Positions 1-64,000 of a stretch of 64,000 bases of DNA are shown here, piece by piece. A program made the position numbers and the translations under genes. The stretch's first letter is position 1, and each line of letters begins with the position of its first letter. The notes below the pieces were generated by a model that saw only the letters and a list, made by a program, of their open reading frames with translations, was not told where the DNA came from and did no database searches. Source of the stretch: Apium graveolens (Eukaryota; Streptophyta; Magnoliopsida; Apiales; Apiaceae); contig NC_133657.1 of the NCBI RefSeq assembly GCF_009905375.1, positions 64,730,219 to 64,794,218 on the forward strand, given 5' to 3'.

Positions 1-27
1 CAATGGCACACACTCGTAGCATATCTT

Positions 28-400
28 CTAGGGTCTGAATAGTCCTTTCACTTTGTCCATCAGTCTGGGGTGGTAAGTGGTACTCATGTTTAGTCTGGTG
101 CCTACACATTCCTGGAAGCTTCTCCAAAATCGAGAATTAAACCTTGGGTCTCTATCTGACACTATGGCTACATGAACGCCGTGTCTCACTACAATTTCCT
201 TCAAGTAAATATCCACCAACCTGTCTACGGTGTACCTTTCGTTGATTGGTAGGAAGTGTGCGGACTTGGTCAATCTATCTATGATAACCCATATGGCATC
301 GTGATTGATCTTTGTCCTTGGTAAGCATGTCACAAAATCCATGGCTATATGCTCTCATTTCCATTCCGAAATTTCCAGGGGTCGTAATAGTCCACTAGGT
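28..400 (-). pseudogene. Gypsy integrase catalytic core (T1), broken
   Basis: Inserts element cDNA into the host genome. The frame runs from about 342 down to 28 and begins with MDFVTCLPR. It holds the integrase-core D in VIIDRLTKSAHF and the second acidic site in SDRDPRF, followed by a degraded TTYHP motif. The usual continuation with the third catalytic residue (E) is lost to a one-base change after YHP near position 75, which shifts the frame and soon gives a stop. The remaining C-terminal part is off the left edge. Non-functional as it stands. Confidence 0.88.
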
Positions 401-426
401 CACTGATATTCCGCCTTCACTCTCTG

Positions 427-1152
427 TCATGTCAAGCACTTGCTGACCCACTCTGCTACTTCTCTCTTCATGTTAGGCCACCAATAATATTCCTTACGGT
501 CACGGTACATTTTCATACTTTCTGGGTGGATTGAATATCTGGAGTTGTGCCCTTCGTGCAGCAGCTCATTCTTTAACTCTTGCATATTTGGAATCCAAAT
601 TCGGGACACATACCTCATGATCCCTTTCTCGTCCTTCTCGCATCTCACTTCTTCACCGATCAATGTTCCTCTTTCTTCACTCATCTTCTTTTCATCATAT
701 ACTCGTATCTTTTCAGTCAATTCCAGTACTAGCTTAATCTCAAATAATCCTTCCGTTCTCTTACCAGTCATTTTCACGTCAATTTCCATCTTCTCGAATT
801 CTTTAATTAGCTCTTCCGATGTCATTATCATCTTGAGTCTTTCCTTCCTACTAAGGGCATCATCCACCATATTGGCTTTACCCGGGTGATACAAAGTTTC
901 ATAGTCGTAGTCCTTAATCAACTCTAACCATCTCCTCTGTCTCATATTCAGTTCCTTCTGAGTGAAAATATATTTGAGGCTTTTATGGTCAGTGTAGATC
1001 TCGCATTTCTCACCGTATAAGTAGTGTCTCCAAATTTTCAGGGCAAACACTATGGCTGCTAGTTCTAGATCGTGTGTCGGGTATCTGCTCTCAACTCCTT
1101 CAATTGTCGAGAGGCATATGCTATAACTTTTTTGTGCTGCATCAGTACACAT
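427..1152 (-). pseudogene. Gypsy RNase H plus integrase zinc-binding region (T1)
   Basis: Residues ~20-110 match the C-terminal half of gypsy RNase H, including the [20 protein letters not shown] block, [10 protein letters not shown], and [26 protein letters not shown]. After a linker rich in charged residues comes the H2C2 zinc-binding module of integrase (HEGH near residue 200, then YYWWPNM and a Cys). The first part of RNase H (YSDAS) lies in the RT frame at about 1150-1200. A single-base shift near 1085 separates the two. The frame ends at a stop just after the first Cys of the H2C2 motif. Confidence 0.9.
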
Positions 1153-2156
1153 CCTAATCCTTTGAGTGATGCGTCGCTGTATATCACAAACTCTCCCTTT
1201 CCATCAGGAAGAGCGAGCACTGGTGCTGACACCAGCCTCCTTTTCAGCTCTTGAAAACTTTCCTCACATTTCTCTGTCCATACAAACTTTTTTGTCTTCC
1301 GGGTAAGTCTAGTTAGTGGACCAACTATCTTAGCAAAGTCTTACACGCATCTTCGGTAATATCCTGCTAAACCCACAAAACTCCTAACCTCTGTTGGGGC
1401 AGTTGGTCTTTCCCAGTTGGATACCGCTTCTATTTTGGCAGGGTCAACTAAAACTTCTTTGCTACTCACCACATGTCCTAAAAACTGAACTTCTTTCAAC
1501 CAAAACTCGCACTTGAAGAACTTGGCATATAATTTCTCATTCCTCAAGATTTCTAAGACTATCCTCAAATGTTCAGCATGTTCTTGCTCTATCCTTGAGT
1601 AGATCAGAATATCATCTATAAAAACTATCACACATATATCCAGGTACTTTTTGAACACTCTGTTCAGCAAATCTATAAAGGCTGCGGGTGCATTGGTTAA
1701 CCCAAACGACATGACTAAGAATTCATAGTGCCCATAACTAGTGCGAAAAGCAGTCTTCGGTATATCTTCCGGTTTGATTTTCAACTGGTGATATCTTGTT
1801 CTCAAATCTATTTTGGAAAAATGTACAGCTCCCTTGAGTTGGTCGAACAGGTCATCAATCCTGGGGAGAGGGTGCCTATTCTTAATAGTCAGCTTATTCA
1901 GCTCTCGATAGTCTATGCATAATCTCATATTACCGTTCTTTTTCTTTACGAACAGTACTGGCGCTCCCCATGGTGACACACTGGGTCTTATCATTCCATT
2001 ATCTAATAACTCTTGCAGTTGAGAAGCTAGTTCATTCATCTCAACTGGGGCTAGCCTATATGGGGCCTTGGATACTGGTGTCGTTCCTGGTGCTAATTCT
2101 ATAGCAAATTCTATTTCCTTGTCAGGTGGCAATCTTGGTAAGTTTTCTGGAAACAC
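1153..2156 (-). pseudogene. Gypsy reverse transcriptase (T1)
   Basis: Copies element RNA into DNA. All main RT blocks are readable: [19 protein letters not shown], the [12 protein letters not shown] segment, [19 protein letters not shown], the [10 protein letters not shown] block and the catalytic FIDDIL at about residue 175 (near 1620), then FLGHVVS and the [22 protein letters not shown] connection. A stop falls at 1341, directly after YYRR. Recognisable connection and RNase H sequence continues in the same frame to about 1090. There is also a stop upstream of 2156. The RT active site is intact, but the polyprotein could not be made as one chain. Confidence 0.93.
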
Positions 2157-2369
2157 ATCCTCGAATTCATTTACTATAGGTATGTCCTATATATTAGGGA
2201 CTTCCTTCTTGGTATCTACCACATAAGCCAAATAGGCCTCGTTACCCTTCCTTAACAACCTTTTTGTCTGTAGCATGGTCATAAATTTCTGGTTCTGTCG
2301 TTGACCTCTAAACACTACTTCTTTTTCATTTTGCACTCTTATATTTACCCTCTTCCGTTCACAATCTAT

Positions 2370-2771
2370 TTATGCTCCGTTACTGGATAACCAATCCATT
2401 CCTAGGATTCCATCAAATTCTCCTAACGCAAATTGAATTAGGTCAGCGTCGAAGATCTTCCCTTTCAATTTCAACTTGCACTTAGGGTGTACTTGATTTA
2501 CAGAAATTATTTCTTTGTTTGCTATTTCCACTTGTAATATCTCAAGTAGGGGTATGGCATTAAGTTTTAGGTTTTTAGCAAAATCTTGAGATATAAATGA
2601 CTTGGTTGCTCCAGAATCAAATAGGACATTTACATGTTCGGAATTTAACAAAAGGGTACCTACTATCACGTCAGTGTTTTGAACAGCATCCTGAACAGTC
2701 ATGTTGAAGGTCCTAGCAGCTGGGGGTTGGTTGGATGCAGCTTTGCTCATACCTGAGACTGGGGGCTTCAT
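2370..2771 (-). pseudogene. Gypsy aspartic protease (T1)
   Basis: Processes the gag-pol polyprotein. The retropepsin active site DSGATKSFIS lies about residue 55, and the second conserved block GILGMDWLS lies near the C-terminus, the usual spacing for plant gypsy proteases. It is in the same frame as gag upstream (3932) and RT downstream (2156), as expected for one polyprotein. A stop follows the SSNGA end at 2370. About 210 bp further on, in frame, is the RT ORF. Confidence 0.9.
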
Positions 2772-3932
2772 TATCGGGCAATCCTTCCTGATATGTCCTA
2801 CTTTCCCACATTAGAAACATGTCTTGCTATATTGGGGACATTTGTTGGCAAGATGTCCAGGTTGGTCGCACCTGTAACATTTCAGAGGGGCTCTTGCCTG
2901 GGTGCACATCCCAAGGTGTCTTTTTCCGCATGTCTGACATTCTGGTATTGGGGCACGTGGTTGGCTATGAAATGTTGCTCTAGATTGTCCGCCGCCCTGG
3001 CCAACACTCTCGCTTGGGGCCTTTCTAAATCTGGGGCCTCGAGCAGGTTGGGACACCACTCCCCTGACGAACCTGCTTGGAAGGCTCCTGTTCCCGGTTC
3101 CTATTCCTTGGATTTCTATCTTCCTCTTTCTATTTTCCTTTTCCTTCACACTCTGCTCACTGCCAGTTTCAATAATCGAGGCTTTATGCACTAAGGTGGC
3201 ATAGTCTGTCAGCTCTATCACTGTCACTCAGTTTTGGATCCATTGTTTCAGACCAAGCTGAAACCTTCGCGCTTTATTTTCTTCGGTATTCACGAACTCA
3301 GGAACAAATCTCGACAACTCAGTAAACTTGGCCTTATATTCTGCCACAATCATCTTATCCTGTTTCAACTCCAGAAACTTAATCTCCATCTGGGTTTCCA
3401 TAAACCTAGGGAAGTACTTGTCTAAAAACAGTCGGGTAAATCTATCCCATGGAATCACAACATCAGTCTCTAGGTTTCGTTTGGACTCCCACTAGTAGTT
3501 AGCTTCTCCTTTCAGCATGTAAAAAGCGAAAATGGTCTTGTGTCGTTCCTCAACAGCTAGTATCTCGAAGGACTTTTCTATCTCTTTGAGCCAGGACCGT
3601 GCTACAACGGGGTCGACAGATCCTAGAAACTCTGTGGGTTTGAGAGATTTAAAGGCCCTAAAGGCAGTGGCTGCAGTCTGTTGGGTAGCATGTGGCTGTG
3701 GTGGAATAGGCTGTTAGTTCAGATTGGCTCTTAGCAGCTCCATAAATTCATTCATGGGGTTCTCTCCCTGATGGGTATCCTCATCCTCTTCTTCTACATA
3801 TTCTTCCTTATCATATTCATTATAGTTTAGGTCCTCTTCACTTTCTTCATTTACTACAGGGTCAGGTTCATTTCGTTGTTGGTTAACTGATTCTGCGGGC
3901 TGTGCCCTAGTTCCTCTTCTACGGGGTGGCAT
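2772..3932 (-). pseudogene. Gypsy gag with CCHC zinc knuckles (T1)
   Basis: Nucleocapsid/capsid protein. The start at 3932 opens MPPRRRGTRAQ, a typical gypsy gag N-terminus, followed by an acidic stretch (residues 25-60). The retrotransposon gag domain follows in the same frame (blocks RSWLKEIEKSFEIL, WDRFTRLFLDKYFP, FLELKQ and the KFTELSRF region). A basic region leads to the zinc knuckle CYRCDQPGHLANKCP (about 2845-2890) and a second, partial knuckle CGKVGHIRKDCP (about 2780). In-frame stops fall near 3714, 3495, 3228 and 2811. Because the frame is kept throughout, decay is mostly by point mutation. Confidence 0.9.
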
Positions 3933-4303
3933 TGTTCTGATAATGAAGATTTGTCAACATAGTTGTAATTATAACAGTTGGATTAATTTATTTATGTGTA
4001 AGCATGTCATTTATTATCTAGCATGTTTTTATAAAGTACAATAATATGGACATCAATTTCTTGATAACTGCTTAGATATATATTTCATAAGGTCACCCAC
4101 TTATATCTTGGGGAACAAAACAACTAGCTGAGTTCATACATGCCTGATTATAATACATCACTACTTGTCCTGAATACTGAAATGCAAATACATAAGCCGT
4201 GTTCCCTGAAGGGCTAGGAACGCTATCTACTACTAGTTATCCTATCAAAATTGGTGACAAGTCACCCAGCCTTCTTCATGGTCCATCTCTAGTCACTAGT
4301 CTC

Positions 4304-4936
4304 TCAGTCACTGTCACTGCGCGTGAGGTCACGCACCCTCCTCATCACTCCTGCCAACATCAGCTCTGCATCAACTAACGGGATGTATCCTCCAATCACT
4401 GTCATCCTCATCTGAACCCGGGTACGGAGGTCGATCCCATTAATCTCTCTGCGGGCTATGGCTGGGGAACCAGCACTGAAATCCCCTAGGTATCCTAGTC
4501 TGATGCCTCTCTCAGCTGTCAATGCATGGCGTAACTCCACAATGCGAGCAGATGCCGCAGTAATCTCAGCGTTAAGCTAAGCCACCAGTCAGTCGTGTAC
4601 AGCTACATGTATGGTCGTCGGGGGTGGTAGAGGTAAGTATGGGTCTCTAGAGGATATGTCGCATTCCTCGTAGACCTGTGCATATATCCCATCCTCGTCA
4701 TCATCATCAGTATAGGGTATAGGGCTCTGAATCCCTGGGGGTGGGGTACGAGAGAGAATGGTCGGGTGAGGGTACATCTCTACATCACTCCAGCCTACGC
4801 CATCTCCTTGGGTCATCTCAACGTCATTAGCTATGGGGACAGGAAGGTCAGTCTCCTCCTCTGGGACATCCTCAGTAGGGTCACACTCAGGAACCATAAC
4901 ATCCTCAACAGGGTCAACCTCCCTCATAGGTTCCAC
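4304..4936 (-). pseudogene. Extra ORF in the gypsy leader, upstream of gag (T1)
   Basis: Between the primer-binding site and gag there is one reading frame of about 211 codons (start 4936, stop 4304), broken only by a TGA at 4589 and a TAG at 4577. The first 115 residues are acidic and proline-rich (repeated DP, EE and DDDD). The rest is more basic and helical in character (RMTVIGGYIPLVDAELMLAG). I recognise no domain. It is on the element's coding strand. It could be an accessory protein, as leader ORFs occur in some plant gypsy lineages such as Ogre, or a chance open frame. Confidence 0.45.
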
Positions 4937-5117
4937 TGGTACCTAACACAATAGGCAAGGTGTTATTAACTTAGAGTCAAAATTCCCTTGAGGGTAAAAC
5001 TATCAAGACTACCCGTGTAGCCCGATGACGAACTAGACTTGAGCTCTAATTGATTATTTTATTATTCTTATGTCTACGTATTTTATATCCTATCATTTCC
5101 AAGATTTGATAACCTAA

Positions 5118-5130
5118 GGCTGTGATACCA
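5118..5130 (-). other. tRNA primer-binding site of T1
   Basis: On the minus strand the sequence reads TGGTATCACAGCC, a good match to the initiator-Met-tRNA binding site (TGGTATCAGAGC), four bases inside the LTR end at 5135. It fixes the element's orientation and its 5' LTR. Confidence 0.85.
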
Positions 5131-5134
5131 TTTC

Positions 5135-8100
5135 TGTGGCGCCCCAAAATCCGGGGTCAGGAATCTCGGAGGCCACGCCATCTAAACTACTACAACCACA
5201 CAACTCACAGTACAATATATAAATACTCATGCTTCATGATCCTACACTTATCACACACACACACACACACTTGCAGGTTATTGTCTTGGAAACGAACCGT
5301 TCATAACTAGAGTAATTCAACCATCAAGTGATAATTATTACAACCCCAAAGTGATTAAGTCTTACCGGGGAGTAACCTTTAAGTAAGGCTAGTCCATCGG
5401 AAAAATATACGTTTATTGTTTATTACCTTATATAAGTCATACTTATAAATAAGACGAACTAAAAACAACTGAAAACTAATCGAGCTCATTCGGACTACCT
5501 GTGGTACAGCACCAAACAATCTACGGAACAGCTGGCCATTTCCTACCTATTTCCTGGCTGTGGTTCTCATGGCAGGCATCTTGATTCACTGTTGTGTTGT
5601 GTCAATTTAAGAAAACAAGTATGAGCTATAATGCTAAGCATAATAATGTATAGTATGCAAATGACTGTATGATAACTTACTTAAAAGATCATATATGATA
5701 AATATATTTTATTCAAAATTAATTTTCCTTGGTGATACACACCTCCTTATGAAAACAATTCTTTAATGGATTTTATTAACCTGCGAATACCTTAAAAGTA
5801 AACCCAGCACCTAGGACTTGGTTACGGTATTGCATCATAATTCCAATTGGAAGAATTAGGACATTCGTTAGAGCCACCGCATATGATGATCAGTCATACT
5901 GCGATAAAAGTGACCTTTTCTACTAGTAGAAGGACGACACCTTCGTATCCCTGTTATCACCCTTGCCGCATGCGGGCTATGTGTCCTCATTTCGGGTATA
6001 CACACACTTCGCAGGTCCGTAGGTTCATATAGTACCGTCTCCTATGGTACCAGTAGTCTATCCAATACACGAAGTACTTGGATCCTACCCCTCCCTTGTC
6101 CTTTAGGAGATCCTATCATACCTCGAGAATTCGAACCACATCGAAGTTCCCCCAAGCGTTTTGCTTGTTGATAGGCATAGCTTTACTCTATATATATATG
6201 TACTTCCGAAAGTTTTCGGAGGAAGTACTAAGGATGTGAGTTGACCGTTGTCAACAGATAATTAAATAAGGGGGAAAAGTTTCTCCTTCAAAGTATATTC
6301 AAAATATTAAATAAGTCGGGATAATATTCTCCGACGATCTGAAATTATTCGAATGATTTTCGAAATCAGAAAGTAATTTAAATCCGGTTCTATGATTTTT
6401 AAATCATAACTAAACCCTTTAATAAATAATAATTAGTTAAATGATAATCGATAAATAATTAAACCTCGAATGAGTTTACTATTGCAAAAGAATATTTAAA
6501 ATATTATTTCTCAACTAGTTTATGTCTATGAAATTAATAATCTTTAATGTTTAATCAGGTTTGAAATAAATAATCGTTAGAGTATACTCCTCCCATAATA
6601 AAGGAATAGGTATATAATATTTATTATTCGAACAATAAAATATAGTTGAGGGAATATGATCGTTGGGAAGTCGTTTTAATAAAAGTTCGAGGTATTTTAA
6701 TGTTTCGTAAGTGGACGTTGAGTCCCTTTAAAACGTACTATTATGGACTTGTAATCGTCCTATAATATCACCGGAATGATTCCCGGGTTTTTGTCTTGAA
6801 ATCCCGACCGACTCTCGGTCTTATTATAATACATTACGCTTATAGCGGAGTTAAACATTTCACGATATATACTTACCGTACAACATTGCTATATCATGCA
6901 AAATTCAATAATTATGTATCATGGCAAACATGGTACTTATATAATGATAATAAAATAATCCTTTCACAACACAACAGTAAATGAAATTGGGTTCGTAAAC
7001 TTGCCTAGGTATCTCGAGGTGGAGGATGCTCTAGGTTCCGCTCGAAAATCTATTAATCATAAACACAATTTGTTAGGTCCCGTTCTAATTTATGGTGACT
7101 CGCATTCATGCGCTACTTATTATGCACCTTCTAAACTTGTACTACCCATATTATTCCTTTAAGTCCTTATTCACATCATGGTCGCTTCATTTCTCTAAGT
7201 ATCTTAGGTTCATTTTCATTATCACCGTCGGTTCCGCTTATGGATTCTACAGTTTCTACTCGCGCGGTTTCGGTTCCGATATTTTTATAAAATTGAAAAA
7301 TTATTATTTTCACTTAAAATTTTTATGACAGTTAGGAAACTTAATATTTTAGTCTCTGTAAAAATGTCTTGATTTATGAACATATTTAAGTCGATCCTTT
7401 ATATTTTCAAAGTTCATAATTCGTAGCAGTTTTTGTCGCGTAAATCACTTTTAGTAAAACGGCCATAACGTTTGATCAATAAATCGGAATCAAGCGATTC
7501 AAGAACCTACACGATCCTTATAACATTTTCTATCATAATCAAGGGTTATTTTTCAAGAAACTATAGTTTACATCTTCGTTAATGTTTGGAGAAACATAAA
7601 GTTACGATTTGTTTGTTTTAACGGAATTACGTTTACGATCGGGGTTTCGTTTACGTCCTAACTCTTAACACGACCACCAACAATCATCATCTCATCATCA
7701 ACTCACAAACTCCTCTCAAGAACATCATGTTCTTGAGGCAACAGCAGTCAACATTTCATCTACTTAACTAAACATCAAGATTTCAACAATACCACTTTTA
7801 AAACTAGGTTTACAACTACATACTAAATGGATCTTGAAAATGAATCTTAAATAAAGTTGGGCCAATTTTTTTTACCTTTCTTAAAATCTTGAGATGTGTT
7901 CTTGAGGATGGTGGAGTCTTGGAAGTGCTTGGTATGATTTTTGGAACCTAAAACCACCATTGAAATCAAGAAACCAAAGAAGACTTACTATTCATACTAT
8001 TCACTAGTAACTTTCTTGATTTTATTTCACCCATCAAAACTTGATTAAAAGAGATGAAAGAGTTTTCTTACCTTAGTTTGGTTGTTAGGAAGCTTGAGAA

Positions 8101-8770
8101 TTAATGGGATAATTTTACCATGGCTAGAACTTGAGATTTTGAATTGGATTTCCTTCTTTTTCTTGAAATAGCCGAATGGGAACAATGAAGGGGGGGAGAG
8201 AGTTTTATGTTTGCTTCCTTGGTAGGAAATGAGATTGGTGATATCTTATATTGATTTGATATTCTCCTAGTTTGTATCCTAGGATTTTATTCTTGTTGCA
8301 AATCTTGGGGACAAATCCAAGTAGCTTGCTAGCTTACAAGCTAAACTACATGTGCTAGCTTCATTAGCACGCTATTTGGCTAGCTTGCTTGATCATCCTA
8401 AGTTTAGCTCACTATTTGATTAATTAACCATGGTTACTTTCTTACCATGGTTAGTCAGTGCATTACATTTATTTAATCGTTTACGCGTTCGCTCGGTCTC
8501 TTAAGCGTTTTCATAATACTTACTCGTAAATGGTTCGCGACGTAATTCCTTTCGTATTTATTCCTTATATTTTGAATTATCATACTTGAATATAAATCCG
8601 TAGGGTTTTAATCTTGTAATTATATTGGGATTCCCGTAATCCTCGATGAGTCGTAAATACGGTCGTTGTTCATAGTTCATTTTCTTCGAAAACTAATAGC
8701 GTTTACAAACACTCATTTGGTACGTATAATCATAATATCAACTCCGAAACTCATTTTCTCATGCACTACA
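5135..8770 (-). repeat. 5' LTR of gypsy T1 (3.6 kb)
   Basis: The left end (TGTGGCGCCCC) abuts the PBS. The right end (GCACTACA) abuts resumed copia RT coding sequence, which marks the insertion point. The ends give TG...CA on the element strand. The 3,636-bp LTR has no open gene, is AT-rich and contains a (CA)n tract. Its PBS-side end resembles that of the G1 LTRs (CGCCCC-AAATCCG-GGTCAGG), so the two gypsy elements belong to related families. The partner LTR is off the left edge. Confidence 0.82.
5252..5270. repeat. (CA)n microsatellite
   Basis: Nine to ten uninterrupted CA units inside the T1 LTR. Confidence 0.95.
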
Positions 8771-8774
8771 TAGT

Positions 8775-10528
8775 GTGGGCTCAAAAGTTTTTCCCGTCCG
8801 TCAGGGTTACTATTCATTAAACGTTTTACAAGGTCTCAAAAATTCAAGTTATTACAATCAACTTCCATCTGCAAGGAAATGGACTAAAGCACACACACCT
8901 GATTTAATCATTGGAGATCCTGAAGCAGGTGTCAGAACTAGAACTGCAACTTCAAATATATGTCTCTATCATTCCTTTCTATCTCAGACTGAACCAAAGA
9001 AAGTGGAAGAAGCTCTTCAAGATGCTGATTGGGTGCAAGCAATGCAGGAATAGTTAAATGATTTTGAAAGAAATAAAGTATGGACCCTAGTCCAAGACCA
9101 AAGAACAGATCTGTTATAGGCACAAAATGGATATTCAGAAATAAAACTGACAGTGATGGCATAATTACAAGGAATAAAGCAAGACTAGTTGCTAAAGGCT
9201 ACTCTCAACAAGAGGGTATTGATTATGATGAAACATTTGCACCGGTTGCTAGATTAGAAGCCATAAGGATCTTTTTGGCTTATGCTGCTCACAAGAAGTT
9301 TAAAGTCTTTCAAATGGATATGAAAAGTGCTTTTCTCAATGGAGAATTGGAAGAAGAGGTATATGTTGAACAACCTCCAGGCTTTGTAGGTCCTAAATTT
9401 CCTAATCATGTCTACAGGCTTGACAAAGCACTTTTTGGCCTTAAGCAAGCTCCAAGAGCATGGTATGAGACTTTAGCTCAATTCCTTCTAGAAAGTGGAT
9501 TTCACAGAGGCACAATTGACAAGACTTTATTCTACCTCAACCATAAAAAGGACTTACTTTTGGTAGAGACATATGTTGATGATATCATATTTGGTTCTAC
9601 AAATTCCAAACTTTGTGAGAAGTTTACAAAGCTAATACAGTCAAGATATCAAATGAGTATGATGGGAGAACTCAGCTTTTTTCAGGGCCTTCAAGTCAAG
9701 CAAAATGATGAAGGCACTTTTATCTGTCAATCCAAGTACACCAGAAATTTACTGAAGAAATTTGGAATGCAAGATTGTTCAACTGCCTCCACTCCCATGG
9801 CCACTGCAACCAAGTTAGATTAGGATACTGGTAAATCAGTAGATATTACTAACTATAGAGGTATGATTGGCTCCTTACTCTATCTAACTGCAGGTAGACC
9901 TGATATCATGTATGCTACTTATCTTTGTGCAAGATTTCAGGCTGATCCAAGAGAACCTCACTTAATAGCTATAAAAGGAATTTTTAAGTTCCTTAAGGGT
10001 ACAGCTGATCTAGGATTGTGGTATCCTAGGGAATCAGATTTTAAGCTAATTGGTTACTCAGATGTAGATTTTGCAAGATGCAAAATAGACAGGAAAAGCA
10101 CTAGTGGAAGTTGCCAATTTCTTGGAGCCAGATTGGTTTCTTGGTTTATCAAGAAACAGAAGTCAATTTCCATATCAACTACAGAAGCAGAATATATTGC
10201 TGCAGGAAGCTGTTGTGCACAGATTCTTTGGATGAAGAATCAGTTTCCGAATTATAGGTTAGAATTTTCTAAAATCCCTATTTACTGTGATAATCAAAGT
10301 GCAATTGCTATGACAGGTAATCCAGTTCAACACTCGATAAAAAAGCACATCAGCATTAGGTACCATTTCATAAGGGAACATGTGGATGAAGGTACATTGG
10401 AATTGCATTTTGTTTCAACAGATCAACAGCTAACAGGTATCTTCACAAAACCCCTATGTGAAGCTACCTTTATAAGATTGGTAAATGAACCTGGAATGAT
10501 TTCAGGTTCTTTCTCTAAATCTGCTTAG
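8775..10528 (+). pseudogene. Copia reverse transcriptase and RNase H (element A)
   Basis: The first segment (8775-9053) is the end of the IN-RT linker and the RT entry block ([19 protein letters not shown]). A stop at 9051 and a one-base shift near 9090 follow. From 9080 the RT frame is clean: [38 protein letters not shown] in two blocks, [31 protein letters not shown] and the catalytic YVDDIIFGS at 9572. A TAG at 9821 separates RT from RNase H in the same frame. RNase H shows YSDVDFARC, STTEAEYIA, YCDNQSAI and the ISIRYHFIREHV block. It ends at 10528. Only a few lesions prevent expression. Confidence 0.95.
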
Positions 10529-11881
10529 TTTTTGTTCTCATGTATTAGACTTTATGATCAGTGTTTACAGATTGTATTATTTATATGTAATTTGTGCTTA
10601 ATTTGAAAATTCATTAAATGCTGATTGTTATCTGATGTGGATCTATATACTTTGATAAGTATTTTGAATGTTCTGTGACTATTCAATCCAATAAGGATAA
10701 CTGTGCAAGATGCTGACCTAGTAGTCTTTAACATACTAGAAATCCCATGTTTGAATTAGTTATTTATGTGGAAACTCATTAACACAAGCAGATTCTGATA
10801 TTAAGCTTAGTCAAGTTTACTTTATGTATCTTATTACTAAGTCACAAACTAGATTCTTGTTTCTTATCTGTCAAATTCTGATGTCAGTAAATCTTAAGAA
10901 TGAACTAAGTGCTGATAAGCCTCACTTATCAAAAGAAAAGAAAAGAATAAAAGTTAGGTAGTCCTTTGAGATCTAGAGTAAATATGTGGAAGGGAAGACC
11001 CAAGTGCAGTGCTGGTATTAAGTAATATGCATTAGAAAAGCAAAAAAAATTCTTGGTGACTTTTCACACTCTATGATTACTGGAGAAATACTCTGATAAC
11101 ATCATAAATTTTGATAAGCATTCGTGACTCACTTACACTGAGAAGCCACTGTAAAAAGGAATTTCAAAAGATGCATAAAATGAGCACAAACAGTTGAGGT
11201 GGACTCTTGCATAAATTTGTTCTATAGTAGACATCATGACTGATGACAGATTTTAAGCATTTTTCTCAGTTATGCCTTATTTTTAAGATGTACTGAAGTT
11301 TATCAAACTTTAATCTTTATCTGATATTTTGGTGAATGCACACACACTTTCACTCCATATGAATGATGAAAATTACTGTGGTGATTAAGTTGTTGTTGAC
11401 AAACAGTTAAGTGTCATTTGTATAAATTCCGAGGACAAGTTCTGATGGAAGTTCTGATGATTAAACTCTGAAGAAAACAAGTCAGTATTTATATGAAGAA
11501 TTACAGAACAAGATATTCACTTTTTGAGTACAGAAGCCATGTTCTGATGACTGTTAACATCTGATATAAGTTAAGTTCTGATATTAAATCCTGATGGAAT
11601 CTTTGATGCTTACGTGGCATTATTCTTTACTTGACTTATTTGTGGTAAAATCTGAAACAGTCATATTTAAATCAGAATATATTTTGGTAAGATAAAAACA
11701 GTCATAATCATTTTAGGTTAGTGGTAAACGTGTATGTCTTGAAAACCTGCATGTGCACGGTAATTATTGCCTATTTTACGTGCCCATTAACTCCTGCTCT
11801 AACTGTTTATTGATTGTTCACATGTTGCCAGGTGTAAAGTGTATCCCATGCTTCAAAAATATAACTGTTAAGTGGAGAGAG
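10529..11881 (+). other. Non-coding spacer between pol and env-like ORF (element A)
   Basis: No open frame of note. The stretch is AT-rich and carries many copies of a TTCTGAT(G/A) motif, densest at 11430-11620 (AAGTTCTGATG variants). The same motif recurs in the coding sequence of the env-like ORF of this element. I see no homologue here of the small ORF found in elements C and E. Confidence 0.7.
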
Positions 11882-11889
11882 TATATATA
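11882..11889 (+). promoter_or_regulatory. TATA box upstream of the env-like ORF (A)
   Basis: TATATATA lies 148 bp before the ATG at 12030. A pyrimidine-rich stretch (CTTTT, TTTCTATT, CTCTCTTTC) follows, typical of a plant 5' leader. It suggests a separate transcript for the third ORF. Element B has an equivalent arrangement. Confidence 0.5.
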
Positions 11890-12029
11890 TGGGAGTTAAA
11901 AGATTTTCTAATCTTTTACTTACTTTTCTATTCTTATCTCTTTTATTCTCTCTCTTTCTAATATTCTCTGAAGCGTTTTCTTTAAGGACTTTTAACAAAC
12001 ACTTTGCAAACACCCTCTTTCTTACAGAG

Positions 12030-15000
12030 ATGGCACCAAAAGACATGATTTTCAATGGAGCTAAGTTTGTTCCTAACAACTACTCCGCCATTCTTAGTAA
12101 GGCTGAAGCTCCATCGGAACTTCACTTCATTCAGGATTTTCTCGCTAATTCTGATATTGGGTTCGCTCTGACCCAACCTGATGCAGTCTCTGGAACTCAA
12201 GTGCTGGAGTTCTGGAGAAGTAGAGTATATGATGATGGTGGTGCTCAAGGGACCCCAAGTATAATCTTTACAATAGAGAGGATGAGCATGTCGTAACCTT
12301 GGCTACAGTACACCAAGCACTTCAGTTGCCTGAAAATAGAACCTATACAACTGTTGAGGAGCCCATTCTTCAAAATATGATGGTCAGTCTGGGGTAAGAA
12401 AAGATATTGGAAAAGCTGGGTCAATTGAAGAGATCTTACATAAGGAGGGAATGGAGTTTCTTCTTTGACTGCATCACCATGGCTTTTGCCAACAAATGTT
12501 CTAACTTCGATGCAATCCCTATATTCAGTCAACAAATCAGGTATGCTCTCATTAATCAAACTGATTTTGATTATGCAAGTGTTGTTTTAGGTTTCATTGG
12601 GGATAGGATGACAGAAGATAGGAATACTGTCTATTTTGCTAGATTTTGTTAGCTTATTTATAGTTTTTGTTGTGATGATAAGCCCCAATCAGCTAGTGAA
12701 TTAATTCCATCATTCAGACTAGCTAAAAGAGATTTTAATGACTTATTATCTACTGATAATAAGAAGGTTGTGTTAAGACCCCTCCGAGTTCCTTTATCTG
12801 TCAAACAAGCCATAATAACCTATGATCCAGTTACATACACTGCACTATATCCTGATGTCCAATCATCACAACCTCAACCGTCAACACCTACCACCTCTAC
12901 ACAAAAACCTCAAACTTCTCAACCATCAGCACAAACAACCAGACCTTCATCTTCCAAACCTTCTAAGAGGACAAAGTCTGTTCCTCAACCTCCATAAAAG
13001 AGAAGGAAGATGATTCTTAGAGATGAGTCTGAGAGTGAAGAGGAAATAATTGAAGCATAGGTATATGCATCTGAACATGTGACAAATGTAGCTGCGAATG
13101 TTACTTCTCAAAAAGAAACAGCAGCTCAAAGTTCTGATACTTTGAAAAGAAAGAAATCTGTAAGTTATGTTGCTGCTGAAGAAACTCCTTCATTGGCAAG
13201 GAGATTGAAGAAAATTAAGGCTATGAGGTATTTGAAAAGAAAGAAATCTGTAAGTTCTGTTGCTGCTGAAGAAGCTGAGGAAGGGGATCAAGAATCTCTG
13301 ATCTCATAAGAACCAGTTATCATTGAAGCCCTTCCAGCTCAAGCCAAAGATACTGCTAATGATACAGTTGTTACCCCTCCTGTCTCTCCTATTAAAGCTA
13401 CAGATGATGCTAAAGAACAAACTGAAAATTCTGAAATAGATATTCATAATTTGAATATACCTGAAGTTCTTTATCTGGAAGCTCCATCTATATCAAAAAC
13501 ACCAGCTCTAGAGATAAATTCTGATCCTCGGAATTTAGATGATGTTATTCCTGAATCTCCAGTTGCTTCACACACTGTTGAGCTATCAGAACAATATGAG
13601 TCTTCCTCAAGTTCTGATGACAGTGTTTCTGCTGAGCATCCAGTTCCTATTCTGAGAAAGGAAGAATCGGTGAAGAATTTTTTTGAAAAGGAAGCACCGA
13701 TTCCTTGGTAGGATACTCACAGAGGTGTTGAGTGGACCAAGAAGTGGAATGAATCAGATTTTATTCCATGTTCTAAAGTTCTGACAGATCATATTGCAAA
13801 AGCTGATGAGTTGCTCATAAATGCTAATATTAAGACACAACTCAAGATCACAGCTCTGTCTACAAAACATCTTCAAGGTCTACATACTTCTACTCATGAA
13901 AAGGTTGATACACTCAGAGAAAAAGCTGATAAGCTCGATTTACAACTCAAGCTTGATAAGAACAGGTATATCAGACCTATTTCTGAAAAAGTTGAAGCCA
14001 TTGAGAAAACTCAAGAGGAGCAACAGGCCCAAATTGCTGAGGTCCTGGCTAATCAAGCTTCTCAGAAAGCTCAATTGGATGAAATCCAATCTTCAGTTGA
14101 ACTTCATCTTTCTCTCTTACTTCTTGATGATGCCAAAAAGGGGGAGAAGGTAGTTAAGTCCAAATGCTCACCTACTTATGAACTGAAGAAAAAGGATGAT
14201 AAAGGTGATGACCAGGGAAACTCTGAAAAGAGCAGAGGTCAAAGAAAAGTTCAAGGAAAATCTTTTATTCAGAACAAGTCAAGTTCTGATACTGTGAATC
14301 CTCAAAGACTGAAGTCAAGTGTTGATAAACAAAGTCTGATGTCAAGTTCTGATATTCTGATCCAGTCAAGATCTAAAGACTCTCAGAAGTTTTTGCAAAC
14401 TCTAAAGTTAAAGGGGAAGCAGACTACTGTTTATTATAAAATCCTAAAATACAGACACTGGATGAGGAGATAGCTAGAAGATTATTTCTGAAACACAATC
14501 TAGGAATGGATTTAGAAACTCTCAAGGTGGAAGAAGCTAAATTTGCTGAGAAGACAAATCTTAAGTCTAAAGCTTCTGATGCAAAGAAACCTCCAAGGCC
14601 TAAGGAAAAATGTATTGTGATCAAGAAAAAGTCAAATTTTGAAACTTCAAAGTTCAAGACTAGATCACAGACTGAGAGTGATCCCAAAGACAAAGGGAAA
14701 GGAAAAGTTGATGAACCAATCAAGTCACTGTACTTGAAAACATCTTAAGATCTGATGAAACCAGTGTGCAAAATGGTTCAAGTAACTGATGATAATCTTG
14801 TTGAAGATGAAACTGTTCAAATTCTGAAAAGAAGAAAGATAATTGAAGAATCTAAAATAACCTCTGACACTGCTCAAGTTGTTGTTCAGAATAAAGGACA
14901 ACAAGGTACAGAAGAAAGCGCAAATTCTGATCAAGCTATCAAGACATCAACTACTGACAATGCTCAAGTTGATTTGAAGAAAATGACAGTTTCTGATAAG

Positions 15001-15789
15001 AAGAAGCTGTTATGGAAAAAAGCTACTCCAGTTGAACCAAAATCCAATCTCCTGATTAATCAACTCGCTATATTTGGGTTGAGAGCCAAGCAACCTAAAG
15101 ATAGAGCTAGATTAGGTTCCGACGAAGAGAAGATTCAAACAGGAGTAGAGGTTAGTCCAAGAGATCCTTTCATGTTGATAGACAAACCATATGAACAAAT
15201 CAAACAAAGGCACCTTGACAAGGTGTTGTCTGCTCAAATTGTGATAGATGCTCATGACAAAGAGAATCTAAAAGAGAAATTGATCTTTTTTCTCAATGAT
15301 GGAAGGACTTATAGACTAGCTGATACTGATGTAGTAAAGAAGTTTGTCAGAGAGCTTCAACATATTCACTATCTTCTGGAAGTAAAATCTGATGTTACAA
15401 GAAGATGGTCAGAATACATTTTGAAGGCTATATGAGATCTATTCAGAATCTCTGGTACAAAGAATTCTCATTACAGTCCAATGATTACTGAAGGTGATGG
15501 AAGAGAAATTCCTATACCAAAGAATTCTGCTAAGGTGGAAGTTATTCTGAAAGGAAGATGCTTATGTTATAATGAAAACTCTTCACATCCTAAGGTTATC
15601 AGACTTGGTGATGGACTTGAAAGAACATCCATTCAAGCTCTCAGAACAACCATTTATCAAATTGGTGATAGTAAAGAAGAAGAACTGATGCAGGTCAAAG
15701 CACAGTTAGCTGAAGTTCTGAGGAAAGGTGAAGATAATCTGATAAATGATTTTGTTAAGAATCATTATGGATTCAGATTGATTCAGTGA
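12030..15789 (+). pseudogene. Envelope-like third ORF (element A), decayed
   Basis: Position after pol and before the 3' PPT matches the env-like ORF of SIRE/Maximus copia elements; its function is unproven. It opens MAPKDMIFNG at 12030 after a leader. The N-terminal domain (to about 12660) contains the REWSFFFDC and RNTVYFARF blocks shared with element B. Next is a Pro/Ser/Thr/Gln-rich linker (12860-12995), a basic/acidic stretch with an internal duplication of LKRKKSVS-VAAEE, a helical coiled-coil segment (13820-14150, ending DDAKKGE) and a C-terminal domain with FFLNDGRTYR (about 15290). Frameshifts lie near 12290 and 14440, with about ten stops. No fusion peptide or clear transmembrane anchor is evident. 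Confidence 0.8.
13139..13280 (+). repeat. Direct duplication inside the env-like ORF (A)
   Basis: The stretch encoding LKRKKSVSYVAAEE occurs again about 87 bp downstream as LKRKKSVSSVAAEE, nearly identical at DNA level. A recent in-frame tandem duplication within the linker. Confidence 0.85.
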
Positions 15790-15913
15790 TGTTGGTAAAG
15801 CTGGATGTTTTGTAAGTTGTAGTTAATAGTCTTATTAAACTCTTGTTGTATTTGAACTTAAATGTTTTTGACATCATCAAATCTATTAACTTGTACATTC
15901 TTGCATAATTTAC

Positions 15914-15927
15914 AAGTTGGGGGAGAT
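15914..15927 (+). other. Polypurine tract of element A
   Basis: AAGTTGGGGGAGAT directly precedes the 3' LTR. It primes plus-strand DNA synthesis. The same AATTGGGGGAGAT core precedes the 3' LTRs of B and F. Confidence 0.9.
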
Positions 15928-16522
15928 TGTTGGATATATTTGAGATGTCATTTCTAATATGTTTCATGTTTAGTTTTCAAATCTTAACAAATAGGAAATA
16001 TCAGTTCTTACTGGAATCAGGACTTACTGGAAGTCAGGACTTAAGGATATCAGGACTTAGATTATCAGAAGATAATATTAGAAGATGGATATCAGAACTT
16101 AAGTACTGGAGGACTAACAGTTAAGGAAGGAAGATTATTTACAGGAAAGAAGATCGAGACTAATACAGATGAAGATATGCATGGAAAGAGTTAGAGGACT
16201 AGAAGAATTATATAAGATATCTGATTGATATAATTTAGGAGATAAAATTATATTCCATATCAATTAGAAGTTATCTTGTAATTGTGTGTCTATATAAACA
16301 CAGACATAGGTTTACACTATATGTGTTACGATCATCGAGAAGATCATACATTGTAACTTAGCAACTCTCGTGATATTTGTTCATCACTGAGAGAGGACAG
16401 TTCCATTGTAACAGAGTTTATTATATCGAATACATCTGTTTTCTGTTACTTGTGTTCTAAATTGATTTGATTGTATTCTACACTGTATTCAACCCCCTTC
16501 TACAGTGTTGTGTGACCTAACA
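15928..16522 (+). repeat. 3' LTR of copia A (595 bp)
   Basis: Begins TGTTGGATATATTTG after the PPT and ends GTGACCTAACA. TATA box TATATAAA at 16291. The U3 part (15990-16100) holds iterated ATCAGGACTTA / CAGAACTTA units. The tail has the CAACCCCCTTCTACAG segment seen in other LTRs of this group. The partner LTR is off the left edge. Confidence 0.88.
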
Positions 16523-16894
16523 GGAAGAACTAGAGGTGATAGAGTGTTTCGATTTAAGTGATGAAAAATGAACATCGTGGTCATGAATAGGGTTGGATGT
16601 GCCTTGTTCCATTGTGTCAAGATTTAGAAAACTATACTTGTGAGGCATTTTGTTAGACAAAAACAACCCAAGTAGAAATCAATTTTACACATGCACTATC
16701 AAATATTCGGTATTTAAACATGCATTGTAAAAAAGAATATGAATAGTCACAAGTTGTAAAGCATTCAAGAGTAAAAGAAATTTACTAAACATGCATCACA
16801 CTTTATGATTAAATAAGCAAGAGATTTTTATAGATGATAAAAGATGAGTACAAAATAAAATAAAAAAATAGTCCTAACTTCTAAAAGCTAGAAT

Positions 16895-17263
16895 CTACTT
16901 CGTCTTCATCTTTTTTGTAGCCTCATGTCTCTTCATTGCTCTGCGATGATAAATTCGAGACATGGAGGATGCAAGAGAAATAATATTCTCTTACAATTTC
17001 AGAGCTTGGAGACGACGCTGCTCGGCCTCCTTTGCCCTTCGATCTTCTTTGAGTTGAGTCTCCAGTGTGAAAAACTGGAGCTCCAGCTGATCATTTATAG
17101 AGAGATCATCAATCACTGACATTGGAATGTCAGTAGGATGGTAAAACTGATGGTTTACTTGGACCTGAAGTCCGAGAGGGTCAAAGTATAGACACCCCTC
17201 AATCATGTGGTGGACAGGAATGAAAGCTCCATGTTTGCGAGTGTAAAATTGAGCTTGATTCAT
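16895..17263 (-). pseudogene. Small accessory ORF, 122 codons (element C copy)
   Basis: Starts MNQAQFYTRKHG at 17263 and ends at TAG 16895, with one in-frame nonsense codon (TAA, 16993-16991) where the E copy has Gln. The 369-nt length is identical to the E copy at 39928-39560. The two proteins align without a gap at about 58 of 122 residues (counted by eye). Conserved blocks are YFDP, DQLELxFFT in the middle, and the 11-residue MSRIYHRRAMK near a basic C-terminus (KKMKTK). The middle is likely helical (LKEDRRAKEAEQRRLQAL). A TATA box and a ~95-nt leader precede it. No family recognised; possibly a nucleic-acid-binding accessory protein, but this is a guess. Confidence 0.72.
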
Positions 17264-18097
17264 GATTTTGATGAGAAAAAAGATTTAGGGTTGAGAAGAA
17301 AGTGAAGAGCTATGTTGAGTAAAGAGTGAGTTATTTGTGAGATGTGTTGCATGATTATATAGAGGAGACGTGATGAACTGAAGAAACTCTTTGTTAACCG
17401 TGTAATAATGAATACATCATGCATATGCGTATCTAGGAAAATAAAAGCAAGATCTCTTTACATACTCATATTCCCAATATAAAAGAATTACTAATGACAA
17501 GTTTATCATGATTACTCAAAAAGAATAAAACAAATTTGTAACAATTAAAATCACAAAAGAAATAATGTTACCATCCTTTTTAATAAAAATCATGTCTTGT
17601 CCATCACTTGCTGAGATAAAATTTGCAATCCAAAATCAAGAATTTAATCATGATTCTCCCCCCTTAGCATTTGCATTAATGGGTTAATAGAAAAATCAAG
17701 AATCTCTTTATCATTGATCAATCTGTCAGAAATTGACAAATCATAAGTAATATAAACTACATGATTAGTTCCATGTGAAACTCCACCTGTAACTGTGTTG
17801 TCAGTTCCTGATAGATATACCTTGCTCCCCCTTAACTTATTATCACAATCTTGACTTAATATCATCAGGATTTTCCTTTTTTCTTGATTTAATATTTTTG
17901 ACCACAAGTGCAACCTTTTCATGAGTGCATGCTTTTCTAACTTTTATCTACTGATGTTTTGGTTACCAAACAAGTTTCAGGACCATCAGTATTTGTATAA
18001 AGTTTGGCTTCATAAATGTTTCCATGTCTGTAGGCTTTGAAAAGAATTTTCTTTGTGATCTTATGAACTACTTCATAGTGAGTACCATAGAACACAA
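17264..18097 (-). other. Spacer and degraded region of element C
   Basis: From 17264 to about 17640 the sequence matches the spacer between pol and the small ORF in element E (compare 40076-40550). From 17644 to 17922 a 92-codon frame of unknown nature is open. It ends near an AAGGGGGGAGAA stretch reminiscent of the DDAKKGE coding segment of env-like ORFs, but I cannot assign it. From about 17950 to 18097 there is decayed GAG-pre-integrase sequence continuing from the protease. Confidence 0.5.
17354..17361 (-). promoter_or_regulatory. TATA box of the small ORF (element C)
   Basis: On the minus strand the sequence reads CTCTATATAATCATG, about 93 bp before the ATG at 17263, followed by a CA/CT-rich leader. 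The E copy has CTATAAGTA at the matching place (40020-40012). Confidence 0.5.
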
Positions 18098-18340
18098 CTA
18101 GAAACCTCTGTCAGTACTTTGACTGATGCTCAACAGATTGTACTTCAGTCCATCTACCAGAGCTACATTTGAGATGATGACATTTCTAATGATTATATTG
18201 CCATATCCCAGTTTTTTTCCTACATTTTCATTACCACAGGAAATCATTGGGCCAACCTTCTCCTCATATTCTGATAACAGGGATTTAATTCCAATCATAT
18301 GTGTTGAACAACCACTGTCCCAAACAAGCACATTCTTCTT
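18098..18340 (-). pseudogene. Copia protease (element C)
   Basis: Carries the copia retropepsin signature: VWDSGCSTHMIG near the start and NVALVDGLKYNLLSISQ at the end. The same blocks with the same spacing occur in element B (29118-29351). The frame stops at 18098; no complete pol follows. Confidence 0.9.
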
Positions 18341-20666
18341 ATTTCCCTGTAATCAGAAATATGGAAATCAGTTAGAATTTTTAAGAAACCACACTTGTTG
18401 GGTCCTTTTGGACATCTTATGTATTTTTGAATTATAAGAATTCTTGTTAAGATTTAATCCATTAGGAATTACTCCATCGAGATTTTTCTTAATAGCCTTA
18501 ACTCTATAAGATGTATGCACATTCAGTTTAGCAGTTCTATTTAAAACAGCAATTTTACTGAATTTTGGTAAAGGATCATAAATGTTGTGGTACAGACTAT
18601 GATAATCTTTACAAGTATAAATAAAATTCCAACTGCTATCACAATGAGAACAAGGGTTCTGTGGTTTGTAAAGTACTGATCTACCACTAAAATCAGACTC
18701 AGGAAACCTAGAGATTTTCTTTTTAGGCTTCCTGCAATCAATAGAAATATGATTAGTATTACCACATTTAAAACAAGCTTTCCTAGGAGTATTAGGAATG
18801 TACTTATAGTTGCTTGCCTTATTTAATCCTTGTTTTCCATTTTGACCTCTCTTAGTCCTAAATTTGGGAGTCCTAGCAGTTAACTCGCAGATTTTCTTTT
18901 CTAACTGACTTTTAGAAAGAAGTCCTATATTTTTGCTTTTCAATTCTTGTATTTTAGACTCTTCTTTCCTTTTATCAGAGACTCTAGGTTCAGCTTTCTT
19001 CTCATCAGAATTCTTAGAGGTAGAACCAACTTTATAGACTGCCTTCACTCTATTTTCATCAGTTCTAACAAATTTAACATGAGTGGTTTTTTTAATAGCC
19101 TTATTGATTTTCCTATCAGTAAATTTATTATAACCTAGACATTTTTTCCAATTTTTGTCACTGATGAAACTATGAACTTTCTTTCCTGAAGTCATCCATG
19201 TTTTAAACACCTCTGTTTCTTTCTCAAGAACTTTCTCTAGTCTGGCATATTTGATGTTTATCTGAGTTTCATTATGTTAGGCCTTCTTACATGTTATTTC
19301 ATTCTCATGCATGCATACTAACTCAGCTTCTAAAAATCATTTATTTCTATAAGCTTCTTATTATCAGCAATTAAATTGTCATATTCAATAGTCTTACTTT
19401 TAAAAGTGACATGCAAATAGTATAAGAAAGTTTTCAGTTCAGACATATTATCAGTATCAACAGGGAATATAACAGAAGGTACCTTATTAGTTCCTGAAGC
19501 ATCTTCTCCATGAGTTGCCATGAGTGCATAACATTGATCATCATTGTCAGTTCTTGATGAGTTCATCCAGTCTTTGTTGGGGTTTATTGTAGCCAAAGCC
19601 TTTCCAGTTGTCTTGGGGCACTCAGAAGCCAGATTTCCCCTTTCATTGCATTTGTAACAAGTTACATTGGTCTTGTCAAACTTCCTTCCCTTGGTGTACT
19701 GTCCATCAGTCTTTCTGAACTTGCCTTTGCCATCACCAGAGAATCTTCTGTTGAAACCACCCTTTTTATGGTTTTGTAAACCTCATCATTCTAAAGCCTT
19801 TAACCAAAATTGCTGCCATTTCAATAACTTGAGGATCATCCAGATCAATCTCAGAATCCTCATCAGTATCTGTGTCAAGATCTGATGAATCATCAACATC
19901 CAATTCTTCTACTATATTCCTCCTTCTTGACCTTTTAATCATATTTTCCTTGCCTTTATGAGTCTCAGCATTAAGAGACACAACCTTCATCTTCTGACCC
20001 TTTCTATTCTTCCTTTATTGGATCTCCAAGTCATGAGTTTTCAACATCCCATACACTTCATCCAGAGTCAGTGAATCAAGATCATATTGATGCCTGATTA
20101 TTGAGGCTTGAGTATCACAATCTTCTGGAAGAGCTATCAAAAACTTGGTGTTTGAGTCTTATCTCTCATATTCTTTGCCAACCAATGATAGATCATTTAA
20201 CAGTGTCCAAAATCTATCATAGATGTCAATATTTAACTCATCGGCTTTGGCATCAAATTGCTCAAATGCTTGTACAAGAACAGTTCTTCTATCCTTCTTG
20301 ATTTGCATTGTACCTTGGCACTGTGTCTCCAAGGCATCCCATATCTCCTTTGCAATCTTAGAGGAAATCACTCTTTTTGACATCACATTGTCCAAACTAT
20401 TGCGCTAAATATTCCTGACTTTTGCAATCTTAAGAAATGAAGCCATTTCAGGATCTGACCACTTTATCTTTCTTTCCTGGCATAGTGTTCATGAGCATCT
20501 GTGGTCATAGCCACAATTTCCATAGGGTATGGAAGTCCTATTTTGATGATATCATCATATGTATCATCATAGCTTCCAAAAATATCAACATATTTACTCT
20601 CCATGCAGAGTAATCATCTTTCTTCATGATGGGAATTTTCATGCTTTTATACTTACTTCCAGACAT
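18341..20666 (-). pseudogene. Copia gag with two zinc knuckles (element C)
   Basis: Start MSGSKYKSMKIP at 20666 is 34 bp inside the PBS. The copia gag domain is readable through several frames (IAKEIWDALETQCQGT, VQAFEQFDAKADELNIDIYDRF, the ALPEDCDTQAS segment), then an acidic Asp/Ser stretch (DVDDSSDLDTDTDEDSEIDL, about 19880). The first zinc knuckle CYKCNERGNLASEC is near 19645. After a helical basic region comes a second knuckle, CFKCGNTNHISIDC, near 18765, just before the protease. Many stops and shifts. Two knuckles about 290 codons apart are also found in element B. Confidence 0.88.
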
Positions 20667-20699
20667 CTTGACCATTACAAATTAACAGTTAATTTGACC

Positions 20700-20711
20700 G
20701 CTTTGATACCA
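20700..20711 (-). other. Primer-binding site of element C
   Basis: Minus strand TGGTATCAAAGC, matching the initiator-Met-tRNA 3' end, directly next to the LTR. Confidence 0.8.
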
Positions 20712-21266
20712 GTTAAAGTAATTATTTAAGGGGGGTTGGATACAATTACTAAACAAATCGATGTATTATAAAAGTAAAGTAAGAACAGATGAATCAAATA
20801 ACAGTTTATATTGATCTTTGATAAATCATAACAAAATTCTCTCAAGAACAATATTCTTAAGAGCTTCTAAGTTATGCGAATACTCGAGTTAAGCACCACA
20901 CTCAAGTGTTAATATATTATGTGTTTATATACTACACAACTACAATCAATCACTAACAACCAAAAGATATATTACAGTATAATTCTACCACTTTCTATAC
21001 ATATCTAAATCAACTACAATCCTATAAATCAGCACCTTTTGATTTATCTCGCAGTTCTGACTTGTCATCCAAGTCATTCTCAATGGATAACCTGATTAAC
21101 GGATATTCATATATTGATATCAACGGATGACTGAATAGGTTGTCAATGGGTGATAATGAAGCTTTTAACGGATAATCATATCCTGATAATTGATCATATC
21201 ATAATTTCTCTATCAGTTCCTTACGCCTTGATAAATCTTGATTCCTGACATAGACAGTTCCTAACA
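20712..21266 (-). repeat. 5' LTR of copia C (about 555 bp)
   Basis: On the minus strand it starts TGTTAGGAACTGTC (right end 21266) and runs to the PBS. It contains TATATAAAC (near 20927) and the CAACCCCCCTT segment close to its end. U3 (21060-21200) carries iterated (A/C)ACGGAT(G/A) units such as CAACGGATGA and TAACGGATAA. The PBS-side end lacks a clean CA, so that boundary is uncertain by a few bases. Confidence 0.78.
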
Positions 21267-21412
21267 TGTATCAACATCCATAACCAATGAACTATATTCG
21301 TAACTTGAAGGTATTAGTTAAGTGCACTAATAAGGAACAACCTGAAATTTTTGAGTGAGTTTGTTCATTTTCACCTTTCTTATTACCATTACTTAATGTA
21401 GAGTAGTGTTAG

Positions 21413-21570
21413 GTGTACGAAATTGTGTATAAAAAAATTGTACAGAATAACATGGAAATTGATGTGGAATATTTTAATTGGGTTTTTTGATGTAAATATA
21501 GGGGTCTCATTTCAATTAAAACTCGCCACATGTCATTGTGTACAAAATTTTGTACATAGTTCTGTACCCC
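21413..21570. repeat. MITE-like imperfect inverted repeat
   Basis: The left arm GTGTACGAAATTGTGTA and, inverted, the right arm GTACAAAATTTTGTACATAG ... TGTACCCC are similar. The ~155-bp length fits a MITE. Target duplication not clear, so weak. Confidence 0.3.
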
Positions 21571-22103
21571 AAGTATTTTCCCTTAATATCATACCTTAAC
21601 TCTGCATGTTCAAGTTTTTGTACCGGTGTGATATCAATATCAGTGGTATAAATAGCTTGACAGACATTTTAAGTTATGCGCCTAAAGTTGAAGTGTTGAT
21701 GGAGTTGGTAACCTTTCTTATGAAAGCTCTTCTCATTCATAGTTTTGATGTTGCAATATTCTAAATAAAGACCAAAATTGTAATATCCCTATATTTTTAT
21801 AATCATTTTTAGTTAAATTATTTTATTATATTGGTGAATTATAATTAAAATTAGTTTGTATTAGTTATTTTATTTTATAATCAGAATATTGTGTTATGAG
21901 TATAAATTTTATAAAAAACGAGGGTTAAAAAATAAGAGAAAACAAAAAAAAAGACTTAGGATTCGTTAAGAAAAAGAAGAGACTTACATTACTTTTATGA
22001 AAAGAATAGAGGAAGGAGAAGAGAGAAAGAGATGAGAAAAAAGAGACTTACATATCCAAGTCCATGGAATCACGTATAATGAGCTGGAGACATCCATCCA
22101 AGG

Positions 22104-22307
22104 TCATATTCTCTTTTCAACCTCATTGTATTGTGATGGATATTTTGGAACAAAACTTTTTGATATGGTTGTTGTTCCTTCAGTCGATTCAGGGATCTCA
22201 TTTTGAGAAATGAAGGGACCAAATTTCAAATTTTCAAGATATGGAGGGTTTGAGGCCTTAATGAATAACATCATCTTTTTTTCAAAAGAGCATAGTGTTC
22301 CATGCAA
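22104..22307 (-). pseudogene. Copia gag N-terminal fragment
   Basis: A 67-residue frame reading LFIKASNPPYLENLKFGPF, then PESTEGTTTISKSFVPKYPSQYNEVEK. This resembles the early part of copia (UBN2-type) gag proteins, in which a short motif like 'PKxPSxYxxxEK' follows a GPF/GPY block. The flanks are not coding. It looks like an isolated relic. It could alternatively be a chance frame. Confidence 0.45.
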
Positions 22308-22586
22308 AATTTTGGGATCTTAATGTTGCTCAGTTTTTTAGAACTCATGTTTTTTAAAGATCTTTAGCTGTATATTTATTTACAGTCTGCTTGGATACCA
22401 CTTATTAAGGAACAAGGAACCAAAAACTATGTAGGGGATGAATGACTAGTTTGAAACGTTCAAACTTATTTAGTGAATGTTGAAAACACAAAGAAAATAA
22501 ACAAGCTGTTGCAACTAAAGCATAAAATATACAGAGGTTTAAATCAATTTACTTTATATACGTAATACAAATAAATTGTGTCTACA

Positions 22587-23095
22587 TGTTAGGCCCTTAA
22601 TCAACTGTAGAGGGGGGGGGGTGAATACAGCTAATACAATCAATTCGACAAAGCTTCAACAGAATCAACAGTTTTTATATTAACTGATAAAAACTTATTA
22701 CAATCATACTCTCTCAAAAGGATAAACAAATATCCTTGAGAGCTGCTAGGTTATGCGAAAGATATAACAATATTGCAATGCTTATATCATGAACCTAATT
22801 TGTGCTTTATATAGGGCATAACTACCAATGTATAAGGAATCTTATTATACTAACAACAAGGAAACCTATACAATTGCTTCTGAGATAAAGTCCTTCACCT
22901 TCTTGAGTTCTCATTTCCTTTTCCTTTTCAAAGATCAACTGATGTGACAAATACTAATTTCATCATCCGTTGATTTCATTATATGTCAATTATCAACATC
23001 CGTCGATGTCATCATCATTCGTCGGTATAGTCATCATTCGTCGATGTCATTATCATTCGTCGATGTAGTCATCATACTTTACTCTTCATCCTGAA
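22587..23095 (-). repeat. 3' LTR of copia E, truncated
   Basis: The terminal end is clear: minus strand ...CCTCTACAGTTGATTAAGGGCCTAACA, related to the solo LTR at 55748-56262. TATA (CTATATAAAG) near 22813. U3 (22970-23070) has five iterated CAT(C/T)CGTCG-type units read on the plus strand. The expected TG start and polypurine tract next to the env-like ORF are not visible, so the U3 end seems deleted and the right boundary is approximate. Confidence 0.65.
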
Positions 23096-24312
23096 ATGCT
23101 TCTTTAATTTGAGCAATGTCAGAGGTTAATTCCACTTCCTCAGCTCAGAATGCTTCAAAATTCTTTCTTCTTCTTTTTAACAACAGCTTTGGCTTTAGAC
23201 TTTGAAAACTTTGACTTCTCTCATATCTCCTCTTTTCCTTTTAGCTTCAAGTCAGCAGTTACTGTAACTTGTGATCTGAGATCTTCTGCTTGACTGATTT
23301 CCTTATAACTACACCTTTGGTTGGTATGTTAAAAGGATCATCTTCATAAAGTACTTGAGAAATAACAACAATATCAGCATTTGTTGTCTTCATGGAATTC
23401 TTGAAGTCTTCCTATATTTATCTTAGTTCTTCAAGGTCAACTCTTGGATTTTCGTTTGCACATATTCATATACTCTCTTCATAATCAAATAATTGAATAT
23501 TTGGATCCTTGTAGAACAGAGTTATCTTTTAGATATTGAAGAAATTGAATTACTTCAGCACCAGCTTCTATTCTCCAGAATACCTTGGTCTTCATCAGCA
23601 ATAGTTCTGACCTGTGAAGATTTTTGCATTTTTGTAGTCACAGTCAAATCTTTAACTCTTCTTTTATTTTTTCCTTTTGCTATCCTTATGTCCCCCTTAT
23701 TACCTCCGTCGGAATTTTCAGCATCAGTACTTGTCAATGACCGCTGTTTGCATTTAGATTTAATATTCTCCCCTTCTTGGCATCATTACCAAGCAATAGA
23801 GATAGAATCAACTCCATTGAATTATGTACTTCTGTAAGTTGAGCAGACATTTGATCTTGTTTATCTTCCAATCTAGCTTGACTGGCTTAAATTGTAGTTT
23901 GTCTGGCAACTATTGGTGAAATTTGTTTCTGAATTTCCTGACGAGTAGTCAGCTTTGAAGCAATCAAAGATTCTTTAATCTAATTGATTTGAGTAGTAGT
24001 TACTTCATGAGCTGTATGTAAGGATATGACAACTAAAGTTGATGCTTTCAGATGATTCAACATAACAGGATTTGTAATCTTTTGTTCTGTTATTTCCATA
24101 TGTACAACGGCTTGTGTTTTGGAAATAGGATACATATTATCTTTCCAATGAGCATTCCAAAGATTATCAGAATAATCCTTTTCTTTTGTAGCATCTAACT
24201 CTTTCAGTTTCTGTTGTCTCACATGCATAGGCATGTCTTCAGGGAAGAAAAGATCATCCTCAGGATCTATAGTAGCATTAGAAACATTAGCTTGTTCACC
24301 ATCATTAGATTA
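23096..24312 (-). pseudogene. Env-like ORF of element E, C-terminal part
   Basis: Short open segments (24234-23980, 23737-23555) and decayed sequence between them read as the helical, Gln/Lys-rich region of a SIRE env-like ORF: SLLLGNDAKKGEN at about 23790 matches LLLLDDAKKGEK of element A and its polypurine DNA. Downstream are Lys-rich stretches (KKKKK near 23170). The right end is interrupted by the solo LTR at 24313. Confidence 0.65.
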
Positions 24313-25361
24313 TGTTAGTCCCTTAAGAATTCAACAAGAATTACAGAAGGGGGTTGAATGGAATTCTTGAAACTTTTTCTTAAATAAAATTGTTCTAACT
24401 TAAATATATATATATATATCAGTGTGAATTGATTTGCAGAATGCGGAATAATAACTTCTAATGAATCAAAACACAAGTAATTAAAAACACAAGTCTTTAA
24501 AAAACTTTCTGGTGGATTTGAATGTATCCACCAGAGATATATAATATATATCGAGAGAACTCTGTGTAGCAAAAAGCTCACAGCTACTTAGAAATGTTGA
24601 ACAACTAAGAGTGCAGAGAAATGCTAAGAATACAACTTACAAATGTTTCTCTCTTGGTTGCTTAGTTAGTTATTCTATTTTCTGCTTCTTGGTTTATATA
24701 TCACCAAGATTACAAAGTAATAAGACAAGATAATAAAACAAAAACTATCAAGTCTAATACTATGCTACTTCATTACTCTATTCCAGCATCTTTGAATATC
24801 TTCATAATAGCATGGAAATGGCAATGCTTCTTTGTTCTCGAAAACCCAGTTGAATAGGCTACCACATTCCATTTGTATACACTCGACGTATGTGACTGTG
24901 TTGTCACTATCAACGGATGTTTGAATTGATTATCCATTGATTACATGATCATCCGTCGATGGCTTTGTTAATCATCTGTCGACAGCTTTATTGATCATCC
25001 GTCGATAGCTTTGTTCATCATCCGTTGGTAGCTATTTGGCACTTGACTTCATTTCATTTATGCAAGATTACAAGACATCATCTATGTACAATTTAATCAA
25101 CCTATTCTGCATATCTAGATAAAGTCAACATGACTTATATGCTACAGAATCTATACAAAGGTGTATGCAGAAATGTGCTACAGACTTATTGTTACATAAG
25201 CTACTCACTCGATGGATAATAAATCATCATATGTTGGGACTATATTGAGTCATCCGTCGGGACTATAATCCTTATCCGTCGAGTGCTACATTTTTCATTA
25301 AGTAAAATCTACCAAGGTGTTTTGTTAAAGAAATCATCAAGTTCACAACATATACACAACA
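24313..25361 (-). repeat. Solo LTR of the element B family, inserted in E
   Basis: Minus-strand copy of the B LTR: it starts TGTTAGTCCC and ends TTCACAACATATACACAACA, 1,049 bp, with no internal element. Flanking 5-mers are GATTA and GATTC (4 of 5 match). U3 holds the same CCGTCGA/CCGTCGG units (24950-25290). It was probably left by recombination between two LTRs. Confidence 0.9.
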
Positions 25362-25615
25362 GATTCTTCAACAACAACCGGATTTTGTACTAATAGTTGA
25401 ACTTCATCATAGCTTCAACATGTAGAATAGAATTTTAAATTTGAGCAGAATGTGATCCAGTAGCTTTGGAAGCTTCCACATCTTCAGCAGTTAACTCCAC
25501 ATCTTCAAGTATTGTAGATAAATGAATTGGAGCTTCGAGATTTACTTCCAGAACTTCAGTTCCTGTAACATGCTATGGTGATTCTGAAATGAATGAAACT
25601 TTATGAATGGACTGT
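25362..25615 (-). pseudogene. Env-like ORF of element E, middle fragment
   Basis: 254 bp of E sequence between the solo LTR and element B. It reads as low-complexity env-like linker (Glu/Val/Ser-rich, minus strand) with no complete frame. Continues at 38115 beyond B. Confidence 0.6.
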
Positions 25616-26646
25616 TGTTGTGGATATGTTGTGAACTTGATGATTTCATTAACAAAACACCTTGGTAGATTTTACTTAGTAAAAAATGTAGCAATCGGCG
25701 GATAAGGATTATAGTCCTGACGGATGACTCAATATAGTCCCGACGGATGTTGATTTATTATCCATCGAGTGAGTAGCTTGTGTAACAATAAGTCTGTAGC
25801 ACATTTCTGCATACACATTGTTTAGATTCTGTAGTAGTACTCAAGTCATGTTGACTTTAACTAGATATGCAGAATAGGTTGATTAATTGTACATAGATGA
25901 TGTCTTGTAATTCTGCATAAATGAAATAAAGTCAAGTGCCAGATAGCTACTCGATGGATAAACAACAATGCCACTCGACGGATGATCAACAAGGAAACCC
26001 GACGGATGATCATGAACCCGACGGATAAAGAATTCAAACATCTATTGACAGTGACAACACAGTCACATGCGTCGAGTGTATGCAAATGGAATGTGGAAGC
26101 CTATTCAACTGGGTTTTAGAGAACAAAGAAGCATTGCCATTTCCATGCTATTATGAAGATATTCAAATATGCTGGAATAGAGTAACGAAGCAGCATAGTA
26201 TTAGACTTGATAGGTTTTGTTTTATTATATTGTCTTATTACTTTGTAATCTTGGTGATATATAAACCACGAAGTAGAAAATAGAACAACAAGAACACTAA
26301 GCAAGAATTTCTCAGAGAAACATTTATAAGCTGTATTCTTAGCATTTCTCTGCAAACTTAGTTGTTCATATTTGTAAGCAGTTGTGAGCAAATCTTGCTA
26401 CACAGAGTTCTCTTGATATAATATATATCTCTGGTGGATACTTTCAAATCCACCAGAAAGTTTTTAAAGACTTGTGTTTTTAATTACTTGTGTTTTGATT
26501 CATTTCAAGTTATTATTCTGCACTTTACAAATCAACTCACTCAGATATATATTTTAAGTTAGAACATTTTTTAAACCAAGAAAAAGTTTCAAGAATTCCA
26601 TTCAACCCCCCTTTTGTAATTCTTGTTGCATTGTTAGGGACTAACA
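25616..26646 (+). repeat. 5' LTR of copia B (1,031 bp)
   Basis: Starts TGTTGTGGATATG, ends GGGACTAACA. U3 (25690-26070) carries about eight CGACGGAT(G/A) units. TATA (GATATATAAACC) at 26256. The segment CAACCCCCCTTTTGTAATTC lies near the end. Confidence 0.93.
26256..26267 (+). promoter_or_regulatory. LTR promoter TATA box (element B)
   Basis: GATATATAAACC, downstream of the CGACGGAT array, so that array lies in U3. Repeated in the 3' LTR near 37721. Confidence 0.6.
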
Positions 26647-26648
26647 AT

Positions 26649-26661
26649 TGGTATCAGATCA
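26649..26661 (+). other. Primer-binding site of element B
   Basis: TGGTATCAGATCA, two bases after the LTR; the first nine bases match the initiator-Met-tRNA site. Confidence 0.88.
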
Positions 26662-26707
26662 GGTTCTTGAAGAACAAAGAGTTTAAAGATCACAACAAAA
26701 CAGCAAG

Positions 26708-29103
26708 ATGAACAAGAAGGATGTTGGAGTCAAGATTCCTTTTCTGGATAAAGATAATTACCATCACTGGAAGGTAAAGATGCATCTTCATTTAATTTCT
26801 CAAGATGAAGCCTATGTAGATTGCATAGAGAGAGGTCCTCATGTTCCAATAGAGCTGCAACTGGAAATGAGACATCAGTCCCCAAGCCAAGGCATGAATG
26901 GTCTGATCCTGATATTGAACAAGTCAGGAAAGATAAGAAGGCCATGAATATCTTGTTCAATGGAGTTGATGGTGACATGTTTGACAACATCATCAATTGC
27001 AAAACTGCAAGGGATGTTTGGGATACTATATAGATTATCTGTGATGGCACTAAACAAGTTAGAGAAAACAAGATGCAGCTGCTAATTCAGCAATATGAGC
27101 ACTTTCATAGTGAAGATAGTGAGTCTTTCACTGACATATTTAGTAGATTTCAAAAACTACTAACTGCTCTGAAGTTGCATGGAAGGGTCTATCAGATAAA
27201 AGACTCCAATCTTAAGTTCCTTAGATCTCTTCCAAAGGAATGAAAACCTATGATAGTCTCATTGAGAAACTCTCAAGATTACAAGGAGTTTACTTTAGAG
27301 AGACTGTATGGCATCCTCAAAACTTATGAGCTTGAAATAGAGCAAGATGAGAGGATAGAGAGAGGAAAAAAGAAAGGAGGATCCATTGCACTAGTTGCTG
27401 AGTTAGAGAAAGAGAAGGAGATGAAGATGGAAGTTGTTGAATCAACTTCAAAGGTCTGTGAAGACAAGGGCAAGGGGCTGGTAGTAGAAAATGAAGATTC
27501 TTTGAGCCAAGATGACATGGAAGATATTGATGAACATCTAGCATTTCTTTCCAGAAGATTTTCCAAGCTCAAGTTCAAGAAGAACTTTGGAGCAGCCAAG
27601 CCAAATAGAAACATGGTGAATAAATCTAAATTTAAATGTTTCAAATGTGGCTTGGCAGGGCACTTTGCCAGTGAGTGTAGAAAGTCATATTCCAATAAAA
27701 AGAAGTTTGAACCTGTGGATTATAAACAGAAATACTTTGAGTTGCTCAAACAAAAGGAAAGGGCTTCATTACACAAGAAAATGACTGGGCAGCAGATGGT
27801 CTGGATGAGGATGAGGATGTCAGCTATGTCAATCTGGCCCTAATGGCCAAGTCCGATAAAATAGAGACAAGTTCTTCAAGTAATCAGGTAATCACCACTA
27901 ACCTTGCACATTTATCTAAAGCTGAGTGTAATGATACCATAAATGACATGTCTATAGAACTATATCATTTACGTGTTACACTTAAGTCTCTTACTATTGA
28001 ATATGCTAAAATTAAAGAAAAAAATTTGTTTTTAAGTGAGTGGAATAATGTGCTAGAGTCTCAGTTCATTGAATTTGAAAAATTAAGAATTGAGTGTAAA
28101 TTGCTAAGGATGAATTAACTGAGTCCTTGAAGAAAGAAGAGATCTTGAAGAAGCAGCTTGAACGAGAACATGAGGTGATTAAGGCATGGAAAACATCTAG
28201 AGATGTTCATGCTCAAATCACCAAAGTTCAAGGTATTGAGTACTTTTGTGATGCATCCTGGAAGAAGAACAAGGAGAAGCTGGAATCCAATTTGGTGGAA
28301 GGATTGCTAACAGATGTAGACTCGATGGATGATGAGGGTCATCCGTCGGATAACAAAAAGAGTTATCCGTCGAGTGATATAAATCCTCATCCGTCGATTG
28401 TGAGCAAGCCTGTGAGTAAAGCCAAACTTGTCAAGTTAAATGAGAAATATGGATCAGTTTCCAAGAATTTTGTTTCAGGAGAATCCAGTCGAGTGAAGAA
28501 GGAGAAAAAGGCTAATGTTGGTCATATGACTGTCAAGCAATTGAGTGACAGATTGGAAAAGATTGAGGTTAAACAAAGGCTAAAAGGAAAAATAATAGAA
28601 ATGGTAAAGTAGGAATTAACAAGCATAACAACTACACACCTGATAAATATGCTCAAAGAAAAATCTGTGTTAAGTGTGGTAGTGTAAATCATTTGTCTGT
28701 TAATTGCAAAACTGCCATGCCTACTTCCATATCTGTGCCACCTCATTTTCCCAACATGAATGCCATGCCTTCTATGCCTATGAATGCTATGTCTACACAG
28801 AATATGAATGCACAGTTTACTAATATGCCATTTGCAACTAATCCTTATTATGCTGTATTTAGTATGCCACAAATGGCATTTAGCATGCCTTACTGGAATA
28901 ACATATTCACTAGTAGCATGCCATTCCTTGTTAATCAAAATATGCATAACAATTCTGTTGCAATGAAAGGTTTCAAAGGTCCAACTCAAATGACTAAAGA
29001 TAAATCTGATATCCCCAAGTCAAATGAGATAAAGCCTAAGAAACAGAAAAAGAAAGCTAACAAGGCAGGACCCAAGGAAACTTGGGTACCAAAATCAACT
29101 TGA
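26708..29103 (+). pseudogene. Copia gag with two zinc knuckles and a Met-rich tail (element B)
   Basis: Start MNKKDVGVKIPFLDKDNYHHWK at 26708, 47 bp after the PBS; this is the conserved gag N-terminus in this group. A frameshift falls near 26870, with stops at 27031 and 27241, then a long frame to 27843 with an acidic/basic linker and the knuckle CFKCGLAGHFASEC (27636). Helical segments follow (27843-28118, 28127-28612) with four of the CCGTCG motifs at 28319-28395. A second knuckle, CVKCGSVNHLSVNC, is near 28670. A Met/Asn/Pro-rich segment (28710-28950, e.g. MPSMPMNAMSTQNMN) and a Lys-rich end follow. At least four frame breaks. Confidence 0.9.
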
Positions 29104-29117
29104 TTTGATTTTGATGT

Positions 29118-29351
29118 GTGCAGGGAAACAGAAAGAATCTATGGTACTTGGATAGTGGTTGTTCAAGACACATGACTGGTGATTCTACCCTGCTCACAGA
29201 GTTCAAGGAGAGAGCTGGCCCAAGTATTACTTTTGGAGATGACAGCAAGGGTTATACTGTGGGATATGGTTTGATTTTAAAAGATAATGTCATCATTGAG
29301 GAGGTTGCCTTAGTGGATGGTCTCAAGCACAATTTGTTGAGTATTAGCTAA
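29118..29351 (+). pseudogene. Copia protease (element B)
   Basis: Retropepsin motif LDSGCSRHMTG at the start and EVALVDGLKHNLLSIS at the end. A TAA at 29349 interrupts the polyprotein. The same frame continues as integrase. Confidence 0.92.
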
Positions 29352-30569
29352 ATTTGTGATAAAGGCAATTCAGTAACCTTCAACTCAGAAGCCTGTGTTG
29401 TGACTAACAAGATGAGCAACAAAGTGGTTCTCAATGGTGTGAGAAAAGGAAATGTCTACCTAGCTGACTTCAACTCATCAAATGCAGAATTTGTTACTTG
29501 TCTTCTCAGCAAAGTAAGTCAGGATGAAAGTTGGTTATGGAACAAGAAGCTATCCCATCTAAACTTCAAGACCATGAATGAACTAGTAAAGAAAGAACTA
29601 GTAAGAGGCATTCCTCAAGTGGAATTTTCTAAGGATGGATTGTGTGATGCCTGCCAAAAAGGAAAGCAGATCAAAGCATCATTCAGAAAGAAGCTTGATT
29701 CAACAATTGAATAACCTTTACAACTGCTACACATGGATTTGTTTGGACCAGTCAATGTGTTGTCCATATCAAGAAAAAGATTTTTCCTAGTAATTGTAGA
29801 TGATTTCTCAAAGTTCTCTTAGACATATTTCTTAAAGTCTAAAGATGAGGCTAGTGAAATCATCATCAATCACATAAGGCAAGTCAATAATCATCCTGAT
29901 TTCAAAGTTAGAAGAATCAGGAGTGACAATGGAACTGAGTTCAAGAATTCTGTCATGAGAGCATTTTGTGAAGAAAATGGGATTTTGCATGAGTTTTCAG
30001 CAGCAAGAACTTCACAACAAAATGGAGTAGTAGAAAGGAAAAATAGATCACTTATTGAAGCTGCAAGGACAATGCTTGAAGAGTCTAAGTTACCAACATA
30101 TTTTTGGGCTGAAGCTGTAAATACTGCATGCTACACTCGGAATATTTCTCTGATTAATCAAGCAAAATGCATGACTCCCTACCAATTGTTCAAGAACAAG
30201 AAGCCAACTCTAAATTTTCTTCATGTCTTTGGCTGTAAATGTTATATCTTGAGAAATCAAACTGATCAGAATGGAAAGTTTGATGTTAAAGCAAATGAAG
30301 GAATTTTTATTGGATATGTTGTTGGTAAAGCATATAGAGTCTACAATCTAAGAACCAACATTGTTGTGGAATCAATACATGTTGTGTTTGATGATAAAAA
30401 GATTGAAGGACTGCAAGATGGAGATTACCATGAGAGTCTCAAATTTGATAATGTGGAGATGGTTAGTGATGGCAGTGATGATGAAAGTGATCAAGAAACA
30501 ATATTAAAGGATAATGCTAAAAAATCTCCTACCAATGAGGCACAAAATTCAACATCTGTCGAGTTATAA
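29352..30569 (+). pseudogene. Copia integrase (element B)
   Basis: The GAG-pre-integrase zinc-binding part shows LSHLNFKTMNELV ... CDACQKGKQ. A stop at 29712 splits it from the catalytic core, where D (MDLFGPV), D (SDNGTEF) and E (GVVERKNRSL) are all present. A second stop (TAG) is near 29821. The core is followed by VFGCKCYILR and a FIGYVVGKAYRVYN block. An acidic linker runs to the stop at 30569. The linker carries five ATCCGTCGGG-type units (30555-30660). All three catalytic residues remain, but the two stops break the reading frame. Confidence 0.92.
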
Positions 30570-32465
30570 AATGCTTCATCCGTCGGGAGACAATCTGCTT
30601 TATCCGTCGGGAGATAACCAGCTTCATCTGTCGGTACTCAAGATTCACCATCCGTCGGGTAATCAAAAGAAGCTGGAAGTCAGAATAGATCACTTACAGA
30701 AAGCTCCCCTTTCACAAATCAAAGATCCATTAACTCAGGGGGAGTTTCAAACAATCAAAACTCAATCACACATCAAGACAACAATGAGGCCTTTTCATCT
30801 AGAGCTAATCTACCTCAACAGAGGAAATGGACAAAGGACCACCCCTTTGAGCTTATCCTTGGTGATGTATCTTCTAGAGTTTAAACAAGGAGAGCAACTC
30901 AAGAAGAATGTCTATACAGCAGCTTTCTTTCTAAGGAAGAACCAAAAAAGGTAGAAGAAGCTTTGTTGGATCCTGATTGGATTTTAGCTATGCAGGAGGA
31001 GCTAAACCAATTTGAGAGGAATAAAGTATGGAAGCTGGTGCCCAAGCCTAAAGGAAAGAATCCAATTGACACCAAATGGGTATTCAGAAACAAGATGGAT
31101 GAAAATGGCATAGTAGTCAGGAATAAATGTAGATTGGTTGCTAAGGGCTATTGTCAACAAGAAGGAATAGATTTTGATGAAATATTTGCTCTTGTTGCAA
31201 GACTTGAAGCCCTCAGAATCTTCTTAGCCTATGCAGCCCATGCCAATTTCAAAGTCTATCAAATGGATGTCAAAAGTGCCTTTCTGAATGGAGATTTGGA
31301 GGAGGAAGTCTATGTCAGTCAGCCTCCTGGTTTTGAAGATCCAAACTTTCCAGAATATGTTTACTATCTTTTGAAAGTACTTTATGGACTGAAGCAAACA
31401 CCTAGAGCCTGGTATGACACTTTGTCAAAGTTTCTTTTAGAGAATCACTTCACTAGAGGTACTGTAGACAAAACTCTTTTCTTTAGAAATGTTAATTGCT
31501 CTAGTATACTTGTTCAAATTTATGTATATGACATTATTTTTGGCTCGACAGATGAAAAACTTTGCAAAACGTTTGCCAAATTGATGCAAAGTAAGTATGA
31601 AATGCGTATAATGGGAGAACTAACTTACTTTCTTGGTTTGCAAGTTAAGCAAGTTAGTGATGGAATATTCATTAGTCAAACTAAATACATTTATGATCTT
31701 TTAAAGAAGTTTGATCTAATGGATTGCACATCTGCAAAAACTCCCATGGACACTGCAACCAAACTTGAGTTAAACACTACTGAAAAGCCTGTGGATATTT
31801 CAAGTTATAGGGGCATGGTTGGCTCATTTCTGTACGTAACAGCTAGTAGGCCAGATATAATGTTTGCTACATGTTTGTGTGCTAGATTTCAGGATGATCC
31901 TAGAGAATCTCACTTAGTAGCTATTAAGAGAATTTTCAGATATCTCAAGGGAACACCAAAACTTGGCATTTGGTACCCTAGAGATTCTGGTTTTGATCTA
32001 ACTGGTTATTCAGATGCAGATTATGCAGGTTGTAGAATTGATAGAAAAAGTACAACATGAACCTGTCAATTTCTAGGAAACAAGCTTGTGTCCTGGTTCA
32101 GTAAAATGCAAAATTCAGTTTCTAAATCTACAGCTAAAGCTGAATATATTGCTGCTGGCAGTTGCTGTGCACATATTTTGTGGATGAAAAACCAATTGCT
32201 AGACTATGGTCTGCAAGTGGAAAGAATTCCCATTTTCAGTGATAACACATGTGCAATTTCCATCACTGAAAATCTAGTACATCATTCAAGGACAAAGCAC
32301 ATAGACATCAAATACCACTTCATAAGGGAACATGTAATGAATGGTACTATGGAACTACATTTTGTTCCAAGTGAAAAGCAGCTTGCAGATATATTTACCA
32401 AGACACTAGAGGAATCCACCTTCTCAAGGTTGGTAAGTGAGTTAGGTATGCTAAATTATTCTTAA
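30570..32465 (+). pseudogene. Copia RT and RNase H with mutated YVDD (element B)
   Basis: From 30570 to about 30960 is decayed linker. From 30963 a 365-codon RT frame shows [56 protein letters not shown] and a changed active site YVYDIIFGS (31521), with Tyr in place of the first catalytic Asp. RNase H follows (YSDADYAGC). A TGA at 32058 precedes CQFLG. The last part (32088-32465) has KAEYIAAGSCCA, FSDNTCAI and the HIDIKYHFIREHV block. Replacing the catalytic Asp should abolish polymerase activity. Confidence 0.95.
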
Positions 32466-32858
32466 ATCTTTTCAGATAATTTGCAAGTTGTTATGCAGCC
32501 AGAAATTTAATTGATTTTTCAGTCTTAGATGGAATTTTGGCTAAGTCAGAATTTACATCTCGATGGATGATCTTTATCCATCAAGTTTGATCATCCGTCG
32601 GAATACTGTTTGTAAATAAAAATCAATTATTTTTCTGGAATATTTTATAACTCGACGGATAACAGTTTATCCTCATCCGTCAAATTGTCTTAATCTTAGC
32701 CATTAATTTCCTGAACATTATCCATCGAGTATATTTACAGTTTGTAAGCATAACACGATGGATAATTGATGGAATTTTTACAGTTTATTTTTTAAACGGC
32801 TATTTTGGGCAATTTTCATTGGTTACTTTATTATTTTTGACAGTTATTTTTGAGATAG
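32466..32858 (+). other. Spacer between pol and env-like ORF (element B)
   Basis: Non-coding. Contains about seven units of the CGACGGAT / ATCCGTCG motif in both orientations (32559-32765). No homologue of the small ORF of elements C and E. Confidence 0.7.
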
Positions 32859-32866
32859 TATAAAAG
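32859..32866 (+). promoter_or_regulatory. TATA box upstream of the env-like ORF (B)
   Basis: TATAAAAG, 116 bp before the ATG at 32975, followed by a pyrimidine-rich leader (CATTTCC, CTTTTCTTT, TCTCTATCTCTTC). Same arrangement as element A. Confidence 0.55.
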
Positions 32867-32974
32867 CTTATTTCATTTCCATTGCTTTTCTTTTATCATT
32901 CTCAAATTATCTGCTCTAAATTCTCTCTCAAAAGCAACTATCATCTCTATCTCTTCAATTTCCACTTTCTAACA

Positions 32975-35900
32975 ATGGCACCATTAGTCAAGATCAAGTT
33001 ACAAACTGGATACATCTATGAGAAGAACAACTTCACGGCTCTAGTAAACAAGGGGATTCAACATTCAAGTGACTACCACAAAATGATGGATTTTGTGAAG
33101 AACTGCAAACTCAGTTATGCAATGCTAGAATCACCCACCATCTTCTGTGAGGTTGTTGAGGAGATGTGGACGACTGCTACATACAACTCTACTGATAAGA
33201 CCATCACACTCATTATTAAAGGTATGGAATTCTGTATCAATAGTGATGTTATTAAGGCATGTTTCGAAATTCCTGATAATATTGTGACCTCACCACACAC
33301 AGATACTGATATTGTTAATATGCTTAATTCCATGAACTATGCACTCTCTACTTCTAAGTTAAGTGATATTAGGAGGTTGGGTCCTAGGAAAGAATGGAGT
33401 TTCATGTGTGATGTATTTACCAAGGTCTTTTCTGGTAAAATCAGTAATTTTGGTTCTGTTAATATCTCAATGCTTAACATGCTTTACATGCTAGTCACAG
33501 ATAACTTCTTTAATTTTAGTGATCTTATTTTGTTTGAGTTGGGTTTTAAATTGGGGGAGTTAAACAAGATGGGTAAAAATGTTTATTATGCTAGATTTTT
33601 TATGATGCTAGCTAACCACCTCTCTGAGGAAATTGTACTTGAGAACCCAAACAACAAATTAGATTGTTGGGTTCAAGAGAGAAGAATTATTGCAGATTTA
33701 AATAGGGCAAACCATCACAAGGAGGTGCCACTCTTCTATTTCCCTGTAATGGAAGCACCTCAGGTAAGTGAGGTAAGTTCATCTGTCTCTACTATTCCAA
33801 CCTCACAAATTTCTTTACAATCTAGTGTAGCTATGGAAACTGTGTCAATGACCCAATGGTTGCCTACCCAAGCTTCCAAATCCAAAACTTCTAAATCCAA
33901 GTCAAAGAAAGCCCCATCTGGTATCTCTCAAAAGATGCCAGTTATAAAATCCACCAAAACCAAAGAGGGGAGTGTGAAGGTGAGAAAGGTAGGTGAGGGA
34001 TAGGGTGAACATAAAAGAAACCCTACGGATAAGGATGGAGAGTTGAGTGGTTCCCAACCTAGCCATACTGCAATTTTCCAACAAACTGCAGTGATTAATA
34101 AGGATAAAAGCTCATTTCTAGTTGCATCCTCCCAAAAGGATGTGACTATTGAACAAAGCTCTCAACCAAGAGCACAGGTCAAAAGGGTAAGGGACACTAG
34201 CTCACCCCAAACTTATACCAGAAAGAAGAAATTAAAAACCTTTGGGGATGCATAGGGTTCACATACTGTGCAAACTGGTGCTAAAGACACAGTCACTGCA
34301 CCTTCATAAATTCATCTTGATGTGGCTCCAATAAATGTGGAGTCACAGCCAAAATCATTAGTTATAGAAGCACCTCAAATACTAAATTCTCCCACAAACT
34401 CTCTAGATAAGGATATGATCAACACATCAATTCCTGATTCCCCTTCTTTAACTTTGTTGGGGAAGCCAAAATCTAGTGCAAGTGAGCATCATCTTTTGGA
34501 TGATTTGTTGGCTCACTTGCCAATTCTTTCAGAAACTGTTGAAACATCTGTGCCCAAAATCTCATCAATCAGCACAGAGTCCATAATAGTTTCAATTCCA
34601 AGTTCATTCATTTCTACTCTCTCGATAAATATTGCTCATCCGTCGAGTAGTGATTGTATCCCGACGGATAAGCTTAACAGCATTTATCCGTCGGATAGTC
34701 AAACTGCTAACCCGATGGATATTCCTCATTCGTCGGGTGTCTCTACGCAACTTTAAATTTCATCTATTATCTCTAGTGCAGAAGACTTAGTGGTTGTACA
34801 GTCACTCTTAGGATTGAGGGAAGAGAGCGTTATGAGTGAGAGTCTGGGTTGCTCCCAGGAAAAAGGAGAGGAAAAGAGTGAAAATATGTGATTCGTTTCT
34901 TCAGGATTGGCAAAAGAGAGTGAGAGGAGTCCTACCTTAGATGGTGAAGGTGAGGGTGTGAGGGTGGGGAGCAGGGTGAGACCCTGATGCAACCAAAGAG
35001 AGAACAAGAGAGAAATGGAGGTACATGAGCTATAAGGATGGATGTCATTGCTAGTGAGTTAATGAATGTCCAGGATGCAGACAGGGAGGGACTATCTCAA
35101 CAACCTCAAGCTATTATAGATTCCACATCCCTTGATGCTGAGGCATTTACTCACCCTATTCCAGCTTATCAACTTCTAGCTGAATAGGGCAATGACAATG
35201 CATAAAGGATGCTCAATTTGGTGCATACCACACATTCCATGCTAAGAGCCAAGGATGCCATCACAGCTTTGCCCTCTACAGCTGGTGATGTTGATTATGA
35301 AACTGGTGCTTCAACAGATTTCTTTGGAGATGAAGGTGGAGATAGTGAAGAAGAGCCATTGGACATAGGGGAAGAAGTAGGTTCCGGTTCAAGATCAGGT
35401 ATGCCATCATGGACATTTTCAAAGCATTATGATGAACACTACTTCAAGAAAACCCTGATTCAACTCATAAATCAGACAAATTCTGCTGTTCAAACCACCA
35501 CAAATGCCAACACCAAGAAACTCCTTCAAGCACATCTTGTTTCTCTGCAACTATAACAAATTCAAGGCTTCCAATATGCTAGAGATGTCAACACCATCAA
35601 GGGTGATATTAATGAAATGAAAAAGGCTATTTCTGACAAGATGGACTCTAAGCTTCCAGAAGCTACAATGCTTGACATCAAGAGACAACTCAGTAAAAAT
35701 ATTGATCTTGCCACAAAGATAGATGCCTTGGATATAAGAATGTCAGCTATGGAAGCATCTCTAACAGCCATTCATCTGTATCAAGCTCACCAAATAGACT
35801 TGCTTCAAAAACTGGTGGCTGCACAAACCCCCTCTTCTACTCAACTTGATGATAACAAAAAGGGGGAGAAAGGACCAAGTGAGGGGGAGAAACAACTCAA

Positions 35901-37072
35901 CATTCAAATCAGTAGAGTAATTGTGCCTACAATTGCTTTCACCAAGCCACTAGTTACAGACAGCATTGATCTGATAAATGAAGCATCAGCCAATTTAAGA
36001 GCAGCTGAAACAGAGCAGTTGAAGCCAATCAACTGGGAGAAAATTGATGAGGACATACAAAAGAAGCTTGGGCTAGTAAAGAAGCCAGAAAAGTCAGCCA
36101 TTCATCACTTTCAAGTCAGGCAAATCTCTATGAATGAAATGAGCATGAACTATCTGGAAAAGGGGACAGCCATCCTGCATCAAATCTCCAAAGGCTGAAA
36201 TAATTCTGAAGCCAAGGGTGAATTATCCAAAATCATCATTAAATAACCCTTTGGATACAGTGTATGAGACACCTAAGCCTGATGATAAGAAACTGTTGTC
36301 AAGGTCAATTGCCTTCTACAAGGATCCAGCTGATTCAGCCTTAAAAAGGAGAATTGCTAAAGTTTTCAGGAATGGGAAAGAAATTTGTGTGGTGGCTGGA
36401 CATCCTTAATTTGCTCAAGGAAAGAGAGAAGAAAAGGCAAGATTGAAGCAAGAAAAGAACCAAGCTATTCTAGATGCTAAAAAGGCTAAACAAAAGAAAG
36501 AGCAAGCTGCTATCTTGGCCAAGCTACAAGCTGTGAAACCAACACAACAAATTCCTGCTCAGCCATCTGAAATCACTAAATCTCAAGATTCAAAGAAGCA
36601 AGTTGAACCACGACAGAAGAAGAAATCTCAAAGATACAAGGAATTGGCCAAAAGAACCAAAAGGAAATTGGACTTTGTTGATAAGGAATTGAAGGATCAG
36701 TTTTCCAAGGAATCCACTCCAACTACAACTCAAGCATCAAAACCCTCTGTGGTATTTGAAGATATTAAAGTGGTGGATTCTTACAGGAACATTCATGGTG
36801 AACCTATTGTGCCTAAGGATGAACCAATAGACTGGGAGAGTTTACCAATTCCTGACATCAACTTGCCAATCCTTAACAAGCCAAAGAGAACAAAGTCAAG
36901 AGCAGTCAAGAAAGTGAAGTTGTCACCTCTCAAATCCAAATCTCTAACTAAAGCTCAATCCAAAGTCAACAAGGGAGATTACATGTACTTAAGTGACATC
37001 AAGTTTCGCTTAATTAATGGCTACAATTCCAGTAGACATAAATTGGGGGAGATTGTTGTGGATATGTTGTGA
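32975..37072 (+). pseudogene. Envelope-like third ORF (element B)
   Basis: Starts MAPLVKIKLQTG at 32975. The first 342 codons are open: an N-terminal globular domain (blocks GMEFCINSDVIKACF, KEWSFMCDVFTKVF and KNVYYARFFMMLANHL), then a Ser/Thr/Pro/Lys linker. A stop at 34001 and further stops near 34252, 34308, 34754 and 35189 separate later segments: a Ser/Pro linker containing five CCGTCG-type motifs (34637-34740), an acidic stretch (35290-35400), a coiled-coil region (35560-35880, ending DDNKKGEKG) and a long Lys/Gln-rich helical tail to 37072. It fills the place of the SIRE env-like ORF. I see no convincing transmembrane anchor, so an envelope role is unsupported. Confidence 0.82.
37041..37053 (+). 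other. Polypurine tract of element B
   Basis: AATTGGGGGAGAT directly before the 3' LTR. It overlaps the last codons of the env-like ORF. Confidence 0.9.
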
Positions 37073-38114
37073 ACTTGATGATTTCATTAACAAAACACCT
37101 TGGTAGATTTTACTTAGTAAAAAATGTTGCACTCGACGGATAAGGATTATAGTCCCGACGGATGACTCAATATAGTCCCGATGGATGATGATTTATTATC
37201 CATCAAGTGAGTAGCTTGTGTAACAATAAGTCTATAGCACATTTTTGTATACACATTGTTTAGATTCTGTAGTAGTACTCAAGTCATGTTGACTTTAACT
37301 AGATATACAGAATAGGTTGATTAATTGTACATAGATGATTTCTTGTAATTCTGCATAAATGAAATGAAGTCAAGTGCTAGATAGCTACTCGACGGATAAA
37401 CAACAATGCCACTCGACGGATGATCAAAAAGGAAACCCGACGGATGATCATGAACCCGACGGATAAAGAATTCAAACATCTGTTGACAGTGACAACAAAG
37501 TCACATGCGTCGAGTGTATGCAAATGGAATGTGAAAGCCTATTCAACTGGGTTTTAGAGAACAAAGAAGCATTGCCATTTCCATTCTATTATGAAGATAT
37601 TCAAAGATGCTGGAATAGAGTAATGAATTAAAAAGATTCTAATGGTGGAAGGGCTATCAGCATAGTATTAGACTTGATAGGTTTTTTTTATTAGCTTGCC
37701 TTATTACTTTGTAATCTTGGTGATATATAAACCAAGAAGTAGCAAATTGAACAACAAGAACAAGACTAAGAACATTATCTCAGAGAAACAATTGTAATCT
37801 GCATCCTTAGCATTTCTTTGTAAACTTAGTTGTTCATATTTGTAAGCAGCTGTGAGCTAATCTTGCTACACAGAGTTCTCTTGATATAATATATATCTCT
37901 GCTGGATACTTTCAAATCCACCAGAAAGTTTTTAAAGACTTGTGTTTTTAATTACTTGTGTTTTGATTCATTTGAAGTTATTATTCCGCACTTTGCAAAT
38001 CAACTCACTCATATATATATTTTAAGTTAGAATACTTTTTAAACCAAGAAAAAGTTTCAAGAATTCCATGCAACCCCCCTTTTGTAATTCTTGTTGCATT
38101 GTTAGGGACTAACA
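37054..38114 (+). repeat. 3' LTR of copia B (1,061 bp)
   Basis: Same ends as the 5' LTR. It differs by scattered substitutions and has about 26-30 extra bases near 37625-37660 (AAAAGATTCTAATGGTGG region) that are absent from both the 5' LTR and the related solo LTR at 24313. That points to an insertion in this copy. Confidence 0.93.
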
Positions 38115-39480
38115 ACTGTTGTGCTACTACATCTTCAGAAACAACAGGGATTTCCTCAAGTGATGGTAAAGTAGAGTAAGTGGACTATTTTTCAATAAAA
38201 ATAGGGATTGTACTATGTGGTGGAATGGAAGAATGTATGGACTGCAAGAAAGTATTAGTACTTAGACTTGCAGGGAGATTAATAGCCCTTGGTGTATCAC
38301 AGTGTTCTTGATGTTCAACAGAATGCTGTTCCGTATCTGTTTCTTTAGGACTCTGAGCACCTACAAACATAAAGCAAATAAACCTTAATCTGTCTATTCT
38401 TTTCACACCACACATCTCATGACTTTTAATAGTCAGAGCTTCCTCACAAGGATTACTAAATCCTATCTCTCATCTACCTCTCCTTTTTTCAGGAAGGATC
38501 CTGCCTCTCTTAAATTCTGTTTTTCTCTCAATCTTTTCACACATCTCATAGAAAAAGGCTTAGAAAGATTGTCCTACAGAAATAAGATGTGGCTAAAGAA
38601 GGGTGATATGTGGTCATGCAACTAGAGATAGTCCTTAAATAAGATCTAAGAGTAATCATACCAACATGATTTATATATATAGAAAATATAATAAATGCTG
38701 AAAGAACTAGATCAGTATTTAGAATAAATGATGATAAAGTAATAACAATATTTATACCTTGTGAATACATAATTTAGCTCACAGTTGATACTGTGGTTAT
38801 GACAGTTGTTGTTCATCAATAATGAGATCCTCCATTTGAATTGGAGAGGATTTGATCAGGTTACTGTCATGTACCATGATCTCAAACCCTGTTCTTCTTG
38901 CAAAGAACTAACACTTGAATGTGTTTATTGAAAGCTATCACAGAATCTTCAGTGAAAACTGATGAAACCTCTATGTCTTTGTTAGTATCATTAAGATCTA
39001 CCTCAGCAAGTAGTCTCTAACCAACTAAATGTTGTTTCTGAGTGGTGAGCACAATTCAAGAATTATGCCACTTGATTTTTGGCAACATTTGAGAAAGAAT
39101 TCAAGTGTTTAAATTGTCAGAAGAAATTTAAGATTTAAGATATTTAGTATTAAGAAATGAGTGTGAACAACTTTCTTAATGAGAAAAAGAAAGTTTCAAA
39201 GATCTTGAATAGAATGTAATACTCAAAGATAATAATCCTTATTGACTAAAAATTAAATCTTCCATAAATGCCTTCTTTAACAACAGTTATTTCTTGCAGA
39301 GTGCTCAATTTGTACCGAAGTATTCACATGAACTTAAACAGACATTAGTTTATTCACATGCACTATTAAAAACATTTGAAGTTTAGCATGCAGTACTGAT
39401 TTGGATATATCATGTAAAAGCATTTAAGCACACATAAACAAGAAAGTAATCAAGTAAGACAACAAAGAAACTTAAAGATT
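38115..39480 (-). pseudogene. Env-like ORF of element E, N-terminal/linker part
   Basis: Continues E beyond element B. Frame 38415-38185 and decayed sequence to about 39020 correspond to the linker of env-like ORFs. The stretch around 38810-38880 resembles 63690-63760 in element F. From about 39020 to 39480 it is AT-rich and partly resembles the flank of the small ORF in element C (16660-16880). No intact start of the env-like ORF seen. Confidence 0.55.
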
Positions 39481-39559
39481 TTCATTAAACATGAAGAGGA
39501 TGAATACAAAGTAAAATCATAAAATAGTCCTAACACAAGCTAGAAACTATTCCTAGAAA

Positions 39560-39928
39560 CTATCCCATCTTCAACTTCTTCAGAGCTTCTTGCTTCTTCA
39601 TGGCTCGGCGGTGATAAATTCTACTCATTGTGCCTGCAAGAGAGAAGTTATTCTCTTGCAGTCCGAGAGCTGCTTGACGAGCACGTTCCGCCAGTTCAGC
39701 ATGGAGTTCTACTTTAAGAACAACTTCTGCGGTAAAGAAATGTAGTTCCAACTGATCATCCCAAGAGAGATGATCATAGACTGAATTTAGAACTTCGATT
39801 GGGTGATAAACTTCGTTACTAATACAAACCTTAAATCTGTATGGATCAAAGTACATCTTTTCATCACTAGGATTAAAGATCGTTAGATAACATCCACCGC
39901 TGCGTGCGTAAAACTGGAATTGAGCTAT
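39560..39928 (-). pseudogene. Small accessory ORF, 122 codons (element E copy)
   Basis: Same gene as at 16895-17263: 369 nt with the stop at 39560. The frame is fully open, but the codon matching the start is ATA (39928-39926) instead of ATG. The open frame runs on upstream to 40075 only because the leader lacks stops. Conserved blocks are QFYAR, MYFDP, YHP, DQLELHFFT, and MSRIYHRRAMK followed by KKQEALKKLK. The middle (KVELHAELAERARQAALGLQ) is likely an amphipathic helix. It lies about 480 bp after the end of RNase H and before the env-like region, on the element's sense strand. Function unknown. The lost start probably silences this copy. Confidence 0.72.
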
Positions 39929-40011
39929 TTTTGAGTTATGAATAGAGTATTGAGAAGATGTTGAGTTGAGTATGAAAAAGGCAATGAGAAGTTTTGAGGA
40001 TGGAGGATTGT

Positions 40012-40020
40012 ACTTATAGC
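40012..40020 (-). promoter_or_regulatory. TATA-like box of the small ORF (element E)
   Basis: Minus strand CTATAAGTA, about 85 bp before the start-equivalent codon. Position and leader character match element C. Confidence 0.45.
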
Positions 40021-40075
40021 AGAGAGGTTTAGAAACTGAAGGGACTCTTTGATGAACCATGTAATGATTGACCAT

Positions 40076-40554
40076 AATGCAAATACACGATTACGCGTAT
40101 CTAATTGAACAAAAAGTAATCTCTCTCTTCATATTCCTATTCCCAAAGTAAAATACTCAAGTATTACAAGATACTTGCATCAGTAACTAACCCATTTAAG
40201 CAATTAAAAGATATTCCAATATCTCACTGTATAATTACAAATACTGCTTAAAAATTTATTTCGAACAAGTTCAAAATAATAAATGAAGTATAACAATCAA
40301 TTAAGTTTCGATCATTATCAGTATTTTAATTACGAATATCAGGACTTATCAACTATTGACATAACAGATTAGTCAAAGCAAGTTTAAATAATAACAGAAT
40401 ATGTAAGCAAAATCAATAGTTCAACATGCAATTTTCACATAAAATCATTTAGCACAATTTGCATGTTATCATGGCATCAACATTTAGCATAGAATCAGTA
40501 TATAACAATTACTGACAAATAATAAGATATCGGGCTTCAATAATATCAGCATAT
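40076..40554 (-). other. Spacer between pol and the small ORF (element E)
   Basis: AT-rich, no open frame. The part next to the small ORF matches 17370-17560 in element C, showing that the promoter region is also conserved. Confidence 0.6.
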
Positions 40555-41835
40555 TTAATTATCAGAGTTTGAGAATTGTCCTGAAATCATTCTGAATTCA
40601 TTCACCAATCTTGTGAAAGTAGCTTCACAGAGAGGCTTGGTGAATATATCTGCTACTTGTTGATCTGTTGGAACAAAGACCAATTCCACTATACCAGCTT
40701 CCACATGTTCTCTTATAAAATGGTATCTGATACTGATGTGCTTAGTTATTAAATGTTACACATTGCAATAACACTTTGATTATCACAATATATAGGAATA
40801 GAAGAATAGTCTAACCCATAATCCAGTAATTTATTCTTCATCCATAGAATCTGAGCACAACAGCTTCCTGCAGTAATATATTCTACTTCTGCAGTTGATA
40901 TGAAAATTGACTTTTATTTCTTACTTTACCAAGAAACCAATCTTCCACCAAGGAATTGGCAGCTTCCAGAAGTGTTTTTCCTATATATTTTGCATCCTGC
41001 AAAATTAGCATCTGAATATCCAATTAGCTTAAAGTCTGAATCTCTAGGATACCATAATCTCAGATTCATGGTGCCTTTGAGATACTTAAAAATTCTTTTC
41101 ACAACTATTAGGTGAGGTTCTCTAGGGTCAGCTTGGAACCTTGCACAAAGACATGTAGCATACATGATATCAGGTCTACTACAGCCAGATATATGAGTGA
41201 TCTAATCATACCTCTGTAGTTAGTTATATCTAGTAAAGAACCGGTATTTAAATATAAATTGGTTGCAGTGGATATAGGAGTTGATGCAGTTGAGCAGTCT
41301 TGCATTCCAAATCTTTTGATTGGATCCTGGTGTATTTGGATTGATTTATGAAGATTCCTTCGTCAGTCTGTTTAACTTGTAACCCCATGAAGTTACTCAA
41401 TTCTCCCATCATACTCATTTGATACTTGGACTACATTAGCTTTGCAAATCTCTCAAAGAGTTTATCATTAGTAGATCCAAAAATGATATCATCAACATAT
41501 ATATGTAGTAATAACAAGTCCTTACCATGGTATTTATAAAAGAGAGTTTTATCAATTGTACCTCTTGTGAAACCACTCTCTAGCAGAAATAGAGCAAGTA
41601 TTTCATACCAGGCCCTTGGAGCTTGCTTCAATCCATAGAGTGGTTTATCCAGTAAGTAGACATGATCTGGATACTTTAGATCAATGAACCCTAGAGGATG
41701 TTCAACATAAACTTCCTCTTCGAGTTCTCCATTTAAGAATACACTCCTCACATCCATTTGGAAGACCTTAAACTTCTTCCGAGCAATATAGGCAAGAAAG
41801 ATTCTTATTGCCTCTAGCCTTGTAACTGGAGCAAA
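40555..41835 (-). pseudogene. Copia RT (C-terminal) and RNase H (element E)
   Basis: From right to left: [14 protein letters not shown] at the G1 insertion point, [31 protein letters not shown], intact [12 protein letters not shown] (about 41490), then frameshifted pieces with [38 protein letters not shown] and the RNase H end down to TAA 40555. It is closely similar to element A. Frame breaks near 41430, 41300 and 41165, among others. Confidence 0.93.
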
Positions 41836-44800
41836 TATAACGCCCCCAAATCCGAGGTCAGGGGATTTGGTCATCACTATGAAATCTCAATCCAAAATAA
41901 CATGTTTAATCAATAAATAAATACCAACAACTCAAATATAGCATTTATGACCCCAAACTATAACAGGATCTTTTCAGGTTACAGTTCTAGAAACAAGAAT
42001 TCCAAATTTCACAAATAATTTTTTTTCACTTTCTTGTAAACCGTTTTCAACAAATTCCAACTCAATACTAAACCCGCTAGTATAACTTCAAAAAGAAGTA
42101 TACTAGGCCCAACTATACTATACACAACTATAATATAATATAATATAAACAACTTTATATAATAGAACTTACACTAGTCCGCAAACCCTGGACCAACCAC
42201 CTTTCAAAAGCTTCTTCTTTGCTTCCTCGAATTACGCGGCTAAATAGCGCAGGCTAATCCTCACGTTGTCTAGAAGTTAGTCACACTCGCAGTAACATAA
42301 ACATCTCCATCTAGCATCTCATGAATTCATTGTCTTTCTGTTTCGACAACTCATTGATATGCATTACTGTTGAACTTTACTCTGGATCCCAAAGTATTGT
42401 CTTGATCATCTTGAATGATTCACATCTTACAGAGCTTTTTCTATCGAGCGTTAGGTTATTCTTAAACCGACTTCGGGACTTGGGTCTTTCATCTGGAATC
42501 TACAGAGTCAAAATACCCTCAATTAGACGATCGCTTAAGCTTGTCATATCATCACTATCACTTATACCCTTTTGATTACATAGCCTGACTCATATTTATA
42601 TGAACTACCTCAACATACAAAATAGGTACGGCTCACGTACTTTGAAATTTGGTTCGGTAGTTATTTCAGAAAATATGAATAACTGTCGTTATAGAAAAAT
42701 AGGGTCATAGGGCTCTTTTTGTAAAATATTTTGCCAAATTGATTTACATACTACTAGCTATTGGAATCATGGTTCAAAATTTAACATAGATTGGAAGAAC
42801 CGAATTTTTATTTAATTAATCATTAATAAGGCAAACTCACTAATTTACATCAGTAATTATATCTGAGAAACGTTTAACCAAATACAACTCAAGGTCATAC
42901 TATTCCAAGTTAGTTTCTTGTATCGAAAAGTAAATTTGTAAAACAATTTACATACTCATATAAACAAATGAACGATTGTGATTCTGATAATTAAAGGATA
43001 CGTTCCTGAATTTCCAGAAATAATAATTTCTCGGAAATCGGAAAACACCTCCTCTATTTATCGGACAACCCATCGAAACATAATCGACGTCAAATTCCCA
43101 AAAATCACAATTTCGCAATCCATATCTCAATACGACTTTTACAAAAAATAACTATTTACAAACTACTTTATCTGCTTTATAAATTTAGGACTCAGAATTA
43201 ATCATCACCATCCACCGTCGGCTCGCCGAACTCATCGTTGACGGCGGTAAAATTCGCGGGTACACGATTAGTTTCGGGTTTCCAACGCAAATTCTACCGA
43301 TTAATCGTTACTAAATACACCACGAAATATATATTTTTCACGAAATTCACTAAAAATATTCCTACAGAAAATGAGACAATTAAATAATTAAAAGATTCCC
43401 AACACAGGCGTGTGCAATCGCACACACAATATCATATAATACCCGAAAAGCCCAGAAACAACCGGCAACAAACCAGAGATACACAAGCACAGGACACGAA
43501 CTGGACTTACATATATACACACACGCGTGTATATATGTTTAACCAACAAGAAGCAAACTGAAGCAACCAAAGAATACCCCGGCATCGGCGGAAAGAAAAA
43601 AACAGGGGGCGGCGGAGTCACCGAAAAACAGAGCATAGGCGGCGCCGAAAATGAGAAAGGAAGAGGGAGAAGCGGGGGAGGAGGAGAAGTGAGAGGGGGA
43701 GAGATTACGAGAGAGATGAGATAGAGAGATTTAGGAGAGAGAAGGGAGAGTATATGCGTGTATATATTTTAGGGTTTTTGTCTGAAGAAACCGTGTTGAA
43801 TTCGTGTATATCTCCTCTTTCCAACACGCGTCTAGTTACTTGGCACGTATCACTTTCCAGTCAATAAGCCTATTTCTGTATCGTTTTAATCTATTTAACG
43901 ATACAAGGTACAAATAAATATTAATCGAAATAACACCACAATAATCTTAAAATTATCTAAATATTCTGAAACTAATAAGATATAAGTTTCAAAATTTTTA
44001 AAACATGTTTGGATTGAAATTTAAACCCGCGTTTTATGATTTAACGAACAAACATGTGGGTATATAAAACCCAAAAAAATACCAAAATAATTCTAAAATT
44101 ATCGGAATAATTAAAAACTAGTAAAATAAAATTTTTATAATTTTTAAAACATTTTTGAGTTACGCACTATACCCGCAATTAACGATTACACGAACAAACT
44201 TGCGGGTGAATTTAATCAGAAAAATTTCCGAAATAATTTTAAAATTCTTAAAATATTCAAATACTAATAAAACATAAGTTTCGTAATTTTTGTAATAATC
44301 TTGAAGTTAATATTAGATTTACACTTAAATACAATCATAAAATCATTTAGGGATAAATAATTGACAAAATATTATTTTCTAAATTTTATAAATTTCCAAA
44401 AATAATTATTGAAATTATAAAGCCATACAAATAATTTTAAATTTAAATATTTATGAAAATAAATTTTCAATAAAATCACTTTTAAAGGCAAAAACAAAAT
44501 GATATGACTCAGTAATTAATAATACAAATAATCCTTAATCACAACCGAGTCACACACAATTAATATTACATATGACACATAGCTGACATAATATCCACAC
44601 AATCACTAATATTACTAAACTGACTCAATTTACCGATATCAATAAAATGACCGGCTTTCAAATGAACTTTTAAAAATAATACATTTAACTAAATATTTTC
44701 AGAAATTAACAAGGATCGATACAACACTTAAGAATTAGCACATTACCATTTAATAACACGAACTCGTCAAATAGGAATAAAATATCCACCATTTTACTCC

Positions 44801-44873
44801 TTTCAAATCAGAAAATCACATAAACTTATTCAAATAATACTAATAATAATTCTGAAAAATACGGGATATTACA
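41836..44873 (-). repeat. 3' LTR of G1 (3,038 bp)
   Basis: Ends TATAACGCCCCC (from TGTAACG) and GGGATATTACA. On the minus strand a TATA-like stretch (AAAATATATACACG, about 43760) precedes a ~100-bp pyrimidine-rich leader (complement of 43660-43755). The tail is very AT-rich. Confidence 0.92.
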
Positions 44874-46391
44874 ATCTACCCCCTTATAAGGATTACGTCC
44901 TCGGAATCAGCAGAAGAGAGAATACTAGCTTAGCCCATTATTTTTGAGATAATGGCCTACTTCTTCACACGCTTCAGTCGTTGAGTCATCAAAAAGCTAT
45001 GTGAATTCATTTATTTTCCAATCTTGCATACATAACTTTTCTCAAAATCTCAAATCAAACTGGGATTCCTTGTGTAACATAATTATCATGGAAGCTTTAC
45101 TTCGCACCATTACTCCTTCCACATATCATTTGACCAATTTCTCAGTAGAATCACTTTTACCGATAGAGAGAAAGAAGAATAGAGAAAAAGATAAAGAGAA
45201 AGAAAAAAAGAGATAGAGATAAATAAAGAGAGAAGTAAAGGAACAGTCTAACTTCGTTATATGCCACTGATATTTTAATCGCATTGCACTCCACTGTTGC
45301 TATTGGTAATCCCATCACATAGCCTTACTTTGACTTGACCAGAATAACTCAGTCCAACTTAATTGGTATACCTTCGAATATTCAGATGATAAAATCATAG
45401 AACTTCAAAGAGAAATGAATTTCGTATCATAATGGGTGTCCCACCATTATGGCTACCAAAATCTGAATTTTAGAGAAAGTATTGTTGAAATAAAGGAGTA
45501 GCTGAGATATCAATATGATCAAATGAACTTGATGTTGCGTGCCCAAATTAAGACATTACTAAAGGTTGTTAACCTTCTTGTAGTCACAACACACAAAAGT
45601 GATGGCATCCCATCCAACTTCTATCACATAGACAGGTATACCTTGTGTCCCCTATAATTAGGGTTGTTCATCTCAGTCTGAATAAAATAATTTTGAAATG
45701 TATTCAAAATTAAATGAATAATAAAGGATTTCTGATAAATGACTTGTTAATACAATCCGTGGATCAAAACTGAAAAGGTTTCAAAGCTAATATTTCTGGA
45801 GAAATAATGAAATCCAGAAAATAAGATTCTAGCATAAAATGGCTAAGTGGTGTCGTAATACCAATAAACTATCCACCATATAAGAAAGGTGGAAATTTCA
45901 ATATTGCACTTGACAGAGCTATCCAAACCTGGAAAAAAGCTTCATGACAGCCTCTGGCACATTACGTGATTGAAAACGGGTGTTAGGGAATATCTCCACT
46001 AACAAATACCTCTTTTTGAGAGATGATAAAAGAAGTTATAGAAAGAGAAGGTTTGCCAAAGTCTTAATACTTATCTTTTATTTAAACTCCTCTGTTAACT
46101 CGTCATCCGATTCTAGACACTTCTTAAGTTCTAAGGATATCGATAATCTTGGTCGTCGTCGAATTGAAGTAGCCTCAGAAGATTCCATAATAGAAATTTG
46201 CAACTACCAGGAGTTTTGTCCAGCTCAACACAATCATCTAAAATAAATGCGCTTATCTTAGCTTACTCGTTGGTACTATATCCAATAGTCCAACAGGAAC
46301 TCGATATGAGCTCAAGCATCCTCGCATAACTATACACACTCCTACATACTCTCGTTTCTATCTTGTTATAACCTCGGCTCTGATACCAACC
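44874..46391 (-). other. Internal region of G1
   Basis: 1.5 kb without retrotransposon domains. From the PBS the first minus-strand frame is a 36-codon ORF (46188-46078), opening MESSEATSIRRRPRLS, of unknown meaning; it could be a relic of gag. A purine-rich run (45170-45240 on the plus strand) and the PPT (minus-strand AAGGGGGTAGAT, ending at 44874) are the other landmarks. Confidence 0.6.
46376..46389 (-). other. Primer-binding site of G1
   Basis: Minus strand TGGTATCAGAGCCG, a full match to the usual initiator-Met-tRNA PBS, two bases from the LTR end at 46392. Confidence 0.9.
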
Positions 46392-49300
46392 TGTAACGCT
46401 CCCAAATCTGGGGTCAGGGGATTTGGTCGTCACTATGAAACCTCAATCCAAAATAACATGTTTAATCAATAAATAAATGCCAACAACTCAAATATAGCAT
46501 CTGTGACCCCAAGCTACACCAGGATCTTTTTAGGTTACAGTTCTAAAAACAAGAATTCCAAATTTCACAAATAATTTTTTTCACTTTCTTTTAAAACCCT
46601 TTTCAACAAATTCCAACTCAATACTAAACCCGCTAGTATAACTTTGAAAAGAAATATACTAGGCCCAACAATACTATACACAACTATACTATAATATAAT
46701 ATAAATAACTTTACACAATAGAACTCACACTAGTCCTCAAACCCTGGACTAACCACCTTCCAAAAACTTCTTCTTTGCTTCCTTGAATTACGCGGTGAAA
46801 CAGTGCAAGCTAATCCTCACTTTGGTGTCTAGCAGTTAGTCAAACTCCCAGTAACATAAACATCTCAGTCTGGCATCTCATGAATTTATTGTCTTTCTAT
46901 TTCGATAACTCATTGATATGTATTACTGTTTAACTTTACTCTGGATCCTAAAGTATTGTCTTGATCGTCTTGAATGATACGCATCTTACAGAGATTTTTA
47001 TATAGAGCACTGGGTTATTCTTAAAGCAACTTCAGGACTTGGGTCTTTCGTCTAGAACCTACGGAGTCAAAATACCCTCAATTAGACGATCGCTTAAGCT
47101 TGGCATATCCTCACTATCACTTCTACCCTTACGATTACATAGCCCAACTCGTATTTATATGAACTACCTCAACATACAAAACATATAGGGCTCACGTACT
47201 TTGAAATTTGGTTCGGTAGTTATTTCAGAAAATACGAATAACTTCGTTATAGAAAAATAGGATCATAGGGCTCTTTTGCAAAATATTTCTCCAAATTGAT
47301 TTACATACTACTCGCTATTAGAATCTTGGTTCAAAATTGAACTTAGATTTGCAGAACCGAATTTATATTTAATTAATCGTTAATAAGGCAAACCGACTGA
47401 TTTACATCTATAAGTTTATCTAAGTAACGTTTAACCAAATACAACTCAAGGTCATACTATTCCGAGTTAGTTTCTTGTATCGAAAAGTAAATTTGTAAAA
47501 CAATTTACATACTCAATAAATAAATGAATCGATTAATAATTCTAATAAATAGAGGACACCTTCCTGAATTTCCAGAAATAATAATTTCTCAGAAATCGGA
47601 GAGCACCTCCTCTATTTATCGGACTACCCGTTGAAACATAATCGATGTCAAATTCCCAAAAAATCACAATTTTGCAATCCACATCTCAATACGACTTTTA
47701 TAATAAATAACTATATATGAACTACTTTATTATCTTTATAAATTTAGGACTCAGAATTAATCATCACCATCCACAGTCGGCTCGTCGAGGCTCATCACCG
47801 ACGGCGGTAAAATTTGCGGGTACCCGAATAATTTCGGGTTTCCAACACAAATTCTACCGATTAATCGTTACTAAATCCCGCACAAAATATATATTTTTCA
47901 CGAAATTCACTCAAAATATTCCTGCAGAAAATCAAACAATTAAATAATCAAAAGATCCCCAACATAGGCGCGTGCAATCGCATGCCCGAAAAGCACAGAA
48001 ATGGCCGGCAACAAACCGGAGATACACAAGCATAGGACACGAACTGGACTTACATATATACACACACGTGTGTATATATGTTTAACCAACAAGAACCAAA
48101 CTGAAGCAACCAAAGAATACCCCGCCATCGGCGGAAAGAAAAAAAAAGGGGCGGTGGAGTCACCGGAAAATAGAGCATAGGCGGCGCCGGTAATAAGAAA
48201 GGAAGAGGGAGAAGGGGGAGGAGGAGAAGTGAGAGGGGGAGAGATTACGAGAGAGATGAGATAGAGAGATTTAGGAGAGAGAAGGGAGATTATATGTGTG
48301 TATATATTTTAGGGTTTTTTTCTGAATAAACCGGATGAATTTGTGTATATCTCCTCTTTCCAACACGCGTCTAGTTACTTGGCACGTATCACTTTCTAGA
48401 CAATAAGCCTATTTCTGTATCGTTGTAATCTATTTAACGATACAAGGTGCAAATAAATATTAATCGAAATAACACCACAATAATCTTAAAATTATCTAAA
48501 TATTTTGAAACTAATAAATATAACTTTCAAAATTTTTAAAACATGTTTGGATTTAAATTTAAACCCCCATTTTATTATTTAACGAACAAACATGCGGGTA
48601 AATAAAACCCAAATAATTACCAAAATAAGTCTAAAATTATCGGAACAATTAAAAACCAGTAAAATAAAATTTTCATAATTTTAAAATATTTTTGAGTTAC
48701 ACACTATACCCGCATTTAACGATTACACGAACAAACTTGCGGGTGAATTTAATCAAAAAAATTCCTTAATAATTTTAAAATTCTCAAAATATTCCAATAC
48801 AGATAAAACATAAGTTTCATAGTTTTTGTAATATCCTTGAAATTAATATTAAATTTACACTTAAATACAATCAGAAAATTATTTAGGGATAAATAATTGA
48901 CAAAATATTATTTTCTAAATTTTATAAATTTCCAAAAATAATTATTGAAATTATAAAGCCATAAAAATAATTTTATTTAAATATTTATCAAAAAATAAAT
49001 TTTCAATAAAATTACTTTTAAAGACAAAAACAAAATGATATGACTCGGTAATTAATAATACAAATATTCCTTAATCATAATTGAGTCACACACAATTAAT
49101 ATTACATACGACACATATCTGACAGAATATCTACTCAATCACTAATATTACTAAACTGATTTAATTTACCAATATCAATAAAATGATCGGCTTTCAAATA
49201 ACCTTTTTAAAATAATACATTTAACTGAATATTTTCAGAAATTAACAAGGATCGATACAACACTTGATAATTAGCACATTACCATTTAATAACACAAACT

Positions 49301-49409
49301 CGTCAAATAGGAATAAAATATCCACCATTTTATTCCTTTCAAATCATAAAATCACATACACCTATTCAAATAATACTAATAATAATTATGAAAAATACAG
49401 GATATTACA
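46392..49409 (-). repeat. 5' LTR of G1 (3,018 bp)
   Basis: Ends TGTAACGCTCCC and GGATATTACA. Same layout as the 3' LTR, including the TATA-like stretch (about 48300) and the pyrimidine leader complement (48200-48295). By eye about 12 differences in the first 135 bp, mostly transitions, as expected for methylated DNA. Confidence 0.92.
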
Positions 49410-50150
49410 GCAAATATCTCATCATAATCAATGCCTTCTTGTTGTGAGTAACCTTTTATAACCAGTCTTGATTTATTCCTTGTAACAATGCCCTCACTGT
49501 CAGTTTCGTTTCTGAACACCCACTTTGTGCCAACTACAGATCTGTTCTTTTGTCTTGGCACAAGAGTCTAGACTTTGCTCCTTTCAAATTCATTGAGCTC
49601 TTCTTGCATTATTGTGACCCATTCAGCATCTTGCAGAGCCTCTTCAACCTTCTTAGGTTCAGTTTGAGATATAAAAGAATGATAGAGATATTCTTTCTGA
49701 GTGGATTTTTTTGTTCTTACACCACTGTCAGGGTTTCCAATGATTAAGTCCGGTGTGTCTAACTTAGACCATTTTCTTGCAAATGGAAGTTGACTCCTTG
49801 AAGACGAACCTCCACAGAAACAGGGAATTCAACCATATTATGATTAGAATATCCTGTGTAAGGTCCTTCAATGGATAAATTGCCTTCATATGTGTTAGGA
49901 GAGAGTGCTGTAATTACTACCACATCTAGCACAACATTTACCTCCCCATGACTAATAAACCTAGATATATCTGCAGATAGGGGATCTGACATAGGTGCGG
50001 ATCGGCAACCCATTGGTGATGAACCAGATTTAACTTGTGAGCCTCAAGGGAAAGTGTCTTCATCGACACTAGAGGAAGCTGAGGAACAGATGCCAGATTT
50101 GACGACCTCAGTGATCCTTCCAGAGATTTCAACTCTGGACTAGTCATCTC
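49410..50150 (-). pseudogene. Copia IN-RT linker and RT N-terminus (element E)
   Basis: Upstream part of the E polyprotein. From right to left: a decayed Ser/Glu/Val linker, then the LDTPDLIIGN-like segment, the [17 protein letters not shown] block, a frame break, and from 49561 [37 protein letters not shown]. At that point G1 is inserted and the frame continues at 41835. It matches element A (8775-9240) block for block. Confidence 0.9.
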
Positions 50151-50399
50151 ATGATGACATGCAACTTATCTTGAACAAGGATCGGAAATTTTGAACTCCC
50201 ATTGCACAACTACTGACTTCCTTAAGAATGGCTCCATTATTTCTTACAGGTACTTCTTCTAGATCTTAGAGTTATAAGCGGAGTGTACCCGTGAGGATGA
50301 GTGAAACACTAATCCCTAAACTGAATGAAAGAGTGTTGAGTGAAACACTGTGATAAGCCCGTGAGACACCTACCTCCCAAACATTACCTATAGACATGT

Positions 50400-52560
50400 C
50401 ACCAGTACGTAACAAAATCTTATCTTGAAGAGTAGTTGGCGTTCAAAGACAGCTATCTCAAAGAACAACTAGCTCTAAAGGATCAATATATCAAGAATAA
50501 ATTGTCTATCAGGGATCAACATTTTGCACGTCTTTTCGAGTAGCTTGAACTTCAACAAGCATCATTTGCAAGATTGCGGGAATTCGTGGAGCAATCTCCC
50601 TCACAATCAGGGAAGGGAAAGGCAATTGCCAATATTGAGTCAAAGATCTCAGTTAGCAAGCAAGCGCCAATCCCTGTCTCCACTGAAATAGTTCTTGCCA
50701 ATACTAGGCCAAAGATCTCAGTCAGGAAGAAAGTGTCTATTTCAGAACCATCTATTCAAGAGATCCCTGACTTGATCTTGCCTTCTCAATCAACCCGAGC
50801 TCTGAAGGATAACACAACTGAGAGGGAGAAAAGGGTAGAGGAAGAAAAAAGTAGCTTATGTTGTGGACTTAATTCAAGATGCGTTTTAAGTAGCTGGCTC
50901 TGGATATGATTACTTTGGAGATGAGCTAGAAGAAGAAAAGAAAGAAGAGAGGATTGATGGAAGGGTTCTAATCAAATCAAGAATTGCTGAGAAAAGTTCT
51001 ACGACTCAAGGGAGCAATCAACATCTAAACAAGATAATCTGAGCCAAGTCATCAAAGCTCAGAGGAGTTATCTATCAAATATATATGCTCCAAAGCCCCT
51101 ATTCTCATAGTTTGAGCTGGAGGAAGGAGAGATAGATGAGAGCGAGAGGTGTGAACCCAAATTTGAAGAGGTGGAGCTGGAGGAGAGAAAGATTATCTCT
51201 GAAGACGAAGAATATGAAGATGAAGATGCCTTCTCGGATGACTGTCTGTACTATGAAATGATTGAAAAATTCAACTGATCTTATGAATAAATTCTAGAAG
51301 AGGTAGAAAGATCAAGAGCAAGAGTACTTAGAGCTATCCAGAGAAGCAAGAGAATCATATCTTCGGACAAACAGGAGAGGAAGTAAATGGGAAGAGACAA
51401 AAAGGAAAATGGACAAACCAGAAGTGTATCTTAAATCAGAGACTGGTAACAGGAATCTTCTAAATATTGTGGAAAATTTCAAAAATCTTTATCACAACAT
51501 TCATGAATTCTATGAAAAGTTCAGTAAAGTGATCACCGGTACCAGTGTGAATGTTCTGAAGAATGGATGGAGGAATACTATCAATCATATTGATGGAATT
51601 CAGATATAGATATCCACTAGTGTTCTGAAAAAGCTAAACCTTGTTGAGTTATTTTTCCTTACATCAAAGATTCTATGGTTGATATCGAATGAGAATGAGT
51701 ACTTCAGAGACAAGCTTCAGAAGATGATGATGGATGTATTTCCTCAAGCATTCCTTTATCCATTCGTGATCAAGATGTTTGCAGATGGTAGAATGCAGAA
51801 CATCACCATATCTGATCAACATCTAAGACACATTCGTTTTCTACAACTTACTTTCCTGGAAAGTCAACTGAGGAGCAAAATAGCAAAACAGGAAGCTCCA
51901 GAAGTCAAGAGATCAGAAGCAGATGTTAAAACTGCTGAAGTTCTATATGCTTATAGGCTCAATGACAAGATGATCAGGGACTCAAAGAGGGACATGAAGA
52001 AAGGGATCTAGTTTTTGAGATTAACAAAACAAAGATTAAGATCAAGAATTTCAGAGCAAGCGAATGAAAAGCAATACAACAAGCCTTGTTGGATGTCAAA
52101 ATTTCCACATGCAAAGGAGATAAGGTTGCACTGATACCTATCACAAAGACACTTGATGATGTAATGGAAGAAGAATCGATCAACGACACTAAGAGAGTAT
52201 GAGGATATCCTAAAAGGATAACAGTCTTCATAATGGCAAGAAGATCTAATTTGTTATTTGAACTTATTCCTAAATACTCCAAAATTAGATATTTCTAATT
52301 GATGCTTAATGAACTGAATAATCCACTTCCTATTAATGCACTTGAAAAAGAAGCTCGTGATTCTTTCTAAGCTAGACTAACTGACCTTCTTGATAGAAGT
52401 AAAAGATCATCTCTTCCAGGTTCAACAAGATCATCTGACCCTAGAAAGAAAGCTATCAAAAGAAAGTCTATTTAGAATCAATCCACTCAGGAAGGAGAAG
52501 GTAGCGAAGGCAAGAAGCTGAAGAAGACAAAAATAAAGAAGACTTAGATTATCTATTCAG
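50400..52560 (+). pseudogene. Env-like ORF of element G, decayed
   Basis: Open segments 50574-50909, 51409-51609 and 51679-52011 on the plus strand, linked by decayed frames rich in Lys, Glu and Ser (acidic stretch near 51140-51240). The C-terminal segment contains DVFPQAFLYPF, then a DGRMQNITISDQHLRHI block. These resemble DAFPEAYLYPSKGW and the DGTFTF/DGRTYR blocks of elements F and A, so this is the C-terminal domain of the third ORF. It ends with a Lys-rich tail near 52543. Confidence 0.68.
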
Positions 52561-52732
52561 GATAGAGGAACACTTCTTTGTAATTTGTAATTTAAGAAAT
52601 CTGGAATTGTATATGTAATCCAGAATGTATTTAATATTATTCTCTATTTTCAGATTGTACTTTTTCTTATTGTCATTTGAGTTATCCTTAGGGATTTTCT
52701 TGTCGAACTCTAACAATCAAATATGGGGGGTT

Positions 52733-53967
52733 TGTAAAGCACAATGTAACGTAATATGTAATCGAGGAATTATAACTCAACAACTAATAGAAACAAATAA
52801 ATAATATTAACTATGAAGCACAGGAACCCTGAAGATGAAGACTGGATCAATACAAAGAATCAAAAGATGAAATTAATGCTTTAAGTCCGTAACCAGGTCA
52901 TGGGAAGAAGTTCATTAATATGTTCAAGCCTCCATGAAGAATAAAATTTCAGAGGACTTCCAGTGTCAGTGAAATAATTTGATTTGAAGTATTAAAGATC
53001 AGGGGTTCCGTGAATGAAGCAATGATTAATCAATCAAGATGTATCAGTATAGAACTGCAGAAGAAATTGAATTAAATTAATTCTTGTTAGTTGTTTGTGA
53101 ACCAGACCAGTGCACCAAAAATTAACATATCAGAAAGAAATTAATTTAGTTATACATGAAACTTGTTATTGATATAATTATTGAAAGACATGAAGAAAAA
53201 ATATGCTAAGTCATATTCTTATGCTAGTGGTCGCAAGAAAGAGATGCAAGTCACTTGGTTGTGGTCGCAAGATAGAATTAATCCTAAGGTAGAGGGAGTT
53301 GCCTAGTGGTTGAAGGTTAGAAGATGGATGCAAGAAAAGTGGTTAAGTAAACCATAGCACCTCTGGTTGCCACTAACTTTGAATATTATAAGGCAATCTT
53401 TAACCTTGTGGTCGCTAGTCAGCATAGAGGGAGATTTCTATCTAGTGGTCGCCAATAACAAGTTGGAAAATTATTCCAAGGCAATATCTTTATCTTGTGG
53501 TCGCAAGTAAGAATGACATAGCAATATAAGTCATTCCGGTCGCCAGTAATTTTACTTGTTTGGTTTTATTGAACAAATATAAGCAATTGAATGCATTTGT
53601 GTGGATATCATTATGCCACCTATCCAAAGAAATTTAAGACTACAAAATAGCAGAATGAATGTAAATTTATTTGGTTATCTTCCTTAGCAACAACTGTGTC
53701 TTTACGAGTGCTCCTTTAAAAACTTCATTTATTAAGCTTGTAAACATATCGTTGTTCTTTCGAATTTATTATAGCTAATTATTAAATTGATATTAAATTG
53801 ATTAGATTGTAGCAATCTCAAGGTTTATATTAATAAAACAATATATTCCTCAAATTGTTTTGATTTTATTTTGATTCCGTATATATAACGAAGAACTTAA
53901 ACTTGAATCGAAAAAAAATGTAGGTATCGTATTCAACCCCCCCTTCTACGATACTTTGGGAGTAACA
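52733..53967 (+). repeat. 3' LTR of copia G (1,235 bp)
   Basis: Starts TGTAAAGCACAATG after the PPT and ends TTTGGGAGTAACA, with the CAACCCCCCCTTCTACG segment near its end. U3 (53225-53550) has seven to eight GTGGTCGCAAG / GTGGTCGCCA units, a motif not seen in the other families. Confidence 0.85.
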
Positions 53968-55747
53968 TTAATCATATTTTGTGTAGTTTCGATTATATGG
54001 ATGTAAAGTGATTGAAATATGTTTTGTATGAATCGATAATATTTCATCACAATTTCAGCATTCTTGTGTTAAAATGTAAATACTATATTGTTACGCACAT
54101 GACAACGATGTGTAGTTAACAAATATATGTATGTTTATCGTTTATGCATGATGTATGTATATGTTGTGTTCTAATATAAGGATTAATATAGCGTTATTTT
54201 AATCATTATTTAGTCTTGTTCGTGAATAATTTTAACATTTTTTCATATAATAGCTTAATAATAATATATCTAAACAAAATTTTCCAAATTTGTTTAAAGT
54301 GTCTAAAAATTAGTTAAAGATTATAATCCTTTTACATTTCTATGAAATAATTCATATAATAATTTATGTGAATGATTTAATCATTATTCTTTAAATAACG
54401 GAATAATGAATAAATTAAGTCATATAATTGAGTGAATTTAGAAGTTTTATTTAAAGTAATTTTAGCATATTCAGTTACTTAATCTTTCCAGATCATTGAT
54501 ATAAATATAGTTTGATAAATTTTCATGACAAATACAGTTAAAACTAAAGTAATATGGTTGACATAAGAAAAAAATATTAATTTAGGGATTTTCTTATTTT
54601 ATTAGGAGTAAAAATACATAGTGTCTATTATGTTGGGACCAGAGGAAAATATTATTTTAGCGAGGTTATTATTTTATCGATTATTACTTAATCGAGGTTC
54701 AACTATAATGTGATTTAACTTTTTAAAACATAAAATAATTTTGTATCAAATTAAACAATTGTGTAAGGTTCAATATTTCATTCACAAAGTTTTTAATAGA
54801 AATATAATGTTAATTAAATGAAATTATTACAATTTACTTTTTTTATAAGGGTAATATCAAAAATCGTTAAATGACAATACATTTTCGAAACTAAATTAAC
54901 CGTTAGCATGTTTATAATTATAAAAATTTAATTTTCTTCTTTTAATTTTGAATTAAATTAAAATAATTATTAAAAATATCACATACATATATACATATAT
55001 TTTAAAATTTGATAATAATGCATATTTTTCTAACGAAATGGAATATTGCGAAAAAGTTGGTTGAGTTATGTGGCCATACATTTAGATGATCGTGCGATGA
55101 CTTGGACAAGTCTTGAGTACTTTTTAATTACCAGGCCAAGTACTTGACAACTCACAACAAATCGATCTAAAAACTTTGATCCACATTTTTTATTGACTTG
55201 AAATTATAAAGGTCTCTAATGCACTAATTCATGTGAATGTAAAATGGTAGAAACACACAATTTTCATTGAGATAATGTCATCATCGAATCAATAAATAAA
55301 TATACTAAATTCAAGAGTAAAAAATGCATTTTAGCTCTATATGTGTCTGATACTATTTGTGAAAAATGGTCAAATTTTGAGTATTTTTTAAAAATTGATC
55401 AACATTCTGATGCTGAATTCAAAATAAGTTTAAATATATTATCCAAATAAAAACTAAAAAAAATAGTTATATTTGTCAGTACACTTAATAGGACTTCTAT
55501 CCTGTAATTGTTGACTTCTTTCACTTTTTACGGTCAATTTGACCAAATGACTAAAATATAACATTTTAATTTTTATGAATTAAATTACCTTTATAATCTA
55601 ATGATACAATTTTAGAATTTGTTTTTTATTGTATTTATTTATTCATTTAATTAATTTTTTCATATAAATTAATAATTGTCACGTTTGAATTTATTAAATA
55701 ATTATAAATATTTAGTCAATATATTACAATTATCTATATAAAGAAAT
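53968..55747. other. AT-rich DNA without recognisable genes
   Basis: 1.8 kb, strongly AT-rich, no long frame, no transposon domain. I see nothing assignable here. Confidence 0.7.
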
Positions 55748-56262
55748 TGTTAGATATGATTTGATGATATCGAGATTTAGCTATCAAAGTTTGCCATCGA
55801 CACTTGAAATAAAAGTTTGAAAAAGATGACGTCATCAGCATTTATCGTCAGTATTTGCTGATCAGTATTTGTTCATATCAGTATATGTCAAGATAGAAAT
55901 CAGGAGATATCATAGGAAGATATTCTTTCTGTGATATGTCGGTATATGACTTTACTTATTGTAGCAATCAATAGATGGATATGTATTAAGATTCCTTATT
56001 CAATTGTAACATATCTTCTAAATTGATTGTGTAGTTGTGCGGTATATAAGCACAGGTCAGGTTAACACTATAGATGTTCGAATTGATATATCATTAATAT
56101 AACCTAGCAGCTCTCAAGGATATCTATTCATCCTTTGAGATAGTATTATAATCAGTTTTTGTTAATTATTATAAAAATTGTTTATTATTCTGAGTTCTAT
56201 AATTCGATTTGATTGTTTAAACTGTTATCACTCCCCCTCTACAGTTGATTTAAGGCCTAACA
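55748..56262 (+). repeat. Solo copia LTR (515 bp)
   Basis: Begins TGTTAGATATGATTTG and ends TTTAAGGCCTAACA. TATA TATATAAG at 56044. The CCCCCTCTACAGTTGATT tail matches the E LTR. Flanking 5-mers are GAAAT and GAAAA (4 of 5 match). U3 has several CAGTATTTGCTGAT / CAGTATATGTC units. No internal element on either side. Confidence 0.82.
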
Positions 56263-56364
56263 GAAAATATTTACTACTAATATCATATCACTAAGTCGAA
56301 TGATTTAAAAATATGTAAGTTGACTATATACCATACATTACTAATTTATACCGTATAAATAAAC

Positions 56365-56490
56365 CAAACCAAACCAAACATACCCAGTATATCCCGCTTA
56401 TCGTAGGGTCTTTGGAGGTTAAGATGTATGCAACCTTCCCCTCATTTCGAAGAATGAAGAGGCTGTTCCTGAAAGACCCTCGACTTGTAT
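56365..56490. repeat. SINE/MITE-like dispersed repeat
   Basis: The stretch with CCCAGTATATCCCGCTTA, then GTAGGGTCTTTGGAGG, AAGATGTATGCAACCTTCCC and GAGGCTGTTCCTGAAAGACC resembles a short repeat widespread in asterid genomes (often seen as TAGGGTCTGGGGAGGG). I know this only as a recurrent sequence, so class and orientation are uncertain. Confidence 0.4.
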
Positions 56491-56591
56491 GTGTGTGTAA
56501 AATTATGTAAAAAGTGAAAAGAACAATACAACATATGGACTGTGTGTGCGTGTAAAAATACGTAAAAAGTGAAAAGAACAATACAACGTAT
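56490..56591. repeat. Tandem duplication, ~51-bp unit
   Basis: Two copies of a unit containing GTAAAAAGTGAAAAGAACAA, TACAAC and a GTGTGTG start, differing at a few bases. Confidence 0.9.
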
Positions 56592-56892
56592 ATGCAAAAA
56601 TTAATACCAACTCTAGACAAACAAAAATCTGATCACTTAAATTGAAAATGCTGGAAACAAACCTTAGCCTATGATATTATTTACATGGGATATACCTAAT
56701 TATTTATTGCTTGTTTCTTGGATCGCCCACAATTTGTAGACTTCATATTTGATTTCAGGAATCAGAATATATTTTAATTAATTAAAGGAGTTTGATTGAA
56801 AGAATAGGTTGCCAACACCTTTGAGGATTGAGGGAACAAACAATTTTGGCTTCTCTATAACACTTGAATGAAGATTAACCGACATGGTATTG

Positions 56893-56912
56893 CTCTCTCT
56901 CTCTCTCTCTCT
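56893..56912. repeat. (CT)n microsatellite
   Basis: About ten uninterrupted CT units followed by more pyrimidines. Confidence 0.95.
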
Positions 56913-56994
56913 TTCTCTCCCCCTCTATTTTAAAGATTTGGTGATTGAATCTTTGAGAGAATTTGTAGCCGTCGACAGGGATTTGTAACCGTTG

Positions 56995-57959
56995 TGTTAG
57001 GTAATGAATACAACATGAGGGTGAATGTGTTTTAGATAATTTTAAGCCTTTTTGAATATTTATTGCTTGGGGAACAAAGCAGATTAAAAATATAGTAATA
57101 TTATGTTAGCTGAAATAAAACAGTGCATACAATATTTCAAAACTCACTTAATTTTATATTAAAATCAAGCTAGTATTTTGCTACAAATCCTGGGTTCTTT
57201 GTAAGTAAAGAACTCAGCTTCTTCCTTGAGATACTTACAAGAAAACTAGATCTGTTTGATACAGATTAAAAGGAAAAGGACCAATGTTTACTTTATAGAT
57301 TAGTAAACACAAGTTTACATAATATGCAATAAAATGTACTAAACCCTACTTTAAGTTATCTCTAAAGCGTTCCAATTATGGCTTAGTGTATCTTTGCAAA
57401 TCCTTTGAATCTATGACTTTCCTTTGTCAGTTAATCTTGGCCTTTGATCTTGCACTCTTCAAGCTGCTTTTGTAGACTTTTTAATCTAAGTGATTAGATC
57501 TTTGTTGATTGATAATATTGAATATTTAACTTGTCTGCATTCTGTACTTGAGCTTCATATCGAGATCTCCAGTTTGATCTATAGAGAACTGACATCTCGA
57601 AAAGTATTATGGCTTATCGAGATCTCTGAGTTCTCTATGATTGTCTTTGACTTATCGAGGTCTATGAGTTCTCTATTAGTGAACTTGACTTGTCGAGGTC
57701 TCCAAATTTCTGCATGTGGAAATGACTTGTCGATATCTCTCAGATATCTATAAGCATATTAACTTATCGATATCTCTGAGATCTCTAATGAGAAAATTGA
57801 CTTGTCGATATCTCCAATATTCACATCTTCATTTTGACTTGTCGATATCTCTAAGTTCTCTAATGCAGAAATGACTTGTCGATATCTCAGAGATCTCTAT
57901 ATACATTTTGACTTATAGATATCTCTGAGATCTCCAATGATAATTTGACGTGTCGATAT
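56995..57959 (-). repeat. LTR of the F family, truncated (first of two in tandem)
   Basis: Left end TGTTAGGTAATGAATAC is the LTR 3' terminus on the minus strand, as in the copies at 57960 and 61640. It holds about ten units of a ~36-46-bp minisatellite with core GACTTGTCGATATCTCTGAG (57550-57955). It stops inside that array, where the second LTR begins. Confidence 0.85.
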
Positions 57960-59216
57960 TATTAGGTAATGAATACAATACAGGGGTGTGAATGTGTTTT
58001 AGATTATTTTTAAGCTTTTTGAACTGTTATGGATGTGGTGAACAAAGTAATCTAACTTGTAGAGATTAAGTGTTTAAACAAAAATAATAAAACATGCACA
58101 AAATACACTATCTTCAAAACTCACTTAATTTTATATTAAAATCAAGTATGTCTTGCTACAAATTTCTAGGTTCTTTGTTGATAAAGAACTCAAATTCTTT
58201 TTTGAGAGAGCTACACGATTTTCTAGATCTATTTATTATACTTTAAAATAAAGCATCCAATGTTTACTTTATAGAACAGTAAACACAGGTTTTACACAAC
58301 ATGCAATAACATCTACTAAACCCTACTTTAAGTTAACTAAAACTTTCTATTCCTGGATTAATGTATCTTTGCAAATCGTGCATGTCTGTGACTTTACTTT
58401 GTCAGTTAATCTTGTCCTTTGATCTTGTACTCTTGAAGCTGCTTTTGTAGATTTTTTAAATCAGTGATTGATTTGTTTGTTGATTGACAATCTTGGATCT
58501 TTAACCGGTTTGCATTCTGTACTTAAGTTTTATATCGAGATCTCCAGTTTGTTATATAGAGAACTCGACATCTAGATAAGTATAATGACTTATCGAGATC
58601 TCTTATTTCTCTATAGTTGTTTTGACTTATCGAAGTCTCTGAGTTCTCTATTAGAGAATTTGGCTTGTCGATATCTCTGAATTTCTGCATCTAGAAAAGA
58701 CTTGTCGATATCTCTGAAATCTCTATTAGCATATTGACTTATCGATATCTCTGAGATCTCTAATGAGAGTTTGACTTGTCGATATCTCCAATCTTCACAT
58801 CTTCAATTTGACTTGTCGATATCTCTAAATTCTTTATTGCAGAAATGACTTATCAATATCTCCAATCTTCATATCTTCATTTGGCTTGTCGATATCTCTG
58901 AGACTTCTCTCTAAGCTAATTTTTGACTTGTCAATAAGTCATTCTTGAGTTCTCGAATGACTTCTCTATATGACTTGATCTGCGACTTGAAGATTTCTTG
59001 ACTTATTATGTTTTTCTCAAAATAGATTTATTTAACTCCAAGCTTCTTCACACTTTCTGTAAGACATGATCTTTATGATCTTCTTCCAGAGTTTATTCTT
59101 ACGCATACAAACTCAAGTAATACAATACAAAATGCAAACCTAGATAATCATACAACTTACTTAGGGCTGTCAATTTGACTTAGTCTTGTTATTGTACATG
59201 CATGTCTTGTACAATA
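57960..59216 (-). repeat. 3' LTR of copia F (1,257 bp)
   Basis: Left end TATTAGGTAATG (one change from TGTTAGG). The right end GTCTTGTACAATA is next to the PPT (59217-59229, minus strand AATTGGGGGAGAT). About eleven minisatellite units at 58530-58945. Confidence 0.87.
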
Positions 59217-59369
59217 ATCTCCCCCAATTTGTGAGAAGATTGCTTATCACAAATTCATGTCCGGTAACAAGACTAACCCCAAGTTAAAATGAACAATGGA
59301 ACATTATATAAGAATTGACAGAAATACAATATTTATACATAAAAGATTTCTTGATTTGACATATATATT

Positions 59370-60243
59370 CATTAGACAAATTTCTCCTCTCCTGTTTCTT
59401 CTCTAATGAGGTCCTTTAACTTTACAAGAACTTCCAGTTACTCTATGATTGGTGTCCCTCTTAGAGATTCTAAAAGTTTGAGTTTATCAGCTAATGGATA
59501 ACTATACAAGTAACCAGTCCTAATTCTTGAGAATCTGCCAATCTTGATGTTTAGAAATTATCCATCCTTGGTTATTCTGCTCATCCTCTTTGCCTTGAGA
59601 TCTGCAGATCTTTGCATATACATTTATATCTCCTCAATATACTTTCTTTTCCTCTCCTCACTTTCAGCCTTTTCTGTTGCTCTTCTTTTTTCCTTTTCTA
59701 CCAACCATTCAGCCAAAATAGATCCCCATGCCTTAGTTGCAGTATCCTTGTCCTTCAGTAAGCTTATCACCCTTTTGATCTCTGTGGATGAAAATGCGTC
59801 CATTAGGTTTCTTCTATGAAATGTGAAGGTTCCATCGTGATAGTAGATTCTTACTTCCCTTAATGTTATAACCCAAACTTTGACCATTTCTTCAGCTAAT
59901 TATTGAAAGTAGTCTTCATCTGAGATGCACCAGTTCAACGGTAGAAAATCACTTTGATTGAAACAGTTCCAGATGGCCCTCTCAATAACTTGCATCTTCT
60001 TTGGTTTTCTCCTAACAGATTTGTAATGAATTTTGATTGGTGGCTTAACAGAAGGTAGATTTGAGATTTTCTTTAGATAGGTTTGGCTTGAGCTGATTAG
60101 TATTTTTAGTAATGTATTGGTAGTTTGTTTGTACAAGAATTTGTGCTTTGAGGTTTGAGGTGGTTCAGTACTTGAATTTGTTGGCTTAGAAGGTTGAGCT
60201 TGGTTGATTTGGATTGGTAGGGTTTGCTTTTGTGGTTTTGAGC
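59370..60243 (-). pseudogene. Env-like ORF of element F, C-terminal domain
   Basis: Left of the solo LTR: a Pro/Ser/Gln/Thr linker (60240-60120), a basic patch (VRRKPKKMQ, near 60010), then the C-terminal domain with WNCFNQSDFLPLNW. From 59887 come the RIYYHDGTFTF block, the region AFSSTEIKRVISLLKDKDTATKAW and a charged helix (EKEKRRATEKAESEERKRKYIEE). Stops at 59900 and 59624. A decayed tail reaches about 59370, just before the PPT. The DG-x-x-F/Y block aligns with the C-terminal domain of the A and G third ORFs. Confidence 0.75.
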
Positions 60244-61640
60244 TGTTTTGCAAGACATGCATATACTTTAACAAGACTAAGTCAAATTGACAACCCTAAG
60301 TACGTTATATTGTAATATAAGTTTGCATTTTGTACTTGTAATATTTAAAGTCTGTAAAAATATCAAAAGAGCAGACTGGAGTCTTTTTGTTTAACAGTAT
60401 CAAGCCTAAGAATTCTATCTGGAAGAAGATCAAGAAGATCATGCCTCAGAATAATTATGAAGAAGCTTGGAGTTGAATAAATCTGTTTTGATAAAAAATA
60501 TTCTAAGTCAAGATCTGTACAAGTCATATATTTAGTGTTATAGAGAAGTCATTCGATAACTCCAAATGACTTATTGAGAAGTCAGGAAAGCTACTAGAGA
60601 ACTCAGAGATATCGACAAGCCAAATTGAAGACATGAATATTGGAAATATCGACAAGTCATTTCTTCACTAGAGAATTTAGAGTTATCTACAAGTTAACAT
60701 TCATTAGAGAACTCTGAGTTATCGATAAGTCAAATTTCACTAGAGAACTCAGAGATATCGACAAGCCAAAATTCACTAGAGAAATCTGAGTTATCGATAA
60801 GTTAAATTTGATTAGAGAACTCTGAGTTATCGACAAGTCAACAAGTCACTAGAGAACTTAGAGATATCGATAAGACAAAGTGAAGTTATGGAAATAAGAG
60901 ATCTTGATAAGAGAAATTCTCTTATAGAGAACTCAGAGACCTCTACAAGTCAAATCAAGTATGGAGTATTAGAGATCTCGATAAGTCAATATACTTATCG
61001 AGATGTCAAGATCTCTATATGCCTAACTGGAGATCTCGAGGTAAAATCTCAAAGTACAAATTGCAGACCAGTTCAATATTCAAGATTAACAATCAACAAA
61101 CAATCCAACCAGTTGGATTGACAAGTCTACAAAAAGTAGCTTGAAGAGTGTGCAAGATCAAGGGTGAAGATTAACTGACAAAGGAAGATCAAGATTAACA
61201 CAGTATGCAAAGATATGATCCAGAAATGGAAGAAATAATTTTTCTAAAATGGAAATGATAAGTGTCAGTTTACTAAAGTAACTAGCATCTCTTATTGTAC
61301 ACTGTGTAAACCAGTAGTTAACTATGATATAAAGTTAACACTGGTCCTTTGTTAGGAGTAAAATTTTAGATCAGAAATCTTGTATTCTCTCAAGGAAGAA
61401 GCTAAGCTCTTTATGAACAAAGAGCCTAAAATTTTTGTAGCAAAATATTCTTAATTTTAATAAAAAATTAAGTGAGTTTTGAAAGATCTGTGTTCACTAT
61501 TATTGCTTACTTAAATTCTGTAGTAACACATATCGCTGCAAGATTTACATTTACTTTGTTCAAACCATAAATACTTCAAGAAAAACATAAAAACACAAAA
61601 ACACATTCACCCCCCTTTGTGTGTAATTCATTACCTAACA
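60244..61640 (+). repeat. Solo LTR of the F family inserted in element F (1,397 bp)
   Basis: Starts TGTTTTGCAAGACATG and ends CATTACCTAACA. The perfect 5-bp target duplication TGAGC lies at 60239-60243 and 61641-61645. Opposite orientation to its host F. Contains about twelve units of the CAGAGATATCGACAAGTC minisatellite (60600-61040). TATA-like ATGATATAAAG near 61323. Confidence 0.93.
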
Positions 61641-64000
61641 TGAGCCATCTTCCTTCTTCTTTTTTCTTCTTTTATCACTTTTCTTCTTATCATCCCCTTT
61701 TTTTCTCATCTCCCTTCTTCTCATCCTGCTTCCTATTTTTGGTACCAGTTGCTCTAGAGGTTTGACTTGGATTTGAGCCAGAAGGTGGTTGATCATCTTG
61801 CTTCTGCTCATCATCATCCTTGTCATCCTTTAAGTTGAATTATAAGTTTGGCAACATGGTATCAGCATTCACAAGGTATTTGTCAAGAATTCTGATCATC
61901 TCTTCATCTTCAGTTTTCTTTCTCTTCTTGCATTTCAGATCAGATTGAAGAGTCATTATCATCCTCAGGTTTCCTCTTACACAATTCTTAGGAACATTGA
62001 AGAGTTTGCATCTTTTAGACTGGGGAAAGATGTAGGCCACCCCTTGCTTGGATAGAGATAGGCTTCGGGAAAAGCATCTATTTGAGCCTTCTTGAGTTCT
62101 TGTAGCAATTGGGTGTCCTCTGGAATTACTGCATGTACTTTATCAATCACTACATCTAGCTCAAATGCTCTCAATTTTTGAATATTAGAGAGAGAGACAT
62201 GTAGACATCTGTCCAGTCCACAATCATTCACATTTTCTGCAATCCTCTTCTCCAAAAAGTTATCAACTTTGACAATCACCACTCTAACAAAGTTGATGTT
62301 GTTGGCCAATACTCTTTTGTAGGTGTCATAGTTGTTGTGAAGAGACACCCTTAAAACTGACAGAAGTTCATTGAATTCTTGATCTTGACAGGGTCCTTCT
62401 GCAGCTTTTAGAAGTCTGTCCTTTCCAACATCTTTAGATAATTGAGCTTCTGAAGAGCTTTGTCCAGCTTGAGTAGTAGTAGTTGATGCCAATTTTCCAA
62501 TCTCCTTTGATTTACCACCATCATTGGATTGTTGAATCCTAGATTTTATCTCCCTCTTAGTCTTGTTGATAGGCATGAGTAGGGGAGTTGGCAATTTTGG
62601 CCTCACAGCCTCAGGAAGTGCAGATAATGGAATGTTGAGTTTTCCGATGATGACTCCCAAAGCTACAGAAGTTTGCATTTGTAAATGCTTGTGAGAGTCC
62701 ACCAAGGTCTGTATATCTGCCTATTGACTCTACACCAGAGTGGTGAGAGCTTGCACTTAAGTTGTGATTGAATCATTAGAATACTTTAGAGTTGAAACTT
62801 GTCATTGGAGAGCTTGAGTTGGAGATTTGATGAAGTGGAAAATGGTGGTTGAGAGCTTGAAGGTACTGAGAGGCCAAAGGTTGCTTGCACAACTTCCTTT
62901 ATTCCTTCCATGAGAAGGCTCATACCTACTTTGATGAAGTTGGTTCAATTTGAGCTTTGTACCATTGGAGTTGACAATATGTTGTTGAACCACAACGTGC
63001 AAACCTATAAAAGATTGTCTGAGATTTTTGACATCTTTTTCCACAGTAGTCAGATCAAGTTTTTCCATTTGGTCAGCAAAATGTTGAAATTTTGAAGTGA
63101 TCTTGACTTGAGAAGGAATAATCTCATTCATCTTCTCTCTCGCCAGCTTCCTGATCTTGTCTTCATGACCAATTAATTTTAATTCAAGAGCTTTACCAAA
63201 TAGGTAAAAAGCTTTGAGTTGTTCTTTGTAAACTTTATTAATTGCATCATAGACATCTTGCGGAGTCAGGACCTTGGCATTGCTTCCCAGTATGGTTACA
63301 TATTCATCTCTAAACCTAGCCAAGACCTGATCCATCTCTAGAGAAAAATCGTTAGACAACCAAGCATCTACATTCCCATCTTGCTCAACTTTATTGACTA
63401 TTTTCTGCTTCTGTTTCTCAACTTATTATTGTAAGTGAGCAGAATAGCCTGATAATCTTAATTGCTCATATCTGAGGTAAGAAGGTGCTGTGAGATGTTG
63501 GCTACACCAGAAATTTGATCACAAGGAGATCAATTATAGTGCTTGATTGAGATTGAGTATTCTACAACCACTGTTGGATAGGGTGAGATGTTTGTTGTGA
63601 AGAGTTTGAAGTTGATGGAAGTGCATCATGAGAACCACCTATGATAGATGTCACCGTTTGACTCACATCCTAAGTTGTGGTTATGATAGTTTGTTGTTCC
63701 ATACTTGTAGTGGGAACCTCCATTTGAATTAGAGGGGAGTTAGCTAGGTAACTGTCATGTACTCTAGCCTCATGCCCTTGCTCATTTTGCAGTGAGCTTT
63801 CACTTGAATGTGTTAAACTTGCCTCCCCTATAGCAGGATCATTGGCAATTGAACTCCTGCTTCAATTATGAGAGCAATCTCAGCTAGGGTTGTGAGTGAG
63901 TTTTTCCCACAAGAGGAACCTTCAATTGAATTGGAGAGGATTTAGATAGCTCCCCCTCAGGTGTACTACCCTCGAACCTAACAACTTATGAAGGTTGATT
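61641..64000 (-). pseudogene. Env-like ORF of element F, N-terminal and coiled-coil part
   Basis: Frames 63359-62802 and 62705-61977 (same frame, separated by a locally shifted stretch with stops) encode a long helical region (LKLIGHEDKIRKLAREKMNE, then QHFADQMEKLDLTTVEKDV) consistent with coiled coil, a Ser/Thr/Gln linker, then a domain with LLSVLRVSLHNNYDTYKRV and DAFPEAYLYPSKGW. A Lys-rich, acidic tail (61950-61645) is interrupted by the solo LTR. Upstream of 63359, to the window end, it is decayed low-complexity linker similar to 38810-38880 in element E. Confidence 0.75.

Follow-up and report, generated by a model that had tools for sequence, protein, structure and literature searches.

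Additional open reading frames (ORFs) after pol are already known, and one of the closest described cases is gene23 of Grande, a maize Ty3/gypsy element, for which an accessory gene with its own promoter and a nuclear protein is reported (PMC7264820). In the Sireviruses, an internal promoter for env had been hypothesized but not conclusively identified as of 2010 (PMC2829016). The REXdb survey set its lower limit for extra ORFs at 250 codons and would therefore not have listed genes of the smaller size considered here (PMC6317226). We analyzed a 122-codon ORF, named X, that is represented by two copies in elements E and C of a 64,000-nt window of the celery (Apium graveolens) genome (C11:64730219-64794218), using the 3.33-Gb assembly for genome searches.

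On the minus strand, element E reads RT plus RNase H, X, and an env-like remnant, the whole being split by a nested element and by element D, whereas element C reads gag, protease, the start of the integrase region, and X, followed by the insertion of element B (Table 1). The RT matches PF07727, and the X-bearing elements are called SIRE-like here by the slot after pol together with the env-like gene. The env-like piece beyond D may belong to E. The LTR pieces of D are 96.2 and 93.3% identical, the 3′ LTR of B was placed by eye at about 15928-16522, and tblastn in the window found no match to X in D. Several other features of the window were recorded. The nested insertion is an LTR-type element. 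A further env-like gene, of element F (61977-63814, minus strand; also L036), resembles the D N-terminal domain by eye, and no X copy for it was found in the 2.15 kb past the window end. A dense cluster of direct and inverted repeats, many of them 72 to 85% identical, occupies 56995-61640, and G+C content is very low at 54001-56000 (22.6%, versus 29 to 43% in the other 2-kb windows).

Table 1. Features of elements B to E in the window
Feature	Position	Strand	Details
X ORF, copy E	39560..39928	-	122 codons plus stop, open; codon 1 is ATA
X ORF, copy C	16895..17263	-	ATG, 122 codons, single internal stop at codon 91
TATA-like box of X in E	40011..40018	-	TATAAGTA, 90 nt before codon 1
TATA box of X in C	17354..17361	-	TATATAAT, 98 nt before ATG
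Conserved block 5′ of TATA (-230 to -100)	40028..40158	-	70.6% identical, E versus C
RT (3′ part) and RNase H of E	40564..41838	-	tblastn with B and D pol; frameshifts, stops
RT region, 5′ part, of E	49400..49807	-	Severed by nested insertion
Nested element in pol of E	41838..49409		Direct repeats of ~3 kb, 90.9% identical
Env-like remnant of E, 3′ of X up to D insertion	38116..38361	-	Has the stop common to 16/22 aligned copies (E is L001)
Env-like remnant, tentatively assigned to E, beyond D	23770..24309	-	28% identity to B env; 71-80% to three E-type copies
Element D	25615..38115	+	LTRs 25615-26647 and 37053-38115; lies between X of E and far env-like piece
TATA box of D env-like gene	32859..32865	+	116 nt before ATG (32975); by eye, single copy
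Gag, protease, integrase-region start of C	17940..20098	-	tblastn/domain matches
Element B	8736..16522	+	RT-RNase H 8736-10528; env-like ORF from 12030; inserted downstream of X of C
TATA box of B env-like gene	11882..11889	+	148 nt before ATG (12030)

A preliminary description of the window, made from its sequence, had reported two minus-strand ORFs of 369 nt that align without gaps at about 48% identity, share two motifs, and carry one lesion each, and these points held in full, coordinates included. The two proteins agree at 58 of 122 residues without a gap (tblastn E-values, 1.2e-32 and 3.9e-33), the DQLELxFFT and MSRIYHRRAMK blocks are present in both, and the lesions are the ATA at codon 1 of E and the stop in C. 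Identities at codon positions 1, 2, and 3 were 74, 84, and 60 of 122 (position 2 minus position 3, permutation P = 0.001), and neutral simulations at equal nucleotide identity (n = 5000) yielded at most 52 identical residues. Because of this codon-position pattern and because the 58 residues observed exceed the simulated maximum, the likeness of E and C exceeds chance. For this pair, pN was 0.334, pS was 0.655, and dN/dS was approximately 0.28; none of 1000 codon bootstraps reached a pN/pS of 1.

The preliminary description had also placed X between pol and an env-like ORF in two elements. This placement was right for E, where the end of RNase H lies 636 nt upstream of X and an env-like remnant follows X. 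For C it found no support: no match to integrase, RT, or RNase H falls between gag-protease and X, and no env-like ORF can be established after X because element B is inserted there. Both elements do carry X, but the number of copies had been greatly understated. The tblastn search of the rest of the genome that had been proposed for the translation gave 3421 first-look candidates with X of E and 3832 with X of C; the best 150 for each query were scored, and 150/150 matched in both cases, at 67 to 100% identity for E and down to 48% for C. The two candidate sets overlap, and beyond the 150 scored for each they consist of first-look candidates only. Among the 30 E-type copies L001 to L030, codon 1 is ATG in 28, no internal stop occurs in 15, and both hold in 13. 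RNase H ends 627 to 683 nt before X, in the same orientation, in 25/30 E-type copies (window copy E is L001); it lies about 50 nt from X in L007, and no RNase H match was found before X in L006, L016, L019, or L029. In addition, 30 loci were found with the upstream DNA of E, irrespective of X, and 29 of them have an X match, the exception being L065. X therefore lies downstream of pol in sense orientation and in most copies of its family, as is expected of an aORF-3S (sense additional ORF between pol and the 3′ LTR).

A TATA box stands at one aligned place in 28/30 E-type copies, 97 to 100 nt before codon 1 in 22 of them, and its window falls in the top 1.6% of 254 windows for conservation. 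Across 12 divergent lineages (ten fetched copies plus E and C), TATA[A/T] occurs within -125 to -65 in 11, compared to a Markov expectation with a mean of 2.4 and a maximum of 7 (500 trials); the box is lacking in one lineage, L074, whose sequence upstream of -3 is unrelated. E and C resemble each other most in three places: before the TATA box (70.6% identity at -230 to -100), within the ORF (59.6%), and over the first 100 nt past the stop (67.8%). The leader is 39% identical, and the outer windows give 45 to 57%. In sequence, then, X has a putative core promoter at a fixed distance, as expected of an accessory gene with its own promoter, and we infer that it may be expressed as a transcription unit of its own from a promoter active at the fixed TATA box. 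The B-type env-like genes likewise have a TATA box, at -135 to -165 in 20/20 fetched copies (approximately 2 expected by shuffling), which common descent may explain, since the median identity of these copies is 90%. Fixed TATA boxes before X and before the B-type env-like gene make the Sirevirus internal-promoter question directly testable.

From the frame and length kept in both copies, the preliminary description had argued for past protein-level selection and had named dN/dS across many copies as a check. The answer is split between recent and divergent copies. An unbiased E-type sample was formed of 23 E-like copies picked by upstream DNA, with the first 240 nt of X compared; its ratio was 0.84 (0.71 to 1.08), inside the range of 27 null windows (0.59 to 1.69), so that no selection was detected within the recent E-type burst in this sample. 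Nonsense changes were fewer than expected (ratio, 0.27), and indels numbered 0.24 per 100 nt in the first 240 nt of X versus 0.63 to 0.87 in the flanks; the X ORF has a frame-breaking indel in 13/23 of these copies. The pol control of this test is invalid because the pol frame of E is itself broken. Copies picked by protein score gave a context-corrected burst ratio of 0.53, below all 39 null windows (0.74 to 1.29) and falling with divergence. We do not rely on this value because such picking favors conserved proteins, and a count of zero frame-breaking gaps in X was set aside as biased in the same way, given those in the unbiased sample.

Divergent versions of X gave lower ratios. Among the seven copies of a family lacking most of pol (hereafter pol-less; see below), pS was 0.56, pN was 0.23, and dN/dS was 0.26 (median over 21 pairs, 0.24), compared to 0.64 for gag in frame, 0.46 for protease in frame, and 0.66 to 1.0 for six spacer frames. 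C-type versus E-type X gave a median dN/dS of 0.24 over 28 pairs, and six pairs within the E-type gave 0.61. The ten fetched deep copies were each picked because they lack an internal stop and together span a range of X identities, which makes the X divergence among them partly an artifact of choice; in all ten, the ORF can be aligned almost end to end. Since the burst sample lies inside the null, the case for selection rests on the deep comparisons, which bear out past protein-level selection between divergent versions (dN/dS of about 0.25 versus 0.66 to 1.0 in the spacer frames).

The loci found by upstream DNA do not all carry the same X. An E-like version is present in 23/30, but five (L043, L045, L057, L059, and L061) have another version, 35 to 36% identical to E by tblastn, and L058 (46% identical to E) combines a further version in the N-terminal part with an E-like end. 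In these six copies, the flanks are 87 to 91% identical to E, whereas X is 35 to 46% identical. By window, the mean identity of the five swapped copies to E was 92, 85, 92, 93, 91, and 82% from -1300 to -50 and dropped to 58% from -50 to 0. The first 240 nt of X gave 48 and 51%; from there to +470 the values were 63 and 63%, and up to +1400 they returned to 87, 85, and 81%. The other 22 copies were 80 to 92% identical to E in all windows except at 240 to 470 (73 and 72%), a dip that hints at possible further mosaics. In the swapped copies, about 1.3 kb before and about 1 kb after X stay homologous, and X with its borders alone is exchanged in the compared stretches. The N-terminal parts of four X versions are 27 to 42% identical to each other.

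Exchange is also visible in a wider set of 63 distinct copies, in which 251 of 1052 pairs (not independent of one another) with upstream identity of at least 80% fall below 65% identity over the first 250 nt of X. The swapped copies lie dispersed over a backbone tree of 49 copies, but its supported branches require just one change, and swap events therefore cannot be counted. L065 was counted as a swap in this tree and is better read as an X interrupted at -46. A set of 170 pairs with different flanks and similar X was left unused: 169 involve L006, L007, L019, or L029 and are uninformative because an upstream insertion or deletion in these four may explain them. That the examined flanks stay unchanged when the X version changes speaks against X binding those flanks, and the swapping of highly different versions between similar elements suggests a protein aimed at a changing target.

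X is retained where most of pol is absent. In the pol-less family (window C, L067, L068, L069, L070, L072, and L076), gag-protease is followed by X, and queries for integrase core, RT, and RNase H found no match between gag-protease and X in any of the seven copies, window C included. The gag-protease flank differs by 0.09 to 0.14 in every pair of this family, and X differs by 0.15 to 0.46; X diverges beyond that flank in 21/21 pairs and beyond the nearer spacer in 20/21, the spacer being more diverged than X in the remaining pair. Elsewhere among the deep copies, RNase H lies 674 nt upstream of X in L073, integrase without an RT or RNase H match precedes X in L075, and L071 has integrase and RT pieces. 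As for env, an env-like match was found downstream of X in 3/5 long E-type downstream stretches (L032 and L034 being without), and the env-like remnant could be aligned in 22/30 E-type loci, with a same-codon stop in 16/22 (L028 is too short to reach it), counted in the frame that resembles env by eye. In that frame, dN/dS was 1.4 (1.0 to 1.9) in 19 copies; another frame gave 0.38, which is a warning on single-frame tests. The E-type env was thus probably already broken while X was retained. In L009, a splice-acceptor-like TTTGCAG opens the env-like remnant about 1.57 kb after the X start, and for this reason env may be spliced.

What has to be explained, then, is a gene with a fixed TATA box, constraint between its versions, exchange of those versions, and retention in a pol-less family, as computed from the copies above. 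We consider it probable that X is a promoter-driven accessory protein renewed by cassette exchange and perhaps aimed at a host target. On this account, X would be an accessory gene of SIRE-like Ty1/copia elements, in sense orientation in the slot after pol. The unit would begin with the upstream block and a TATA box some 100 nt ahead of the ATG; a short leader would then precede a single ORF of about 122 codons that has no intron, and the sequence right after the stop is conserved. The protein could possibly be made without the help of the LTR promoter. Other versions would be gained by recombination, most likely by template switching between copackaged RNAs, one junction falling in the leader and the other inside the ORF or shortly after its end. 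Selection would maintain the protein while new versions are tolerated or favored, and X may act on a host target that keeps changing, for example silencing or some other restriction. We put forward only tentatively the stronger form of this idea, in which X is a hypervariable counter-defense protein whose old versions are traded as a promoter-driven cassette between pol-bearing and pol-less elements because silencing or restriction by the host favors the rare ones.

The serious competitor, which we nevertheless regard as unlikely, is that X serves the element itself, as a constrained gene with an ordinary role in RNA packaging, the particle, or nuclear import. Its divergence would then reflect nothing more than old families that recombined later, in the absence of both a host target and any pressure toward new versions. 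Retroelements recombine readily, purifying selection fits such a role, and so does a pol-less family that keeps gag-protease and X, if X works on its own RNA or particle. It is harder to reconcile with an exchange confined, in the compared stretches, to X and its borders between long homologous flanks, or with highly different versions of X serving the same backbones.

AlphaFold2, given X of E and the two pieces of C, returned a model (pLDDT, 84.9; pTM, 0.59) with strands within residues 7 to 41 and a helix at 56 to 121, so X is predicted to have a small N-terminal region rich in beta strands and a single long helix that terminates in a basic tail. Conservation is higher in the C-terminal segment, which holds the MSRIYHRRAMK block and the basic tail, and the tail could act as a nuclear signal. 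The preliminary description did not recognize this protein from SIRE/Maximus elements, and in agreement with this no described family was matched in the libraries searched. Among the open papers listed by word searches, no title or displayed abstract describes such a gene either, which is no proof that it is undescribed.

Between the two origins first offered, a captured host gene or an element gene, the evidence favors the element gene. Capture of a host-plant gene together with its promoter would account for the gene-like layout with TATA box, leader, and no intron, but it is very improbable: a protein database with many plant and some celery proteins gave no match to X (in a search that depends on common words of 5 residues, which a distant gene could escape), and every assignable relative with examined surroundings, among the best 150 candidates scored per genome search, lies in retroelement sequence. 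Still less probable is that X represents the beginning of the env-like gene, split off from the rest, and no gene of its own. X does occupy the slot in which B and D begin their env-like ORFs, which are also TATA-led, but tblastn of X found no match with a meaningful E-value in the env-like ORFs of B and D in the window, so X was not found there to be a fragment of a known env-like domain, and the E-type copies have a separate env-like remnant downstream (3/5 stretches; 22/30 loci). Least probable of all is chance or noncoding conservation as a by-product of a conserved regulatory stretch, for although flanking noncoding blocks are conserved too and the unbiased within-burst test was neutral, the codon-position pattern of E versus C, the low dN/dS between versions relative to the spacer frames, and the nearly full-length alignability of the ORF in the deep copies all speak against it.

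The favored reading, an accessory protein renewed by cassette exchange, can be set beside several known systems. X shares its slot after pol with the Sirevirus env-like gene (eORF-3′F), which in B-type copies and in D also has a TATA box before the ORF. The env-like ORFs, however, are far longer than X and show no tblastn likeness to it, and E-type elements have both X and a separate env-like remnant. BARE-2 is the subject of a study reportedly titled 'life without GAG'. Like BARE-2, the pol-less X family has been amplified with an incomplete coding set, presumably helped in trans; unlike BARE-2, it keeps gag-protease and X, and what is missing at the expected place is the remainder of pol. 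VANC, the anti-silencing protein of Arabidopsis VANDAL transposons, offers a model for a possible host-facing role of X, since related versions differ between related elements as they do for X (PMC5735166). VANDALs are another class of element, and VANC binds motifs in its own element (PMC5735166), whereas the examined flanks of X stay 87 to 91% identical when the X version changes. Like Grande gene23, X is an extra gene between pol and the 3′ LTR that is present in many copies; unlike gene23, which is antisense in a Ty3/gypsy element, X is sense to pol, belongs to Ty1/copia elements, and has about 122 codons, the likeness being one of description (PMC7264820). Version exchange is not described for gene23 in the part of PMC7264820 considered here, and the exchange of versions is the unusual trait of X among ORFs after pol. 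X is kept with most of pol absent and env probably broken, and its versions are swapped. This combination suggests that an abundant class of plant elements carries a function that has been overlooked and may be directed at the host.
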